From: Caldimonas caldifontis
GTDB taxonomy: Bacteria > Pseudomonadota > Gammaproteobacteria > Burkholderiales > Burkholderiaceae_C
Assembly (NCBI RefSeq): GCF_002930615.1
Contig: NZ_PSNX01000003.1
Coordinates: 248,001 to 312,000, forward strand
Length of the DNA: 64,000 nucleotides
Direction: 5' to 3'
In this document: positions 1-64,000 of the stretch, in pieces
Numbering within the stretch: the stretch's first letter is position 1
Layout: each line of letters opens with the position of its first letter
Made by a program: the position numbers and the translations under genes
The notes under the pieces: generated by a model
Told to the model about the DNA's origin: nothing
Database searches by the model: none
The model's input: the letters and a program-made list of their open reading frames with translations, nothing else

Positions 1-87
1 GCGGCGCTGGGCGTGAGCTTTCCCTTCAACATCCTCGTGGGCATTCCGCTGTACATCGCGATGGCCCAGGCCCTGACCGGAGGCTGA
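1..87 (+). CDS. SbtA-like sodium-dependent bicarbonate transporter, C-terminal end only
   Basis: Only the last 28 codons are inside the window. The tail is hydrophobic, with the segment GVSFPFNILVGIPLY followed by a short helix, which is how the last membrane segment of SbtA/DUF897 permeases usually reads. The family imports bicarbonate with sodium across the inner membrane. The next gene starts two bases after the stop and encodes a PII-like protein of the SbtB type, which is the normal partner of SbtA, so the context supports the call. The assignment rests on a short tail plus the neighbour. Confidence 0.6.
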   Translation, partial: AALGVSFPFNILVGIPLYIAMAQALTGG

Positions 88-89
88 GC

Positions 90-398
90 ATGGCCCTCAT
101 CAAACACCCCCGCATGCTGCTGGTGATCATTGCCGAGGCGGCGCTGGAGAAGCAGCTCGTGGCCGACGTGAAGCGCCTGGGCGCGCACGGCTACACCGTC
201 TATGACGTGCGCGGAGAAGGGACGATGGGTGTGCGCGAAGGCGCCTGGGAGGCCGACCGGACCATCGAGATGAAGGTGATCTGCGAAACGGCCGTGGCCG
301 ACCAGATCGCCGAGCACGTGCTGGCCCAGTATGTGCCGCACTTCGGCGTGACGATGTTCTTTGCCGACGTGCAGGTGCTGCGCCCGCACAAGTTCTGA
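90..398 (+). CDS. PII-like signalling protein, SbtB type
   Basis: This 102-residue protein has the small ferredoxin-like PII fold pattern: a first strand MLLVIIAEA, a helix, the segment GAHGYTVYDVRGEG leading into the T-loop, and a second half ending in VTMFFADVQVL. SbtB proteins bind adenine nucleotides and block the bicarbonate transporter SbtA. The gene starts two bases after the transporter stop codon, so the two are almost certainly co-transcribed and translationally coupled. GlnB and GlnK are less likely because their conserved T-loop Tyr region and C-terminal signature are absent. Nucleotide specificity cannot be read from the sequence. Confidence 0.75.
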   Translation: MALIKHPRMLLVIIAEAALEKQLVADVKRLGAHGYTVYDVRGEGTMGVREGAWEADRTIEMKVICETAVADQIAEHVLAQYVPHFGVTMFFADVQVLRPHKF

Positions 399-413
399 GC
401 GCCCCCACCAAGC

Positions 414-443
414 AAAACGGCGAAGCCGAAGCTTCGCCGCCTT
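414..443 (-). terminator. Rho-independent terminator of the RRM gene, possibly bidirectional
   Basis: A 9-bp perfect stem (418-426 with 431-439) closes a CGAA tetraloop. Read on the minus strand it is followed by TTTT, so it fits termination of the RRM-protein gene. On the plus strand the 3' side is not U-rich, so termination of the PII-like gene here would be weak. Confidence 0.7.
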
Positions 444-462
444 GTGTGTGAGGCGCTGGGGT

Positions 463-873
463 TCAGTAGCCGCCGCGACCGCCGCCGCCATAGCCACCGC
501 CACCCCCCCCGCCGTAGCCGCCACGGCCACCGCCACCACCGCCACCGTAGCCCCCGCGGCCGCCGCCACCGCCACCGCCGCCAAAGCCGCGGCCACCGCC
601 GCCGCCAAAGCCACCCGGGCGCGGTTCACGCGGACGGGCTTCGTTGACGACAATGGCGCGGCCAGAGAGGGCCTGGCCATTCATGCCGTTGATGGCCGAT
701 TGGGCTTCGGCGTCCGAGCCCATCTCCACAAAGCCGAAGCCCTTGGAGCGGCCGGTGTCGCGGTCCATCATGACCTTCGCCGACGTCACGGCACCGAACT
801 GGCTGAAGGCCTCGTTGAGGTCTTCGTCACGCACGGAATAGGCGAGGTTGCCCACGTATAGCTTGTTGCCCAT
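463..873 (-). CDS. RRM-domain, glycine-rich RNA-binding protein
   Basis: The first 80 residues are one RNA-recognition motif with RNP2 (LYVGNL, residues 5-10) and RNP1 (KGFGFVEM, residues 44-51). Residues 86-136 are almost entirely Gly, Arg and Tyr, as in cold-inducible RNA-binding proteins of cyanobacteria and betaproteobacteria. The ATG at 873 is chosen because AAGGAG lies seven bases upstream; the longer frame from 891 would place that ribosome site inside the gene. A CATAAT box on the minus strand at 976-971 would give a leader of about 90 bases, long enough for post-transcriptional control (inference). The likely role is RNA chaperone activity under cold or stress. Confidence 0.9.
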   Translation of the reverse strand: MGNKLYVGNLAYSVRDEDLNEAFSQFGAVTSAKVMMDRDTGRSKGFGFVEMGSDAEAQSAINGMNGQALSGRAIVVNEARPREPRPGGFGGGGGRGFGGGGGGGGRGGYGGGGGGGRGGYGGGGGGGYGGGGRGGY

Positions 874-1109
874 CGAGAGAGCTCCTTTCAATCGCTCATC
901 GGTCAGTTGGAGCTTCTACCCGTCGAGAACCACTCACGCCTAGGCGCCGCATCCACACAGAGACTCGGCCATTATGGGCGAGCGGCCTGCGAATGGGAGG
1001 CTCAGGTGTGAAAAAGTGTTGTTTTCCCGGGGCGGGTTTCTCCGGGGGGCGGGGCGTTCCCCCCTTTGGTGCGTGACGGGGCGGGGTGTGCTTGAGGCAA
1101 GATCAGACC

Positions 1110-1910
1110 ATGCCCCTGTTCGCCCCCGACGCTCCCCGCATCGCCAGCTTGGTGCCCTCGGTCACCGAGTTGCTGTTCGCGCTGGGCCTGGGCCCCTGGG
1201 TGGTGGCGCGCACGGGCTTCTGCGTCCACCCGCGCGAAGCGGTGGCGGCCGTGCCCAAGGTGGGCGGCACCAAGGACGTGAAGCTCGAGGTGCTGCGTGC
1301 GCTGGCCCCCACGCATGTCGTGGTGAATGTGGACGAGAACGAGTGGCCCACGGTGCAGGCGCTGCGCGAGTTCGTCCCGGAGGTGATCGTCACCCACCCG
1401 TGCGCGCCCGAGGACAACCTGGCGCTGTACGAGCAGGTGGCCCAGGCCTTCGGTCACCTGCCGGGCGTGCGGGAGCGGGCCGAGGACCTGTCTGGCCGGC
1501 TTCGCGATGCGCTGATGTCCTTGGACAGCGCCGGTCCCTGGCCCGAGCGCCGGGTGCTCTACGTCATCTGGCGCGAGCCCTGGATGACGGTGGCGCGTGA
1601 CACCTACATCTCGCGGCTGCTCGCCCGCGTGCGCTGGCAGACCTGGCCGGAGGTGGCGGGGGGGTCTCATGGCGCAGCGCGTTACCCGGTGTTCGAGTGG
1701 AGCGAGGCGCGGGACGCCGGCGTGGACCTGGTGCTGCTGTCCAGCGAGCCCTACCGCTTCGACGAGCGCCATCGCGACGAGGTGGCGCAACGGCTGCCCG
1801 GCGCGCAGGTCCTGCTCGTCGATGGCGAAATGTTGAGCTGGTATGGCAGCCGGGCGGTGGAGGGGCTGGCCTACCTCAAGACCCTGGCAGCTGGTGTCTT
1901 GGGCCCATGA
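1110..1910 (+). CDS. Helical-backbone metal receptor (BtuF-like cobalamin-binding protein)
   Basis: The 266-residue protein starts with RIASLVPSVTELLFALGLG and continues through two alpha/beta lobes, the pattern of BtuF/FhuD-type receptors that bind cobalamin or metal chelates. No signal peptide is visible, so unlike true periplasmic BtuF it may stay in the cytoplasm; such signal-less homologues are common in proteobacteria. A GTG at 1086 would add eight residues, but the ATG at 1110 puts the start directly before the conserved fold. Its stop overlaps the start of the downstream diguanylate cyclase (ATGA), so the two are translationally coupled. The ligand is not known. Confidence 0.75.
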   Translation: MPLFAPDAPRIASLVPSVTELLFALGLGPWVVARTGFCVHPREAVAAVPKVGGTKDVKLEVLRALAPTHVVVNVDENEWPTVQALREFVPEVIVTHPCAPEDNLALYEQVAQAFGHLPGVRERAEDLSGRLRDALMSLDSAGPWPERRVLYVIWREPWMTVARDTYISRLLARVRWQTWPEVAGGSHGAARYPVFEWSEARDAGVDLVLLSSEPYRFDERHRDEVAQRLPGAQVLLVDGEMLSWYGSRAVEGLAYLKTLAAGVLGP

Positions 1911-3058
1911 CACTCGATCCGCGCACCCTCTTCTTCTCGATGTGGCTCACGGTGAGCCTCACGATCGTGGCCTTGCTGGTGGGCGTGGGCTGGACGCGGG
2001 CCGGACGGGGCCTGCGGGCCTGGACAGTGGCGTTGCTGCTGCAGTCGCTGGGCTGGGCCTTGCTGATGGTGTCCTACCAGGGGTGGCCGCGGGAGCTGGC
2101 CACCCTGGGCGCGGCCTCGCTGGTGGGCAGCGTCAGCGCCATGGTGGTGGCGGCGCAGCACTACCTGGGCGGCAGCGTCTCGCGGGTCTGGGTGTGGGGG
2201 CCGCCGCTGCTGTCGGGGATGGTCCACTGGTGGGTGTTCGAGCACTTCGCCGCACGTATCGTCGTCATCAATCTCACGCTGGGCCTGCAGATGGCGCTGC
2301 TGGGCGCCTTGCTGCTGCGTTCCGGCTCTGGCAGCGCGGGGCGCAGCCGATGGCGCTGGCTGGCAGCCGCTGGCCTGCTGGCATCGGCCCCTCTGGTGCT
2401 GGCTCGCGCGGCCCTCGTGATCTGGGCGCCCGCCGACTATCCGTCTTTCGAGTCGCCGCACTGGCTGAACGTCGTGGGCCTGATGGTCAATGGCGCCTGC
2501 CTGGGCATCGGGACCCTGGCTTTCCTGATGGCCCATCGCGATGAGGCCGAAGCCCAGCTCGCCCGCCTGGCGACCCAGGACCCGCTGACCGGTCTGCTCA
2601 ACCGCCGCGCGCTGATGGAGCAGGGCGAGCGCCTGGTGCAGCTGGCCCGCCGCCATGGCGCACCCCTCACGGTCATGATGTTCGACATCGACCACTTCAA
2701 GCGCATCAACGATGAGCGTGGCCACCCCGTTGGAGATCGTGTAATTGCTCACTTCGCTGCAGCGCTCCACAGCACCTTGCGCGAAGGAGACGTGCTGGGC
2801 CGCTACGGCGGGGAGGAGTTCGTTGCCGTGCTGTACGACGGCGGCCTGGACACGGCGGCTTCGGTGGATGCGCGCCTGCGCGCCTGGTTGGGCGAGACGC
2901 AAGGGGCCCTCGGGTTCCCGGTGAACTTCAGCGCCGGTGCGGCGGGCCTGGGCGCTGAAGGCGGCTCACTGGAGGCCGTCATCGCCCGGGCCGACGAGGC
3001 GCTCTACCGGGCCAAGCAGGGCGGGCGGGGGCGCCTGGTGCTGTCCGACGGGCGGTAA
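1907..3058 (+). CDS. Membrane diguanylate cyclase (GGDEF)
   Basis: The N-terminal 210 residues hold about six hydrophobic helices with short loops, and a GGDEF domain follows (residues 220-380). The active-site motif is RYGGEEF, and a RxxD inhibitory site (REGD) sits five residues before GGEEF, so both c-di-GMP synthesis and product inhibition are expected. The segment TQDPLTGLLNRRAL marks the domain start. The real start is the ATG at 1907, inside the stop of the previous gene. The membrane part does not match a sensor domain I can name with confidence. Coupling to a metal/cobalamin receptor gene is unusual. Confidence 0.92.
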   Translation: MTLDPRTLFFSMWLTVSLTIVALLVGVGWTRAGRGLRAWTVALLLQSLGWALLMVSYQGWPRELATLGAASLVGSVSAMVVAAQHYLGGSVSRVWVWGPPLLSGMVHWWVFEHFAARIVVINLTLGLQMALLGALLLRSGSGSAGRSRWRWLAAAGLLASAPLVLARAALVIWAPADYPSFESPHWLNVVGLMVNGACLGIGTLAFLMAHRDEAEAQLARLATQDPLTGLLNRRALMEQGERLVQLARRHGAPLTVMMFDIDHFKRINDERGHPVGDRVIAHFAAALHSTLREGDVLGRYGGEEFVAVLYDGGLDTAASVDARLRAWLGETQGALGFPVNFSAGAAGLGAEGGSLEAVIARADEALYRAKQGGRGRLVLSDGR

Positions 3059-3091
3059 CCCTGATCCCCGCATGCCGCCGCGTGCGCTGCC

Positions 3092-3097
3092 TACAAT
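3092..3097 (+). promoter_or_regulatory. Candidate -10 box of tldD
   Basis: TACAAT ends seven bases before the tldD ATG at 3104, so transcription would begin at or next to the start codon and the message could be leaderless. No good -35 box is seen at the right spacing, so the call is weak. Confidence 0.3.
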
Positions 3098-3103
3098 GAA
3101 TCC

Positions 3104-4564
3104 ATGATCTCGCGCGAACCCACCCTCGAACGTCTGGCGGTTGCCCGCTCACTGCTGCTGGAACCCTTCGGCCTCGACGAGAGCGCCCTGGCCCGGGCCT
3201 TGCGCACCATCGGTGAGCACCGCATCGACGACGCCGACCTCTATTTCCAGTACACGCGCAGCGAAGGCTGGAGCCTGGAGGAGGGCATCGTGAAGTCGGG
3301 CAGCTTCAGCATCGACCAGGGCGTGGGTGTGCGGGCGGTGTCGGGCGAAAAGACCGCCTTTGCCTATTCCGACGACATCTCCGAGGCGGCGCTGCTGGAC
3401 GCGGCGCGCACGGTGCGCACCATCGCCGCGGCCGGCCAGAGCCGTCGCGTGAAGGTGGACCATCCGCAGGTGGCCGGCAGCCGCACGCTGTACGCGCCGA
3501 TGGACCCGATCGCCACGCTGGACAGCACCCGCAAGGTGGCGCTGCTGGAGAAGGTCGAGCGCCTGGCCCGCGCGCGCGACCCGCGCATCGTGCAGGTGAT
3601 GGCGGGCCTGGCGGGTGAATACGACGTGGTGCTGGTGGCGCGCGCCGACGGCACGCTGGCCGCGGATGTGCGCCCGCTGGTGCGCCTGAGCGTGACCGTG
3701 ATCGCCGAGCAGAACGGCCGCCGCGAGGTGGGCACCGGCGGTGGAGGCGGGCGCTTCGGCCTGGGCTACTTCCACGATGGCGTGATCGAAAGCTACGTGG
3801 ACGATGCGGTGAAGGCCGCGCTCACGAACCTCGAATCGCGCCCCGCACCGGCGGGCGAGATGACTGTGGTGCTGGGCCCGGGCTGGCCCGGCGTGCTGCT
3901 GCACGAGGCCATCGGCCATGGCCTGGAAGGCGACTTCAACCGCAAGGGCTCGAGCGCCTTCTCGGGGCGCATCGGCCAGCGCGTGGCGGCCAAGGGCGTG
4001 ACGGTGCTCGACGACGGCACGCTGCCGGACCGGCGCGGCTCGCTCAACATCGATGACGAAGGCCACGTCACGCAGAGCAATGTGCTGATCGAGGACGGCA
4101 TCCTGCGCGGCTACATCCAGGACAGCCTGAACGCCCGCCTGATGAAGGTCAGGCCCACCGGCAATGGCCGGCGCGAGAGCTATGCCCACGTGCCGATGCC
4201 GCGCATGACCAACACCTACATGCTCGGTGGCGACAAGTCGCCCGAGGAGATCGTCGCCTCCATGGACAAGGGCCTGTACGCCGTGAACTTCGGCGGCGGG
4301 CAGGTGGACATCACCAGCGGCAAGTTCGTGTTCTCGGCCAGCGAGGCCTACTGGGTCGAGCGGGGCCGCATCCAGTACCCGGTGAAGGGCGCCACGCTGA
4401 TCGGCAACGGCCCCGATGCGCTCACGCGCGTGAGCCTGATCGGCAACGACATGCGTCTGGACACCGGCGTGGGCACCTGCGGCAAGGAAGGCCAGAGCGT
4501 GCCGGTGGGTGTGGGCCAGCCGACGCTGCGCATCGACGGCCTCACCGTGGGTGGCACGGCCTGA
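3104..4564 (+). CDS. tldD: Metalloprotease TldD
   Basis: The 486-residue length is typical of TldD. The zinc motif HEAIGH (HExxxH) is at residues 267-272, followed by the conserved GLEGDFNRKGSSAFSGRIG stretch, and the C-terminal barrel ends with GVGTCGKEGQSVPVGVGQP. TldD pairs with TldE/PmbA to form a heterodimeric protease that degrades unfolded peptides and processes some ribosomal peptides such as microcin B17. No pmbA is in this window. No Shine-Dalgarno is visible before the ATG, in keeping with the suspected leaderless start. Confidence 0.95.
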   Translation: MISREPTLERLAVARSLLLEPFGLDESALARALRTIGEHRIDDADLYFQYTRSEGWSLEEGIVKSGSFSIDQGVGVRAVSGEKTAFAYSDDISEAALLDAARTVRTIAAAGQSRRVKVDHPQVAGSRTLYAPMDPIATLDSTRKVALLEKVERLARARDPRIVQVMAGLAGEYDVVLVARADGTLAADVRPLVRLSVTVIAEQNGRREVGTGGGGGRFGLGYFHDGVIESYVDDAVKAALTNLESRPAPAGEMTVVLGPGWPGVLLHEAIGHGLEGDFNRKGSSAFSGRIGQRVAAKGVTVLDDGTLPDRRGSLNIDDEGHVTQSNVLIEDGILRGYIQDSLNARLMKVRPTGNGRRESYAHVPMPRMTNTYMLGGDKSPEEIVASMDKGLYAVNFGGGQVDITSGKFVFSASEAYWVERGRIQYPVKGATLIGNGPDALTRVSLIGNDMRLDTGVGTCGKEGQSVPVGVGQPTLRIDGLTVGGTA

Positions 4565-4691
4565 CCGGGCGCGTGAAGAGTTCCTGAGAGCTTTTCCACG
4601 CTGCCAGCAGGTGGCCGCCCGGCAGGCTTGATCGGGGGCGCCTCACGCACTACGCTGGCAGGCCCGGCGCCGCTCTCTCGGCCGGGTTGCC

Positions 4692-5192
4692 ATGTCTGCC
4701 TCTGATTCCCACCCGCCAGATGAGTCGCCGCGTCCGCCGCCCGACCCCGAGCTGATCGAGCGGGTGGAGCGCGTCAACAACGACCTGATGAAGTTCGTGC
4801 GCCAGGTGCGCACGGCCAGCCCGCCCGTGCGCACGCGGCTGCAGCTGGACATGCGCGAGCGCCTGGAACGTGAACGCCGCGCCCTGCTCGGCCGTCACAG
4901 CGTGCTGCCCGAATCGCTGCGCCACTACGCCGTGACCTTCACCGAGGTGCAGTGGATGCTGGACGTTTGGATCGACGCCTCGGCGCGTGAGGTGGACGAA
5001 CCCCTGCTGCGCCGCGAGTTCCTGGACGTGGCCACGCGCATGCTGGGCGAGCTGGAGGTGCTGCGCCCGCCCGACCCGGCACTCGACCCGCCCGCCCGCC
5101 GCCCGGGCTGGTGGTCGGCCATCACCCGGGGCCTGCGCGCGGGCGATGCCGAGCCGAATCGCCGCGCTGACGACCCCGACATCCTGCTTTGA
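4692..5192 (+). CDS. Uncharacterised protein, 166 residues
   Basis: I do not recognise this family. The protein is soluble and charged. It has a Pro-rich N-terminus (residues 8-20), a long helical region with many Arg and Glu residues (20-120) and a Pro-rich, Arg-rich tail. No signal peptide, membrane helix or catalytic motif is visible. Codon usage looks like that of its neighbours. It stands alone between tldD and the DAHP synthase leader, with about 125 bases of spacer on the left. Function is unknown. Confidence 0.6.
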   Translation: MSASDSHPPDESPRPPPDPELIERVERVNNDLMKFVRQVRTASPPVRTRLQLDMRERLERERRALLGRHSVLPESLRHYAVTFTEVQWMLDVWIDASAREVDEPLLRREFLDVATRMLGELEVLRPPDPALDPPARRPGWWSAITRGLRAGDAEPNRRADDPDILL

Positions 5193-5217
5193 CGTGGCGC
5201 ACAGGCCACGCGGGGTC

Positions 5218-5248
5218 TTGACGCGGCGCCGCGAAGCCGTGCTACATT
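5218..5248 (+). promoter_or_regulatory. Promoter of the aroG leader
   Basis: A TTGACG -35 box (5218-5223) and a TACATT -10 box (5243-5248) are separated by 19 bases, slightly longer than ideal. The predicted start of transcription falls at about 5255, on the A of the leader-peptide ATG, which has no ribosome site. This suggests a leaderless leader-peptide message, as reported for rhizobial trpL (family knowledge). Confidence 0.6.
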
Positions 5249-5254
5249 AGCTCC

Positions 5255-5332
5255 ATGGCTCGCGCTACGACCTTCTTTTTTGCCTACTTTTGGTTCTCGC
5301 ACCGCACCGGCGGAGGAGAGGTCAGCGCGTAA
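5255..5332 (+). CDS. Aromatic leader peptide controlling the DAHP synthase gene
   Basis: This 25-codon frame has a run of aromatic codons at residues 7-14 (FFFAYFWF: five Phe, one Tyr, one Trp). It sits between a sigma70-like promoter and an intrinsic terminator that precedes the DAHP synthase gene. This is the classic arrangement of a ribosome-mediated attenuator: shortage of charged aromatic tRNA stalls the ribosome on the run. DAHP synthase is the first step towards all three of these amino acids, so the codon content fits the pathway. The peptide itself needs no function. Confidence 0.75.
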   Translation: MARATTFFFAYFWFSHRTGGGEVSA

Positions 5333-5367
5333 CTGCAGCCCGCAACCGAATCCCAGAAAACCGCCGG
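5307..5367 (+). promoter_or_regulatory. Antiterminator pairing region of the aroG attenuator
   Basis: CCGGCGG at 5307-5313, inside the 3' part of the leader frame, can pair perfectly with CCGCCGG at 5361-5367. The second segment is also the 5' arm of the terminator. Pairing between the two segments therefore excludes the terminator hairpin. A ribosome held on the first Phe codons (5273-5281) leaves 5307-5313 free, favouring readthrough; a moving ribosome masks it. Confidence 0.6.
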
Positions 5368-5390
5368 AAGACTCCGGCGGTTTTTTTTTT
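5357..5390 (+). terminator. Attenuator terminator before aroG
   Basis: An 8-bp perfect stem (5361-5368 with 5373-5380) with an AGAC loop is followed by ten T residues and preceded by AAAA. It lies between the leader-peptide stop (5332) and the ribosome site of the DAHP synthase gene, so it would block expression of that gene unless the antiterminator forms. Confidence 0.9.
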
Positions 5391-5457
5391 GGCCCAGGGA
5401 CCGCGGCGGCAGGCACACCGGCAATCACCACTTGATCGAGCAAGGAGAACTCATTTC

Positions 5458-6576
5458 ATGAATGCCAAGTCCGCCACCGCCATCGAGGGTTGGTATGCGC
5501 CCGTCGACCGCACCTCGCAGACCGATGACGAGAGGATCAAGGACGTGACGCCGCTGCCGCCGCCGGAGCACCTGATCCGCTTCTTCCCCATCCGCGGCAC
5601 GCCCGTCGAAGCCCTGGTGGGCGAGACGCGCCGCCGCATCCGCCGCATCATGGAACACAAGGACGACCGCCTGCTCGTGGTGATCGGCCCCTGTTCCATC
5701 CACGACCCGGCTGCCGCCGTCGACTACGCCCGCCGCCTGCTGGTGCAGCGCGAGAAGTACGCCGACACGCTGGAGATCGTGATGCGGGTGTACTTCGAGA
5801 AGCCCCGCACCACCGTGGGCTGGAAGGGCCTGATCAACGACCCCTACCTCGACGAGAGCTTCCGCATCGACGAGGGCCTGCGCATCGCGCGCCAGCTGCT
5901 GGTGGAGATCAACCGCCTGGGCATGCCCGCGGGCAGCGAGTTCCTCGACGTGATCTCGCCGCAGTACATCGGCGACCTGATCAGCTGGGGGGCCATCGGT
6001 GCGCGCACCACCGAAAGCCAGGTGCACCGCGAGCTGGCCTCGGGCCTGTCGGCGCCCATCGGCTTCAAGAACGGCACCGACGGCAACATCCGCATCGCCA
6101 CCGACGCCATCCAGGCGGCCAGCCGGGCGCACCACTTCCTGTCGGTGCACAAGAACGGCCAGGTGGCCATCGTCGAGACCAAGGGCAACAAGGACTGCCA
6201 CGTCATCCTGCGTGGCGGCAAGACCCCCAACTACGACGCGGCCCATGTGGAGGCCGCCTGCAAGGACCTGGAGGCGGCCAAGCTGCACCCCTCGCTGATG
6301 GTGGACTGCTCGCATGCCAACTCCAGCAAGCAGCACGAGCGCCAGCTCGACGTGGCGCGGGACATCGCCACCCAGGTGGGCGGCGGTTCCAGGCGCATCT
6401 TCGGTGTGATGGTGGAAAGCCACCTGCAGGCGGGCAACCAGAAGTTCAACGCCGGCAAGGACGACCCGTCCAAGCTTGAGTACGGCAAGAGCATCACCGA
6501 TGCCTGCCTGGGCTGGGACGATTCGCTGCAGGTGCTGCAGGTGCTGTCGGACGCCGTCAAGACCCGTCGAGGCTGA
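5458..6576 (+). CDS. aroG: Class I 3-deoxy-7-phosphoheptulonate (DAHP) synthase
   Basis: The enzyme condenses phosphoenolpyruvate and erythrose 4-phosphate, the first step of the shikimate pathway. The 372-residue length and the motifs GPCSIHD (metal-ligand Cys at residue 79), FEKPRTTVGWKGL, GARTTESQ and DCSHANSSKQ define the AroF/AroG/AroH class. The ATG at 5458 has AAGGAG ten bases upstream; an open frame from 5290 runs through the terminator and is not used. Which amino acid inhibits the enzyme cannot be read with confidence. Expression is probably set by the leader-peptide attenuator upstream, unlike the repressor control known for E. coli aroF, aroG and aroH. Confidence 0.95.
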   Translation: MNAKSATAIEGWYAPVDRTSQTDDERIKDVTPLPPPEHLIRFFPIRGTPVEALVGETRRRIRRIMEHKDDRLLVVIGPCSIHDPAAAVDYARRLLVQREKYADTLEIVMRVYFEKPRTTVGWKGLINDPYLDESFRIDEGLRIARQLLVEINRLGMPAGSEFLDVISPQYIGDLISWGAIGARTTESQVHRELASGLSAPIGFKNGTDGNIRIATDAIQAASRAHHFLSVHKNGQVAIVETKGNKDCHVILRGGKTPNYDAAHVEAACKDLEAAKLHPSLMVDCSHANSSKQHERQLDVARDIATQVGGGSRRIFGVMVESHLQAGNQKFNAGKDDPSKLEYGKSITDACLGWDDSLQVLQVLSDAVKTRRG

Positions 6577-6634
6577 GCGGGGAACTTCCGCGGTGTTGCG
6601 GCGGCCCAAGCGGAAGTGTCCGCTGGAGCCCGTC

Positions 6635-7282
6635 ATGCCCTCGTCCCGTCTTTCCCTGCCGCAGCGTCGGCGCCATCTGGCGGGCGGTCTCGGCCTGGCC
6701 GCCGCCTGGCTGGCCTGGCCGGCCCTGGCCTCGTCGCGCCGGGTGTTGCCGTCCATGACCGAGGGGCCGTTCTATCCGGTGCGCCGCCCGCTGGACGACG
6801 ACGCCGACCTGACCCGCGTGAGCGGCCAGGCCGCCGCCGCGCAGGGTGAATGGCTGGACATCGGCGGCGTGGTGGTGGACGTGAACGGGCGCCTCATCGA
6901 TGGCGCTGCGATCGAGATCTGGCAGTGCGATGCCCATGGCAGCTACCACCATCCACGAGGCGCCGGGCCCCGGGTGGATGCCGGCTTCCAGGGCTTCGGC
7001 GCCACGGTCAGCGATGCGCAGGGGGCCTTCCGCTTCCGCAGCATCCGCCCGGTGGTCTATCCGGGCCGTGCGCCCCACATCCACCTGAAGGTCCTGCACC
7101 CGAGCTTCGGCGATCGGGTGTCGCAGTGGTTCGTGGCCGGTGATGAGGCCAACGAGCGCGACTTCCTCTTCCGCCGCCTCAGCGCGGCCGACCGGGCCGA
7201 GGTCGAGATGCGTCTGCAGCCGGCCCCCGCGGGCGCGCCTGTGCGCTGGCTCACCCGGCGCGACATCGTGGTGCCGGCCTGA
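6635..7282 (+). CDS. Twin-arginine-exported intradiol ring-cleavage dioxygenase
   Basis: The N-terminus QRRRHLAGGLGLAAAWLAWPALA looks like a Tat signal peptide. The rest matches protocatechuate 3,4-dioxygenase beta-like proteins. The four expected iron ligands are all present: Tyr104 (GSYHH), Tyr142 (VVYPG), His148 and His150 (PHIH). The motif IEIWQCDAHGSY is typical of the fold. Exported members of this family have unclear substrates, and no catechol pathway genes flank it, so protocatechuate as substrate is not supported. The ATG at 6635 is chosen because it begins the signal peptide; the longer frame runs into aroG. Confidence 0.85.
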   Translation: MPSSRLSLPQRRRHLAGGLGLAAAWLAWPALASSRRVLPSMTEGPFYPVRRPLDDDADLTRVSGQAAAAQGEWLDIGGVVVDVNGRLIDGAAIEIWQCDAHGSYHHPRGAGPRVDAGFQGFGATVSDAQGAFRFRSIRPVVYPGRAPHIHLKVLHPSFGDRVSQWFVAGDEANERDFLFRRLSAADRAEVEMRLQPAPAGAPVRWLTRRDIVVPA

Positions 7283-7431
7283 TCGACCCTGACACATGAG
7301 GCGCGTCCAGGTGTAAGCAAGGTAAGGGCTGGCAAGAGTGCTGGCCTGCGCCGGGCTTAGGGGGTGAAATGGGCGCATGCCGCACCTGGCGGCTGCGTTT
7401 TCCCTCAGCAGACCCACCCCGGTGGGATCCG

Positions 7432-7470
7432 CCCGCCACATCCCCTGGGGTGTCGGCGGGTTCTTTTTTT
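7432..7470 (+). terminator. Rho-independent terminator
   Basis: CCCGCC (7432-7437) pairs with GGCGGG (7455-7460), and an inner ACATCCC/GGGTGT segment extends the stem. TTCTTTTTTT follows immediately. It ends transcription coming from the dioxygenase side, 150 bases after that gene and just before the next small gene. Confidence 0.75.
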
Positions 7471-7502
7471 ATGATCGAGGCTTGGCTGACCAGGAGACCG
7501 CG

Positions 7503-7808
7503 ATGCGCAGTGAAGTGGTGGTGAAGTTCGGGTCCGGCGAAGAAGCCCGCGTGGTGCCGGACGCGGGCCCGATGAGCCATGACGAGGCCCGCCAGTGGCT
7601 CGACGCCGAGTTCGTGGCGCATGAGTGCGAGCCCCTGCGCGCCAGCGGCAAGGTGCTGATCGTCGACAAGCTGTTGTCTATCGCCCAGGCGGTGGGGCCG
7701 GCGCAGTTTCAGCAGGCCGGCTGGGCCCAGGCCTTTGCCCGCGCGGCGCTGGGCGCCACCGGCCGCGAGCGCGTCACGGTGGACGTGGCGGCGCTGCAGG
7801 TGAGCTAG
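7503..7808 (+). CDS. Uncharacterised protein, 101 residues
   Basis: I do not recognise the family. The protein is small, soluble and acidic to neutral, with the N-terminal strand SEVVVKFGSG and a helical middle. The ATG at 7503 has AGGAG a few bases upstream; a longer frame from 7377 would run through the terminator hairpin and is rejected. Its TAG stop shares the tetranucleotide CTAG (7805-7808) with the stop codon of the convergent adenosyltransferase gene. Confidence 0.65.
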   Translation: MRSEVVVKFGSGEEARVVPDAGPMSHDEARQWLDAEFVAHECEPLRASGKVLIVDKLLSIAQAVGPAQFQQAGWAQAFARAALGATGRERVTVDVAALQVS

Positions 7809-8386
7809 CGGCCCGCTTCGTCGCGCTTCAGGCGCTCGCTGCGCCAGTAAACGTCATCGCCGCCCAGGCCGTCGAGCCGGGCGCGGTTGAGCACGCGGGC
7901 CAGCACGAACATCAGGTCGGACAGGCGGTTGAGGTATTGCCGCGGTGCCGCATTCACCGGCTCGTGCGCGGCCAGCGCCACCACGGCGCGTTCGGCGCGG
8001 CGCGCCACCGTGCGGCACACATGGGCCAGGCTGGCCGCGCGGGTGCCGGCGGGCAGGATGAACTCCTTGAGCCGGGGCAGGGCGGCGTTGTGCTCGGCCA
8101 GCGCCTCGTCCAGTGCCAGCACGGCGGCGTCCTTGAGCAGCGTGTGCCCCGGCATCGACAGCTCGCCCCCGAGGTTGAACAGCTCGTGCTGGATGCCCAC
8201 CAGCAGCTCGCGCACGGGCGGCGGCAGCGGCTCGGCCAGCAGCACGCCGAGGTGCGAATTGAGTTCGTCCACGTCGCCCATGGCCTGCACCCGCAGGTGG
8301 TCCTTGGCCACGCGGCTGCCGTCGCCCAGCCCGGTGGTGCCATCGTCGCCGGTGCGCGTGGCGATCTGTGTGAGTCGGTTGCCCAT
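7805..8386 (-). CDS. PduO-type cob(I)alamin adenosyltransferase
   Basis: The enzyme transfers the adenosyl group of ATP to cob(I)alamin to make coenzyme B12. The 193-residue protein has the N-terminal ATP-binding pattern TRTGDDGTTGLGDGSRV, then GDVDELNSHLG, and the C-terminal RQYLNRLSDLMFVLAR, all PduO/MMAB hallmarks. The start at 8386 has AAGGAG ten bases upstream; the GTG at 8410 would put that site inside the gene. It is divergent from the downstream flavoenzyme and convergent, with a shared stop, with the small gene to its left. No adenosylcobalamin-dependent enzyme is in this window. Confidence 0.93.
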   Translation of the reverse strand: MGNRLTQIATRTGDDGTTGLGDGSRVAKDHLRVQAMGDVDELNSHLGVLLAEPLPPPVRELLVGIQHELFNLGGELSMPGHTLLKDAAVLALDEALAEHNAALPRLKEFILPAGTRAASLAHVCRTVARRAERAVVALAAHEPVNAAPRQYLNRLSDLMFVLARVLNRARLDGLGGDDVYWRSERLKRDEAGR

Positions 8387-8466
8387 GGCGTGCTTGCTCC
8401 TTTCAGCCACAGTTTAGGGGCGACTCCTAGAATGGACTGATTCCAAGACCCCGATGGAGACAGGCC

Positions 8467-9888
8467 ATGAACGCACCGCTGCCCGGCCACGTGCTGCCCA
8501 CCTACGAGCCCCGGCTGGTGCCGGCGGCGATGATCGAGGCGCTGAAGGCGCGGTTTGGCGACCGGTGCTCGACGGCCCAGGCGGTGCGTGAGCAGCATGG
8601 CCGTGACGAGTCGCCCTTCGACGTGCCGCCACCCGACGTGGTGGTGTTTGCCGAAAGCACCGACGAGGTGGCCGAAGTGGTGAAGCTGGCCGACGCGCAC
8701 GCGGTGCCGGTGATCCCCTATGGGGTGGGCTCCTCGCTGGAAGGGCACCTGCTGGCGGTGCAGGGTGGGGTGAGCATCGACCTGTCGCGCATGAACCGCG
8801 TGCTGGCGGTGAATGCCGAGGACCTGACCGTGACGGTGCAGGCGGGTGTGACGCGCACGCAGCTCAACAACGAGATCCGCCACACGGGCCTCTTCTTTCC
8901 GATCGACCCAGGCGCCGATGCCTCGCTCGGCGGCATGAGCGCCACGCGCGCGTCGGGCACCAACGCAGTGCGCTACGGCACGATGCGCGAAAACGTGCTG
9001 GGCCTGACGGTGGTGACGGCCTCGGGCGAGGTGGTGCACACCGGCACGCGCGCGCGCAAGTCGAGCGCAGGCTACGACCTGACAAGGCTCTTCGTGGGCA
9101 GCGAAGGCACGCTGGGTGTGATGACCGAGATCACGCTGCGCCTGTACCCGCAGCCCGAGGCGGTGTCGGCCGCGGTGTGTTCCTTCCCTTCGCTGGCTGC
9201 GGCGGTGAACACGACCATCCAGATCATCCAGATGGGCGTGCCCATCGCACGCTGCGAACTGCTCGACGCCAACGCCGTGCGCGCGGTGAACCGCCATGAC
9301 AAGCTCACGCTGCGCGAGGGCCCGATGCTGCTGATGGAATTCCACGGCAGCCCGGCCGGCGTGCAGGAGCAGGCCCAGGTGGTGCAGGAGATTGCCAGCG
9401 ACCAGGGCGGCGAAGACTTCCAGTGGGCCACCACCCCCGAGGAACGCACGAAGCTGTGGACGGCACGCCACCACGCCTACTTTGCGGCCCTGCAGATGAA
9501 GCCGGGCTGCCGCGCGGTGACCACCGACACCTGCGTGCCGATCTCGCGCCTGGCCGAGTGCCTGCTGGACACGGTGGCCGAGGCTGACGCGGCCGGCTTG
9601 CCCTATTTCATCGTGGGCCATGTGGGCGACGGCAACTTCCACGTGGGCTACCTGATCGACCCTCAAAAGCCCGAGGAGCGCGAGCTGGCCGAACGGCTGA
9701 ACCACCAGCTCGTGTCGCGTGCGCTGCGCCTGGAGGGCACCTGCACCGGCGAGCACGGCATCGGCCTGCACAAGATGGATTTCCTGCGTGAGGAGGCGGG
9801 CGAGGGCGCGGTGGCGCTGATGCGCTCGCTCAAGCATGCGCTGGATCCGAAGAACATCATGAATCCGGGCAAGATCTTCCACTGGTAA
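8467..9888 (+). CDS. FAD-linked D-lactate dehydrogenase/glycolate oxidase-type enzyme
   Basis: The 473-residue protein has an N-terminal PCMH-type FAD-binding domain (residues 55-235, with PYGVGSSLEGH and LFVGSEGTLGVMTEITL) and a C-terminal FAD-oxidase domain with GHVGDGNFH and TGEHGIGLHK. This is the DLD/GlcD group, which oxidises D-2-hydroxy acids and passes electrons to a quinone or cytochrome. It is a single polypeptide without GlcE or GlcF neighbours, which favours D-lactate dehydrogenase (cytochrome) over glycolate oxidase. A TAGAAT box at 8428-8433 may be its -10 element. Confidence 0.88.
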   Translation: MNAPLPGHVLPTYEPRLVPAAMIEALKARFGDRCSTAQAVREQHGRDESPFDVPPPDVVVFAESTDEVAEVVKLADAHAVPVIPYGVGSSLEGHLLAVQGGVSIDLSRMNRVLAVNAEDLTVTVQAGVTRTQLNNEIRHTGLFFPIDPGADASLGGMSATRASGTNAVRYGTMRENVLGLTVVTASGEVVHTGTRARKSSAGYDLTRLFVGSEGTLGVMTEITLRLYPQPEAVSAAVCSFPSLAAAVNTTIQIIQMGVPIARCELLDANAVRAVNRHDKLTLREGPMLLMEFHGSPAGVQEQAQVVQEIASDQGGEDFQWATTPEERTKLWTARHHAYFAALQMKPGCRAVTTDTCVPISRLAECLLDTVAEADAAGLPYFIVGHVGDGNFHVGYLIDPQKPEERELAERLNHQLVSRALRLEGTCTGEHGIGLHKMDFLREEAGEGAVALMRSLKHALDPKNIMNPGKIFHW

Positions 9889-9906
9889 GGCTTCGTATCC
9901 GGGGCC

Positions 9907-9935
9907 TTGCGGCCTGGGCGCCCAGGCCCTACATT
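9907..9935 (+). promoter_or_regulatory. Promoter with an 18-bp palindrome in its spacer
   Basis: TTGCGG (9907-9912) and TACATT (9930-9935) are 17 bases apart, a plausible sigma70 promoter for the methyltransferase gene at 9971. A perfect palindrome, GGCCTGGGCGCCCAGGCC (9911-9928), fills the spacer. That is where a repressor or a MerR-type activator would bind, although it could also be an incidental GC-rich repeat. Confidence 0.4.
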
Positions 9936-9970
9936 GGCCGGGTCGTACAGCTGGAAGTCGGGCCAATACC

Positions 9971-10522
9971 ATGCGAACAGCCACCGCCTTCATGATGCTG
10001 GCCTTTGCCCGGCCGACCATGGTCGGTGCGATCTGGCCCTCGTCGCGCCATCTGGCGCAAGCCATGGCACAAGGGGCCGATGGTGCCCGACGCATCGTCG
10101 AGCTGGGCGCCGGCACCGGCGCCATCACGCAGGCCCTGTGCGAACGGCATCCCCACACCCCCACGACCGTCGTGGAGTTGCAGCCCGAGCTGGCCGATCA
10201 GTTGCGCCAGCGCTTCTCGGGCATGACGGTGCTGCAGGCGCCGGCGCACGAGGTGCTCGAAGCCTGGCCCGAAGGCGAGGAGCCGGTGGTGGTGGTGTCT
10301 TCGCTGCCATTCCGCTCGCTGCCGCCGCCCTGGCGTGACGGCACCAGCCGGGCGATCGAGCACTTCCTGCGGGCGCAGCCCGAGCGCCGGCTGATCCAGT
10401 ACACCTACCAGCCGCGCGCGCCCTTCGACCTGCAGTTGGGCGAGAGCCTGGTGTGGCGCAAGCGCACCGTGGTGTGGCGCAATGCACCGCCGGCCTGGGT
10501 GTGGGAGCTGGGCGCGGGCTGA
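9971..10522 (+). CDS. SAM-dependent methyltransferase, phospholipid N-methyltransferase-like
   Basis: The 183-residue protein contains the SAM-binding motif IVELGAGTGAITQAL (residues 42-56), an acidic end of strand 2 (VVELQ) and VVVVSSLPFRSLP near residue 110. In PmtA-type enzymes that last position carries the product-site motif. PmtA enzymes methylate phosphatidylethanolamine, and rRNA adenine dimethylases are a related alternative. Substrate assignment is therefore tentative. It is convergent with spoVR, with only 13 bases between the stops. Confidence 0.65.
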   Translation: MRTATAFMMLAFARPTMVGAIWPSSRHLAQAMAQGADGARRIVELGAGTGAITQALCERHPHTPTTVVELQPELADQLRQRFSGMTVLQAPAHEVLEAWPEGEEPVVVVSSLPFRSLPPPWRDGTSRAIEHFLRAQPERRLIQYTYQPRAPFDLQLGESLVWRKRTVVWRNAPPAWVWELGAG

Positions 10523-10535
10523 GCGCCAGCTTCCC

Positions 10536-12065
10536 TCAGTGCTTCGGCGCCATCGCCGTCCACTGCTTGGTGATCTGGCCCTGGTCGTTGACGCTGTCGA
10601 GATGCACGTCGAAGCCCCACAGGCGGGCGACGTGCTTGAGCACTTCCTGGGCGCTGTCGTGCAGCGGGCGGTTGTGGTGCTGGGTGTGGCGCAGGGTGAG
10701 CGAGCGGTCGCCGCGCAGGTTGACACTCCACACCTGGATGTTGGGCTCGCGGTGGTTGAGGTCGTACTGGCGTGAGAGTGACTCGCGCAGGGCCTTGTAG
10801 CCGCCGTCGTCGTGGATGGCGGACACCTCGAGCTCTTCCTCGTCCTCCTCGTCGCGGATGGCAAAGAGGCGGAAGTCGCGCATCACCTTGGGGCTGAGGA
10901 ACTGGCCGATGAAGCTCTCGTCCTTGAAGTTGCGCATCGCGTAATCGAGCGTTTCCAGCCAGGGCCTGCCGGCGATGTCGGGGAACCAGCGGCGGTCTTC
11001 CTCGGTGGGCTGTTCGCAGATGCGCTTGAGATCGGTGAACATCGCAAAGCCCAGGGCATAGGGATTGATGCCGCTGTAGGCGCGGTGGCCCACCGGGGGC
11101 TGGAAGACCACGTTGGTGTGCGACTGCAGCCACTCCATCATGAAGCCGTCGGCCAGCAGGCCTTCGTCGTACATGGTGTTGAGCAGGGTGTAGTGCCAGA
11201 AGGTGGCCCAGCCCTCGTTCATCACCTGGGTCTGGCGCTGGGGGTAGAAGTACTGGGCGATCTTGCGCACGATGCGCACGACTTCGCGCTGCCAGGGCTC
11301 CAGCAGCGGGGCGTTCTTCTCGATGAAGTAGAGGATGTTCTCCTGCGGCTCACTCGGGAAGCGGCGGGCGGCCTCTTCTTCTGCCCCGCGGTCGTTGCGG
11401 CGGGGCAGGGTGCGCCACAGGTCGTTGACCTGCTGCTGCAGGTAGTGCTCGCGCTCTTCGCGGCGGGCCTGTTCCTGCGACAGCGAGAGCTTCTGGGGGC
11501 GGCGGTAGCGGTCCACGCCGTGGTTCATCAGCGCGTGGCAGGAGTCGAGCAGGTCTTCCACCGCCTCGACGCCATGACGCTCCTCGCATTCGGCGATGTA
11601 GTTCTTCGCATAGACGAGGTAGTCGATGATGGACGAGGCGTCCGTCCACATGCGAAAGAGGTAGTTGCCCTTGAAGAAGCTGTTGTGGCCATAGGCGGCA
11701 TGGGCGATCACCAGGGCCTGCATGGCCATGGTGTTTTCCTCCATCAGGTAGGCGATGCAGGGGTCGGAGTTGATGACGATCTCGTAGGCCAGTCCCATGT
11801 GGCCACGACGGTAGTTTTTTTCGGTGGCGATGAACTGCTTGCCATACGACCAGTGGCGGTAGATGACGGGCATGCCCACCGAGGCGTAGGCGTCCATCAT
11901 CTGCTCGGCGGTGATGATCTCGAGCTGGTTGGGGTAGGTGTCGAGCCGGTAGGTCTGGTGAGCAACGCGCGCGATTTCGGTGTGGTAGCGCTCGATCAGC
12001 TCGAAGGTCCAGTCGGACGGGCTGGGCAGCCGGGCGCGGCGTTCATGGCTGGGGTTGGCATTCAT
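10536..12065 (-). CDS. SpoVR family protein (YcgB)
   Basis: The 509-residue protein is full length for the SpoVR/YcgB family (DWTFELIERYHTEIARVAHQTYRLDTYPNQ near the start, EGWATFWHYTLLNTMY in the middle). Biochemical function is unknown; the name comes from a Bacillus spore-cortex gene. It is the last gene of a three-gene minus-strand operon with prkA and yeaH, as in many non-sporing proteobacteria where the set responds to starvation and stationary phase. Its ATG overlaps the yeaH stop (ATGA), so the two are coupled. Confidence 0.93.
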   Translation of the reverse strand: MNANPSHERRARLPSPSDWTFELIERYHTEIARVAHQTYRLDTYPNQLEIITAEQMMDAYASVGMPVIYRHWSYGKQFIATEKNYRRGHMGLAYEIVINSDPCIAYLMEENTMAMQALVIAHAAYGHNSFFKGNYLFRMWTDASSIIDYLVYAKNYIAECEERHGVEAVEDLLDSCHALMNHGVDRYRRPQKLSLSQEQARREEREHYLQQQVNDLWRTLPRRNDRGAEEEAARRFPSEPQENILYFIEKNAPLLEPWQREVVRIVRKIAQYFYPQRQTQVMNEGWATFWHYTLLNTMYDEGLLADGFMMEWLQSHTNVVFQPPVGHRAYSGINPYALGFAMFTDLKRICEQPTEEDRRWFPDIAGRPWLETLDYAMRNFKDESFIGQFLSPKVMRDFRLFAIRDEEDEEELEVSAIHDDGGYKALRESLSRQYDLNHREPNIQVWSVNLRGDRSLTLRHTQHHNRPLHDSAQEVLKHVARLWGFDVHLDSVNDQGQITKQWTAMAPKH

Positions 12066-13351
12066 GCGGGGGCCCCTTCCTTCTTGAACAGATCGCGGAA
12101 GACCGGGTAGATGTCGGCCGCATCGGACACCTTGCGCATCGCGAAGTTGGGGTGCGGTTCAAGCAGCTGGGTGTATTCCTCCCAGAGGTTCTGCTCGGCT
12201 TCGGCCACCTGCACATAGGCGTAGTAGCGCACCAGGGGCAGGATCTGCTCGTCGAGCAGCTGGCGGCAGCGGCCGCTGTCGTGATGCCAGTTGTCACCGT
12301 CGCTGGCCTGGGCGCCGTAGATGTTCCACTCGCTGCTGGGATAGCGCGCGCGGATGATGTCGTTCATCAGGTGCAAGGCGCTGGAGACCACGGTGCCCCC
12401 GGTTTCGGTGGCGTGGAAGAACTCGTCTTCGGTGACTTCGGCGGCCTGCGTGTGATGGCGGATGAAGACCAGGTCGATCTTGTCGTAGTGCCGCGTCAGG
12501 AAGAGGTAGAGCAGCATGAAGAAGCGCTTGGACATGTCCTTGCGCTGCTCGTCCATCGAGCCCGAAACGTCCATGAGGCAGAACATGACCGCCTTGGCGC
12601 TGGGCACAGGCACCTTCACCCGGTTGCGGTAGCGCAGGTCGATGGGGTCGAGGTAGGGGATGTGGCGGGCCTTGCTGCGCAACTCCTCGATGCGCGCCTC
12701 GGTCTCGCGGATCTCCTTGTCGATCAGGGCTTCACCGGCGTGCGGGTGCGACTTCAGGTGCACGAGGTGGGCCTCGAGCTGGCGGATTTCCTTGCGGGTG
12801 TCGCCGCCCAGGGCGATGCGCCGGGCCAGCGCGCCGCGCATGGAGCGCACCACGTGCAGGTTGTTGGGGGTGCCGTCGCTGGTGAAGCCGGCGCGATGGC
12901 TCTTCCACTCGGGCACTTCGGCGAGCTGCGTGCGCACGAGGTGAGGCAGGGCGAGGTCCTCGAAGAAGACCTGCATGAATTCTTCCTTGGTGAGGTGGAA
13001 GACGAAATCGTCCTCACCCTCGCCGGAGTCGCTCGCCTGGGAACCGCCCCCGCCCGAGCCGCCGCTTTGCGGCCGCTCGATGCGGTCGCCCTTGACGTAC
13101 TCGCGATTGCCGGGGTGGACGTATTCGCGGTCGCCGCCCTGGGCGTGGCCGAAGACCGGCTCGGAGACGTCTCGCTTGGGCAGGATGATGTCCTCGCCTT
13201 GTTCGAGGTTGCGGATGCCCCGGCCGGACACGGCCTTGCGCACCGCCTCGCGGATCTGTTCGCGATAGCGGCGCAGGAAACGCTCGCGGTTGCCGATGGA
13301 CTTGTTCTTGCCCGACAAGCGTCGATCGATGATCTGCTGCAGGGGGGGCAT
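12062..13351 (-). CDS. YeaH/YhbH family protein (DUF444, VWA-like)
   Basis: The 429-residue protein begins with IDRRLSGKNKSIGNRERFLRRYR, the diagnostic YeaH N-terminus. A von Willebrand A-like domain follows with MFCLMDVSGSMDEQ (a MIDAS metal-site pattern DxSxS near residue 250) and ETGGTVVSSAL. It probably acts as a metal-dependent partner of the PrkA kinase. A Gly/Ser-rich linker (residues 95-110) separates the two parts. It starts 54 bases after the prkA stop and overlaps spoVR by four bases. Confidence 0.93.
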   Translation of the reverse strand: MPPLQQIIDRRLSGKNKSIGNRERFLRRYREQIREAVRKAVSGRGIRNLEQGEDIILPKRDVSEPVFGHAQGGDREYVHPGNREYVKGDRIERPQSGGSGGGGSQASDSGEGEDDFVFHLTKEEFMQVFFEDLALPHLVRTQLAEVPEWKSHRAGFTSDGTPNNLHVVRSMRGALARRIALGGDTRKEIRQLEAHLVHLKSHPHAGEALIDKEIRETEARIEELRSKARHIPYLDPIDLRYRNRVKVPVPSAKAVMFCLMDVSGSMDEQRKDMSKRFFMLLYLFLTRHYDKIDLVFIRHHTQAAEVTEDEFFHATETGGTVVSSALHLMNDIIRARYPSSEWNIYGAQASDGDNWHHDSGRCRQLLDEQILPLVRYYAYVQVAEAEQNLWEEYTQLLEPHPNFAMRKVSDAADIYPVFRDLFKKEGAPA

Positions 13352-13405
13352 GAATCCGTCCTTGTGTCGTATGCGCTGTGGGCCGCTGGGTTCAGACCAT
13401 CCGGC

Positions 13406-15328
13406 TCACGAGCTCTTGCGCACGCGCAGGTACCACTCGCACAGCAGGCGCACCTGCTTGGGCGTGTAGCCCTTTTGCACCATGCGGTTGACGAAGTCCT
13501 CGTGCTTCTTCTGCTCGTCGGCGCTGGACTTGGCATTGAAGCTGATGACGGGCAGCAGCTCCTCGGTGTTCGAGAACATCTTCTTCTCGATCACCGTGCG
13601 CAGCTTCTCGTAGCTGGTCCAGTTGGGGTTCTTGCCCTGGTTGCCGGCGCGCGCGCGCAGCACGAAATTGACGATCTCGTTGCGGAAGTCCTTGGGGTTG
13701 CTGATGCCCGCGGGCTTCTCGATCTTCTCGAGCTCGGCGTTGAGCGAGGCGCGGTCGAAGATCTCGCCGGTGTCCACGTCGCGGTACTCCTGGTCCTGAA
13801 TCCAGTAGTCGGCATAGGTGACGTAGCGGTCGAAGATGTTCTGGCCATACTCGGAATAGCTTTCCAGGTAGGCGGTCTGGATTTCCTTGCCGATGAACTC
13901 GGCATAGCGCGGGGCCAGCAGCTCCTTGATGTAGGCGAGGTACTTCTGCTCGGTCTCGGCCGGGAACTGCTCGCGCTCGATCTGCTGCTCGAGCACGTAC
14001 ATCAGGTGCACCGGGTTGGCGGCCACCTCGGTGGAGTCGAAGTTGAAGACCTTGGAGATGATCTTGAAGGCAAAGCGCGTGGAGATGCCGCTCATGCCCT
14101 CGTCGACGCCGGCGTAGTCGCGGTACTCCTGGATGGACTTGGCCTTGGGGTCGGTGTCCTTGAGGCTCTCGCCGTCATAGACCTGCATCTTGCTGAAGAT
14201 GCTGGAGTTTTCAGGCTCCTTCAGGCGGGTGAGCACCGAGAACTGCGCCATCATCTTGAGCGTGCCGGGCGCGCAGGGAGCCTGCGCCAGCGAGGAGTTG
14301 CGCACCAGCTTCTCGTAGATCTTGATCTCTTCGGTCACGCGCAGGCAGTAGGGCACCTTGACGATGTAGATGCGGTCGAGGAAGGCCTCGTTGTTCTTGT
14401 TGTTGCGGAAGGTCTTCCACTCGCTCTCATTGCTGTGCGCGAGCACGATGCCGTCGAAGGGGATGGCGCCGAAGCCCTCCGTGCCCTTGAAGTTGCCTTC
14501 CTGGGTGGCGGTGAGCAGCGGGTGCAGCACCTTGATGGGCGCCTTGAACATCTCGACGAACTCAAGCAGGCCCTGGTTGGCCAGGCACAGGCCGCCGGAG
14601 TAGGCGTAGGCGTCCGGGTCGTCCTGGGCGAAGGTCTCGAGCTTGCGGATGTCGACCTTGCCCACCAGCGAGGAGATGTCCTGGTTGTTCTCGTCGCCCG
14701 GCTCGGTCTTGGCCACCGCGATCTGCTTGAGCACGCTCGGGTAGCGCTTGACGACCTTGAACTGGCGGATGTCGCCGCCGAACTCTTCCAGGCGTTTGAC
14801 GGCCCAGGGCGAGAGGATGCGCTGCAGGTAGCGGCGCGGGATGCCGTACTCCTTCTCGAGGATGGCGCCGTCCTCCTCGGGGTCGAACAGGCCCAGCGGC
14901 GACTCGTTCACCGGCGAGCCCTTGATGGCGTAGAAGGGCACATGCTCCATGAGCTGCTTGAGCCGCTCGGCGATGGAGCTCTTGCCGCCGCCCACGGGGC
15001 CCAGCAGGTAGAGGATCTGCTTCTTCTCTTCCAGGCCTTGTGCGGCGTGGCGGAAATAGCTCACCACCTGCTCGATGGCGTCTTCCATGCCGTAGAACTC
15101 GCGGAAGGCCGGGTAGAGCTTGATGACCTTGTTGGCGAAGATGCGCGACAGGCGGGGGTCGTTGCGCGTGTCCACCAGCTCGGGGTCGCCGATGGCCTTG
15201 AGCATGCGCTCGGCCGCCGTGGCGTAGGCGGTGGCGTCACGCTTGCAGATCTCCAGGTACTCCTGAAGCGTGAACTCCTCTTCGCGCGTGCGCTCGTAGC
15301 GGGCAGCAAAGTTGCTGATGACATCCAT
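13406..15328 (-). CDS. prkA: PrkA-type serine protein kinase (YeaG)
   Basis: The 640-residue length matches E. coli YeaG. The N-terminal AAA-like domain has the Walker A motif GPVGGGKSS (around residue 105), and the C-terminal half carries the PrkA kinase-related domain. The ATG at 15328 has AAGGAGG six bases upstream; the frame extends further upstream, but those 25 residues are not conserved-looking. YeaG helps cells survive sustained nitrogen starvation in E. coli (family knowledge). It is the first gene of prkA-yeaH-spoVR. Confidence 0.93.
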   Translation of the reverse strand: MDVISNFAARYERTREEEFTLQEYLEICKRDATAYATAAERMLKAIGDPELVDTRNDPRLSRIFANKVIKLYPAFREFYGMEDAIEQVVSYFRHAAQGLEEKKQILYLLGPVGGGKSSIAERLKQLMEHVPFYAIKGSPVNESPLGLFDPEEDGAILEKEYGIPRRYLQRILSPWAVKRLEEFGGDIRQFKVVKRYPSVLKQIAVAKTEPGDENNQDISSLVGKVDIRKLETFAQDDPDAYAYSGGLCLANQGLLEFVEMFKAPIKVLHPLLTATQEGNFKGTEGFGAIPFDGIVLAHSNESEWKTFRNNKNNEAFLDRIYIVKVPYCLRVTEEIKIYEKLVRNSSLAQAPCAPGTLKMMAQFSVLTRLKEPENSSIFSKMQVYDGESLKDTDPKAKSIQEYRDYAGVDEGMSGISTRFAFKIISKVFNFDSTEVAANPVHLMYVLEQQIEREQFPAETEQKYLAYIKELLAPRYAEFIGKEIQTAYLESYSEYGQNIFDRYVTYADYWIQDQEYRDVDTGEIFDRASLNAELEKIEKPAGISNPKDFRNEIVNFVLRARAGNQGKNPNWTSYEKLRTVIEKKMFSNTEELLPVISFNAKSSADEQKKHEDFVNRMVQKGYTPKQVRLLCEWYLRVRKSS

Positions 15329-15851
15329 CGGACACCTCCTTCGGGTCAACGGGCACTGCCTGCGGGCCGCGGGGCTTGCATCTGGTGCCTTGGTGTCCAG
15401 CATGAGCCGGTGAGCAACAAATGCAAGCCTCGAATAGGGGCCCGAAGACAGGGCTGTTCATCGCGGACTGCGTGCAAGGAGTGTGCCCCCATTTCGCAAG
15501 TCCTACCACTCATGTGGACAGGAGAGCACAGTCGTGTGGAAAGTTCCTCGGGGAATGTGCCGTCAACCTTGGCGCTCGAAGGCCGTGTGTGCGATGTTTG
15601 GCGTCCAGCGATGCCTAGGGGCGCGATCCGAGGCGCCGTGCAGGCCGGTGTGAGGCGGTGTTAGCCCCGCGATGGACGGAATTTGTCCCGGGCACTGCCG
15701 TGGTGCGTCAGTGCCGGGTCTTGCGTTCTGACAACTTGATTCTTGCCGAATGCTTGCAGAATGCACGGTATCAGGCTCAGATCGTTGGTGTTTCGTTGGT
15801 GAATCTGGGCCTCCGCCGGGGGACACCTCCTGCGTCCAAGGAGCAAGCCGC
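15329..15851 (+). other. Divergent intergenic region between prkA and the UspA gene
   Basis: This 523-bp spacer must hold the promoters of both divergent stress genes. I see no convincing gene; a 65-codon frame at 15421-15618 has no ribosome site or recognisable composition. The clearest structure is an inverted repeat, GGCACTG (15691-15697) with CAGTGCC (15709-15715), eleven bases apart and flanked by CCCG/GGG. No strong sigma70 or sigma54 boxes were found. Confidence 0.5.
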
Positions 15852-16763
15852 ATGATTCCTTCCGCTGTGCCGCCGGTGCTGGCGGCCACCGATTTCTCCG
15901 CCGCTGCCGAGCAGGCGGTGCGTCGGGCGGCCCACTTGGCACGTGACCTGGGGGCGCCGCTCGTGCTGGTGCATGTGCATGAGGCGCCCGTGCTGGGCGC
16001 CGTCTGGCGTCAGCTGCAGACGTGGATGCCCGGGGTGTCGGGCCCCGAGGCCCAGGCGCTGGAGGAGGCGGCGCAATCGCGCCTGCTGGCCCTGGCCACG
16101 GCCGTCCAGGCCGACACCGGTCGGCCGGCATCGTCCCGGCTGCTGCACGGCCGGGCTGCGGTGGCGGTGGCCGAGGCGGCGGCGTCTTGCGCTGCGCAGC
16201 TGGTGGTGATCGGCGCCCGGGGTGAGCATGGCCTGGCCGAAGCGGTGCTGGGCAGCACGGCCGAACGGCTGCTGCACAGCGTGGCCTGCGATCTCCTGCT
16301 GGTGCGAGAGTACGGCGGGCGTGACTACGCGCGCATGCTCTTGCCCACCGACCTGGGGCCCGAGTCTCGTGAGGCGGTGCGGCGAATGCGCCGACTGCTG
16401 CCCAAGGTGGATTCGGTGTTGCTGCATGCCTACGAACTGCCCTACGAGAACAAGCTGGCCTATGCGGGCGTGGAGGCCGCGCGGCTGGAAGATCTCCATC
16501 GCCGCGCACAGGCCGAGCTTCAGCTGGCCCTGCAGGCCCTGGCCCGCGAGGTGGGGCACAGCGACTTGCCCGGCGTGTGCAAGGTGATGCATGGCTATGC
16601 CCCGGCGGTGATCGCCGCCCAGGCGGACGCCTTGGGCGTGGACCTGATCGCCTTGTCGGCGGGCAGCCGTTCGGCGCTGGAGCGTGTGGTGCTGGGCAGC
16701 GTGTGCCTGCATCTGGCACTGGAGTCGCCGTGCGATCTGTGGCTGGTGCGCGCGCCGGCGTGA
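15852..16763 (+). CDS. Tandem universal stress protein (UspA x2)
   Basis: Two UspA domains lie in one 303-residue chain (residues 5-150 and 155-300). The first has the intact ATP-binding pattern G-x2-G-x9-G-S (GARGEHGLAEAVLGS). In the second the second Gly is replaced by Ser (GSRSALERVVLGS), so only the first domain is likely to bind ATP. The ATG at 15852 has AAGGAG eight bases upstream. Such proteins act in the cytoplasm during energy or redox stress. It is followed after 87 bases by the HD-GYP gene. Confidence 0.92.
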   Translation: MIPSAVPPVLAATDFSAAAEQAVRRAAHLARDLGAPLVLVHVHEAPVLGAVWRQLQTWMPGVSGPEAQALEEAAQSRLLALATAVQADTGRPASSRLLHGRAAVAVAEAAASCAAQLVVIGARGEHGLAEAVLGSTAERLLHSVACDLLLVREYGGRDYARMLLPTDLGPESREAVRRMRRLLPKVDSVLLHAYELPYENKLAYAGVEAARLEDLHRRAQAELQLALQALAREVGHSDLPGVCKVMHGYAPAVIAAQADALGVDLIALSAGSRSALERVVLGSVCLHLALESPCDLWLVRAPA

Positions 16764-16850
16764 GTCCTCGTGCCGCGTGGTGCCGGCCAGGCGCGGCACA
16801 ATGGGGTGCCCTGTCCGTTTTCGCCTGACGTTCCCCGTCCTTTGCCCTCC

Positions 16851-18137
16851 ATGATCGATGCGATGCTGGATGCCCGCCACTATGTGCGGGCGGTGACCGA
16901 GCTGGGCGAGAAAAGGCCGGTGCTGACCTCCCGGGCCATCTATAACGAGCGCGGCATGAAGCTGCTCGATGCCGGCGTGCGTGTGGATGCGCGCATGTAC
17001 GAGCGTCTGGTCGAGCATCGGCTGACCGTGCCGGTGGAAGACAGCCTCACCAGCGATCCGGCGGTGAACGGGCGTGTGCTGCGCGAGACCGCTGAATCGC
17101 TGCTGAAGCGGTGGCCGCTGTTCGCGGCCATGGGCGAGCGGCACAAGGCGCGCGAGGTGGTGCTGGCCGCGTTGAGCAGCCTGCCCCTGCCCACACCCAT
17201 TGGCTTTTGTCTGACCTTGGCGCGCGAGTCGTTTCCCGACCTGTTCGAGCATGCCGTGCTCACGGCGCTGACGGCGGGCTACCTGGCCTGGTCGCCGGTG
17301 GCGCGGCGCCATGACGTGCTCCTGGCCTGCGCGGCCGGGTTGCTGCATGACCTGGGCATGCTCTACATCGACCCGGTGCTGATGGCGCCTGAGAAGCGCC
17401 TCTCACCCGAGCAGCGCCGCCAGCTCTATGCCCACCCGCTGGCCTCGGCCATGCTCGTGGAGCGCCACCATGACTATCCGCGCGAGGTGGTGAGCGCCAT
17501 CCTGGAGCATCACGAGCACCTCGACGGCAGCGGCTACCCGCGGGGCCTGAACGGTGAGGCGATGAGCCCGCTGGGGCGCATCCTCTCCCTGGCCGAGGTG
17601 GTGACCGCGATGCACGGACGTGGCGCCACCGATCCCGAGTTGCGCCTGTCGGTGGTGCTGCGCATGAACCGTCACCGCTATGACCAGGAGCTTGCGCACG
17701 TGCTGCTGGATCTGCTGGGTGAATGCGCGGTGGCGGGGGCTTCGGCGGTGACCGGGGACCCGGTTGCGCAGCTGCATGCGGTGCAAGGTCTGCTGAGCGG
17801 CTGGGCTGAGGTGGTCTCGGCGCAGGAGCCGGCGGCGGTGCTGGGCCGCACGACCGAGCGGGTGGCAGAGATCGGACGCGCCCTCGCGGGCGCAGGGGCC
17901 AGCCCCGAGCAGCTGCAGTGGCTGGGGGACGACGTGCTGGATCGCCGGGTGCAGGCCGAGCTGAGCCTGATCGCCCGCGAAGCCGCCTGGCAGGTGCGCA
18001 GCGTGTCGCGCGAGTTGCGCCGGCGCTGGCGTCTGGAGCCCGGCCAGGCCTACCCCGGTGCCTTGGAGCGCTGGTTGGCCGAGGTGGCGCGTGTGTGTGG
18101 GCCCCTGGTGCGAGGCGGATCCAGTCCCGAAGGCTGA
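16851..18137 (+). CDS. HD-GYP-type protein, degenerate
   Basis: A 428-residue protein with an N-terminal region like the DUF3391 part of HD-GYP proteins and a central HD-GYP domain. The HD pair is at residues 166-167 (LLHDLGML), HPLASAMLV follows, and HHEHLDGSGYPRGLNG starts at residue 220. The canonical Lys of HDxGK is Met here, and the later DxYDA(L/M)-type motif reads AEVVTAM, so activity on c-di-GMP is uncertain although the GYP signature is intact. The C-terminal 120 residues are helical and unassigned. The start is the ATG at 16851. Confidence 0.8.
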   Translation: MIDAMLDARHYVRAVTELGEKRPVLTSRAIYNERGMKLLDAGVRVDARMYERLVEHRLTVPVEDSLTSDPAVNGRVLRETAESLLKRWPLFAAMGERHKAREVVLAALSSLPLPTPIGFCLTLARESFPDLFEHAVLTALTAGYLAWSPVARRHDVLLACAAGLLHDLGMLYIDPVLMAPEKRLSPEQRRQLYAHPLASAMLVERHHDYPREVVSAILEHHEHLDGSGYPRGLNGEAMSPLGRILSLAEVVTAMHGRGATDPELRLSVVLRMNRHRYDQELAHVLLDLLGECAVAGASAVTGDPVAQLHAVQGLLSGWAEVVSAQEPAAVLGRTTERVAEIGRALAGAGASPEQLQWLGDDVLDRRVQAELSLIAREAAWQVRSVSRELRRRWRLEPGQAYPGALERWLAEVARVCGPLVRGGSSPEG

Positions 18138-18152
18138 GGTTCGTTGCGGGTT

Positions 18153-19046
18153 TCAGCCCGGTGGCAGCCCCAGCTTCTCGAGCAGGCCGTTGAGTTCGTC
18201 GAGCGAGCCGAAGGCAATCGCCACCTCGCCTTGCTCGCCGCGCTTGGTGCGCTTCTTCACGCGGATCTCGACGGCGGCGGTGAGGTGGTCGGAGAGCTGC
18301 TCCTCGAGGCGCACCAGGTCGCGCGGCTTGTCATGCCTGACCCGCAGCAGCGGTGTCTGGCGCGCGGCGGCCTGGGTGACGAGCTTTTCGGCCTCGCGCA
18401 CGCTGAGCTTCTTCGCGATGATCTCGTTGGCACAGAGGATCTGTTGCGCCGCTTCGAGAGGCAGCAGGGCACGGGCATGGCCCATGTCGAGGTCGCCGGC
18501 CATCAGCATCTGCTGCACCGGCTCGGCCAGGTTGAGCAGGCGCAGCAGGTTGGAGGCCGCACTGCGCGAGCGGCCCACGGCCTGGGCCGCCTGCTCGTGC
18601 GTGAGGCCGAACTCCTGGATCAGGCGCTGCAGGCCCTGGGCCTCTTCCAGCGGGTTGAGGTCCTCGCGCTGGATGTTCTCGATCAGTGCCATCGCCGCGG
18701 CGGCTTCGTCGGGCACTTCCTTCACCAGCACCGGGACCTCGTTCAGCCCGGCGAGCCGGGCCGCGCGGAAGCGGCGTTCGCCCGCGATGATCTCGTAGCG
18801 GTTCGGCCCCACGGGCCGCACCAGGATGGGCTGCATGATGCCCTGGGCCTTGATGCTTTCGGCCAGCTCGTACAGCGAGCCCTCGTCCATGCGCGTGCGC
18901 GGCTGGTACTTGCCGGCCTGCATCTGGGCGAGCTTGAGCGTCGAGGGTGCGCCGGCCGGCGCCGCGGTCGCGGGGGTGTCGCTGACCTTGGGGCCGAGCA
19001 GGGCTTCGAGGCCGAGGCCGAGGCCTTTGGGTTTCTTGGTGACCAT
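18153..19046 (-). CDS. parB: Chromosome-partitioning protein ParB
   Basis: The 297-residue protein has the CTPase/arginine patch motif GERRFRAARLAG (around residue 90), ENIQREDLNPLEEA, the helix-turn-helix GLTHEQAAQAVGRSRSAASNLLRLL, and a C-terminal dimerisation domain. ParB binds parS, slides as a CTP-dependent clamp and hands the origin region to ParA and SMC. Three parS-like sites lie 3.4-4.9 kb away inside rsmG and mnmG. The gene is separated from parA by a hydrolase gene, with 15 bases to the latter. Confidence 0.97.
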   Translation of the reverse strand: MVTKKPKGLGLGLEALLGPKVSDTPATAAPAGAPSTLKLAQMQAGKYQPRTRMDEGSLYELAESIKAQGIMQPILVRPVGPNRYEIIAGERRFRAARLAGLNEVPVLVKEVPDEAAAAMALIENIQREDLNPLEEAQGLQRLIQEFGLTHEQAAQAVGRSRSAASNLLRLLNLAEPVQQMLMAGDLDMGHARALLPLEAAQQILCANEIIAKKLSVREAEKLVTQAAARQTPLLRVRHDKPRDLVRLEEQLSDHLTAAVEIRVKKRTKRGEQGEVAIAFGSLDELNGLLEKLGLPPG

Positions 19047-19061
19047 GTCGTGAGGTGAAGG

Positions 19062-19598
19062 CTAGGCGGCGCGCAGGGTGTCGAGCAGGGCGCGGCCCTC
19101 GGCCCAGTCGCCCAGGCCGGATTCGTGGTTGATGTGACCGAGCGGGCCCAGGCCCACCAGGCGTGCGCCCCATTGCTGGACCATCTCGGCGGCGCGCTCA
19201 GGGGCGCAGTAGGGATCGTTGCTGCTGACCACGGCCGTGGCGGGGAAGGGCAGGCGCTGGCGCACGATGGGGCGCCAGTTGTGCAGCTGGGGCGGCATGT
19301 CGTCGCGCTCGGTGTCGGGCGGGGCCACGAGCAGCGCGCCGGTCACGCGATCGGTCAGCCGCGAATGCGCGGCCCAGGCGGCCACGAGCTGGCAGCCCAG
19401 GCTGTGGGCCACCAGCAGCGCGGGCGAGGCATCGGCCATCAGCACTTCATCCAGCCGGGCCATCCAGTCGCCCCGCCGGGGCCATTCCCAGTCGGCCTGT
19501 TCCACGCGGGTGTCCCCATGCAGGGCTTCCCAGCGGCTTTGCCAGTGGTCGGGGCCGGAGTTGAGCCAGCCGGGCAGGAGGAGGACACGCGGGGTCAT
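19062..19598 (-). CDS. RBBP9/YdeN-type alpha/beta hydrolase
   Basis: The 178-residue serine hydrolase begins with RVLLLPGWLNSGPDHWQ, has the nucleophile elbow AHSLGC (Ser near residue 74) and ends with GHINHESG, supplying the catalytic His. This is the RBBP9/YdeN family, small hydrolases of unknown natural substrate. It sits between parA and parB on the same strand with gaps of 20 and 15 bases, so it is probably co-transcribed with them. A direct role in partitioning is not established. Confidence 0.88.
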   Translation of the reverse strand: MTPRVLLLPGWLNSGPDHWQSRWEALHGDTRVEQADWEWPRRGDWMARLDEVLMADASPALLVAHSLGCQLVAAWAAHSRLTDRVTGALLVAPPDTERDDMPPQLHNWRPIVRQRLPFPATAVVSSNDPYCAPERAAEMVQQWGARLVGLGPLGHINHESGLGDWAEGRALLDTLRAA

Positions 19599-19618
19599 GG
19601 GCCGGGATGGTACAGGGC

Positions 19619-20389
19619 TCACATCGTGGCAATGCGCGCCACCATCTCGCGCGCGAACTCGATGTAGGCCTGAGCGCCCCGCGAGGCCGGGTCGAACACC
19701 ACGCCGGGCTGCCCGTAGCTGGGGGCTTCGGCCAGGCGCACATTGCGCGGGATGACGGAGTTGAACACCTTGTCGGCGAAGTGCTGCTTGAGCTGCTCGC
19801 TCACCTGGCTCTGCAGCGTGATGCGTGGGTCGTACATCACGCGCAGCAGGCCGATGATCTTGAGGTCGGCGTTCAGGTTGGCGTGCACCTGCTTGATGGT
19901 GTTGACCAGGTCGGTGAGGCCTTCGAGCGCGAAGTACTCGCACTGCATGGGCACGATCACGCCGTGCGCACTGACCAGGCCGTTGAGCGTGAGCATCGAC
20001 AGCGAGGGCGGGCAGTCGATCAGCACAAAGTCGTAGTCGGCATCGGCGGCGGCCAGGGCGCCCTTGAGTCGCTGGTCGCGGCGCTCCAGGTCGACCAGCT
20101 CGACCTCGGCCCCGGCCAGTTCGCGGTTGGCGCCCAGCACGTCGTAGCCGCCGAGTTCCGAGCGGGCGCGCGCCTCGGCCACCGAGGCCGATTCGAGCAG
20201 GACGTCGTACACCGACAGCGGCAGCGTGCGCTTGTCCACGCCCGAGCCCATCGTGGCATTGCCCTGGGGGTCGAGGTCCACCAGCAGCACGCGCTGATCG
20301 ACACGGGCGAGGCCGGCGGCGAGGTTGACGGCGGTGGTCGTCTTGCCGACGCCGCCTTTCTGGTTGGCAATGCAGAAGATCTTGGCCAT
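19619..20389 (-). CDS. parA: Chromosome-partitioning ATPase ParA
   Basis: The 256-residue protein starts with the deviant Walker A motif KGGVGKTTTAVNLA, has the Walker A' DLDPQGNATMG and the Walker B DYDFVLIDCPPSL, and lacks an N-terminal HTH, as in chromosomal ParA/Soj. It forms the ATP-dependent gradient that moves ParB-parS complexes. It begins 20 bases downstream of the PIN-domain toxin gene, so the toxin-antitoxin pair and the par genes may share a transcript. Confidence 0.97.
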   Translation of the reverse strand: MAKIFCIANQKGGVGKTTTAVNLAAGLARVDQRVLLVDLDPQGNATMGSGVDKRTLPLSVYDVLLESASVAEARARSELGGYDVLGANRELAGAEVELVDLERRDQRLKGALAAADADYDFVLIDCPPSLSMLTLNGLVSAHGVIVPMQCEYFALEGLTDLVNTIKQVHANLNADLKIIGLLRVMYDPRITLQSQVSEQLKQHFADKVFNSVIPRNVRLAEAPSYGQPGVVFDPASRGAQAYIEFAREMVARIATM

Positions 20390-20409
20390 GGGCGGGTGCT
20401 TTGGGGGGC

Positions 20410-20826
20410 TCAGAGTTCGATGAGGTCGACGCCCACGGCACGGGCGGCGCGTTGCAGAGCGGTGTCCAGCGTGGCCAGGGGCAGGCGGCGGCGCATGGCG
20501 AGGTCGAGGTAGCTGGCGTCGTAAACGGAGAGGGTGTGTTCGCGGGCCAGGTGCAGTGTGTCGGCGCGGGCCCGCTCAGGGGGGGCGGCGTCGGTGTCGA
20601 TGCGCAGCTGCTTCAGCAGGTCGAGGTAGGCCTCCACCTCGGTTTGCGTCAGGCGGCGGCGGCGTTCGGCGCTGAGCACGATGTTGCCGATCTCCAGGTG
20701 CCACAGCGGAGGCACCACGGCGCCGTGATCCTGCACGCGTCGGAAAAGGAGGTCGCCGGCCTCGCTGGCTTCGTCTTCGAAACACCAGGTGAGCGCGCTG
20801 GAGGCGTCGAGCACCACGGGGCTCAT
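20410..20826 (-). CDS. PIN-domain toxin (VapC-like ribonuclease)
   Basis: The 138-residue PIN protein starts VVLDASSALTWCFEDE and carries the expected acidic residues: Asp7, Glu45 (LEIGN), an Asp in VYDASYLD near residue 100 and an Asp in ATLDTAL near 118. VapC-type toxins cut RNA with magnesium. Its ATG overlaps the stop of the Phd-like antitoxin gene (ATGA), the typical arrangement for a type II pair. The target RNA is unknown. Confidence 0.88.
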   Translation of the reverse strand: MSPVVLDASSALTWCFEDEASEAGDLLFRRVQDHGAVVPPLWHLEIGNIVLSAERRRRLTQTEVEAYLDLLKQLRIDTDAAPPERARADTLHLAREHTLSVYDASYLDLAMRRRLPLATLDTALQRAARAVGVDLIEL

Positions 20827-21071
20827 CCTTTGCGGCCCTCGTCGCGCAGCACGTGCCAGTCCATGCCCAGGCGCCGTCCGGCCCGTTGTTCACGCATGCG
20901 CTCCAGGAGATCTTCGCCCGCGGCGGGGGTGTGGGACGTGGACTGAACGGGCAGCAGGCGAGCCACGGGGCGGCCGTGTTTGGTGATCACGACTTCCTCG
21001 CCGTGCTCGACGCGGTCCAGCAGGGCGGACAGATGGGTCTTCGCCTCGAAGGCGCCGATGGTGACGGACAT
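20823..21071 (-). CDS. Phd/YefM-type antitoxin
   Basis: The 82-residue protein contains the prevent-host-death pattern TIGAFEAKTHLSALLDRVEHGEEVVITKHGRPVARL at its N-terminus, which binds DNA and dimerises, and a charged tail that would wrap the toxin. The ATG at 21071 is preferred over a TTG one codon upstream. An inverted repeat lies immediately upstream and could be its autoregulatory operator. Confidence 0.88.
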   Translation of the reverse strand: MSVTIGAFEAKTHLSALLDRVEHGEEVVITKHGRPVARLLPVQSTSHTPAAGEDLLERMREQRAGRRLGMDWHVLRDEGRKG

Positions 21072-21072
21072 C

Positions 21073-21098
21073 AATTCAACTGGTTGAAGTAACTGGTT
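21073..21098 (-). promoter_or_regulatory. Candidate operator of the toxin-antitoxin pair
   Basis: TTCAAC-TG-GTTGAA (21075-21088) is a perfect inverted repeat that starts four bases upstream of the antitoxin ATG. The core AACTGGTT recurs as a direct repeat at 21091-21098, 13 bases further on. Phd/YefM antitoxins repress their own promoters by binding such palindromes. Confidence 0.5.
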
Positions 21099-21131
21099 TG
21101 ATTTTCCGGTGAGAGGGGCTGTGCGTCAAGC

Positions 21132-21743
21132 TCAGTTCGTCGTCAGTCGGATACCAAACCCGATCAGGAAGACGCCGGCCAGCCGCTCCAGCCATTTCGC
21201 CATCCGCCGGTGGGCGCGCACCTTGGCGGCGATGGCGTGGGCGAAGGCGCACAGGGTCAGGCAATACACGGCGGTGAGTGCCGCGATCGTGACGGCCATC
21301 GCAGCGAAGGTGACCACGCCCTGGTGGCGGGCCGGGTCGATGAAGAGCGGGAAGAAGGCCATGTAGAAGACGATGGCCTTGGGATTGAGCACGGTGATCA
21401 GCATGGCCTGGCGGAAGTAGCGGCCGGCTTCCATCGGCACGACCGGCGTTGCGCCGTCCCGGGCGCGCAGAAGCTTGAAGCCGATCCAGCACAGGTAGGC
21501 CGCGCCGGCGTACTGCACGGCCTGGAAGACGGTGGGGTGGGTGGCCAGCAGGGCGGCCACGCCGGCCACGGCCAGCCAGAGCAGGATCTGGTCGCCCGCG
21601 ATCAGCCCGGCGGTCGCCGCAGCTCCCGCGCGGAAGCCGCCCTTGCCGGTGGCGGTGAGCAAGGCAAAGGTGCCGGGGCCGGGCAGGGCCAGGAAGATGA
21701 GGATGGCGGCGCAGTAGGCGCCGAAGTCGGAGATGCCGAACAT
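21132..21743 (-). CDS. LysE/RhtB family amino-acid exporter
   Basis: The 203-residue protein has about six hydrophobic helices. The first carries ALPGPGTFALLTATGKGGFRAG, the LysE/RhtB signature, and the middle has LITVLNPKAIVFYMAFFP, also conserved. Members export amino acids or homoserine lactones through the inner membrane; the substrate here is unknown. It lies 15 bases after the lipocalin gene and 60 bases before the antitoxin gene. Confidence 0.9.
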   Translation of the reverse strand: MFGISDFGAYCAAILIFLALPGPGTFALLTATGKGGFRAGAAATAGLIAGDQILLWLAVAGVAALLATHPTVFQAVQYAGAAYLCWIGFKLLRARDGATPVVPMEAGRYFRQAMLITVLNPKAIVFYMAFFPLFIDPARHQGVVTFAAMAVTIAALTAVYCLTLCAFAHAIAAKVRAHRRMAKWLERLAGVFLIGFGIRLTTN

Positions 21744-21758
21744 CAGGGGCTCCGTGGG

Positions 21759-22331
21759 TCAGGGGGTCAGGGGTTGCGTCTGCGGGTGGCTCTTCAGTCG
21801 CTCCAGGTCGAAGCCCTGGGCCTGGAGCTGGGCGCGGATGCGCTGGTCGTCCTCGGCGCTGAGCTGGGGGCTGCGCGACAGCACCCACAGGTACTCGCGC
21901 CGCGGCTCGGACACGACGGCGTAGCGGTAGTCGTCGGCCAGCTGGATCACCCAGTAGTCGCCCCAGACGAAGGGAAGCCAGGACAGCCAGGCCGGAGCGA
22001 AGCGCACCTGGAGGGTGGCGGGCCCGGTCACGCGTGCCACCCCCAGGGCCTGGTCCACCTCGCCGCTGGCCTGGCGGCAGCGGTTCAGCACCTGCAACCG
22101 GTTGTCGGGCAGGGGGGTGTAGGTGGCGGCGGTGTCGGACGCACACTGGGCCTGGAAGCGGTTGGGGTAGAGCGCTACCTGGTACCACGTGCCGAGGTAG
22201 CGGTTCAGGTCCACGCTCGGCACCGGGGTCAGCGGCGCAGGCTGGGCCAGCAGGCCGTGGGTGCTCAGGGCCAGGCCGGTCAGCAGGGCGGCGACAGGGG
22301 CCTTGGCTGGCAGGCGACGGAAGAACTTCAT
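21759..22331 (-). CDS. Secreted bacterial lipocalin
   Basis: The 190-residue protein has a signal peptide (residues 1-29, ending LLAQ) and the lipocalin GxW motif in YLGTWYQVALYPNRFQ. RFAPAWLSWLPFVWGDYWVI and YLWVLSRSPQLS follow, as in Blc-type proteins. E. coli Blc is an outer-membrane lipoprotein that binds lysophospholipids; here no lipobox Cys is seen, so the protein is probably soluble in the periplasm. Its start overlaps the rsmG stop (ATGA). Confidence 0.88.
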   Translation of the reverse strand: MKFFRRLPAKAPVAALLTGLALSTHGLLAQPAPLTPVPSVDLNRYLGTWYQVALYPNRFQAQCASDTAATYTPLPDNRLQVLNRCRQASGEVDQALGVARVTGPATLQVRFAPAWLSWLPFVWGDYWVIQLADDYRYAVVSEPRREYLWVLSRSPQLSAEDDQRIRAQLQAQGFDLERLKSHPQTQPLTP

Positions 22332-22972
22332 GGCGACTCCTGTGTGGGGCGCATCCAGACCAGGCAGCGCTCGGCGTCCAGGCCTGGAACCGTCAATGGT
22401 TCCACGTGAAACACCGTCACATCATCGGGCAATTCCGCGGCCTCCGCCTCGGGGGCCTTGCCCTTCATGGCCATCCAGACGCCCCCGGGGCGCAGGTGCG
22501 GGCGGGTCAGGGCGACGAAGTCGGCCAAGGAGGCGAAAGCGCGCGAGGTGACGACGTCCGCCTGCTGAGGGGGCAGCGCCTCGACCCGCGCGTGCTCGGC
22601 TCGCAGGTTCTTCAGGCCGAGTTCGGCCGCCACCTGGCGGATGAAGCTCGCCTTCTTGGCGACCGTGTCCACGCAGATGACCTGGGCCTGGGGCAGGGCG
22701 ATGGCAATGACCACGCCTGGCAGCCCGGCGCCGGCGCCGACGTCGAGCAGCTTGAAGGGCTGCTCAGCAAAGCGGGCGGCGAGTGCGGGGACCACCGCGA
22801 GGCTGTCGAGGAGGTGGTGGGTCAGCATCTCCTCGGGGCTGCGGACGGCGGTGAGGTTGTAGACGCGGTTCCACTTGGCGATCAGCGCCTGGTAGGCGAG
22901 CAGGAGGTCGACCTGGGTGGGGCTCAGGGAGAGGCCGAGGTGGGTGAGGCCGGATTGGAGGGCGGGTTTCAT
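22328..22972 (-). CDS. rsmG: 16S rRNA (guanine-527-N7)-methyltransferase RsmG
   Basis: The 214-residue enzyme methylates G527 of 16S rRNA. It has NRVYNLTAVRSPEEMLTHHLLDSL, the SAM motif LLDVGAGAGLPGVVIAIALP and VTSRAFASL. It follows mnmG on the same strand, the classical gidA-gidB order, but the two are separated by a 350-bp palindromic element. A parS-like site lies near its 3' end. No Shine-Dalgarno is visible before the ATG. Confidence 0.96.
   Translation of the reverse strand: MKPALQSGLTHLGLSLSPTQVDLLLAYQALIAKWNRVYNLTAVRSPEEMLTHHLLDSLAVVPALAARFAEQPFKLLDVGAGAGLPGVVIAIALPQAQVICVDTVAKKASFIRQVAAELGLKNLRAEHARVEALPPQQADVVTSRAFASLADFVALTRPHLRPGGVWMAMKGKAPEAEAAELPDDVTVFHVEPLTVPGLDAERCLVWMRPTQESP
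22398..22413. promoter_or_regulatory. parS-like site 1 (inside rsmG)
   Basis: GGTTCCACGTGAAACA differs from the standard parS TGTTTCACGTGAAACA at positions 1 and 5, and position 5 is known to be variable. It keeps the central CACGTG and the full right arm. It lies in the rsmG coding frame, encoding FHVEP. Confidence 0.75.
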
Positions 22973-23019
22973 TTGGTTTGTGAGTGTGCCTGATGGGGCT
23001 CGGGTTGCCTTGCAGCCAT

Positions 23020-23369
23020 GCCGGGTCCCGGCCCGGCAGCCGGGTAACTTTCATTTGCTGGCCCAAATGAAAGTCACCAAAGCAAAGGGCCTGAATGCAA
23101 CACCATACGGTATCGACCGTTGAGCTTCGGAGACGCGGTCCGGCGGGCGGTTGATGACCGGCGAGGTGGCTTGGGCCTTCAAAGCGCTTGGGAAAGACTT
23201 GGACGCGCAAGGCTTCGATCCGCCATGGCGGTGATCGACCGCCCACCGGACTGTCCGTCCGAAGCGCGCAGAACGAACTGCATGGTTTTGTATTTGAGGC
23301 CCTCTTCTTTGGTGACTTTCTTCTGGGCCCACAGAAGAAAGTTACCCGCCCGCCGGGGCGGGACCCGGC
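23020..23369. repeat. 350-bp extragenic palindrome with two matching hairpins
   Basis: The outer arms (23020-23092 and 23298-23369) are imperfect inverted copies, and inner segments (23138-23159 and 23230-23251) continue the symmetry. Each outer arm contains its own 11-bp perfect hairpin: 23047-23057 with 23064-23074, and 23315-23325 with 23332-23342. The two stems differ at two positions, and both changes are compensated. The element lies between mnmG and rsmG. Short frames inside it encode peptides such as KVTRPPGRDP on both strands and are not genes. It is probably a multi-copy intergenic repeat. Confidence 0.85.
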
Positions 23370-23412
23370 AATGGTGAATGGCCGCAAATGCACCGAGAAG
23401 CAAGCCCTCCGC

Positions 23413-25362
<1,950 letters not shown>

Positions 25363-25568
25363 GGCGATCTCCGCCGGGCAAACTGCCTATTTTAGTGGCA
25401 CCTGGCGGGTCATGCCTGGGGGCTGCGCCAACGACGCGGCCGGATGTGTGCCTTCGCACGCGACTCCCCCTGAAGAGGGGGTCAAGGGTTAACCCGAGTG
25501 ATTCGCTCTCGGTGATGTCGAGAATGAGGGGCTTGCCCATGCCGTCGGCCCGCTTGCTGCCAAGAACA

Positions 25569-25907
25569 ATGACAACGCCTTCGTCATCTGCCGCACAGCC
25601 CATCGCCCGTCACGCGCTGGGAGAGTGGGCCGTCGATGCCCAGGAACTCGCGCGAGCCTGGCGCATTCTGCATGATCCGCAGGCGCCGGCCTTGCCCTGG
25701 GGCCAGCGCCTGTTGGCCTTGTCATCGCTGTATCCGTCGCGTCCGTCGGCATGGCTGCTCGCCTTGGAGGCCCGGCTCAGCGCGCTGGAGGCCCACATCC
25801 GCCAGTTCGGCCTCGTGCCCGATGACAAGGTCTTCGCCATGGCGGCCCAGGCGCCGTTGCAGGCCCACGAAGACGCCTACCTGTTTCCGCGCGACACGCG
25901 CTGGTGA
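25569..25907 (+). CDS. Uncharacterised protein, about 112 residues
   Basis: I do not recognise the family. The conserved-looking part begins at HALGEWAVDAQELARAWRILHDP and contains a helix with SALEAHIRQFGLVPDDKVFAMAAQA. The start is uncertain: the ATG at 25569 is close to that part, while one at 25539 has a weak GAGGGG upstream. It is divergent from mnmG (206-bp spacer containing the perfect palindrome GGGTTAACCC at 25486-25495) and convergent with the MscS gene. Confidence 0.5.
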   Translation: MTTPSSSAAQPIARHALGEWAVDAQELARAWRILHDPQAPALPWGQRLLALSSLYPSRPSAWLLALEARLSALEAHIRQFGLVPDDKVFAMAAQAPLQAHEDAYLFPRDTRW

Positions 25908-25930
25908 ATCGGTCCGGCCGACGCCCCTGA

Positions 25931-26863
25931 TCAGCGCCCGCCCGCTGCTTCGGTCGCCCCATCGGCCCCGGTGGTGCGCAGGCGGAAGGGGGCGGCGTGG
26001 CCGTCCTTGCCTTCACCGGCATACACCGTGAGGTGCGGGTAGGGGATCTCGATGCCGGCCTGGTCGAAGGCCTTCTTCAGGCGCCGCAGGTATTCGCGGC
26101 GCACGCCCCATTGCTCGATGGGCTGGCAGCGCAGCCGGCAGCGGATCACCACGGCCGAATCGGCCCATTGGTCCACGCCGGCCATTTCCAGATCGCCCAG
26201 GATGCGCGGGCCGAAGGTCTCGTCGGCGCGCAGCTCGGCGGCCACCTGGTGCATCACGGCCATGACCTGATCCACATCCTCGCGGTAGGCCACGCCGATG
26301 TCCATCACCGCATTGCCGAAGCCGCGTGTCATGTTGGTGACCACGCTGATGGTGCCGTTGGGGATGAAGTGCACGTTGCCGCTGTAGTCGCGCAGCTGCA
26401 CGAATCGCAGCGTCACTTCCTCCACCACGCCGGACTGGCCGCCCAGCTGCACCACGTCGCCCTGGCGGATCTGGTTCTCCAGCAGGATGAAGAAGCCCGT
26501 GAAATAGTCTTTCACCAGGCTTTGTGCACCAAAGCCGATGGCCAGGCCCACCACACCGGCAGCCCCCAGGATGGGTGCCACCGACACGCCCAGCTCGGAC
26601 AGGATGAGCATGGCGGTGATGAGCGTGATGACCACACTGACGATGTAGCGGAACACGCGGCTGAGGGTCTCGGCACGCTTGAGGGCTTCACGGTCGTCGA
26701 TGCGCGCGGTGAGCCGCTCGCGGAAGATCCGGATGGCCCGGTGCAGCACGCCGACCACGATCCAGGCCGCGATGGCAATGATCGTGATGCGCACGGCGAT
26801 GGTGGTGTATTGCCCCAGGCTGCTCCACAGGGCACCGGCGCCGGCGATCAGGTCTTCATTCAT
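25931..26863 (-). CDS. MscS-type mechanosensitive channel
   Basis: The 310-residue protein has three N-terminal membrane helices. The third carries the pore-lining pattern GAAGVVGLAIGFGAQSLVKDYFTGFFILLENQ, followed by the beta domain (QIRQGDVVQLGGQSGVVEEVTLRFVQLRD) and a C-terminal mixed domain. Such channels open on sudden osmotic downshift and release small solutes. AAGGAG precedes the ATG. It lies 27 bases after otsA, so it is likely the last gene of the trehalose operon and would release that solute. Confidence 0.93.
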   Translation of the reverse strand: MNEDLIAGAGALWSSLGQYTTIAVRITIIAIAAWIVVGVLHRAIRIFRERLTARIDDREALKRAETLSRVFRYIVSVVITLITAMLILSELGVSVAPILGAAGVVGLAIGFGAQSLVKDYFTGFFILLENQIRQGDVVQLGGQSGVVEEVTLRFVQLRDYSGNVHFIPNGTISVVTNMTRGFGNAVMDIGVAYREDVDQVMAVMHQVAAELRADETFGPRILGDLEMAGVDQWADSAVVIRCRLRCQPIEQWGVRREYLRRLKKAFDQAGIEIPYPHLTVYAGEGKDGHAAPFRLRTTGADGATEAAGGR

Positions 26864-26890
26864 GCGGGAGAACTCCTTTCGATGAGGGGG

Positions 26891-28270
26891 TCAGTCGCCG
26901 GCCTGGGCGAGGGTGTCGAGGAAACGGCGGCGCCACCAGTGCACGTCGTGTTCGCGGATGCGCGCCAGCAGCTTCTGGTGGCGCCGCACGCGTTCTTCCA
27001 GCGGCATGCGCAAGGCCTGCTGGATGGCTTCGGCCGTGCCGTGCACGTCATAGGGGTTCACGAGCAACGCCTCCTTGAGCTGCTCGGCGGCGCCGGCAAA
27101 GCGCGAGAGCACCAGCACGCCGGGGTCCTCGGGGTTCTGCGCGGCGATGTACTCCTTGGCCACGAGGTTCATGCCATCGCGCAGCGGGGTGACCAGGCCG
27201 ACGTCGGCGGCGCGGCACAGCCCCGGGATGCGCTTGCGGGCCACGGTGCGGTGGATGTAGCGCACCGGCATCCAGTCGAGCTCGCCATAGTCGCCGTTGA
27301 TCGCGCCACACAGGCCTTCGAGTTCCTGGCGGATGTCGGCGTAGGCATCGACGCTTTCCCGCGTGGGCGAGGCGATCTGGATCAGGGTGGCGCTGTTGCG
27401 GTTCTCGGGGTAGTGCTTGAGCAGCTCGCGGAAGGCGCGCACGCGGTGCGGGATGCCCTTGGAGTAGTCGAGCCGGTCCACGCCGATGAGCAGGCGCCGG
27501 CGCGAGTACTGCTCGCGCATGGTGTCGTAGGTCTCGCAGGCCTCACGCGCGTGGGACAGGCGCATGAACTCGTCCACGTCGATGCCGATCGGGAAGGCCT
27601 GGGCCACGGTGGTGCGGCCGAAGGCGCGGTAGCGGTCCTCACCCAGCACCTGGGCGTCGGCTTCGTTGCGCACGTAGCGCGAGAAGTGCTGCACGTCCAC
27701 TTCGGACTGGAAGCCCACCAGGTCGTAGGCGAACAGGGCGCGGATCAGCCACTCGTGCTGCGGGATGGCCGCCAGCATCTGGGGCGGCGGCAACGGAATG
27801 TGCAGGAAGAAGCCGATGCGCTGCGTGCAGCCCATCGCGCGCAGCTCGGCCGCCAGCGGGATGAGGTGGTAGTCGTGCACCCAGATGACGTCGTCGGGGT
27901 GCAGCAGCGTCATCAGCTTCTGCGCGAACAGCCGGTTCACCCGACGGTAGCCCGCGATGTAGCCGGCATCGAAGTCGGCGAGGTCGAGCCGGTAGTGGAA
28001 CACCGGCCAGAGCACGCCGTTGCTGTAACCCAGGTAGTAGCTGTCGTGGTCCTCGCGCGAGAGATCCACCGTGGCCAGCGTGACGCGCCCGGCACGTTGC
28101 AGCTGCGGGGCGCTGCCCTCGGACTGGCCGGGCTCGATGATCCGGCCGCTCCAGCCGAACCACAGGCCGCCGGTGTCGTTCAGGGCATCGCCCAGCGCGA
28201 CGGCCAGCCCGCCGGCAGCACTCTTGCGTGGGTCGGCCACGCGGTTGGACACCACCACGAGACGGCTCAT
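26891..28270 (-). CDS. otsA: Trehalose-6-phosphate synthase OtsA
   Basis: The GT20 enzyme joins UDP-glucose and glucose 6-phosphate. The 459-residue length is normal. It has [22 protein letters not shown] at the N-terminus, [35 protein letters not shown] and [14 protein letters not shown]. It overlaps the GH15 gene by four bases (ATGA) and is followed closely by the MscS gene, pointing to an osmotic-stress operon. Confidence 0.96.
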
Positions 28271-30072
28271 ACGACGGAATCCCAGGGGGCGGACAGGCGC
28301 ACCGCCCCGTTGATGATGCCCACCATCGAGTAGGTCTGCGGGTAGTTGCCCCAGAGCTCGCCGGTGCGCTCGTGCGTGTCTTCCGACAGCAGGCCCAGGT
28401 GGTTGCGGGTGGCCAGCATGGCCTCGAAGATCTCGCGGGCCTGCTGCTTGCGGCCGATGCGCGCCAGCGCGTCGATGCGCCAGAAGCTGCAGATGTTGAA
28501 GGCGGTCTCGGGCTTGCCGAAGTCGTCGGCCGCTTCGTAGCGGCGCATGTAGGGACCGTCGCAGAGGTGCTTCTCCAGCGCATCGACGGTGGCGATGAAG
28601 CGCGGGTCCCGGGGGTCGATGAAGTTGACCTCGGCCATCAGCAGCACGCTGGCGTCCAGGTCGCGCCCGCCGAAGCTTTCGACGAAGGCCTGGCGCTCCT
28701 CGCTCCAGCTGTCGGCCAGGATGCGCTCACGCAGGCGCTTGGCGTGCATGGACCAGTAGCCCGCGCGATCGCTGAGCTGCAGGGTGTGCGCGATCTTGGC
28801 GAGGCGGTCGCAGGCGGCCCAGCACATGAGCGCCGAGGAGGTGTGGATGCGCGCACGCGTGCGCAGCTCCCACATGCCGGCATCGGGCTGGTCGAACACG
28901 CGCACGGCCTGTTCGCCCACGGCTTCGAGGTGCTCGAACTCGGCCAGGCCGGCGCGGTGCAGCAGGCGCGTATCGTGGAAGGCCTGGGCGGCGCCCAGCA
29001 CCACGTTGCCGTACACGTCGTGCTGGAAGTGCTCGGCCGCCTGGTTGCCCACGCGCACCGGGCCCATGCCGCGGTAGCCGGGGAGATGCTCCATCAGGGA
29101 CTCGGGCAGCTCGCGCTCCAGCCCCACGCCGAAAAGCGGCTGGATGTGGCCGCCACGGGCCTGGGCCACGACGTTCGACAGCCAGCGCAGGTAGTCTTCC
29201 AGCGTCCCCACCTCGGACAGGCTGTTGAGCGCGCGCACCACGAAGAAGGCGTCGCGCAGCCAGCAATAGCGGTAGTCCCAGTTGCGGCCGCTGTGGGCGG
29301 CCTCGGGGATGCTGGTGGTCATCGCGGCGATGATGGCGCCGGTGTCCTCGAAGAGCGAGAGCTTGAGCGTGATGGCCGCGCGGATGACCGCGTCCTGCCA
29401 CTCCAGCGGGACGTGCAGACGCTGGCTCCAGTGGCGCCAGTAGGCGGCGGTCTCCTGCTCGAAGTGGCGCGCGGTGTCGCCGATGCCGTCGGCCAGGGTC
29501 TCGTCGGAGCCGAGCAGGAAGTTGTACTCGCGCGTGACGACAAAGGGCTGCTGCGACAGCACGTAAGACAGCGGGGCGTCGGTGTTCAGGCGCAGCGTGA
29601 GGTTGTCGCCCACGAAGCGCAGGTGGTTGCTGCCCTGGGTGAGCCCCGGCGCGCGCCGGCCCCAGTCGAAGCGGGGGTTGAGCCGCACGCGCAGGCGCGG
29701 CGCACCGCTCAAGGGGCGCACGCGGCGCACCATCATCATCGGCCGGAAGTAGCGCGAGCGCGACTGGAAGCGTGGCGCGAAGTCGATGATCTCCAGGCGC
29801 TGGCCGTGGGTGTCGGTGAGCACGGTGCGCAAGATGGCGGTGTTGGGCACATAGGCCTGCTCGGCCGAGGCGAAGTCCTCGATGTCGAAGGCCCAGTCGC
29901 TGCCGCACTCGGAGGGGTCGAGCAGCGCATTGAAGACCGGGTCGCCGTCGAAGCGCGGCAGGCAGCACCACACCATGCGCGCGCGTTCGTCGATGAGGGC
30001 GCTGTAGGCGCAGTTGCCGATCACGCCCAGGCGCAGCGAGGGCGGGGCGGGCGGGGCGAAGCGGGCGGTCAT
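28267..30072 (-). CDS. GH15 family glucoamylase/trehalase-like enzyme
   Basis: The 601-residue cytoplasmic protein has the beta-sandwich N-terminal region (IGNCAYSALIDERARMVWCCLPRFD) and an (alpha/alpha)6 barrel. The barrel contains GRNWDYRYCWLRDAFFVV, with a general-acid region, and the C-terminal THERTGELWGNYPQTYSMVGIING, with the second catalytic Glu. GH15 members include glucoamylases, isomaltose-type glucosidases and some trehalases. Lying between otsB and otsA with ATGA overlaps on both sides, it most likely acts on trehalose or a related glucoside (inference). The ATG at 30072 is fixed by its overlap with the otsB stop. Confidence 0.88.
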   Translation of the reverse strand: MTARFAPPAPPSLRLGVIGNCAYSALIDERARMVWCCLPRFDGDPVFNALLDPSECGSDWAFDIEDFASAEQAYVPNTAILRTVLTDTHGQRLEIIDFAPRFQSRSRYFRPMMMVRRVRPLSGAPRLRVRLNPRFDWGRRAPGLTQGSNHLRFVGDNLTLRLNTDAPLSYVLSQQPFVVTREYNFLLGSDETLADGIGDTARHFEQETAAYWRHWSQRLHVPLEWQDAVIRAAITLKLSLFEDTGAIIAAMTTSIPEAAHSGRNWDYRYCWLRDAFFVVRALNSLSEVGTLEDYLRWLSNVVAQARGGHIQPLFGVGLERELPESLMEHLPGYRGMGPVRVGNQAAEHFQHDVYGNVVLGAAQAFHDTRLLHRAGLAEFEHLEAVGEQAVRVFDQPDAGMWELRTRARIHTSSALMCWAACDRLAKIAHTLQLSDRAGYWSMHAKRLRERILADSWSEERQAFVESFGGRDLDASVLLMAEVNFIDPRDPRFIATVDALEKHLCDGPYMRRYEAADDFGKPETAFNICSFWRIDALARIGRKQQAREIFEAMLATRNHLGLLSEDTHERTGELWGNYPQTYSMVGIINGAVRLSAPWDSVV

Positions 30073-30824
30073 GCGGGGCTTCCTTGTCGTGGGCGGCTGG
30101 CCAGCTGGTGAGACCACGCCGCCAGGGTCTGATGCAGGGCGGCCGGGGTGTCCAGGCGGTGCGGCGCCCGCGTCGGGCCGTCGCCCACCTTGAGCGCCTG
30201 GCCGCCCCGGCGCAGCACGGTGTCGAAGCCGGCCTCGTCGGTGACGTCGTCGCCGGCAAAGGCGGGCTCGCGTCCCAGGAAGGGCGGCTCGGCCAGGAAG
30301 CGCTCGATCGCATGGCCCTTGCTCGCGCCGGCGGGTTTGACTTCCAGCACACATTTGCCCTGGAGCAGTTCCAGCCCCGGGTGGGCGGCCACGGCGGCCT
30401 GCAGGTGCTGCAGGCAACGCTCGGCCAGATGGGGGGCGCGGCGATAGTGCAGGGCCAGCGCGACGGCCTTGCGCTCGAGCTGCAGGCCGGGGTCCAGGGT
30501 CAGCAGCTCCTGCACGACGGCCTCGACCGCCCCGAGCGGCGGGGGCGGCAGTTGCCAGCCGCGGCCATCGGCATGACGGCCTTGGGCGCCATGGATGCCG
30601 GCCACCGGCAGCCGCAGCGGCTGCAGGAAGTGATCGATGTCGGCGATCGGGCGGCCCGTGACGATCGCCAGGGCCCCGTCGAGCTGGGTCTGCAGGCGCT
30701 CCAGCAGGGGCACCAGGCCGGGCTCGACGCGCACCGCCTCCGGCCGCTCGGCAAGATCGGCGAGCGTGCCGTCGAAATCCAGGAACAGGGCGACCGGGCG
30801 CCCGGTGGATAGGGGCCAATGCAT
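30069..30824 (-). CDS. otsB: Trehalose-6-phosphate phosphatase OtsB
   Basis: The 251-residue HAD-superfamily protein has the nucleophile motif LFLDFDGTLADL, AIVTGRPIADID, KPAGASKGHAIERFL and the acidic FAGDDVTDEAGF. It removes phosphate from trehalose 6-phosphate. It is the first gene of otsB-GH15-otsA-mscS. A 7-bp perfect hairpin (30838-30844 with 30851-30857) lies in its presumed 5' leader, 13 bases before the ATG. Confidence 0.95.
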   Translation of the reverse strand: MHWPLSTGRPVALFLDFDGTLADLAERPEAVRVEPGLVPLLERLQTQLDGALAIVTGRPIADIDHFLQPLRLPVAGIHGAQGRHADGRGWQLPPPPLGAVEAVVQELLTLDPGLQLERKAVALALHYRRAPHLAERCLQHLQAAVAAHPGLELLQGKCVLEVKPAGASKGHAIERFLAEPPFLGREPAFAGDDVTDEAGFDTVLRRGGQALKVGDGPTRAPHRLDTPAALHQTLAAWSHQLASRPRQGSPA

Positions 30825-30895
30825 CCGGCCGACCTTAACAGACCGTTTCGGGTCTGTCCGTCGGTGGCTGGCTGACAGCGCGCCGGAGTGGGGCC

Positions 30896-31141
30896 TCAGC
30901 CGGCCGGGGCGGAGACCTCTTTTCGGGCGGGCTTGAGTCTCAAGTAAGCCCTCACATGCGAGAGTCCGGCCCGCCAGACCGGGTGGCCCCAGTAGCGGTC
31001 AAAGAAATGGAAGGCGACGGTGTTGGCCAGGGGTTCGAGCAGCGTGATGGCGCCGGAAATGGCCACGTCGCCCGTCAGCGCGTAGCTGACCGAAAAGGCG
31101 ATGGTGAGGTGCAGGACACCGAAGCTGGCGGTCTTGACCAT
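30896..31141 (-). CDS. DUF2061 small membrane protein
   Basis: The 81-residue protein reads KTASFGVLHLTIAFSVSYALTGDVAISGAITLLEPLANTVAFHFFDRYWG, the DUF2061 pattern with two short hydrophobic helices. Function is unknown. An AGGAG-like site (ACAGGAGTGTCCTC) precedes the ATG. Upstream, three CAATTG hexamers occur within 35 bases (31185-31216), which may be regulator binding sites. Confidence 0.85.
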   Translation of the reverse strand: MVKTASFGVLHLTIAFSVSYALTGDVAISGAITLLEPLANTVAFHFFDRYWGHPVWRAGLSHVRAYLRLKPARKEVSAPAG

Positions 31142-31231
31142 GAGGACACTCCTGTGCGAACGATGCTTGGAGAATAGTTTGAAGCAATTGTCGAATGTTG
31201 ACCAATTGCTTTGAACAATTGCGAGGATTGC

Positions 31232-33349
<2,118 letters not shown>

Positions 33350-33457
33350 GGAATGCTCGGGAATCTGCAGTGATCCTCACTGTAATGGCCATGGCTTCCT
33401 GCGGCGTGCTGGCAAACCCGAGCGAGCGCCAGGCAAGCCGCGATCGCCGCAGGGTGA

Positions 33458-33471
33458 TTGACCCGCATCAA
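33458..33471 (+). promoter_or_regulatory. FNR/Dnr-like box upstream of the DUF2892 gene
   Basis: TTGACCCGCATCAA matches the FNR-family consensus TTGAY-N4-RTCAA. It is centred about 82 bases before the DUF2892 ATG, which would allow a class II position (near -41) for a transcript starting around 33506. Confidence 0.5.
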
Positions 33472-33546
33472 GCATGAGTGGGGCTGTCTGCTCCAGACTG
33501 TCGCTGTTGTGCTGAGGAGCCGGGTGCTCCTGGAAAGGACCACACC

Positions 33547-33744
33547 ATGAAGATCAATGTGGGCGGCATCGACCGCATTCTGCGCATCGCTGTGGGGCTG
33601 GTGCTCATCGCGCTGGCGGCCACGGGTACCGTGGGCCTGTGGGGCTACATCGGCGTGGTGCCCCTGCTGACGGGGCTGTTCCGCGTGTGCCCGCTGTACA
33701 GCCTGGTGGGCATCAACACCTGCCCGACGTCGCAGCGGCGCTGA
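33547..33744 (+). CDS. DUF2892 (YgaP-type) membrane protein
   Basis: This 65-residue protein, MKINVGGIDRILRIAVGLVL, has two hydrophobic helices and the conserved FRVCPLYSLVGINTC ending of the DUF2892 family. In YgaP the same segment is fused to a rhodanese domain, and stand-alone copies are often found near sulfur or redox genes. The ATG at 33547 has GGAAAGGA upstream. The FNR-like box suggests oxygen- or NO-linked control. Confidence 0.85.
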   Translation: MKINVGGIDRILRIAVGLVLIALAATGTVGLWGYIGVVPLLTGLFRVCPLYSLVGINTCPTSQRR

Positions 33745-33812
33745 GGGCACGCGCCGGGGTGGCGCGGCATTTGCTAGGCGGGAGACGACTTCATCTGTGA
33801 AGGAGACCCGCC

Positions 33813-34148
33813 GTGAGCCTGTCCGACAGTGAACGCCTGGCCATCGCCGCCCACTTGCATGTGTTGATGCGCCGCAAGCTGGGGCGCGTGACCGACACCG
33901 AGTGGCTGGCCGCGAACTGGGATTACGCGCAGGAAATCCTGCGCGTGTGCCGTGCCGAGCCCGACGAGGAACTGCGCGCCTGGGCCGACAAGCTGGAGCG
34001 GGCTGTGCAGCCCCTGCGCCCCAAGCCGGTGCCCAGCGCCAAGGCCTGGGCCGACAGTGTCTCACCCTCGGGGGAGCTTGCCGCATCGGCCGCGGCCAGC
34101 CTCCGGGCGGCCGAACTGCAGCAGCGCTACATCGGGCGCCTGCGCTGA
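33813..34148 (+). CDS. Uncharacterised protein, 111 residues
   Basis: I do not recognise the family. The protein is soluble and helical (LAIAAHLHVLMRRKLGRVTDTEWLA, EELRAWADKLERAV), with an Ala-rich C-terminus. It begins with GTG preceded by AAGGAG. Its position 68 bases after the DUF2892 gene on the same strand suggests a shared transcript. It is convergent with the gamma-glutamyltransferase gene. Confidence 0.6.
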   Translation: MSLSDSERLAIAAHLHVLMRRKLGRVTDTEWLAANWDYAQEILRVCRAEPDEELRAWADKLERAVQPLRPKPVPSAKAWADSVSPSGELAASAAASLRAAELQQRYIGRLR

Positions 34149-34152
34149 GGCC

Positions 34153-35745
34153 TCACACGCCGGCGCACACGCCATCCGCGCGCGGGTCGGTGGCACCCTC
34201 GATCACGCCGCTGCGGTGCACGCTCACTGCACCGGCATGGCCCATCATGTCCTCGTACGCGCCGACCACCTGCACCTCGTGGCCGGCGGCGCGCAAGGCG
34301 TCGATCAGGGCGGGGTCGAAGCGCGATTCCAGCTTGAGGTTCGTGGACTCCTCGCCCCAGGTCCGCCCCAGCAGCCAGCGCGGTGCGCTCACGGCCGCCT
34401 GCAGGTCCTGGCCGAAGAGCACGTGGCGGCTGAACACGGCCGCCTGGGTCTGCGGCTGGCCTTCGCCGCCCATGGTGCCGTAGGCGAGCGTGCGACCGTC
34501 TTTCAGGCGCGCCAGCGCCGGGTTCAGGGTGTGGAAGGGCAGGCGTCCCGGCGCCAGTGCGTTCGGCCCGGGGCCAAGCGTGAAGCTCGCGCCGCGGTTC
34601 TGCCAGTTCACGCCCGATTCGTTGAGCACGATGCCGCTGCCGAACTCCCAGTAGATGCTCTGGATGTAGCTCACCACCCGGCCCTGGGCATCGGCCGCGC
34701 CCATCCAGATGGTGTCGCCGGGCACGGCCGGCAGCGGCCAGGGGGCGGCGCGGCCCGGGTCGATCCGGCGGGCCTCGGCGTCGAGCGAGGCCTCGCCCAG
34801 GAAGGCCTGTGGATCATCGCCGCGTGCGGCCATCGCGTCGGGGTCGCCCAGCCGGGCATTGCGCCACACGAAGGCGCGCTTGGTGGCCTCGACCAGGCCG
34901 TGCACGTGCGCGAAGCCTTCGGCCTCACGCACCCCGAGCCGGTCGAACAGGGCCAGGATGGCCAGCGAGGACACGCCCTGGGTGGGCGGCGGCTGGTTGT
35001 AGAGCCGGCCGGCCGAGATCGACACCGACAGCGGCGCGACACGCCGGGCGCGGTAGGCCTGCAGATCGCCCAGTCGCAGCGGGCTGCCCACGGCGGTCAG
35101 GTCTCGCGCCATCGAGCGGGCCAGGTCGCCACGGTAGAAGTCGTCGAGCCCCGCGCGGGCGAGCTGCTCCAGCGTGGCGGCCACGCGGGGCTGGGCCAGG
35201 GTGTCGCCGAGGGCGGGCAGGCCATGGGGCGTGAAGGTCTCGGCAAAACCGCTCACGTCCTTGAGCTCGGGCCACTTGCTGGCGGTGAGCCCCACCTGCG
35301 AGCGCGTGACCGGCACGCCGCGCCGTGCATGCCCGATCGCATCGGCCAGCAGGCGCGACAGCGGCAGGGCCCGGCCCCAGCCCTGGGCCACGGCCAGCGC
35401 CTCGGCCCAGCCGCCGATGGCCCCGGCCACCGTGAGCGCGGCGCGTGGGCCCCGCGTGGGGATGGCCGTGTGGCCGTGCTCGGCATAGAAACCCGGCGTG
35501 GCCAGGCCGGCCGCGGCGCCGCAGGCCCGCACCGCCACGGGTTCCTGGCCAGGCTCGGCGATGAGCCAGAAGCCATCGCCGCCGATGCTGTTCATGTGCG
35601 GATAGACCACGGCAATGGTGGCAGCGGCGGCCACCATGGCCTCCACCGCATGGCCGCCCTCGCGCAGGACGGCGGCGCCCGCCTGGGCGGCCAGGTGGTG
35701 AGGGGCGGACACCAGGCCGCCGCGGCAGGTGAGGCTGTGCAACAT
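34153..35745 (-). CDS. Gamma-glutamyltransferase family protein (YwrD-like)
   Basis: The 530-residue protein is an Ntn hydrolase. The large-subunit part has GGHAVEAMVAAAATIAVVYPHMNSIGGDGF; the predicted self-cleavage and nucleophile is Thr345 in PGDTIWMGA; and the small subunit has SGIVLNESGVNWQNRG and GTMGGEGQPQTQ. No signal peptide is visible, so unlike periplasmic GGT it should be cytoplasmic, like YwrD-type members. The substrate is unknown, although glutathione-like gamma-glutamyl compounds or cephalosporin-type acyls are possible. Confidence 0.88.
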   Translation of the reverse strand: MLHSLTCRGGLVSAPHHLAAQAGAAVLREGGHAVEAMVAAAATIAVVYPHMNSIGGDGFWLIAEPGQEPVAVRACGAAAGLATPGFYAEHGHTAIPTRGPRAALTVAGAIGGWAEALAVAQGWGRALPLSRLLADAIGHARRGVPVTRSQVGLTASKWPELKDVSGFAETFTPHGLPALGDTLAQPRVAATLEQLARAGLDDFYRGDLARSMARDLTAVGSPLRLGDLQAYRARRVAPLSVSISAGRLYNQPPPTQGVSSLAILALFDRLGVREAEGFAHVHGLVEATKRAFVWRNARLGDPDAMAARGDDPQAFLGEASLDAEARRIDPGRAAPWPLPAVPGDTIWMGAADAQGRVVSYIQSIYWEFGSGIVLNESGVNWQNRGASFTLGPGPNALAPGRLPFHTLNPALARLKDGRTLAYGTMGGEGQPQTQAAVFSRHVLFGQDLQAAVSAPRWLLGRTWGEESTNLKLESRFDPALIDALRAAGHEVQVVGAYEDMMGHAGAVSVHRSGVIEGATDPRADGVCAGV

Positions 35746-35926
35746 CGTGAGACAGGGGGGTAAAAGGGGGCAGTGTGGCGCCGCCGCCTCATTCGACCAA
35801 GTGCCGGCAGGTCAAAACTGCGTTACCACAGGGTCTTGGTGCGCTCGTGAGCAGGATTCGGCCCGACAATCCCGAGCAAGACTCCGATCCGCGCTGCGGG
35901 CCCATGCCCGGCGCACCCGGCCCGAA

Positions 35927-37717
35927 TTGACCGCCCGCGTCCTGCCCCGCTTTCTGCTGGCCTGCCTCGTCTGGCTGGCCTGGCCGGCGTGGGCGCAGCC
36001 CGACGCGGTGCGCCTGTCGCAAACCGAGGCCCGCCAACCCCTGGGCCTGTTCCTTGAGCTGCTCGAGGACCCCGAGGGCCGGCTGACGCTGGACGATGTC
36101 CTCAGCCGCCCCGATGCCGACTGGCGCCCGAACACGACCGAGGTGCTCAACTTCAGCTTCTCGACCTCCACCTGGTGGGTGCGGGGCCGTGTGGTCAACG
36201 ACACCGAGGGCCCCACCACCCGGGTGCTGGAGGCCGCCTCGGCCCTGCAGGACGAACTCGATCTGCATCTGCTGCGCGAGGGACGCCCGGTGCGCAGCTG
36301 GCACACCGGTGACCGCCGCGCGCTGGACTCGCGCGATCTCGTCTATCGCTACCCGGTCTTTGCGCTGACGCTGGCGCCGGGCGAGACAGTGGGCTTCATC
36401 GCCCGCCTGGGCAGTCACGACGGTCTGCACGAGGCGGTGCCCTTCGTGCTGCGCACCCAGCGCAGCTTTCTCGATCACGTCCAGCGCGAGACCATGGTCT
36501 TCGGCGCCTACTACGGCGGCCTCCTGGCGTTGCTGCTGTACAACCTGCTGCTCTCGGCGATCACGCGCGACCGCGTGTTCCTGCTGTACGCCATCTACCT
36601 GGGCACCTACCTGCTCTGGAACGTCACCTTCCTGGGCTATGGGCAGCAGCACCTGTGGCCCGATCACCCGGACTTCAACAACCAGATCCTGGCGCTGAGC
36701 ATCCCGGCCATCTTCATCGCGCTGGCGGTGTTCTCCTGCAACTACCTGCAGACCCGCCAGCAGGCTCGACGATGGCACCGAGCCATCGTCGCTCTCGCTG
36801 CGCTGTCCGGGCTGGCCGTCCTGCCCGCGCTGCTCGACCACTATGCGCTGAGCATCCTGATGGTGCTGCCCGCCGGTGGCGCGCTGCTGCTGGTGCAGCT
36901 GGCCGCAGCCTTGCATCTTGCCGTGCGGGGCTATCGGCCCGCGCGCTTCTATGTGCTGGCCTGGACGGCGCTGGCCCTGGGGGCGCTGGCCACCTTCCTC
37001 AAGGTCTTCGGCGTGCTGCCCTCGAATGTGTGGACCGAGTACAGCCTGAACATCGGCTCGGCCATCGAGTTCATCCTGCTGGCGCTGGCGCTGGCCGACA
37101 AGATGAACACCCTCAAGGCCGAGAAGCTGGCGGTGCAGCGGCAGGCGGCCGTGGAGCTGGAGCGTCAGGTTGCGCAGCGCACGCACGAGCTGGCCGCCGC
37201 CAACGAACGCCTGCAGCAGGCCTCGATCACCGACGAGCTCACCGGCCTGTACAACCGCCGCTACTTCAACCTCATCGCCACGCGTGAGCTCAATCGCTGC
37301 CGGCGCGAAGGCCGGCCGCTGGCGATGGCCATGCTCGACGTCGATCGCTTCAAGGCCTACAACGACCGCTACGGCCACAGCCAGGGCGACCAGGCCCTGG
37401 CGGCGCTGGCTCGCGCCATGGACAGCCAGGTCAACCGCGCCACCGACTACCTCTTCCGCCTGGGCGGGGAGGAGTTCGCCGTGCTGCTGATCGGCGTCGG
37501 CCACGACGAGGCGCGCCAGCACGTCGAGCGTGTGCGACGGGCGGTGTCGGACCTGCAGCTGCTGCACGATGGCAGCGAACGCGGGGTCGTCACCATGTCG
37601 GCCGGACTGGTCTGGCGCGAGACACTCTCAGACCCCAGCGCCGACCAGCTCTACGTGCTGGCCGACGAGGCGCTCTACCGCGCCAAGGCGGCAGGGCGTG
37701 ATCGACTGAGCGAGTGA
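35927..37717 (+). CDS. 7TM-DISM diguanylate cyclase
   Basis: The protein (about 596 residues) has a signal peptide (LPRFLLACLVWLAWPAWAQ), an extracellular 7TMR-DISMED2-like domain (residues 30-190), seven membrane helices (about 200-400), a coiled coil (KLAVQRQAAVELERQVAQRTHEL) and a GGDEF domain. That domain has RLGGEEF and a RxxD inhibitory site (RATD). It should make c-di-GMP in response to a periplasmic ligand. No in-frame ATG lies near the signal peptide: the TTG at 35927 fits best but has no Shine-Dalgarno, so the start is uncertain. Confidence 0.88.
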   Translation: MTARVLPRFLLACLVWLAWPAWAQPDAVRLSQTEARQPLGLFLELLEDPEGRLTLDDVLSRPDADWRPNTTEVLNFSFSTSTWWVRGRVVNDTEGPTTRVLEAASALQDELDLHLLREGRPVRSWHTGDRRALDSRDLVYRYPVFALTLAPGETVGFIARLGSHDGLHEAVPFVLRTQRSFLDHVQRETMVFGAYYGGLLALLLYNLLLSAITRDRVFLLYAIYLGTYLLWNVTFLGYGQQHLWPDHPDFNNQILALSIPAIFIALAVFSCNYLQTRQQARRWHRAIVALAALSGLAVLPALLDHYALSILMVLPAGGALLLVQLAAALHLAVRGYRPARFYVLAWTALALGALATFLKVFGVLPSNVWTEYSLNIGSAIEFILLALALADKMNTLKAEKLAVQRQAAVELERQVAQRTHELAAANERLQQASITDELTGLYNRRYFNLIATRELNRCRREGRPLAMAMLDVDRFKAYNDRYGHSQGDQALAALARAMDSQVNRATDYLFRLGGEEFAVLLIGVGHDEARQHVERVRRAVSDLQLLHDGSERGVVTMSAGLVWRETLSDPSADQLYVLADEALYRAKAAGRDRLSE

Positions 37718-37785
37718 CCCCTCGGCTGAGGCCGTGCAAACCCCCTCGGATGCAGCGGCGGGTCGAGGGACCGATGGCGGACCCA

Positions 37786-38343
37786 TCAGATCGCCATGTT
37801 CTCCGGTGTGAGCCGCGTCTTCTTCACATGCACGCTGATGACGGCCAGCACCTCGTCGGGGTCGGCAGGTCGCAACAGTTGTTCGGACTCGACCGTCACC
37901 TTGGTCACGAGGGAGTCGTCCTCCAGCAGGCAGAAGAACGGGTCGGGGTCGGGCACGTCGGGGCGCTCCTGGCGGCCCTCGTTCGACCCGCGCGGGATGC
38001 GCAGGCCGTCGAGCAGGGTCTTGAGCCGGTTGTCGATGTCGCCGCCGTCGGTGATGAGCGTGCCGCGCGGCTGCTGGCGGAACAGCAGCACCGAGATCTC
38101 GGCATAGAGATGCAGCCGGCGCGTGATGAGGGGCGCAAAGCGCAGACCGTCCTTTTCCACCACCACCGAAGGCAGGGCGCCGCGTGCGGGGAAGGCCAGC
38201 AGGTCGGCGGCCACGTCCTTCAGCGGCTGCTCCTGCCACAGCCGGCGCAGCTGCGGATGCAGGGCGCGGCGGATCTCCCACTTGTGCGGCGACTTGGCCC
38301 CCTGCCCGTGCAGCGGCCCTTCGTAGATCAGGCGGAACTCCAT
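37786..38343 (-). CDS. RusA-like endonuclease-fold protein, orphan
   Basis: The 185-residue protein carries TDGGDIDNRLKTLLDGLRIP and, 25 residues later, CLLEDDSLVTKVTVES. Spacing and residues match the Asp pattern (D-x-D-N-x-x-K and D-D-x) of RusA-type Holliday-junction resolvases. RusA itself is about 120 residues and phage-derived; here extra N-terminal and C-terminal parts are present. No phage genes surround it. The role could be DNA resolution or an unrelated activity using the same fold. Confidence 0.5.
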   Translation of the reverse strand: MEFRLIYEGPLHGQGAKSPHKWEIRRALHPQLRRLWQEQPLKDVAADLLAFPARGALPSVVVEKDGLRFAPLITRRLHLYAEISVLLFRQQPRGTLITDGGDIDNRLKTLLDGLRIPRGSNEGRQERPDVPDPDPFFCLLEDDSLVTKVTVESEQLLRPADPDEVLAVISVHVKKTRLTPENMAI

Positions 38344-38883
38344 GGTCAGCTCGGCGCCAGCAGCGCCACCCGGGTGATCACGATGTCGGCAAAGCGCAGC
38401 ATGGCAAGGCGCTCACGGGCGCAGTTGGCGCGGACGATGCAGTCCGCATCGCGCAAGCTTGCCATGCCGCGGCCCTCGCGCTCAAGGTGGCCGTGCGCGG
38501 TATCGAAGCGTGGGCAAACTTCCCATTCTGGGGCGACATCCCGGGACCGCTGTCAAGTCGTGTCGGCCGCCCCGGCGTCCGGACTGACGGGCCGCGTCGA
38601 GGTTGTTGCCGGATGCAACAGGCCGGGGGCCACTTTTCCCCGATCCGCGAGGGGATTTGTGACTGATTGAAAAGCTTGTCGCTGCCGGCCGGGGTTGACA
38701 TACGTCGGGTCGCGCCCGCTCCCTAACATGAGCTGAATCACAGGTGTGGCGGGCCCGGCGGGGCGGTCGCAAGACCCCCTGCCGGCAGCCCGGCCGGCCC
38801 AAAAAAGCGAGGGAAATGAAGGGCAGGGGCCTGGCCGATGGCATGCCGCTTGCCTTTCCTGGGGCCTTACGAGGGGGAGTTCC
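38344..38883 (+). other. Intergenic region upstream of the apbE-ccm cluster
   Basis: This 540-bp stretch must contain the promoter of the large plus-strand gene cluster. A good TTGACA (38695-38700) is present, but the nearest good -10 box, TAACAT (38724-38729), is 23 bases away, too far for a normal sigma70 promoter. Open frames on both strands here lack ribosome sites and recognisable domains. No terminator was found. Confidence 0.4.
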
Positions 38884-39912
38884 ATGTCCGCCGGCTTGCT
38901 CAGCGCCAGCCATCGTCATCGCCTGGGTGCCTTTGCGCGCCCGCAGCGCCGTCCCGCCACCGCCCGGTGGTGGGTGCGCGAGGCCGCCATCATGGGCACG
39001 CGGATCCGCGCTGAGTTGTGGGCCGCGGACGATCGCCTCGCCGAGGTGGCGCTGTCGGCGGTGATGGCCGAGATGCATCGCATCGACGCCGCCATGAGCC
39101 CGCACAAACCCGACTCCGAGCTCTCGCGCATCAATCGCGAGGCCGGCGAGCACCCCGTGCCGCTGAGCGACGAGATGTACGCCCTGGTCGAGCAGGCCCT
39201 GAGCTGGTCCGAGCGCTCCGGCGGGGCCTTCGACATCAGCTATGCGGCCGTGGGGCGGCTGTACGACTACCGCAGCGGTCGCCGCCCCGACGAGGCCCGC
39301 CTGGCGCGCGCTCGCGAGGCGGTCGGCTGGCAGCACCTCGAGCTGGACGCGAGGCAGCGCACGCTGCGCTTCGCGCGCCCGGGCATGTGCATCGACCTCG
39401 GTGGCTTTGCCAAGGGTCATGCGGTCGATGGCGCCGTGGCCCATCTGCAGCGCCTGGGCATCGAGCATGCCATGGTGGCCGCCGGCGGCGACAGCCGGGT
39501 GATCGGTGACCGCCACGGCCGACCCTGGACGGTGGCCATCCGACATCCGCGGCACGAAGGGGCCCCAGCGGCCGTGCTGCCGTTGCAGGACGTGTCGATC
39601 TCCACCTCGGGCGACTACGAGCGCTATTTCATCGATGCCGACGGGGTGCGCCACCACCACCTGATCGATCCGGCCTCGGGCCGTTCGCCCGATCAGGTCC
39701 ACAGCGTCACCGTGATGGCCCCGGACGGGCTTACGAGCGAGGCACTGTCCAAATGTGTGTTCGTGATGGGCGTCGAGCGAGGGCTCGCGCTCGTGGAGGC
39801 CCAGACGGGCGCCGACGCGGTGGTCGTCGACGCGCAGGGGCGTCTGCATGTGTCGGCGGGCCTGCAAGGCGCGGGCGCCGCCCTGGATGAGAAACAAGCA
39901 GTTGTTGTCTGA
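38884..39912 (+). CDS. apbE: ApbE-type FAD:protein FMN transferase, no obvious export signal
   Basis: The 342-residue protein has MGTRIRAELWA, AMSPHKPDSELSRIN, IDLGGFAKGHAVD, MVAAGGDSRVIG, SISTSGDYERYF, HHLIDPASGRSPD and LTSEALSKCVFVMG, the complete ApbE active-site set. It would attach FMN to a Thr of a partner protein. Most ApbE proteins are periplasmic lipoproteins; this one has an Arg-rich N-terminus with no hydrophobic run. GAGGGGGAG precedes the ATG. It is the first gene of the large cluster, 44 bases before the triheme lipoprotein gene. Confidence 0.9.
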   Translation: MSAGLLSASHRHRLGAFARPQRRPATARWWVREAAIMGTRIRAELWAADDRLAEVALSAVMAEMHRIDAAMSPHKPDSELSRINREAGEHPVPLSDEMYALVEQALSWSERSGGAFDISYAAVGRLYDYRSGRRPDEARLARAREAVGWQHLELDARQRTLRFARPGMCIDLGGFAKGHAVDGAVAHLQRLGIEHAMVAAGGDSRVIGDRHGRPWTVAIRHPRHEGAPAAVLPLQDVSISTSGDYERYFIDADGVRHHHLIDPASGRSPDQVHSVTVMAPDGLTSEALSKCVFVMGVERGLALVEAQTGADAVVVDAQGRLHVSAGLQGAGAALDEKQAVVV

Positions 39913-39956
39913 CGGTCGATGACGCCGGCTCACGAGGCCGGTCCACGGAGAACAGC

Positions 39957-42947
39957 ATGAAAACCCACGAGACCCCGATGAGCCTGAGAGTCCTGGCGCT
40001 GATCCTGCCCCTGCTGGGCCTGGCGGCGTGCAGCGGCAGTGACGGTGACGATGTCACCGTCGAAGGCGATGTGGCCATCGCCTATGTGATGCGCTCCAGC
40101 AGCGTGCGCATGGACCCCACCAATGGCAGCCCGTTTGCCCCGGGCGGTGACCTGATGCTGCGCGAGCGCTCCTCACCGAGCGCGCGCGAGATCAACCTCA
40201 CGCGCCGCTTCACACAAGGGGTGGGCGACGCGTCCGACCCCGAGGTGTCCTATGACGGCAAGAAGATCGTCTTCTCGATGCGCTGCCCTGCGAGCAACAC
40301 CGCCACGATCAACGGTCAGCCGGCCTGCACGGGCCGATGGAACATCTGGGAATACGACATGACGTCGGGCGGGCTCACGGGCGGCACCTTCCGGCGCATC
40401 ACCGATTCCACCGAGCACGACGACGTCGATCCCTACTACCTGCCGGCCGGCCGCGGCTTCGTGTTTGCGTCGAACCGCCAGGCCAAGTCCTCGCAGGACC
40501 AGGCCCTGGGCCGCCGCTACTTTGCGCTGGACGAGTACGAGCGCGAGCGCGTGCTCAACATCCACACCATGGATGCCAACGGCGGCAACATCCAGCAGAT
40601 CTCCTTCAACCAGAGCCACGACCGCAACCCCGTGGTGCGGCCCAACGGCGACATCATGTACTCACGCTGGGAGCACATGGCCGATCGCAACCGCTTCGCG
40701 ATCTTTCGCTCCAAGCCTGACGGCACCGACACCTTCGTCCTCTACGGCGCCCACAGCCCGGGCAACAGCTTCCTGCACCCGCGCGACATGGACCCGTCGG
40801 GCCCCTACGCCGGCTTCCTGGCCTCCTCGCTGATGCCGCTGCAGCGCACCGACGAGGGCGGCGCCCTGATGTTCGTCGACGCAGCCAACTACTCCGAGCA
40901 GAACACCCCGGCCAACAGCACCGTGCCCACCCAGGGCGGCCAGGTGCAGGTGACGGCACAGGAGCTGAACATGGACCGCGGCCTGTCGCTGCATGGCCGC
41001 GTCACCACCCCCTACCCGCTGTGGGATGGCACCAACCGCGTGCTGCTGGCCTATCGGCCCTGTGAAGTCACGCGTGCCGGGCGCACGGTGTCTTGCGCCA
41101 CGCTCACGACGGCGGAGATTCAGCGGCTGTCCGATCGCCAGCGCACGATGGAGGCCGTGGCCGAGGATGAGCTGCAGGACAACGTCCCGCCCAACTACGC
41201 CATCTACATGTTCAACCCGGCCAACCAGACCTGGCGCCACGTGGCGACCCCGCCGGCGGGCTACATGTACACCGACCCGATCGCGCTGCAGGCCCGTCGC
41301 GAGCCCCAGGCCAGCGACCCGACCAACGTGGACACCGCCCTGGCCGAGCGTGGCATGGCCCTGATCGAGGTGCGCAGCATCTACAACACCGACCGTCTGG
41401 GTCGCATGGCCGAGATGATGATCGTGCCCGACGACCTCCCGCCGGGTTGCGCCCGCGGCATCGCGATGACCGCCAACACCGACCCGACCAGCACCGCCAC
41501 CCAGGTGGCCGACCTGCTGGCGATCAAGGACCCGGCCAACCCGGCCTACCACTGCACGCCGGTGCGCTTCGTGCGTGCCACGCGGGCCATCCCCCCGCCG
41601 TCCTCGTCGATGGGCCTGCGCCAGGCCATCGGCGAGACCGACTTCGAGCAGCAGCAGATCCTCGGCTACGCGCCCATCGAGCCCGATGGCTCCTTCAAGC
41701 TGGAGATCCCGGCCGACATCCCGCTGGCGCTCGCCGTGGTCGATGCCGAGGGCCGCGCCTTCCAGACGCACGCCAACTGGATCCAGGTGCGCCCGGGTGA
41801 GCGCCGCACCTGCAACGGTTGCCACAGCCCGCGCCGCGGCGCGTCGTTGAATTCCGGCCTGGTGGTCGACACCCAGCCCGCCGCCTTGCTCCCGGCCATG
41901 GCCGCGGCTCACGAGTCCGGCCAGACCATGGCGTCCACCCGGACCCGTCTCGATCCGGCCGCCCTGAGGCTCGTGACCGACATGCTCTACACCGATGTGT
42001 GGGCCGACACCTCGCGACCGGGCGTCACCGCACGGGCGCCCATCATCGTGCGCTACACCGGCAACCCCGACCCGGCCAACGACCTGGCGACGCCGGCGCC
42101 CGTGAACGGCGTGATCAACTACCCCGAGCACATCCAGCCGCTGTGGGAGCGCACCCGCGCGGCGGGCTCCTGCGTGTCCTGCCACAGCGACCCGACACGC
42201 CTGGACCTGCGCGGCACGATCGGCGGGACCGGGCGCATGACCTCCTACGAGGAGCTGCTCGTGGGCGACCCCCTGCTGGACAGCGCGGGCCAGCCGGTCA
42301 CCCGCATCCGCGACGGCGTGCCCATGCTGGAACGCCAGCCGCCGCGCGTGCAATCCAGCTCGAGCGCGGCCAACACCGCCGGCATTGCCCGCAAGAGCCG
42401 CCTCACCGAGATCCTCTTCGGGCACACCTTGCTGGCCGGCAGCGGCCCGCGTGCGATCTACCCCACGCCCTCGGGCAGCGCACCCAACCACGCCACGATG
42501 CTCAACGCAGCCGAAAAGCGCCTGCTGGCCGAGTGGATGGACCTGGGGGCCCAGTACTACAACGACCCGTTCAACGGGGCCAGTGGGGTGCGCACCGTGC
42601 AGACGCTGAGCGAAGCCGCCTTCGAGGCCACCGTGCAGCCCGTGCTGCAGGCCCAGTGCGCAAGCTGCCATCAGGCCGGGGCCGGCATCCCCGGCGCGTC
42701 CCTGGGTGATGCGCTCGCCGTGAGCTTCTCGGGCAACCGCTACGTGCTCACCGGGGTCACCGAGGGCGATTTCAACGTGACGCTCACCCTCATCAACGAC
42801 ACCTGCAACCCGGCGAACAACCTCTTGCTGTCGCGCCCGTCCACGGCACCTCATCCGGCCGGGGGTACCGGCGGGGCGGTGCTGCCGGTGGGCAGCCCGG
42901 GCTATACGGCCATTGCCAACTGGATTCGATCAGGCTGCAACCCATGA
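39957..42947 (+). CDS. Triheme lipoprotein related to hydrazine synthase subunit A
   Basis: The 996-residue protein has a lipobox (LAAC, Cys25), so it is probably anchored in the outer membrane. Residues 40-400 contain propeller-type repeats (SYDGKKIVFSMR, AGRGFVFASNRQ, RPNGDIMYSRWEH). Three c-type heme motifs follow: CNGCH (619), CVSCH (739) and CASCH (901). This propeller plus C-terminal heme layout is that of HzsA-related proteins, which are widespread outside anammox bacteria and uncharacterised. Hydrazine synthesis itself is unlikely because HzsB and HzsC are absent. The hemes require the ccm system encoded in the same cluster. Confidence 0.75.
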   Translation: MKTHETPMSLRVLALILPLLGLAACSGSDGDDVTVEGDVAIAYVMRSSSVRMDPTNGSPFAPGGDLMLRERSSPSAREINLTRRFTQGVGDASDPEVSYDGKKIVFSMRCPASNTATINGQPACTGRWNIWEYDMTSGGLTGGTFRRITDSTEHDDVDPYYLPAGRGFVFASNRQAKSSQDQALGRRYFALDEYERERVLNIHTMDANGGNIQQISFNQSHDRNPVVRPNGDIMYSRWEHMADRNRFAIFRSKPDGTDTFVLYGAHSPGNSFLHPRDMDPSGPYAGFLASSLMPLQRTDEGGALMFVDAANYSEQNTPANSTVPTQGGQVQVTAQELNMDRGLSLHGRVTTPYPLWDGTNRVLLAYRPCEVTRAGRTVSCATLTTAEIQRLSDRQRTMEAVAEDELQDNVPPNYAIYMFNPANQTWRHVATPPAGYMYTDPIALQARREPQASDPTNVDTALAERGMALIEVRSIYNTDRLGRMAEMMIVPDDLPPGCARGIAMTANTDPTSTATQVADLLAIKDPANPAYHCTPVRFVRATRAIPPPSSSMGLRQAIGETDFEQQQILGYAPIEPDGSFKLEIPADIPLALAVVDAEGRAFQTHANWIQVRPGERRTCNGCHSPRRGASLNSGLVVDTQPAALLPAMAAAHESGQTMASTRTRLDPAALRLVTDMLYTDVWADTSRPGVTARAPIIVRYTGNPDPANDLATPAPVNGVINYPEHIQPLWERTRAAGSCVSCHSDPTRLDLRGTIGGTGRMTSYEELLVGDPLLDSAGQPVTRIRDGVPMLERQPPRVQSSSSAANTAGIARKSRLTEILFGHTLLAGSGPRAIYPTPSGSAPNHATMLNAAEKRLLAEWMDLGAQYYNDPFNGASGVRTVQTLSEAAFEATVQPVLQAQCASCHQAGAGIPGASLGDALAVSFSGNRYVLTGVTEGDFNVTLTLINDTCNPANNLLLSRPSTAPHPAGGTGGAVLPVGSPGYTAIANWIRSGCNP

Positions 42948-43564
42948 GTCCTGCGCTAGCCACCCTTCGCCGTGCCGGCCGCTGGGCGCCGGTGGCCACC
43001 TTGCTGCTGGCGTCCTGCGGCGGAGGCTCCAATCCCCTGGACAACCCGCCGGTGGTGAGCAACCCGCCGGGCGAGGGCGGGCAGCGCCTGTCCTTCGTGT
43101 ACTTCCAGAAGTGCGTCAACCCCATCTTCCTGGCCCAGCTCCCGGTCAACCAGAACGGCAGCATCTCGCTCAACACCTGCGCGAGCTCGGGCTGCCACGA
43201 CGACCGCGCCGGCACCGGAGGCGCCTTCCGGGTGGTGCCCGAAGCCCAGGAGGTCGACCTCTCGGATGCGGCCAATACACCCGACGTCGTGCGAGACACG
43301 CCGATGTACCGCAACTTCTACTCCTCGCAGGGGGAGGTGGTCTTGGGTGCGCCGCTGCAGAGCCGCCTGCTCACCAAGCCCATGGTGCTCAACGTGCTGC
43401 ACGGCGGTGGCCTCATCTTCCAGGACGAGAACGACCCGAATGTGCGCCTGATCCGCTACTGGATCAGCCGCCCCATGCCCGAGGGCCAGGACGAATTCAG
43501 CGCGGCGGCCAACAGCATGTTCACGCCGCCCGATCCCGAGACCGGCACTTGCAACACCGAATGA
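42944..43564 (+). CDS. Lipoprotein with a CX4CH heme-like motif
   Basis: The 206-residue protein has a lipobox (LLAS-Cys25), a Pro-rich linker and the segment NTCASSGCHDD (residues 77-87). The motif CASSGCH is a CX4CH pattern, a known but uncommon variant of the c-heme attachment site. The rest has no match that I recognise. It overlaps the triheme gene by four bases (ATGA) and the next gene by four bases. It may be an electron partner or a small subunit of the triheme protein. Confidence 0.7.
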   Translation: MSPALATLRRAGRWAPVATLLLASCGGGSNPLDNPPVVSNPPGEGGQRLSFVYFQKCVNPIFLAQLPVNQNGSISLNTCASSGCHDDRAGTGGAFRVVPEAQEVDLSDAANTPDVVRDTPMYRNFYSSQGEVVLGAPLQSRLLTKPMVLNVLHGGGLIFQDENDPNVRLIRYWISRPMPEGQDEFSAAANSMFTPPDPETGTCNTE

Positions 43565-44361
43565 GCCTTCCGATGCCGTTTGCAGTACCTGGGCGCCGGA
43601 TGCGTGCGCAGCTTCTCCTGGCCTGTGGCCTGAGCCTGGCGGCCGCGGTGCCGGCCATGGCCCAGGTCAGCGCCGTGGCAGCCGACGATGGCTATGAGCG
43701 CGTGCAGGTCGCCGACCCCTACATCGAGTTCCGCACCGGCCCTGGCCGCGGCTACCCCATCTTCCATGTGGTGGACCGGCACGAGTGGATCGCCATCACG
43801 CTGCGCCAGACCGACTGGTACCAGGTGCGCGCGGAAAACGGCAAGGAAGGATGGGTGCACCGCCGCCAGCTCGAACGCACGCTCACCGCCGCCGGCAGCG
43901 AGCGGACCTTCCGCGACATCGTGCTCGACGACTACCTGAGCCGGCGCCTGCTGGCGGGCGGCAGCTGGGGTCGTTTCGACGGCGAGCCCATGCTCAAGCT
44001 CACCGCCGCCTACCGGCTGTCCACCTCGCTCAGCCTGGAGGGGCATGTGGGCCAGGTGCAGGGCACCTTCTCGGGCACGAGCTTCTGGCACCTGGGTCTG
44101 GCCGCCGAGCCCTGGTCCGACCGCCGCCTTTCGCCCTTCTTCAGCGTGGGCGTGGGGCGCTTCTCCAACGTGCCCAACAGCAGCCTGGTGAGCGCCATCC
44201 GCACCGACGCCAACCTGGGGCAGGCCACCCTGGGCCTGCGTTGGCACCTGAGCGAGCGCTTCATGCTCACCGCCGACTACAGCCTGTACACCGCCTTCGT
44301 CGCCGACGAACGCTCCATCGAATACCGGGCCTTCACCGCCGGCCTGGCCTTCTTCTTCTGA
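43561..44361 (+). CDS. SH3-domain outer-membrane beta-barrel protein
   Basis: The 266-residue protein has a signal peptide (ending AMAQ), a bacterial SH3 domain (residues 45-105: IEFRTGPGRGYPIFHVVDRHEW and GWVHRRQLE) and a C-terminal half of alternating amphipathic strands that ends in LAFFF. A terminal Phe is the usual outer-membrane barrel signal. SH3 domains of this type often bind peptidoglycan, so the protein could link the cell wall to the outer membrane. It overlaps the preceding gene by four bases. Confidence 0.75.
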   Translation: MSLPMPFAVPGRRMRAQLLLACGLSLAAAVPAMAQVSAVAADDGYERVQVADPYIEFRTGPGRGYPIFHVVDRHEWIAITLRQTDWYQVRAENGKEGWVHRRQLERTLTAAGSERTFRDIVLDDYLSRRLLAGGSWGRFDGEPMLKLTAAYRLSTSLSLEGHVGQVQGTFSGTSFWHLGLAAEPWSDRRLSPFFSVGVGRFSNVPNSSLVSAIRTDANLGQATLGLRWHLSERFMLTADYSLYTAFVADERSIEYRAFTAGLAFFF

Positions 44362-44373
44362 ACGGACGTCTCC

Positions 44374-45042
44374 ATGCCTTCCAAGCACGCCCTTCATCCC
44401 TGGCTCACCGTGGCCCTGCTGGCCGCGGCCCTGCTGCTCACCCCGCTGCTGGCCACCGCTCAGGCCAGCGAGCCCCAGCGCCCGGCCAACGAGCAGGTCA
44501 TCGTGCCCGAGGTCGAGCGCCGCGAAGTGCGCCTGCCCCGCATCCCCTCCAAGGACATCATCGCCGGGCTCTTCACGGGCATCTACTCCACCGACAGCTT
44601 CGGCGCGAGCCCCGTGGTGGGCGTGCGGCTGGGCTACCACCTCACCGAAGACTTCTTCTTCGAGGCGGCCTACGGCCGGGCGCGTGTCAGCGACGAGTCC
44701 TTCCGACGCATCCTGCCCGGCGGCGTGTTCGCGAGCGAAAAGTCCACCCTCACCTACTACAACGTCTCGCTGGGCTACAACATCCTGCCCGGCGAGGTTT
44801 TCCTGGGATCCAAGCGCGCCAAGGCCACCGTCACCTACCTGATCGCCGGCATCGGCAGCACCGAACTCGACGACCAGCGCAACCAGACCCTCAACATCGG
44901 CCTGGGCACCCGCTTCCTGCTCGGCCAGCGCTCGGCCCTGCAGCTCGACTTGCGCGACCACATCTTCTCCTTCGACCTGCTGGGCGAACGCCGCAGCACC
45001 CACAACCTCGAGCTCACGCTGGGCCTGAGCTTCTTCTTCTGA
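44374..45042 (+). CDS. Outer-membrane beta-barrel protein (OMP_myx_plus-like)
   Basis: The 222-residue protein has a signal peptide (ending ATAQ), a charged linker, and eight or so amphipathic strands (GVRLGYHLTEDFFFEAAYG, STLTYYNVSLGYNIL, NLELTLGLSFFF). It ends in Phe. The composition matches the small barrel family named after Myxococcus (TIGR04565 type), but this is from memory. It lies 12 bases after the SH3-barrel gene. Confidence 0.7.
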   Translation: MPSKHALHPWLTVALLAAALLLTPLLATAQASEPQRPANEQVIVPEVERREVRLPRIPSKDIIAGLFTGIYSTDSFGASPVVGVRLGYHLTEDFFFEAAYGRARVSDESFRRILPGGVFASEKSTLTYYNVSLGYNILPGEVFLGSKRAKATVTYLIAGIGSTELDDQRNQTLNIGLGTRFLLGQRSALQLDLRDHIFSFDLLGERRSTHNLELTLGLSFFF

Positions 45043-45074
45043 CCCGCCTCGTCGTGCACGCCCAGGAGTCCCGC

Positions 45075-45575
45075 ATGCACCTGATCCCCACCCTCCGTCA
45101 CCTCGCCGCCCTGGCCGCCTTGTGCCTCGCCATCCCGGCTCTGGCCGCGCAGCCGAACGCGCCCGCCCCCGACTTCACGCTGAGCACGCTCAAAGGCTCG
45201 AACATGCGCCTGCAGGAGCAGCGCGGCAACGTGGTGCTGGTGAACTTCTGGGCCACCTGGTGCGGCCCCTGCCGCGAAGAGATGCCCCATCTCAACCGCC
45301 TGTATGACAAGTACCGCGCCCTCGGTTTCACCGTGATGGCCGTGAGCATCGACGACGACCCGGCCAAGGCCGCCAGCATGGCGTCCAAGCTGGGCCTGAA
45401 CTTCCCGGTGCTCTTCGATGCCGACAAGAAGGTGAGCCGCCAGTACGACCTCAAGGCCATGCCCTACACCGTGATCGTCGATCGCGACGGGCGGGCGCGG
45501 CATCTGCATCGCGGCTACCAGAGTGGCTACGAGAACCTCTATGAACAGCAGATCCGCGCCTTGCTGAAGGAATGA
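45075..45575 (+). CDS. TlpA-type periplasmic thioredoxin
   Basis: The 166-residue protein has a signal peptide (ending ALAA), the segment APDFTLSTLKGSNMRLQEQRG and the redox motif WCGPC (Cys63 and Cys66), then the cis-Pro region KAMPYTVIVD. TlpA and ResA proteins reduce disulfides in heme-binding or copper-binding proteins. Lying between the cytochrome genes and the Cys-tailed DUF4266 gene, it probably serves one of them. A second thioredoxin, CcmG, is at the end of the cluster. Confidence 0.92.
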   Translation: MHLIPTLRHLAALAALCLAIPALAAQPNAPAPDFTLSTLKGSNMRLQEQRGNVVLVNFWATWCGPCREEMPHLNRLYDKYRALGFTVMAVSIDDDPAKAASMASKLGLNFPVLFDADKKVSRQYDLKAMPYTVIVDRDGRARHLHRGYQSGYENLYEQQIRALLKE

Positions 45576-45586
45576 GGACCATGACG

Positions 45587-45802
45587 ATGCGCTGCCTTCC
45601 CGTCCTGGCCCTGGCCGTGCTGCTGTCGGCCTGTGCGACCGAGCCCTGGGTCAAGCCCTACGAGCGCGAGCGCCTGGCCGACCCGATCATGCAGGTGCAT
45701 CGCGATGCCCTCTCGGCCCGCCACACCGAACACGTGCGCGAGGTGCGCGAGGGCGGCCGCGGTGGCAACGGCGTGCAAGGAGGCGGTTGTGGCTGCAACT
45801 GA
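45587..45802 (+). CDS. DUF4266 small lipoprotein with Cys-Gly-Cys tail
   Basis: The protein has about 71 residues, with a lipobox (LSAC, Cys16), EPWVKPYERERLADPIMQ, the DUF4266 core, and a Gly-rich tail ending GGCGCN. The CGC tail looks like a metal or disulfide site. Three ATG codons (45572, 45581 and 45587) are possible; the last has AGGA eight bases upstream, while the first overlaps the tlpA stop. DUF4266 genes usually stand next to DUF3570 genes, as here. Function is unknown. Confidence 0.8.
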   Translation: MRCLPVLALAVLLSACATEPWVKPYERERLADPIMQVHRDALSARHTEHVREVREGGRGGNGVQGGGCGCN

Positions 45803-46949
45803 GACCACCTGCCCCATCGGCCACCGAAGGGCGCGCTGGCTGCGCGGCTTCATGGCCCAGTGGCGCATGCGCACCCCGCGCGCGCTGCGCGCGGCCGGCC
45901 TGGCGGCCCTGGCTGCCGGGTCGGCGCAGGCCGTCACCCTGCCCGAGGACAAGGCCGAAGCCCTCTACCACCTCTATGACGGCGGCGGCACGCGCGCCTA
46001 CGGGCCGGCCCTGCTGGTGCGCAAGAGCATGGCCGATCGCGTGTCCCTCTCGGCCTTCTACAACGTCGACGCGGTGAGCAATGCCTCCATCGACGTGGTC
46101 ACCACCGCCAGCCCCTACTCCGAGCGGCGCACCGAGTACGGCCTGGGGCTCGACTATGTCTACCGCGACTCGCTGATGTCGCTGTCCACCACCCGCAGCA
46201 CCGAACCCGACTACGAGGCCAACTCCGTCGGCATCGATGTCTCGCAGGACGTCTTCGGCGGCATGACCACCGTGAGCCTGGGCTTCACCCGCGCCTGGGA
46301 CAAGGTGGGCCGCTCCGACGTGGGCTTCTTCGACGAGGCCCTGCACTGGCGCTACCGCCTGGGCGTCACCCAGATCCTCACACCGCGCTGGATCGCCAGC
46401 CTCAACGCCGAGGTGGTGTCCGACAGCGGCTACCTCGGCAACCCGTATCGTGTGGCACGGGTCTTCGGCGCGGCCGTGCCCGAACGCAACCCCCGCACGC
46501 GCACCAGCCGGGCGATCAAGGGCCGCGTCACGGGGGCCATCGGCAGCGAGGCCGCGGTGCATGCCGAGTACCGCTACTTCTGGGACACCTGGGACATCAC
46601 CGCCCACACCGTGGAAGTGGGCTACAGCCGCTATGTGCGCGAAGACACGCTGGTCGACGGCTTCCTGCGTTACCACAGCCAGTCCAAGGCCCTGTTCTAC
46701 AGCGACAACGCCACGGCCGAGACCACCTACATCTCGCGCAGCCGCCAGCTCAGCACCTTCAACTCGCCCTCGGTGGGGGTGAAGCTCAGCTACCGCGCCA
46801 AGCGGGTGCCCGGACAGTACGAGCTCAAGGCCCACGCGGCCTACGAATACAAGCTCTACAACTTCAAGGACTTCACCGACATCCGCACCGGCCGGCCGTA
46901 CTCGTACAACGCCAACGTGTTCCAGGTCTACCTGTCGGCCACCTTCTGA
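45789..46949 (+). CDS. DUF3570 outer-membrane protein
   Basis: The 386-residue protein contains repeated amphipathic strands (RVSLSAFYNVDAVSNASIDVVTTASPY near residue 80, GLGLDYVYRDS, TVEVGYSRYVRED) and ends VYLSATF, consistent with a large outer-membrane barrel of the DUF3570 family. The start is the GTG at 45789, which has AAGGAGG five bases upstream and overlaps the DUF4266 gene by 14 bases. The N-terminus has a late hydrophobic segment ending SAQA. The role is unknown; DUF3570, DUF4266, TlpA and ApbE genes tend to occur together (from memory). Confidence 0.85.
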   Translation: MAATETTCPIGHRRARWLRGFMAQWRMRTPRALRAAGLAALAAGSAQAVTLPEDKAEALYHLYDGGGTRAYGPALLVRKSMADRVSLSAFYNVDAVSNASIDVVTTASPYSERRTEYGLGLDYVYRDSLMSLSTTRSTEPDYEANSVGIDVSQDVFGGMTTVSLGFTRAWDKVGRSDVGFFDEALHWRYRLGVTQILTPRWIASLNAEVVSDSGYLGNPYRVARVFGAAVPERNPRTRTSRAIKGRVTGAIGSEAAVHAEYRYFWDTWDITAHTVEVGYSRYVREDTLVDGFLRYHSQSKALFYSDNATAETTYISRSRQLSTFNSPSVGVKLSYRAKRVPGQYELKAHAAYEYKLYNFKDFTDIRTGRPYSYNANVFQVYLSATF

Positions 46950-46961
46950 ACGAGCGCGCCC

Positions 46962-47513
46962 ATGAGAGCCACCATGCCGTACCGACACCTCCTTCGCTTC
47001 CTGACGGTCGCCCTCGGCCTCGCAGCCGGCCTCGCCTGGGCCAATCCCAGTGCTGCTCCCGCCCCGGCTGCCTCACTGGACGACCGCGTGCAGACGCTCA
47101 AGAACGACCTCATCCAGCTCAACCGCGACCTCCTCGTGCTCGAGGAAGAGCTGCTGTTCCCGGCCAGCACCCAGGTGGCCGTGTTCGTGTCGATGGACGT
47201 GGGCAAGCTCTTCGAGCTGGAGTCGGTGCAGATCAAGCTGGGCGACAAGCTCGTGGCCAGCCACCTGTACACGCCGGCGGAAGTGCAGGCCCTGCACCGC
47301 GGCGGCGTGCAGCGCCTGTACCTGGGCAACCTGCGCACCGGCACCCACGAGCTGGTGGCCATCTTCACCGGTGGCGGCCCGCACCAGCGTGACTACCGGC
47401 GCGGCGCCACGGTCAAGTTCGACAAGGGGGCCGACCCCCAGTACATCGAGCTGCGCATCCAGGACTCCGCCGGCAAGCTGCAGCCCGAGTTCAACGTGAA
47501 GGTCTGGCAGTAA
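46962..47513 (+). CDS. Periplasmic coiled-coil protein, unrecognised family
   Basis: The 183-residue protein has a signal peptide (ending LAWA), a coiled coil (DDRVQTLKNDLIQLNRDLLVLEEELL, about residues 38-64) and a beta-rich domain (QVAVFVSMDVGKLFELESVQIKLGDKLVASHLYT, HELVAIFTGGG). I cannot name the family. The start could also be the ATG at 46974. It lies between the DUF3570 and TPR genes with gaps of 12 and 10 bases, so it is probably a component of the envelope complex. Confidence 0.7.
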   Translation: MRATMPYRHLLRFLTVALGLAAGLAWANPSAAPAPAASLDDRVQTLKNDLIQLNRDLLVLEEELLFPASTQVAVFVSMDVGKLFELESVQIKLGDKLVASHLYTPAEVQALHRGGVQRLYLGNLRTGTHELVAIFTGGGPHQRDYRRGATVKFDKGADPQYIELRIQDSAGKLQPEFNVKVWQ

Positions 47514-47523
47514 GGACCGGTTC

Positions 47524-49473
47524 ATGCGTCTCCGATCCCTGGCCCCCCGTTCCTGGCGTCGTGTGCTGTGCACCGGCGTGGCGGTGGCCGTGCTCAGCCT
47601 GGGCGCTGGCGCGCAGACCACGCGCGGTCCCGGCCCCGTGAAAGACCCGCACTACGGCGACGGGCTCTTCCACTTTTTCCAGGACCACTACTTCACCGCG
47701 CTGACCACGCTGATGGTCTCGCAGCACTTCGAGCGGGTGCCCCAGCACGCCGACGAGGCCGAGATCCTGCGTGGCGGCATGCTGCTCTCGTACGGCCTGC
47801 ACCGCGAGCCCGGGCGCATCTTCGAGACGCTCATCGAGCAGGGCGCCCGCCCCTCGGTGCGCGACCGCGCCTGGTACTACCTGGCCAAGATCCGCTACCA
47901 GCGCGGCTACCTCGACGAGGCCCAGGCCGCGCTCGACCGCATCGGCCAGGACCTGCCCGCCGAGTTCCGTGAAGACCACGCCCTGCTGCGCGCCCAGGTG
48001 CTGATGGCCCGCGAACAGTACGCCCAGGCCGCCACGCTGCTGCGCGAACAGGTCGAGGCCAGCCGCGCCCAGGCCCGCCGCAGCGACCCCGAGCCTGCGA
48101 TGCGCGCCGCCTATGCGCGCTACAACCTCGGCGTGGCGCTGATCCGCAACAACGAGACCGAGGCCGGCACCCGCTGGCTCGACGAGATCGGCAAGGCCGG
48201 TGCCAACAGCGAGGAATACCGCGTGCTGCGCGACCGGGCCAACGTGGCCCTGGGCTTTGCCGCACTCCAGGCCGAACAGCCGAAACAGGCGCGCCAGTTC
48301 CTCGAGCGGGTGCGCCTGCACGGTCCGCAGTCGAACAAGGCGCTCCTCGGTTTCGGCTGGGCCGCGGCCTCGCTCGACCAGCCCCGCGAGGCCCTGGTGC
48401 CCTGGATGGAGCTGGCCGGCCGCGAGGGCGATAACGCCGCCGTGCTCGAAGCCCGCATTGCCGTGCCCTATGCGCAGGCCGAGCTCGGCGCCTTGGGCCT
48501 GGCGCTGCAGGGCTACCAGGACGCGATCGCCGCCTACGAGCGCGAGCACGCCGCGCTGGACGAATCCATCGCGGCCATCCGCGCCGGCAAGCTGGTCGAG
48601 GGCCTGATGTCGCTCAACCCCGGTGTGGAGATGGGCTGGTTCTGGCAGCTGCGCGAGCTGCCGCAGATGCCGCATGGCAGCCACCTGGCCCAGGTGCTGG
48701 CCCGCCACGACTTCCAGGAGGCCTTCAAGAACTACCGTGACCTGCAGTTCCTGGCCGACAACCTCGCCCAGTGGCGCGACAAGCTCGCAGCCTTCCACGA
48801 CATCCTGGAACACCGCAAGCAGGCCTTTGCCGACCGGCTGCCACGCATCCAGGCCGCTGCGCGCGAAAGCGAAACCGGCGTGGCCGCACTGCAGCGCCGG
48901 CGCGATGCCGTGCAGGCCGAGCTCGACCGCGTGATCGCACAGCGCGATGCCGCCGCCCTGGCCACGCCCAGGGAGCGCGAGCTGCTGGAGCGCCTGGCCC
49001 GCGTGCGCGAAACCCTTGCGCGGGTGGGCGATGCGCCCGAGGCGGCACCCCTGCGCGAGCGCCATCGCCTGGCCGAAGGCGTGTTGCGCTGGACGCTCGA
49101 TGAAGACTATCCCGTGCGCCTGTGGGAGGCCCGCAAGGCCCAGCGCGTGGTGGACGAACAGTTGGCCCGCGCGCAGGAGCGCGAGGCCGCCCTGGCCCAG
49201 GCCCAGCGTGACGAACCCGCACGCTTCGCCACCTTCGAAGGCCGCATCCCGGCCCTGGGGGCGCGCATCGAGGCCCTCGCCCCGCGCGTGGCCGAACTCA
49301 CCCGCGAGCAGCAGCAGGCCGTCGAGGCCCTGGCCGTGGCCGAACTCACCCGCCAGCAGCAACGCCTGGCGGCCTATGCGACCCAGGCCCGTTTTGCCGT
49401 GGCCCAGCTGTATGACCATGCCACCCGTGCGCCGGGCGGTGCACAGGAGCGATCCGATGCGGCACCGCGCTAG
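47524..49473 (+). CDS. Periplasmic TPR/coiled-coil protein
   Basis: The 649-residue protein has a signal peptide (ending GAGAQ), a TPR-rich half (residues 60-330: WYYLAKIRYQRGYLDEAQAALDRIG, ANVALGFAALQAEQPKQARQFLERV) and a coiled-coil half (430-630, rich in Arg, Glu, Ala and Gln). It probably spans or scaffolds the periplasm. No enzyme motif is visible. It overlaps the next TPR lipoprotein gene by 17 bases. Roles similar to those of the TPR components of the Myxococcus Glt/Nfs complexes are inferred from gene order only. Confidence 0.75.
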   Translation: MRLRSLAPRSWRRVLCTGVAVAVLSLGAGAQTTRGPGPVKDPHYGDGLFHFFQDHYFTALTTLMVSQHFERVPQHADEAEILRGGMLLSYGLHREPGRIFETLIEQGARPSVRDRAWYYLAKIRYQRGYLDEAQAALDRIGQDLPAEFREDHALLRAQVLMAREQYAQAATLLREQVEASRAQARRSDPEPAMRAAYARYNLGVALIRNNETEAGTRWLDEIGKAGANSEEYRVLRDRANVALGFAALQAEQPKQARQFLERVRLHGPQSNKALLGFGWAAASLDQPREALVPWMELAGREGDNAAVLEARIAVPYAQAELGALGLALQGYQDAIAAYEREHAALDESIAAIRAGKLVEGLMSLNPGVEMGWFWQLRELPQMPHGSHLAQVLARHDFQEAFKNYRDLQFLADNLAQWRDKLAAFHDILEHRKQAFADRLPRIQAAARESETGVAALQRRRDAVQAELDRVIAQRDAAALATPRERELLERLARVRETLARVGDAPEAAPLRERHRLAEGVLRWTLDEDYPVRLWEARKAQRVVDEQLARAQEREAALAQAQRDEPARFATFEGRIPALGARIEALAPRVAELTREQQQAVEALAVAELTRQQQRLAAYATQARFAVAQLYDHATRAPGGAQERSDAAPR

Positions 49474-52282
49474 CCTCCTGCCCCCGCTGCTGATCCTGGC
49501 CGCCGCGCTGGCGGCCTGCTCGGGGCCGCGCAAGGGCAGCCCCGACAACGAGCCCACGCTCAGGAGCCTGGCCGGGCGCAAGGTGGAGCTGCCGGCCGAC
49601 CCGGGCATCCGCAGCACCGAAGAGCAGACCATCGCGGCCTACCAGAAATTCCTGGACGTGGCCCCCAGGGCGCCGCAGCGCGCCGAAGCCATGCGCCGCC
49701 TGGGCGACCTGGAGATGGATCTGGCCGACCGTCGCATGGCCGAGGGCACGGCCGCGGGGACCGAGGCCGACTTCCGCGCGGCCATCACCCGCTACCAGGA
49801 CTACCTGCGCGCCTACCCGAAGGCGCCCGACACCGACCGCGTGCTCTACCAGCTGGCCCGCGCCCATGAACAGGGCGGCCAGCTCGAACAGGCCCTGGCC
49901 GTGCTCGACCGCCTGGTGGCCGCCTACCCTGACACGGCCACACGCGACGAGGCCCACTTCCGCCGCGGCGAGATCCTCTTTGCCGCCACGCGCTACCCGC
50001 AGGCCGAAGAAGCCTACACCGCCGTGCTGGCCAGCGGCGACGACACGCCCTACCGCGAGCGTGCGCTCTACATGCAGGGCTGGTCGCGCTTCAAGCAGGC
50101 CCGGCTGGACGAAGCCCTGGCGTCCTTCTTCGGCGTGCTCGACCTCGCGCTCGCAGGCCGCGGCGGCGAGGCCGGGCTCGATGGCATCGAAGGCCTGTCG
50201 CGTGCCGAGCGCGAGCTGATCGAGGACACCTTCCGCGTGGCCAGCCTGTCGCTGGCCAACCTGCAGGGCGCGGAATCCATCCCCCCCTACATCGACAGCG
50301 AGCTGCGCCGCGGCTACGAATTCCGCGTCTATGAGCAGCTCGCCGAGCTTTATCTGCAGCAAGAGCGAGTCAAGGACGCCGCCGACACCCTGGGCGCCTT
50401 CGCCCGCCGCCAGCCGCTGCATGCGCAGGCGCCGGTGCTGCAGGCCCGCGTGATCGACATCTACCAGGCCAATGGCTTTGCCACGCTGGCACTCGAAGCC
50501 AAGAAGGAATACGTGGGCCGCTACGGCGTGGACAGCGAGTTCCGCCGCGCCAGCCCCGAGGGCTGGGAGCGCGCGCAGCCGCTGGTCAAGACCCACCTGA
50601 GCGAACTGGCCCGCCACTACCACGCCAGCGCGCAGAAGACCAAGGCCTCGGCCGACTACCAGGAGGCCGTGCGCTGGTACCGCCTCTACCTGGTGTCTTT
50701 CCCCGATGATCCGCAGGCACCGCAGAACCACTTCCTGCTGGCCGAGCTGCTCTTCGAGGACAAGCGCCACGCCTACGCCGCGGTCGAGTACGAAAAGACC
50801 GCCTACGGCTACCCGCAGCACGCGCGCAGCGCCGATGCCGGCTACTCCGCCCTGCTGAGCTATGCCGAGTTGCAGAAGGCCGCACGGCCCGAGCAGGTCA
50901 CGCCGCTCAAGCGCGAGGCCGTGGAAAGCAGCCTGCGCTTTGCCAAGGCCTTCCCCGCCGACCCGCGCACCGGTGCCGTGCTCACGAACGCTGCCGACAC
51001 CCTGTTTGCGCTGAACGACGCCGAGCGCGCCGAAGCCGTGGCTCAGCAGGTGCTGGCCCTGCAGCCGCCGGCCACCGACGCACAGCGCCGGGTGGCCTGG
51101 ACCGTGCTGGCCCACACCGCCTTCGACGGCGGGCGCTTCGACATCGCCGAACGCGCCTATGGCGAAGTGCTGGTGCTCACGCCCGCACAGGCCGCCGGCC
51201 GCAACGAACTGGTCGAACGTCAGGCCGCGGCCATCTACAAGCAGGGCGAGGCCGCGCGCGACGCCGGCCGGGCCCGCGAGGCCGTGGGCCACTTCGAGCG
51301 CATCGCCCAGTTGGCGCCGCAGTCGGCCGTGCGCGCCACGGCCCAGTACGACGCTGCCGCCGTGCTCATCGGCCTGAAGGACTGGGACGCGGCGGCCCGC
51401 TCGTTGGAGGCCTTCCGCCAGCAGCATCCCAAGCACCCGCTGCAGGCCGACGTTCCCGCCAAACTGGCCACGGTCTATCTCGAACAAGGCCACTGGGCGC
51501 AGGCGGCCGGCGAATTCGAACGCGTGGCCGCCACCCACCGCGACCCGGCCGTGGCCCGCGAGGCCCAATGGCAGGCCGCCGAGCTGCACCAGAAGTCCAC
51601 CGAACGCGGCGCCTCGCGGGGGGCCGCCACGCGCGCCTACGAGCGCTACCTGCAGCAGCACCCGCAGCCGCTGGAGCGTGCGGTGGAGGCGCGTTATCGC
51701 CTGGCCCAATTGGCCAAGGCCGACGGCAACGCCGCGCGCGAACAGCACTGGATGCGTGAGGTGATGCTGGCCGACCAGCGCGGTGGCAACGCCCGCACCG
51801 ACCGCACCCGCTTCCTGGGCGGCGCGGCCGCGCTGGCCCTGGCCCAGCCCAGCTACGAGGCCTACCGCCAGGTTGCGCTGGTCGAGCCGCTGGACCGCAA
51901 CCTGCGCCTCAAGCGCCAGCGCATGGAGGCCGCGCTCAAGGCCTATGGGGCGGCGGCCGAGTACGGCGTGGCCGGCGTCACCACCGCGGCCACCTACTAC
52001 ACGGCGGCGATCTACGAAGACTTCGGCAGCGCCATGCTCAAGTCACAGCGCCCGCGCCGCCTGTCCAAGCTGGAGCTGGAGCAGTACGAGGTGATGCTGG
52101 AAGAGCAGGCCTTCCCCTTCGAGGAAAAGGCCATGGAGCTGCACGAGATCAACGCCCAGCGCACCAGGGCCGGCATCTACGACGAATGGGTGCAGCGCAG
52201 CTTCGCCGCGCTGGCCAAGCTGCGGCCGGTGCGCTATGGCAAGAGTGAGAAGAGTGAAGGAGCGATCGATGCGATCCGCTGA
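49457..52282 (+). CDS. Large TPR lipoprotein (GltE-like)
   Basis: The 941-residue protein has a lipobox (LAAC, Cys21) and many TPR units along its length (YQLARAHEQGGQLEQALAVLDRLVAAYP, YRERALYMQGWSRFKQARLDEALASF, AAIYKQGEAARDAGRAREAVGHFERIAQLAP). The ATG at 49457 has AGGAG seven bases upstream; the frame continues upstream inside the preceding gene but not as a real N-terminus. It is likely outer-membrane anchored and periplasmic. GltE of Myxococcus is also a large TPR lipoprotein, but direct homology needs a search. Confidence 0.75.
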   Translation: MRHRASLLPPLLILAAALAACSGPRKGSPDNEPTLRSLAGRKVELPADPGIRSTEEQTIAAYQKFLDVAPRAPQRAEAMRRLGDLEMDLADRRMAEGTAAGTEADFRAAITRYQDYLRAYPKAPDTDRVLYQLARAHEQGGQLEQALAVLDRLVAAYPDTATRDEAHFRRGEILFAATRYPQAEEAYTAVLASGDDTPYRERALYMQGWSRFKQARLDEALASFFGVLDLALAGRGGEAGLDGIEGLSRAERELIEDTFRVASLSLANLQGAESIPPYIDSELRRGYEFRVYEQLAELYLQQERVKDAADTLGAFARRQPLHAQAPVLQARVIDIYQANGFATLALEAKKEYVGRYGVDSEFRRASPEGWERAQPLVKTHLSELARHYHASAQKTKASADYQEAVRWYRLYLVSFPDDPQAPQNHFLLAELLFEDKRHAYAAVEYEKTAYGYPQHARSADAGYSALLSYAELQKAARPEQVTPLKREAVESSLRFAKAFPADPRTGAVLTNAADTLFALNDAERAEAVAQQVLALQPPATDAQRRVAWTVLAHTAFDGGRFDIAERAYGEVLVLTPAQAAGRNELVERQAAAIYKQGEAARDAGRAREAVGHFERIAQLAPQSAVRATAQYDAAAVLIGLKDWDAAARSLEAFRQQHPKHPLQADVPAKLATVYLEQGHWAQAAGEFERVAATHRDPAVAREAQWQAAELHQKSTERGASRGAATRAYERYLQQHPQPLERAVEARYRLAQLAKADGNAAREQHWMREVMLADQRGGNARTDRTRFLGGAAALALAQPSYEAYRQVALVEPLDRNLRLKRQRMEAALKAYGAAAEYGVAGVTTAATYYTAAIYEDFGSAMLKSQRPRRLSKLELEQYEVMLEEQAFPFEEKAMELHEINAQRTRAGIYDEWVQRSFAALAKLRPVRYGKSEKSEGAIDAIR

Positions 52283-52928
52283 CCGCCTCTTCGCGATCCT
52301 CGCTGCGGCCGCCCTGGGCGGGTGTGCCACGGTCAGCCTCGACGCACCGCCCGTGGCGCCGCCTCCCGCGGCGGCGGCAGCGCCGGCACCTGCCCCGGCG
52401 GCCCCGCCGGCGCCGCCGGCCGTGGACCCGGCCGCGCAGCGGGCCTTCGACGAAGCCCGTCGCCAGCTGGTGGCCGGCCGCGGCGATCTGGCACAGCGCG
52501 GCTTCGAAGCCCTCACACGCAGCCACCCTGATCTGCCCGGCCCCCACGCCAACCTGGGCCTCATGGCCCGCCAGGCCGGCCGCCTGGACGAGGCGGCCCA
52601 GGCGCTGGAGACCGCCACGCGGCTGGGTCCGAAGCAGCCGGCCTACTGGAACCAGCTGGGCATCACCTACCGGCAGCAGGGCCGATTCGCGCAGGCGCGC
52701 GAAGCCTACGAGCGCGCGCTGGACGCCGACGCCGACTACGCCCCCGCGGTGCTCAACCTGGGCATCCTGCACGACCTCTACCTCGGCAATGCGGCCCAGG
52801 CCCTGGGCCTGTACGAGCGCTACCTGAGCCTCGTGCCCGGCGGCGACGCCGAGGTGAACAAATGGGTCATCGACCTCAAGAACCGCAAGCCGGCCCCTGT
52901 GGCCGCGAACCAGAAGGAGCCGCGATGA
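52269..52928 (+). CDS. TPR lipoprotein
   Basis: The 219-residue protein has a lipobox (LGGC, Cys19), an Ala/Pro-rich linker (residues 25-58) and three TPR units (PGPHANLGLMARQAGRLDEAAQALETATRLGP, PAYWNQLGITYRQQGRFAQAREAYERAL). AAGGAG precedes the ATG, which overlaps the previous stop by 14 bases. It is the third TPR gene in a row and probably part of the same complex. Confidence 0.8.
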   Translation: MRSADRLFAILAAAALGGCATVSLDAPPVAPPPAAAAAPAPAPAAPPAPPAVDPAAQRAFDEARRQLVAGRGDLAQRGFEALTRSHPDLPGPHANLGLMARQAGRLDEAAQALETATRLGPKQPAYWNQLGITYRQQGRFAQAREAYERALDADADYAPAVLNLGILHDLYLGNAAQALGLYERYLSLVPGGDAEVNKWVIDLKNRKPAPVAANQKEPR

Positions 52929-53215
52929 GAACGCTCACTGCCGCGCTGCTGCTGGGCCTGATGGCCGGGTCCGCGCTGGCGCAGGATCGCGCCGAACTCG
53001 ACCGCACCCAGATCATCGGCAACCGCGAACTGCCCAAGGTGCTCTACATCGTGCCCTGGAAGAAGCCCGTGCCGGGCGAACTGGCCGGCCGTCCCGTCGA
53101 AGGCGTGCTCGACGAGGCGCTGGCCCCGCTCGACCGCGACGTGTTCCGCCGCCAGCTGCATTACGAACGTGTGCTCCAGGCCCCGGCCTCCCCGGCCGCG
53201 GCGCCGGCCCGCTGA
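52925..53215 (+). CDS. Small secreted protein, unrecognised
   Basis: The 96-residue protein has a clear signal peptide (LLGLMAGSALAQ), the segment ELDRTQIIGNRELPKVLYIVPWKKP and an Ala/Pro-rich tail. No domain is recognised. Its ATG overlaps the previous stop (ATGA) and has AAGGAG upstream, so it is well expressed with the TPR lipoprotein. It precedes exbB by 48 bases, the largest gap in the cluster core. Confidence 0.75.
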   Translation: MRTLTAALLLGLMAGSALAQDRAELDRTQIIGNRELPKVLYIVPWKKPVPGELAGRPVEGVLDEALAPLDRDVFRRQLHYERVLQAPASPAAAPAR

Positions 53216-53263
53216 CCCTTCAATACCCACACAACCTTTTCAGTCGTACCCGGAGAGACGTCC

Positions 53264-53923
53264 ATGAACACCTTCGAATTCATCGTCAAGTTCGTGCAGG
53301 ACAGCGGTGCCTTCATCTACATCAGCATGCTGATCATGGCGCTGGGCGTGGCCATCGCCATCGAGCGCTACACCTTCCTGCGCCGTGCCCGCGCCCAGAA
53401 CAAGAAGCTGTGGGCCAAGCTGCTGCCCATGCTGCAGAACGGCAAGTTCAAGGAGGTCTATGGCCTGGCCGCCGACTCCGACGCGGCCATCGGCAAGATC
53501 GTGGCCAACGGCCTGCAGCGCATGCAAAGCCCGAGCCGCCGCGAGGACATCGACGCCGCGATGGAAGAAGGCATGATGGAGATCGTGCCGCGCCTGGAAA
53601 AGCGCACCCACTACATCGCCACCTTCGCCAACGTGATCACGCTGGTGGGCCTGCTGGGCACCATCGTGGGCCTGATCAAGGGCTTCACCGCGGTGGCGCA
53701 GGTCAACCCGGCCGAAAAGGCCGAGATGCTGTCGGCCTCGATCTCGATCGCGATGAACAACACCGCCTTCGCGCTGATGGTGGCCATCCCCTTCCTGCTC
53801 ATCCACGCCTTCCTGCAGGCGCGCACCAGCGAGATCGTCGACGGACTGGAGGCCGCCAAGATCAGCTTCCTCAACCTCGTGCAGCGCGCGAAGTCCGAAG
53901 CCGCCACGCCGGCCACGAAGTGA
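53264..53923 (+). CDS. MotA/TolQ/ExbB proton-channel protein
   Basis: The 219-residue protein has three membrane helices: FIYISMLIMALGVAIAIERYTF, ANVITLVGLLGTIVGLIKGF and SIAMNNTAFALMVAIPFLLIHAF. The GLLGTIVGLI and NNTAFALMVAIP motifs are those of ExbB/TolQ/AglR channels. With two ExbD-type partners it forms a proton-driven motor in the inner membrane. GGAGAG precedes the ATG. It is followed directly by two exbD genes and a TonB-like gene, the gene set also used by AglRQS with AgmX/GltJ in Myxococcus. Confidence 0.93.
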   Translation: MNTFEFIVKFVQDSGAFIYISMLIMALGVAIAIERYTFLRRARAQNKKLWAKLLPMLQNGKFKEVYGLAADSDAAIGKIVANGLQRMQSPSRREDIDAAMEEGMMEIVPRLEKRTHYIATFANVITLVGLLGTIVGLIKGFTAVAQVNPAEKAEMLSASISIAMNNTAFALMVAIPFLLIHAFLQARTSEIVDGLEAAKISFLNLVQRAKSEAATPATK

Positions 53924-53953
53924 ACGGGCGCCGGGCCCCGTGAAGGAACCATC

Positions 53954-54448
53954 ATGCGCGTGAGACGTCTGCGCAAGCACCCGGCGGAGCTGGAAGTCAC
54001 CGCCTTCATCAACCTCATCGTGGTGCTGCTGCCCTTCCTGCTGTCCACCGCGGTGTTCACCCGCATGTCGGTGCTCGACCTGAGCCTGCCGGCGCGCAAC
54101 ACCGGGGGTGTGGAGCAGCTCCAGGCCAACGACCTGAAGCTGGAGATCGTGATCCGCCGCGACGCCATCGAGGTGGGCGACCGCATCGGCGGCCTGATCC
54201 AGCGCATCCCGGCCGTGAACGGCACGCAGGACCTGCGCACGCTGTCGGCCCTGATGCTGGAGATCAAGCGCCGCTTCCCCGACACCACCACCGCCAGCAT
54301 CCTGGCCGAACCCGAGACCTCCTACGACCTGCTGGTGCAGGTGATGGACGTGACCCGCGCCACCTACACCGCCGATGGCGTGAACCTGGTGCGCACCGAC
54401 CTCTTCCCCGACGTGGCCATCGGCGACGCCCCGGTGATCAAGCGCTGA
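53954..54448 (+). CDS. ExbD/TolR-type protein lacking the membrane Asp
   Basis: The 164-residue protein has one N-terminal membrane helix (VTAFINLIVVLLPFLLSTAVF) and a periplasmic ExbD-like domain (LEIVIRRDAIEVGDR). The residue equivalent to the proton-carrying Asp of ExbD (Asp25 in E. coli) is Asn20 here; the codon at 54011-54013 is AAC. The second ExbD gene retains the Asp. A mixed dimer would therefore have one protonatable site. The subunit may be structural or regulatory. Confidence 0.88.
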   Translation: MRVRRLRKHPAELEVTAFINLIVVLLPFLLSTAVFTRMSVLDLSLPARNTGGVEQLQANDLKLEIVIRRDAIEVGDRIGGLIQRIPAVNGTQDLRTLSALMLEIKRRFPDTTTASILAEPETSYDLLVQVMDVTRATYTADGVNLVRTDLFPDVAIGDAPVIKR

Positions 54449-54457
54449 GGGACCGCC

Positions 54458-54958
54458 ATGAAACTCACCCCGTTGCAGAAACGCGCCGAGCGCAAGGCGC
54501 GCAACCAGTCGAACGTCGACCTGAACCTGGTCGCGCTGATCGACATCTTCACCATCCTGCTGTTCTTCCTGCTGTCGGCCGCCTCGGGCATCGAGATCCT
54601 CTCGGCACCCAAGGGCGTGAAGCTGCCGCAGTCCACGGCCGAGACCGCACCGCGTGAAACCGTGGTGGTGGTCATCAGCCCCGAGGACATCCTGGTCGAA
54701 GGCCGCCGCGTGGCGACCGTGGCGCAGGCGATGAACACCCCGGGCGACCTCATCGCCCCGCTCCAGGCCGAGCTCGACGGGATCGCCAGCCGCCAGGTGG
54801 TCCGCGCCGAGAACGCCGCCCAGGGCCGCACCCTCACCATCATGGGCGACAAGGACATCCCCTACGCCCTGCTGCGCAAGGTGATGGCCACGGCCGCGCG
54901 GGCCAATTTCGCCGACGTGTCTTTTGCGGTGACCCGAAAGTACGAGGTGTCGTCATGA
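54458..54958 (+). CDS. ExbD/TolR-type protein with intact Asp
   Basis: The 166-residue protein has a charged N-terminus, one membrane helix (NLVALIDIFTILLFFLLSAASG) with the conserved Asp29, and a periplasmic domain containing TVVVVISPEDILVEGRRV. It should carry protons in the motor with ExbB. It starts nine bases after the first ExbD gene, and its stop overlaps the TonB-like gene by four bases. Confidence 0.92.
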   Translation: MKLTPLQKRAERKARNQSNVDLNLVALIDIFTILLFFLLSAASGIEILSAPKGVKLPQSTAETAPRETVVVVISPEDILVEGRRVATVAQAMNTPGDLIAPLQAELDGIASRQVVRAENAAQGRTLTIMGDKDIPYALLRKVMATAARANFADVSFAVTRKYEVSS

Positions 54959-56091
54959 GTGCGGCCACCGCGATCTCTTTCCGCGGCCCGGTTCTCGCCT
55001 GGTCCATCCCGCCCGAGGACATCGCCCGCTTCCGGCGGGTGCTGCGCTGGGTGCTGGGCCTCACGGCGCTGCTGTGCCTGCTTTTCCTGCTGTGGCCCAC
55101 GCCCCAGCCCGACCGGCGCCAGGCGCCGCCCGTGCCCGAGCGGCTGGCGCGGCTGATGATCGAGCGCGAAGCCACGCCGCCCCCGCCACCGCCGCCCGCG
55201 GCGGCGCAGCGTGAGACGGCGCCCAAGCCCGAAGCCGCGCCCACGCCGCAGACGCCTCCGGCGGCCTCCACCAGCGTGCCGCGCGACAACCGGCGGCCCG
55301 ATCCGTCCAAGCCCGCCACCGTGCGCAACCCCGTGCCCGAGGCGCGCAACCCCATTGAGGGCCGCCCGCCGGGTGAGATCGGTGAAGCGCGTCGGCGCGC
55401 CGCCGGTGTGGGCCTGCTCGCGATGAAGGACGACCTCGCCGAGTTGCGAGGCGCCCCGGTGGCCGTGCAGCTTCAAAAGGACATCAAGCCCGGCCCCGGC
55501 GTGGGCACCGGCACCGGGCCAGGCGTGGGCGCCGGCACCGAACAGGGCCTGCCCGAGCGCTCGATGATCACCTCCAACGCCACCGGTGGCAGCGGCGGCA
55601 TCAACACGGCGGCCTACAGCCGCAACACCGGCGGCGGCGGACTGGCAGGCCGTGCCACCACGCTGGTGGAAGGGGTGGCCGGCGGCGGTGGGGGCGGGGG
55701 CCCGGGCGGCGGTGGGGTGCGCGGCGACGGCACGGGCACCGGCGCGGGGTCGGGCAAAGGCGGGGCGGGCGGCACGCTGCAGCGCGCCGGCGCGGGCAAG
55801 GCCTCGCGTTCCATCGAGGAGATCAAGCTCGTCTTCGAACGCCACAAGGGCGCCATCTACGCCATCTACAACCGCGCGCTGCGCGAAGACCCGTCGCTGC
55901 AGGGCAAGGTGGTGCTGCGCCTGACCATCGCGCCCTCGGGCGATGTCGTGGATGTGCGCATCGTCTCCACCGAACTGAATTCGCCCGACCTGGAGAACCG
56001 CCTGCTCGCGCGCGTGCGGCAGTTCGACTTCGGTGCGAAGGAAGTCGAGCAGATGGTCGTCACCTGGCCCGTGGATTTCCTCCCCTCGTGA
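54955..56091 (+). CDS. TonB-like energy transducer with AgmX/PglI-type C-terminus
   Basis: The 378-residue protein has a membrane helix (VLGLTALLCLLFLLWP, near 40-55), a Pro-rich region (60-130), a Gly-rich region (175-290) and a C-terminal domain (about 290-378). That domain has RHKGAIYAIYNRALREDP, GKVVLRLTIAPSGDVVDVRIVS and LENRLLARVRQFDFG, the AgmX/PglI pattern, a relative of TonB. It should carry motion from the ExbB/ExbD motor to the outer-membrane proteins. It overlaps the second exbD gene and, at its end, the ccmA start. Confidence 0.85.
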   Translation: MSAATAISFRGPVLAWSIPPEDIARFRRVLRWVLGLTALLCLLFLLWPTPQPDRRQAPPVPERLARLMIEREATPPPPPPPAAAQRETAPKPEAAPTPQTPPAASTSVPRDNRRPDPSKPATVRNPVPEARNPIEGRPPGEIGEARRRAAGVGLLAMKDDLAELRGAPVAVQLQKDIKPGPGVGTGTGPGVGAGTEQGLPERSMITSNATGGSGGINTAAYSRNTGGGGLAGRATTLVEGVAGGGGGGGPGGGGVRGDGTGTGAGSGKGGAGGTLQRAGAGKASRSIEEIKLVFERHKGAIYAIYNRALREDPSLQGKVVLRLTIAPSGDVVDVRIVSTELNSPDLENRLLARVRQFDFGAKEVEQMVVTWPVDFLPS

Positions 56092-56690
56092 TGGACCCGT
56101 CCGCGCCCGCCTTGCAACTCAACGCCCTCGCCTGCCGGCGGGGCACGCGGCTGCTCTTTCGCGGCGTGAACCTGACGATGAGCGCTGGGGATCTGGTCTG
56201 GCTGCGCGGGCGCAACGGCAGCGGCAAGACCAGCCTCCTGCGCCTGGCCGCGGGCCTGGGCCGCCCGGCGCAAGGCGAGGTGGTGCGCCCAGGCGGCACC
56301 CCGGTGCTGCTGGGTCACACCAACGCGCTGAAGGACGAGCTCACCGTGGCCGAGTCGCTGCACTTCCTGCTGGGGGTGCACGGCCTGGTGCAGGACGCGG
56401 CCACCGTCGACGCCGCGCTCGACCGCTTTGGCCTGGCCAACCGGCGCCACCAGCGCATCGGGCAACTCTCGCAGGGCCAGCGTCGCCGTGTGGCCCTGGC
56501 CCGCCTGGCGGCCAGCCGTTCGCGGACGCCGTGGTTGCTCGACGAGCCGCATGACGGGCTGGACGCCGAAGGCACGCAAGCCCTCGACGCCTTGCTGGCC
56601 GAGCACCTGCGCTGCGGCGGCAGCGTGCTGATGGCCAGTCACCAGGCCCCTTCGCTGCCCGGGCGTGTGCTCGATCTCGACGCTCCCTGA
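56091..56690 (+). CDS. ccmA: Heme exporter ATP-binding protein CcmA
   Basis: The 199-residue ABC ATPase has Walker A GRNGSGKTS, the signature LSQGQRRRVALARL and Walker B PWLLDEPHDGLD. It powers release of heme from CcmC to CcmE in system I cytochrome c maturation. The ATG at 56091 shares its A with the stop of the TonB-like gene; a GTG one codon upstream is also possible. Coupling of ccm to the envelope machine is therefore at the translational level. Confidence 0.94.
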   Translation: MDPSAPALQLNALACRRGTRLLFRGVNLTMSAGDLVWLRGRNGSGKTSLLRLAAGLGRPAQGEVVRPGGTPVLLGHTNALKDELTVAESLHFLLGVHGLVQDAATVDAALDRFGLANRRHQRIGQLSQGQRRRVALARLAASRSRTPWLLDEPHDGLDAEGTQALDALLAEHLRCGGSVLMASHQAPSLPGRVLDLDAP

Positions 56691-56700
56691 AGGCTCGGCC

Positions 56701-58122
56701 ATGCGCTCGCTGTTCTGGAGCTTGGTTCAACGCGACCTGCGCCTGGCAGGGCGGCGGCGGGTCGACCTGCTGCTGCCCCTGGGCTTTGCCGTGGCGGCCG
56801 TGAGCCTCTTCCCGCTGGCGGTGGGGCCCGAGACGGCCCTGCTGCGCCAGATCGCCGCGGGTGTGGTCTGGGCCTGCGCCTTGCTCTCGGCGTTGATGTC
56901 GGTGAGCGCACTCTTTGCGAGCGATGCGTCCGACGGCACGCTCGACCAGTTGCTGCTGGCCGCCCCCAGCCCCACCGTCATCGCTGCCGCCCGTGCCCTC
57001 GGCCACTGGCTGCTGCACGGCGTGCCGCTCGTGCTGCTGTCTCCGCTGCTGGCGGCGGCCCTGGGCCTGCAGGGGGTGGCGCTGGCGGTGCTTGTCGCTG
57101 GCCTGGCCTTGGGCACGCTGATCTTCAGCCTCTGGGGCACGGTGGCTGCCGCACTCACCGTGGGCCTGCGCCAGGCGGGCCTGCTGGTGATGCTGATCGT
57201 GCTGCCGCTGGCCGTGCCGGCGCTGGTGCTGGGCACGGGTACCGTGTCGGCCGTCCTGGGGGGACTGTCGCCGATGCCGCACCTGGCGCTGCTGGCGGCC
57301 TGGATGCTGCTGAGCGCCGTCGTGGCCTTGCCGCTGGCCGGGGCGGCCTTGCGCCTGGGGCTGGATGCCGGTGGCGATGCGCCCGTGCGCTGGACGGGCC
57401 TGGCGGCACCGCCGCGCTTTTTTGCCTTCACCGGCCGGCTGCTGCCGGCGCTGTGGGCGCTGGCCGCGGTGCTGGGCGCCGTGGGCCTCGTGTGGGGCCT
57501 GGGCCTAGCGCCCACCGACGCGCAGCAGGGCGAGGTCTATCGCATCGTCTACCTGCATGTGCCCTCGGCCTGGGTGGCCATGCTGCTCTACCTCGTGATG
57601 GCCTTCTGGGCCACGGTGGGCTGGGTGGCCCAGGTGCGCACGGCCGGCGTGCTGGCGCGTGCGCTGGCGCCCACCGGGGCCTGGGCGGCGGCCGTGTGCC
57701 TGGTCACCGGCGCGATCTGGGGCCAGCCCACCTGGGGCACCTGGTGGGTGTGGGACGCACGGCTCACCTCCATGCTCATCCTGCTGCTGCTCTACCTCGG
57801 CGTCATCGCGCTCACCGCTGCGATCGACGACGTGCAGCGCGGCGATGCGGCCGGCGCGCTCTTGGCCGTGGTGGGGGTGGTCAACGTGCCGATCCTCTAC
57901 TTCTCGGTGCAGTGGTGGTCCACGCTGCACCAGGGCGCCACGCTGCCGGTGGGTGACAGCCCGCGCATGGCTGCGGCCATGCTCACGCCGCTGCTCATCA
58001 TGGTGTTGGCCTACTGGGCCTATGCCGCGGCGGCCAGCCTCACACGCGCCCGCGCGCTGCTGATGCAGCGCGAAGCCGGCGCTGCGTGGCTGAAGGCACA
58101 TCTGAAAGAGGGCGCTGCATGA
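56701..58122 (+). CDS. CcmB-CcmC fusion protein
   Basis: One uninterrupted 473-residue frame holds CcmB (residues 1-220, [24 protein letters not shown]) and CcmC (about 235-473, [73 protein letters not shown]). The CcmC half keeps the tryptophan-rich motif and both expected His. In E. coli these are separate proteins. An internal GTG (VRWTGL) could start a separate CcmC, but there is no stop codon between the parts. It is bordered by ccmA (10 bases) and ccmD (4-base overlap). Confidence 0.85.
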
Positions 58123-58259
58123 GCGACCCCACACCCTTCCTCTGGGGCGCCTATGGCGCGGCTGGCCTGATGCTGCTGATCGAGATCGTGCGCCTGTGGC
58201 GCGCGCTGCAGCGTTCCCGCGCGCAGGCGCTGCAGGCCGACGAGGAGGAGGGCGCATGA
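58119..58259 (+). CDS. ccmD: Heme exporter protein CcmD
   Basis: This 46-residue protein has one membrane helix ([21 protein letters not shown]) and a charged tail ([15 protein letters not shown]), the CcmD layout. It starts inside the CcmB-CcmC stop (ATGA) and ends overlapping the ccmE ATG. CcmD stabilises the CcmABC-CcmE complex. It is short, but its position and sequence leave little doubt. Confidence 0.9.
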
Positions 58260-58699
58260 CCGCCCGCCAACGCCGCTTGGCCGTGGTCGTGGCCGTGCTG
58301 CTCACCGTGGGCGTGGCGGCGGCGCTGGTGCTGTACGCCCTGCGCAGCGAGATCGTCTTCTTCCGCACGCCCACGCAGGTGCTGGCCGGTGAGGCGCCGG
58401 TGGGCCAGGCCTTCCGCCTGGGCGGCCTGGTGGAGGAGGGCAGCGTGCAGCGCGACGGCCTGCAGGTGCGCTTTGCCATCACCGACACCGCGCAGCGCGT
58501 GAGCGTGGTCTACCAGGGCCTGCTGCCTGACCTCTTCCGCGAAGGCCAGGGCGTGGTGGCCCAGGGCCGGCTCGATGCGCAAGGCCTCTTCCATGCACAG
58601 CAGGTGCTGGCCAAGCACGACGAGAACTACATGCCGCCCGAAGCCAGCGAGGCCGTGTCGCGGGCGGTTCGGTCGTCCGTGGAGGAGGGCGCACGATGA
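58256..58699 (+). CDS. ccmE: Heme chaperone CcmE
   Basis: The 147-residue protein has an N-terminal membrane anchor and an OB-fold domain with [12 protein letters not shown], and ends in [12 protein letters not shown]. His121 is the residue that binds heme covalently and Tyr125 completes the HxxxY motif. It passes heme to CcmF/H. It overlaps both neighbours by four bases. Confidence 0.96.
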
Positions 58700-60642
58700 T
58701 CCCCGAGCTGGGCCAGATCGCCCTGTTGCTCGCATTGGCCACCTCGGCCGTGCTGGGCGTGCTGCCGCTGTGGGGTGCCGCGCGCGGGCAGGGGCCCTGG
58801 ATGGCGCTGGCGCGGCCGGCCGCCTATGTGCACCTGGCCCTCATCGCCGTGGCCTATGCCCTGCTGACCGTGAGCTTCGTGCAGCTCGACTTTTCCGTGG
58901 CCTATGTGGCCGAGAACACCAACCGCCAGTTGCCTCTGGTCTACCGCGTGGTGGGTGTATGGGGCGGGCATGAAGGCTCGCTTTTGCTGTGGCAGCTCAT
59001 CCAGGCCGCGTGGATGGCCGCGCTGGCACGCTTCAGCCGCTCGCTGCCCCTGCCGCTGGTGGCGCGCAGCCTGGCCGTGCTGGGCTGGATCGCAACGGGC
59101 TTTGCGCTCTTCGTGCTGATCACCTCCAACCCCTTCACGCGTCTGAGCCCCGTGCCCCTGGACGGCCACGACCTCAACCCGCTGTTGCAAGACCCGGGCA
59201 TGGTGGTGCACCCGCCGCTGCTCTACATGGGCTACGTGGGCTTTGCGGTGGCCTTTGCGCTGGCGCTGGGCGCCTTGCTGGGCGGCCGGCTCGATGCCGC
59301 CTGGGCACGCTGGATGCGCCCGTGGACGACGGTGGCCTGGCTCTTTCTCACGCTGGGCATCTCGGTGGGCAGCCTGTGGGCCTACCAGGTGCTGGGCTGG
59401 GGTGGCTGGTGGTTCTGGGACCCGGTCGAGAACGCTTCCTTCCTGCCGTGGCTTGCCGGCACCGCGCTCATCCACTCGCTGGCCGTCACCGACAAGCGCG
59501 GTGCCTTCCGCGCCTGGACGGTGCTGCTGGCGCTGCTCACGTTTTCGCTCTCGCTGCTGGGCACCTTCCTCGTGCGCTCGGGCGTGCTCAGCTCGGTGCA
59601 TGCCTTTGCCACCGATCCGCAACGCGGCCTGGCGCTGCTGCTCTTCCTGGCCGTGGTGGTGGGCGTGGCGCTGGCAGTGTATGCCTGGCGCGCACCCACG
59701 CTGGGCCTGGGCGGGCGCTTTGCCCCCGTGTCGCGTGAAACCGTGCTGCTGCTCAACAACGTGCTGCTGGTGGTGGCCGTGGCCTCGGTGGGCCTGGGCA
59801 CGCTCTACCCGCTGGTGCTCGACGCCCTGACCGGCGCCAAGATCTCGGTGGGCCCGCCCTACTTCGAGCGGGTCTTTGTGCCGCTGATGTTGCCGCTCGT
59901 CTTCCTGCTGGGCATCGGCCCGCTGGCACGCTGGAAGGACACCGAGTTGCCCGCGCTGGCCCGCCGCCTGCGCTGGGCGGCGGGGCTGTCGGTGGCCAGC
60001 GCCGTGGGGATGGCCTGGTGGGCGGGGCAGTTGTCCTTCGGTGCCGTGCTGGGCCTGTGGATGGGGGCGTGGATCCTGTGCACCATCGCTACCGACATGG
60101 GCGGCCACGGCCGCCGGCTGGGCCAGGCCCCGCGCGCGCTGTGGGGCATGTGGCTGGCGCATGCCGGCGTGGCCGTGTTCGCCGTGGGCGTCACCATGGT
60201 GGGCAGCTATGAGCTGGAGCGTGACGCCGAACTGTCGGCCGGCCAGCAAACCGACCTGGGCCCCTACACCTTTCACTTCCGTGGCGTGCGCGAGGTGCTC
60301 GGCCCCAACTACCGCGCCGCGCAGGCCTGGGTGGAAGTCACGCGCGATGGGCAGCCGCTGGCCCAGCTCTACCCCGAAAAGCGCCTCTACGCCAGCCAGG
60401 ACACGTCCTTCACCGAACCGGCCGTCGTGCACGGCCCGCTGCGCGACTTCTATGTCTCGCTGGGCGAAGTGAAGGCCGACCGTGCCACCTGGACGCTGCG
60501 CCTGCATGTGAAGCCCTTCGTGAGCTGGATCTGGGCCGGCACGCTATTGATGGCCCTGGGCGGCGGCCTGGCCGCCAGCGACCGCCGCTACCACGTGGCC
60601 CAGCGCCAAGCGGCTGCCAGCGCCGTGCAGGAGCCCGCATGA
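58696..60642 (+). CDS. ccmF: Cytochrome c heme lyase subunit CcmF
   Basis: The 648-residue multi-spanning protein contains [27 protein letters not shown] and the tryptophan-rich heme motif [20 protein letters not shown], with the conserved periplasmic His residues. It ligates heme to apocytochromes together with CcmH and CcmI. It overlaps ccmE and ccmG by four bases each. Confidence 0.97.
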
Positions 60643-61187
60643 AACCCAGCCTCGGCACGGTGCTGCGCGCCATCGCGCCCCTCCTGATCTTCCTGGCCTT
60701 GATCGTGCTGCTCTGGCGCGGTCTCTCGCTCGACCCGCTGGAGGTGCCTTCGCCGCTGATCGACAAGCCCGCCCCGGCGTTTTCGTTGCCGCGCCTGGAC
60801 GACCCCGCCGAGCGCGTCACCGGCCGCGACCTGCTGGGCCAGCCCTGGGTGCTGAACGTCTGGGCCTCGTGGTGCGGCCCCTGCACGGTGGAGCACCCGG
60901 TGTGGGTCGACTTCGCGCGCCGCCATGACGTGGCGCTGGTGGGCCTGAACCACAAGGATCGCGACGACAACGCCCGCGCCTGGCTGCAGCGCCATGGCGA
61001 CCCGTACCGCCTGGTGCTGGTCGACGCCGACGGCCGCGCCGGCATCGACTTCGGCGTGTACGGCGTGCCCGAAACCTACGTCATCGACCGGCGCGGCCAC
61101 GTGCGCCTCAAGCACGTCGGCATCGTTTCGCCCGAGTTCATTCGCACGCGCATCGAGCCCTTGCTGAAGGAGCTGGCCGATGGCTGA
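60639..61187 (+). CDS. ccmG: Thiol:disulfide oxidoreductase CcmG/DsbE
   Basis: The 182-residue membrane-anchored thioredoxin has the redox motif WCGPC (Cys79 and Cys82), the segment NVWASWCGPCTVEHPVW, and the cis-Pro segment YGVPETYVIDRRG. It keeps the CxxCH thiols of apocytochromes reduced. It overlaps ccmF and ccmH. Confidence 0.95.
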   Translation: MKPSLGTVLRAIAPLLIFLALIVLLWRGLSLDPLEVPSPLIDKPAPAFSLPRLDDPAERVTGRDLLGQPWVLNVWASWCGPCTVEHPVWVDFARRHDVALVGLNHKDRDDNARAWLQRHGDPYRLVLVDADGRAGIDFGVYGVPETYVIDRRGHVRLKHVGIVSPEFIRTRIEPLLKELADG

Positions 61188-61635
61188 TGGGCGCCACCTC
61201 CTCATCACGCTGCTGCTGCTTGCCGCGGCTTCGATGGCGAGCGCACAAACCGCCGACGACGCCGTGCTCGATGCGCGCGCCCGCGCCCTGGCCAGCGAAC
61301 TGCGCTGCCTGGTGTGCCGCAACGAAACCCTGGCCGAATCGTCTGCCGCGCTGGCGCAGGACCTGCGCGCCGAATTGCGCCGCCTGCTGGCCGAGGGCCG
61401 CAGCGATGCCGAGGTGCGCGCCTTCTTCAGCGAACGCTACGGCGACGTGGTGCACTACCGCCCGCCGCTGCAGCGCAGCACCTTGGCGCTGTGGTTCGGC
61501 CCCGCCGCACTGCTGGGCGCGGGCCTGCTGGTGCTGTGGCTCACCCTGCGCCGCCGCCAGCGCCTGCCCGCCGAGGCCTTCGAGCCCGAAGCCGACGACG
61601 TTGAGGCCAACGATCGCGAGGAGGTCTCGCGATGA
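61180..61635 (+). CDS. ccmH: Cytochrome c maturation protein CcmH
   Basis: The 151-residue protein has a signal peptide, the redox motif LRCLVCRNE (Cys43 and Cys46), a three-helix domain and a C-terminal membrane helix (ALWFGPAALLGAGLLVLWLTL). It reduces apocytochromes and joins CcmF. AAGGAG lies six bases before the ATG, which overlaps the ccmG stop. Confidence 0.95.
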   Translation: MADGRHLLITLLLLAAASMASAQTADDAVLDARARALASELRCLVCRNETLAESSAALAQDLRAELRRLLAEGRSDAEVRAFFSERYGDVVHYRPPLQRSTLALWFGPAALLGAGLLVLWLTLRRRQRLPAEAFEPEADDVEANDREEVSR

Positions 61636-62267
61636 GCCTCTTCCTCGCCGTCACAGGCGCGCTGGTGGCCCTCACCCTGGCGGCCCTGCTGTGGCCCCTG
61701 CGGGCGCACGGCCGCGCCACCCTCGTGGCCGTCAGCGCCTTCACCCTGGCCCTCACCGCCGGGGGCTATGCCTGGCTGGGCTCACCTCAGCACCTGGCGC
61801 CCGCACCCGCCAGTGCGACCGCCGAATCCCCACCCGTCATGCAGGCCATCGCCCAGTTCAGCGCGCGCGTGCAGCAAGACCCCACCGACGCCCACGCCTG
61901 GGCCCAGCTCGCCCGCGCCCGCGCTGCGCTCGGCCGCGACACCGAAGCGCAGGACGCCCTGGAAACAGCAGCCCGCCTGCGCCCGCGCGACGCCAACCTG
62001 CTGGCCAGCCACGCCGACTTCCTGGCCCGCTTGCACGGCGGCCGCATCGACGACCCGACCCATGCGCTGGTGCAGCGTGCCCTGGCCCTGGAGCCCACCC
62101 AACCCGTGGCTCTTACGCTGGCCGCCATGGCGGCACAGCAGCGCGGCCAGCACGCGCAGGCCGCGCAGCTCTGGGAGCGGCTGGCGGCCACGATGAAGGA
62201 TGACGACCCTTTGCGGGCACAGGTGTTGGAGCGTGCCCGCGCGGCGCACGCGACACGGACATTCTGA
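61632..62267 (+). CDS. ccmI: Cytochrome c maturation protein CcmI (TPR)
   Basis: The 211-residue protein has two N-terminal membrane helices and a TPR domain (AIAQFSARVQQDPTDAHAWAQLARARAALGRDTEAQDALETAARLRP). CcmI binds the C-terminus of apocytochromes. It is the last gene of the coupled cluster. A gap of 78 bases with a TACAAT box (62305-62310) precedes the next gene. Confidence 0.9.
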   Translation: MSLFLAVTGALVALTLAALLWPLRAHGRATLVAVSAFTLALTAGGYAWLGSPQHLAPAPASATAESPPVMQAIAQFSARVQQDPTDAHAWAQLARARAALGRDTEAQDALETAARLRPRDANLLASHADFLARLHGGRIDDPTHALVQRALALEPTQPVALTLAAMAAQQRGQHAQAAQLWERLAATMKDDDPLRAQVLERARAAHATRTF

Positions 62268-62345
62268 AACCATGTCCCCGTGGCGTCGCCGCAGTGCATG
62301 ACCCTACAATGCCGCGCACACCTACACATGCCCAGGGAGGGCGCC

Positions 62346-62810
62346 ATGACGACACTCGTACCGCCGTATGTCGAAGACGGGCAATTGCTCTTCGACGCGT
62401 CCGAGACGCGGCAGATCCTTCTGTTCTTCTGGCCCACGCGTTCTGACGACATCAACGCGATGCCGGTCGACAACCCCCTGCGGCGATTCGCCCAGTCCAT
62501 CCTCATTGCGGCGATCGACGCCAGCTATGCCATGGGCTACCTGCATCGGCTGGGCAAGACGGTGGCCAATCCCCGTGGAGGCCTGAAGGCCATGGGGCAG
62601 AAGCTGGCCAGGCACTACCTGCAGCATTGGTGGCGCCATGCCAAGGTGACGGACCTGGAAGACGTGAAGATCTATGAAACGGTGCGCCGTGAGGTGGCCC
62701 GCGTGTATCTGCACCGGCTGAACATGCACCGAGACGGCGTGGCGAACACCCAGCCACTGTCACCCTTCGTTCTTGCAGGCATGGCGCCCGATGCCGCCGC
62801 ATGGGCCTGA
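62346..62810 (+). CDS. Uncharacterised protein, 154 residues
   Basis: I do not recognise the family. The protein is soluble with helices rich in Arg and Tyr (SILIAAIDASYAMGYLHRLGKTV, ARHYLQHWWRHAKVTDLEDVKIYETVRREVARVYLHRLN). AGGGAGG precedes the ATG at 62346, and a TACAAT box lies 36 bases upstream. It slightly overlaps the next gene, so the two may be coupled. Confidence 0.6.
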   Translation: MTTLVPPYVEDGQLLFDASETRQILLFFWPTRSDDINAMPVDNPLRRFAQSILIAAIDASYAMGYLHRLGKTVANPRGGLKAMGQKLARHYLQHWWRHAKVTDLEDVKIYETVRREVARVYLHRLNMHRDGVANTQPLSPFVLAGMAPDAAAWA

Positions 62811-63349
62811 CGATGCGCGCCGCCTGGAAATGGCTGGTCCTCGCTTTGGCCGTGGGCATCCTGGGTGTGGCCGGCGCTGTGGCCTACACCTTCAGCAAAG
62901 ACACCCTTCTGGACTTGCAGAGTTGCGTCGACAAACCCAAGTTCACTGGCATGGGCTGGGTGTGCGGCCGCCTCATGGCAATCACCGAACCGAGCGCCGA
63001 TGAGATCGCTTTTCTGAACAGCATCGCTGGCGCGGGGGCCATCGTCGGAACGCACGACGCCGCCACCGCGCGCCACCTGATGAAGCGCTACCTCGCCTCC
63101 GGGCTCGACGTGAACGCCGTCGATCAGCGCAGCGACCACCTGTGGACGGCCTTGCACTTCGCAGCGCTCAGCGCCCGCACCGACGAAGCGCGCCTGCTGC
63201 TGGAGTTTGGCGCCGACCCGTCGCGCCGCGACGCCCAAGGGCGTACACCCGCCGACGTGGCGAGGGAGGGCGCACAACGGCGCCCCAACGACGCGGAGCA
63301 GTATCTTGATCTGGCGCGGCTGATCGACGCTGCGTCGGCCAGGCCATAG
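62801..63349 (+). CDS. Membrane-anchored ankyrin-repeat protein
   Basis: The 182-residue protein has one N-terminal membrane helix (WLVLALAVGILGVAGAVAYTF) and ankyrin-like repeats in the second half (LWTALHFAALSARTDEARLLLEFGADPSRRDAQGRTPADVA). Such proteins mediate protein contacts in the periplasm; the partner is unknown. The ATG at 62801 overlaps the previous gene by ten bases; the ATG at 62813 is an alternative. Confidence 0.8.
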   Translation: MGLTMRAAWKWLVLALAVGILGVAGAVAYTFSKDTLLDLQSCVDKPKFTGMGWVCGRLMAITEPSADEIAFLNSIAGAGAIVGTHDAATARHLMKRYLASGLDVNAVDQRSDHLWTALHFAALSARTDEARLLLEFGADPSRRDAQGRTPADVAREGAQRRPNDAEQYLDLARLIDAASARP

Positions 63350-63376
63350 CAGCGCCACCGGCTTGCACAATAGGCC

Positions 63377-63895
63377 ATGGCCCCCCAAGCAGTTTCCCCA
63401 AGCCGCACCTCCAGCGTCGTAGCCGCCACCCTGCCGCGCGGGGCGCTGCTCGCGGCCTATGCCGAAACGCAGGCCTACACCGATTGCTACTCGGTGACGG
63501 TGACGCGCCCGGTGTCGTTCGCCGAATTCATCGAAGCCTTCTACACGACACCCCCGTTCAAGCTCGAGCGCTGGCTTCTCGGCCGGCTGGCCGGGTTCCC
63601 CTCCACCGACGCCGAGGCCCGGATTCTGGCGCAGGGCCAGGTGAGCCGCTTCGCGGCATGGCACGTTGAAGCCCGCGAGCCCCACCAGGCGATCCTGGCC
63701 GCGGGCAGAACACGCTCGTGGCTCATGGTGGGCCCCCAGCCAGCCGAGCCCGACACAACAACAACGCTCTTCTTCGGCTCGGCGGTGGTGCCGCGCCAGC
63801 GGGGCGGCATGGACGACGGAGCCACCACCTCGCAGTGCCAGCCGAGCGCGGCGACGTGGCGCTGCAGCACGAACCCGCAGGGGCCGGCCTCGTAG
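63377..63895 (+). pseudogene. Uncharacterised gene with C-terminus replaced by IS110 remnant
   Basis: The frame encodes 172 residues. The first 140 (YAETQAYTDCYSVTVTRPVSFAEFIEAFY, TTTTLFFGSAVVPRQ) look like a real protein of unknown family. From about 63802 the frame reads antisense through a transposase fragment, giving an unnatural tail rich in Ser, Thr and Gln. I infer that the true 3' end has been lost by insertion or deletion. A functional truncated product is possible. Confidence 0.5.
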
Positions 63896-64000
63896 ACGAT
63901 GTGCAGCCGGTGGCCGGCACTCACCAGCCGGCGCAGCGCCTTGGTGACAGCGGCCGTGCCGCCCGCTACAGTGCCCAGGCGGCGCACCTCGACCTCGCGC
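63802..64000 (-). mobile_element. IS110-family transposase fragment
   Basis: On the minus strand the frame reads LHIVYEAGPCGFVLQRHVAALGWHCEVVAPSSMP, the N-terminal region of IS110-type transposases. The N-terminus lies beyond the right edge of the window. After PSSMP the expected continuation (a conserved Lys/Asp-rich segment) is missing and the match stops at about 63802. The element is therefore truncated at its C-terminal side. IS110 elements usually lack terminal inverted repeats, and none is seen. Confidence 0.7.

Follow-up and report, generated by a model that had tools for sequence, protein, structure and literature searches.

An HzsA-like triheme lipoprotein within a conserved DUF3570/ApbE and Glt/Agl-like gene cluster of Caldimonas caldifontis

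What does a relative of the hydrazine synthase subunit HzsA do in a bacterium outside the anammox group? The question is raised by a gene of Caldimonas caldifontis located in a 64,000-nucleotide stretch of DNA (contig NZ_PSNX01000003.1, positions 248,001 to 312,000), which we call the window. A preliminary description had proposed a lipoprotein with three CxxCH motifs. Its reading frame of 996 amino acids is present as described (Table 1), with a lipobox, LAAC, near residue 25 and CxxCH motifs at the proposed residues 619, 739 and 901. What that description missed is the setting of the protein, a conserved DUF3570/ApbE and Glt/Agl-like cluster, and this setting is the real interest of the locus. 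With moderate confidence, we propose that the cluster encodes a heme/flavin module for electron transfer at the outer membrane, coupled to a motor of the Glt type.

Table 1. Genes and heme motifs of the HzsA-like locus, in window coordinates
Feature	Position	Strand	Evidence or remark
ApbE flavin transferase	38986..39912	+	PF02424, 272 bits; conserved core, open frame starts at 38746
HzsA-like triheme lipoprotein	39957..42947	+	996 aa; lipobox, HzsA/TolB-like propeller, HZS_alpha domain, heme motifs 619/739/901
Heme motif 1, CNGCH, residues 619-623	41811..41825	+	HzsA heme alpha-I site; Arg at Tyr591 position; coordinates from residue number
Heme motif 2, CVSCH, residues 739-743	42171..42185	+	Place of HzsA heme alpha-II; candidate distal ligand His845; coordinates from residue number
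Heme motif 3, CASCH, residues 901-905	42657..42671	+	Added C-terminal cytochrome domain; coordinates from residue number
Small lipoprotein, one C-x4-CH motif	42944..43564	+	Overlaps HzsA-like stop codon
SH3 domain and outer-membrane beta-barrel protein	43600..44361	+	PF08239 above cut-off; PF13505 23.8 bits, below cut-off 28.7
Outer-membrane beta-barrel protein, OMP_myx_plus	44374..45042	+	TIGR04565, 156.9 bits, cut-off 60
TlpA/ResA-like thioredoxin	45075..45575	+	PF08534, PF00578
DUF4266 small lipoprotein, C-terminal CxC	45572..45802	+	PF14086, 75.4 bits
DUF3570, predicted 16-strand outer-membrane barrel	45867..46949	+	PF12094, 125 bits; motifs; model
Conserved exported protein, 183 aa, no family match	46962..47513	+	Candidate extra gene of beta/gamma core complex
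TPR-like exported protein, 649 aa	47524..49473	+	GltC-like, inferred from length and place
TPR lipoprotein	49457..52282	+	GltD-like, inferred from length and place
Small TPR protein, GltE-like	52236..52928	+	Weak NF033758 GltE match, 32 bits, cut-off 225
TolQ/ExbB-type motor protein, AglR-like	53264..53923	+	PF01618, 91 bits
ExbD/TolR-type protein 1	53954..54448	+	PF02472
ExbD/TolR-type protein 2	54458..54958	+	PF02472
GltG-like TonB linker, AgmX/PglI C-terminal domain	54955..56091	+	NF033768, 66.3 bits, cut-off 40
Cytochrome c maturation system I: ccmA, ccmB-ccmC-like fused frame, ccmE, ccmF, ccmG, ccmH, ccmI	56088..62267	+	

The protein matches the HZS_alpha profile PF18582 with 70.3 bits (cut-off 26.6), and its AlphaFold2 model (pTM 0.87) contains a propeller predicted with high confidence. 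In the comparison with the HzsA crystal structure that the preliminary description had suggested, the whole fold, propeller included, matches chain 5c2v_A of Ca. Kuenenia stuttgartiensis (Foldseek E 1.9e-29; VIA Z 35.0, 608 aligned residues, rmsd 3.8, model residues 36-880). The next-best structural matches are TolB propellers, with Z of about 26-27. In the Tol-Pal system TolB docks to the motor, and genes for TolQ, ExbD and TonB-like proteins are present in the cluster, so the HzsA-like protein might be mainly structural, its propeller docking to this motor and its hemes vestigial or stabilizing. We regard this reading as very doubtful, because propellers are matched readily (those of the unrelated LRP and megalin reach Z 22-24) and the heme motifs are strictly conserved.

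This conservation was assessed in an alignment of 73 rows drawn from 86 frames: 71 relatives and the window's own gene, present twice. Length excluded the other 13 frames (L058, L022, L070, L073, L075, L084, L085, L087, L004, L005, L008, L009 and L010). Motifs 1 and 2 are invariant throughout, and motif 3 is C-x2-CH or C-x3-CH in all 72 rows that cover its region, so the motifs are not a product of chance. Six non-heme cysteines (110, 124, 369, 380, 498 and 533) are also invariant.

The proposal that the protein has the layout of HzsA relatives holds for the fold, the HZS_alpha domain and the CxxCH motifs at the alpha-I and alpha-II places. It does not hold for the triheme arrangement: HzsA itself has two hemes, and the third is thus an addition. 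By sequence, the HzsA middle domain is the region closest to the window protein. The EWIDLGAQ segment near the HzsA C terminus aligns to residues 820-871 of the window protein (803-867 in profile numbering). Because this segment follows residue 739 and precedes residue 901, the motif at 739 occupies the place of HzsA heme alpha-II. The motif at 901 belongs to an extra C-terminal cytochrome domain. In the alignment His845 corresponds to HzsA His772 (chain His745), which suggests a bis-His heme alpha-II with this residue as the distal ligand; it is kept in at least 90% of alignment A1 and in 21 of 21 wider relatives. HzsA residues are numbered with a chain offset of +27, derived from alignments and PMC12758564.

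The heme alpha-I site differs from that of HzsA. The proximal ligand there, Tyr591, is Arg in the window protein; it is replaced in 73 of 73 close rows, and none of 21 wider relatives has Tyr at this position. The score against the full-length HzsA equivalog NF052339 is 63.5 bits, far from the cut-off of 800. In partial agreement with the earlier statement that HzsB, HzsC and anammox genes are absent, no match to Hzs partners or to CCP/MauG occurs among 28 plus-strand frames scanned at 33952-63892. With Tyr591 replaced, partners unseen among the scanned genes and this low score, we do not class the protein as a hydrazine synthase, an identity that is very unlikely. A reaction other than hydrazine synthesis, as had been anticipated, is probable.

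The protein itself might catalyze such a reaction: heme I would act on a small molecule such as a nitrogen oxide or peroxide, and the role of the other two hemes and the flavins would be limited to electron supply. This is possible, though less than probable. The similarity to HzsA is greatest in the middle domain, and the CHSPRRG sequence around motif 1 is identical in 73 of 73 rows, stricter than the surroundings of the other two motifs. The first heme is also retained in 21 of 21 wider class relatives, although the residues after the motif vary. However, such invariance fits an electron-transfer interface equally well, the HzsA proximal ligand is absent from all aligned relatives, and no HzsC-like partner is found among the cluster genes scanned.

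HzsA homologues outside anammox bacteria are already in print (PMC12758564, PMC10732223), the latter reporting hzs-like genes, so that the earlier label of an unexplored outer-membrane cytochrome is only partly true; what stands is that we found no published report with this gene setting. Hagglund et al. 2025 (PMC12758564) divide non-anammox HZS-alpha homologues into clades I-IV, picked for a co-located beta-gamma gene. As in the window family, the heme alpha-I motif of clades I-III occurs without Tyr591, and the published homologues are not expected to make hydrazine. In contrast to these clades, of which clade I lacks His772, the window family has His at this position, a third heme, and DUF3570 and Glt neighbors. 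Members of the family may be among more than 600 unnamed structural hits of the same study, which also notes that Cys303, an HzsA zinc ligand, is not universal among anammox bacteria. Our literature search found no paper that joins non-anammox HzsA homologues, DUF3570 clusters and the Glt core, each of which was published separately.

ApbE, DUF3570, a thioredoxin-like protein and DUF4266 with its CxC occur together in the window, and these are the four components of the flavinylation clusters of Meheust et al. 2021 (PMC8238504). The window cluster differs from these in its altered flavinylation motifs, in the addition of the HzsA-like cytochrome and extra barrels, and in having no DsbD among the scanned genes. 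The terms 'hydrazine' and 'HzsA' have 0 occurrences in the main text of that article. The DUF3570 protein, from a family of ApbE substrates, is modelled as a barrel, in which 16 strands were counted. Instead of two [S/T]GA[S/T] motifs it has SNAS and TTAS (in DAVSNAS and DVVTTAS), located at and within the loop between strands 3 and 4, and these keep the Asp, the Ala and the acceptor Ser. The model places this loop on the odd side, which in outer-membrane barrels is normally extracellular. The strict form of the first motif occurs in 5 of 84 linked DUF3570 rows, and the motif Gly is kept in 20 of 20 unlinked DUF3570 proteins sampled, mostly the highest-scoring, from 82 unpaired places. Locus L121 yielded no ApbE, TlpA or DUF4266, and its DUF3570 has lost the first motif, while the second retains Asp, Ala and Ser. 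The cluster ApbE is the sole one found in the genome (one match), and a genome search gave no match to FMN_bind or DUF2271. By eye, ApbE N termini show no signal peptide in the window and seven Burkholderiales loci, and show one in four gammaproteobacterial loci (L120, L122, L124 and L133). Flavinylation of DUF3570 is likely despite the altered motif and the apparent absence of a signal peptide from the ApbE of this clade.

Farther downstream are genes for a TolQ-type protein, two ExbD-type proteins and a GltG-type linker, all matched above cut-off (PF01618, PF02472 twice, NF033768). Two of the TPR proteins resemble GltC and GltD in length and order, and the sole match to a Glt protein among the TPR proteins is the weak one to GltE. 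The Glt/Agl core complex that Luciano et al. 2011 (PMC3169522) describe in beta- and gammaproteobacteria likewise has a TolQ-type protein, two ExbD-type proteins, a GltG-like linker and TPR proteins, plus one extra gene outside the myxobacteria, for which the 183-amino-acid protein is a candidate. In the window, by contrast, these genes are linked to a heme/flavin outer-membrane module; 'cytochrome' has 0 occurrences in the main text of the cited article. A scan of 33000-63000 for RNA families returned nothing.

The linkage recurs in other genomes. In 78 loci kept from 93 relatives, each gene from ApbE through the 649-amino-acid protein occurs wherever the contig extends far enough, with counts from 75/75 (ApbE) to 59/59. 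Named strains among them include Methylibium rhizosphaerae, Rubrivivax albus, Caldimonas mangrovi and Rhizobacter sp. Root1238. The window's whole gene order through ccmI recurs in L072/L163 and L011/L164.

Within the window's class, a draw of 369 genomes has HZS_alpha at 66 places in 57 genomes; two of the match lists used hold the stronger matches and stop before their weak ends. DUF3570 lies 2.8-5.1 kb downstream on the same strand at 46 of the 66 places. The remainder comprises a low-scoring group without the DUF3570 link (15 places) and five strong places whose contig has no DUF3570 within 12 kb. A score-defined strong set, which leaves out the low-scoring group, covers 51 places in 50 genomes. 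All 50 have DUF3570, partly by choice, since the score cut was made after the pairing was seen; a paired DUF3570 is found in 45 of the full 57 HZS_alpha genomes. A Glt-type linker occurs in 48 of the 50 genomes versus 37 of 319 others, counts that are uncorrected for relatedness. It lies within 25 kb of HZS_alpha at 24 of 51 strong places, in three different arrangements, and the same contig has no such linker at the other 27. For ApbE, 47 places were considered, namely 46 from the strong set of 51 and G264, and only 22 of them have the gene within 10 kb of HZS_alpha. HZS_alpha is sparse in the window's own order (6 of 300 genomes). Twenty class loci were chosen from the strong places for long contigs and variety, with G264 coming from the order draw.

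In the proposed electron-transfer module, the HzsA-like protein would be an outer-membrane c-type cytochrome built from a TolB-type propeller, the HZS_alpha middle domain, a bis-His heme domain and the third, C-terminal heme domain. Its partners would be the C-x4-CH lipoprotein and the DUF3570 barrel, and the barrel probably bears one or two FMN groups attached by the cluster ApbE. Electrons could pass between the periplasm, where c-type cytochromes or TlpA/DUF4266 thiols would exchange them, and the cell surface, by way of the hemes and the flavins on the barrel. The genes scanned include no dedicated electron donor of the inner membrane. The Glt/Agl-like complex, with its TolQ/ExbD motor, TonB-like linker and TPR proteins, may use proton-motive force for assembling, positioning or remodelling the redox complex.

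To our knowledge, gliding is mostly not documented for bacteria with a Glt core of the beta/gamma type. It is tempting to speculate, although we think it rather unlikely, that the original or commonest job of this core in beta- and gammaproteobacteria is to energize a heme/flavin redox machine in the outer membrane and that gliding arose as a later use; the HzsA-like cytochrome and flavin barrel would then form a trans-outer-membrane electron path under a proton-driven motor. The cluster supplies a testable set of partners both for the function of the DUF3570 flavin barrel and for the role of the Glt core where gliding is mostly undocumented. It also gives the widespread HzsA homologues a setting that points away from anammox, and hzsA-like matches in metagenomes should therefore not by themselves be taken to mean anammox.

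The genes ccmA to ccmI directly follow the linker in the window, L072/L163 and L011/L164, and none directly follow it in L118. In a scan of 98 loci, ccm genes are seen in 13, all upstream of the HzsA-like gene, and most of the 78 public loci end short of where a downstream copy would sit. The idea that ccm genes are a fixed part of the cluster is weakened by this varying position. Their presence near the cluster in several loci and the window, together with TlpA and DUF4266 in nearly every locus and the invariant non-heme cysteines of the HzsA-like protein, would also fit a redox quality-control or maturation device, in which TlpA, the DUF4266 CxC and the cytochromes set thiol or heme redox states during assembly of the Glt-like complex. 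This explanation is improbable, because such a task would not require a 16-strand barrel of the flavin type and a lipoprotein with three hemes, and because the ccm genes vary in position. The genome has one ccmF match. Among the class loci, the C-x4-CH lipoprotein is seen solely beside the triheme form of the HzsA-like protein.

The HzsA-like lipoprotein is a real, conserved lipoprotein cytochrome with the HzsA fold, is predicted to lie in the outer membrane, and is encoded within a cluster of heme, flavin and motor genes. As the preliminary description had it, the protein carries a lipobox and three CxxCH motifs, at residues 619, 739 and 901. The lipobox reads LAAC and is directly followed by Ser, which favours outer-membrane placement under the usual Lol rule. 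The protein matches the Pfam HZS_alpha family at 70.3 bits (cut-off 26.6). An AlphaFold2 model, built with an input alignment of 58 window and locus sequences, has a mean pLDDT of 85.1 and a pTM of 0.87. The proposed structural comparison with HzsA yielded a clear fold match: the hydrazine synthase alpha subunit is by far the top solved structure (Foldseek E 1.9e-29; VIA Z 35.0 over 608 residues at 3.8 angstrom for model residues 36-880), followed by TolB propellers (Z about 26-27).

The triheme layout ascribed to HzsA relatives holds only in part. The HzsA chain segment containing EWIDLGAQ falls on residues 820-871; motif 739 therefore stands where HzsA has heme alpha-II, and an added domain holds motif 901. 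The PDB chain residues His560 and His745 of HzsA align with His623 and His845. In the portions of the HzsA literature used here (PMC12758564, PMC12607021), the former paper names chain His560 His587; the numbering is therefore offset by 27, and chain His745 is His772, the distal ligand of heme alpha-II. In a close alignment of 73 rows, of which two come from the window's own gene, heme motifs 1 and 2 never vary, and the third reads C-x2-3-CH in all 72 rows that extend that far. Of the 58 rows in the model alignment, 90% or more have His845, and the aligned residue is His in 21/21 wider relatives. The site of Tyr591, the proximal ligand of heme alpha-I in HzsA, is Arg in the window's protein, inside a CHSPRRG segment invariant in 73/73 close rows; none of the 21 wider relatives has Tyr there. 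The window's protein is almost certainly not a hydrazine synthase.

Features of the window discussed in the text
Feature	Position	Strand	Remark
7TMR-DISM diguanylate cyclase	35729-37717		upstream of the cluster
ApbE	38746-39912
HzsA-like lipoprotein	39957-42947	+	open frame, 996 residues
Glt-core-like genes	46962-56091
Cytochrome c maturation genes	56088-62267		directly after the GltG-like gene; same order in L163 and L164

A scan of public genomes, from which the best 80 of 93 relatives were kept, gave 78 loci, mostly from Burkholderiales or other beta-proteobacteria, with three assigned to Pseudomonadota only and one (L085) to Panacagrimonas. Counting same-strand genes in loci with enough contig, these contain ApbE (75/75), the C4xCH lipoprotein (67/67), an SH3 barrel (65/65), an OMP_myx barrel (63/63), TlpA and DUF4266 (63/63 each), DUF3570 and the 183-aa protein (61/61 each) and the 649-aa protein (59/59), in the window's order. 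In Caldimonas mangrovi (L072/L163) and Aquabacterium sp. A7-Y (L011/L164), the agreement with the window extends further, over the TPR genes, TolQ with two ExbD genes, the GltG-like gene and the ccm set from ccmA to ccmI. The window's genome has one ccmF match. The ccm genes lie upstream instead in 13/98 loci, and only 4/78 public loci have a GGDEF match. Among 20 loci from the class, both small barrels and DUF3570 occur in 20/20, DUF4266 in 19/20, TlpA in 18-19/20, the 183-aa and TPR proteins in 12/20 and TolQ in 10/20; a same-strand ApbE no more than 22 kb away is found in 7/19.

HZS_alpha is sparse in the window's order (6/300 drawn genomes) and occurs in 57/369 genomes drawn from the class. 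A draw from the phylum gave matches in 14/398 genomes, 13 of them in the class, and the sole outsider is below the cut-off. Among the matches listed, DUF3570 is in at least 95/369 class genomes and the GltG-type C-terminal domain exceeds its cut-off in 85/369. DUF3570 lies downstream on the same strand, 2760-5089 bases away, at 46 of the 66 class HZS_alpha places. It is present in 50/50 genomes of the strong set, which is defined by score (51 places above about 52 bits, a cut chosen after the pairing had been seen). Among the matches listed, these genomes have the GltG-type domain in 48/50 cases versus 37/319 for the others (Fisher p close to 3e-34, with no correction for kinship); in class genomes lacking a strong HZS_alpha, it accompanies DUF3570 in 23/45 and is found without it in 14/274. 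At 24/51 strong places, HZS_alpha and the GltG-type gene lie no more than 25 kb apart (same strand: 15 downstream, 2 upstream; opposite strand: 7 upstream). That the two stay close in three different arrangements speaks for a common function. At the other 27 places the HZS_alpha contig carries no GltG-type gene, which is therefore either not linked, lost beyond a contig end or, in two genomes, absent from the matches.

The HzsA-like protein very probably works with DUF3570, and it may, more tentatively, move electrons across the outer membrane. The DUF3570 model (mean pLDDT 90.1) has 16 long strands, counted by hand, and most resembles PelB, AlgE and FadL-type barrels among solved folds (TM about 0.4-0.5). 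Two flavinylation-like motifs lie at and within the loop joining strands 3 and 4, which would face outside under the usual topology of even-stranded barrels. The genome's single ApbE match is the cluster's own. With no FMN_bind or DUF2271 match in the genome, DUF3570 is left as the one recognised type of ApbE substrate found there. The window's motifs, DAVSNAS and DVVTTAS, deviate from the consensus D-x-x-[ST]-G-A-[ST] given in the part of a review consulted (PMC12052999). Across 69 rows, Asp76 and Ser82 never vary, and Asp68, Ala73, Ser74 and Ala81 are at least 90% kept. A strict [ST]GA[ST] first site occurs in only 5/84 DUF3570 rows linked to HZS_alpha; of 20 sampled unlinked proteins, 17 have it and 3 have TGSS. 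Such a change need not abolish flavinylation, since fumarate reductase with Gly changed to Ala keeps about 50% according to the same part of that review. No signal peptide is visible in ApbE of the window or of seven other Burkholderiales loci (L072, L015, L022, L058, L064, L088, L118), although its presumed target is exported, which counts against flavinylation; one is visible in four gammaproteobacterial loci (L120, L122, L124, L133). On balance, we lean slightly towards a flavinylated DUF3570. One class locus (L121, genome G355) showed no TlpA, no DUF4266 and no ApbE close by, and its DUF3570 lacks the first motif, a possible natural co-loss; two ApbEs are on other contigs of that genome.

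The Glt-core-like genes fit, by domain and order, the beta- and gammaproteobacterial core described in the consulted part of a 2011 paper (PMC3169522) as GltC, D, E and G with AglRQS, of unknown function, and one extra gene without myxobacterial homologs. The AgmX/PglI C-terminal domain is the one Glt-specific model to exceed its cut-off in the window. The motor probably acts on the same machine as the HzsA-like protein, a reading held with moderate confidence. Non-anammox HzsA homologs, clusters with DUF3570 and the Glt core have each been published separately; searches of an open-access library showed no report joining them.

Of the 20 class loci (L118-L137), 6 encode triheme and 14 diheme proteins. 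By BLAST, the C4xCH lipoprotein is in the same 6 triheme loci and in 0/14 diheme loci, which often have instead a nearby PSD2-like monoheme cytochrome (tblastn match in 11/14) and a Laminin_G_3-domain diheme lipoprotein. At two diheme-type loci (L158, 14134-19534; L160, 170-5606), these two proteins form a trio with a third, whose start is twin-arginine-like and which matches no family. Genome G015, from the same order as the window, has four lower-scoring HZS_alpha places, none adjoining DUF3570, which represent a different HzsA-like group.
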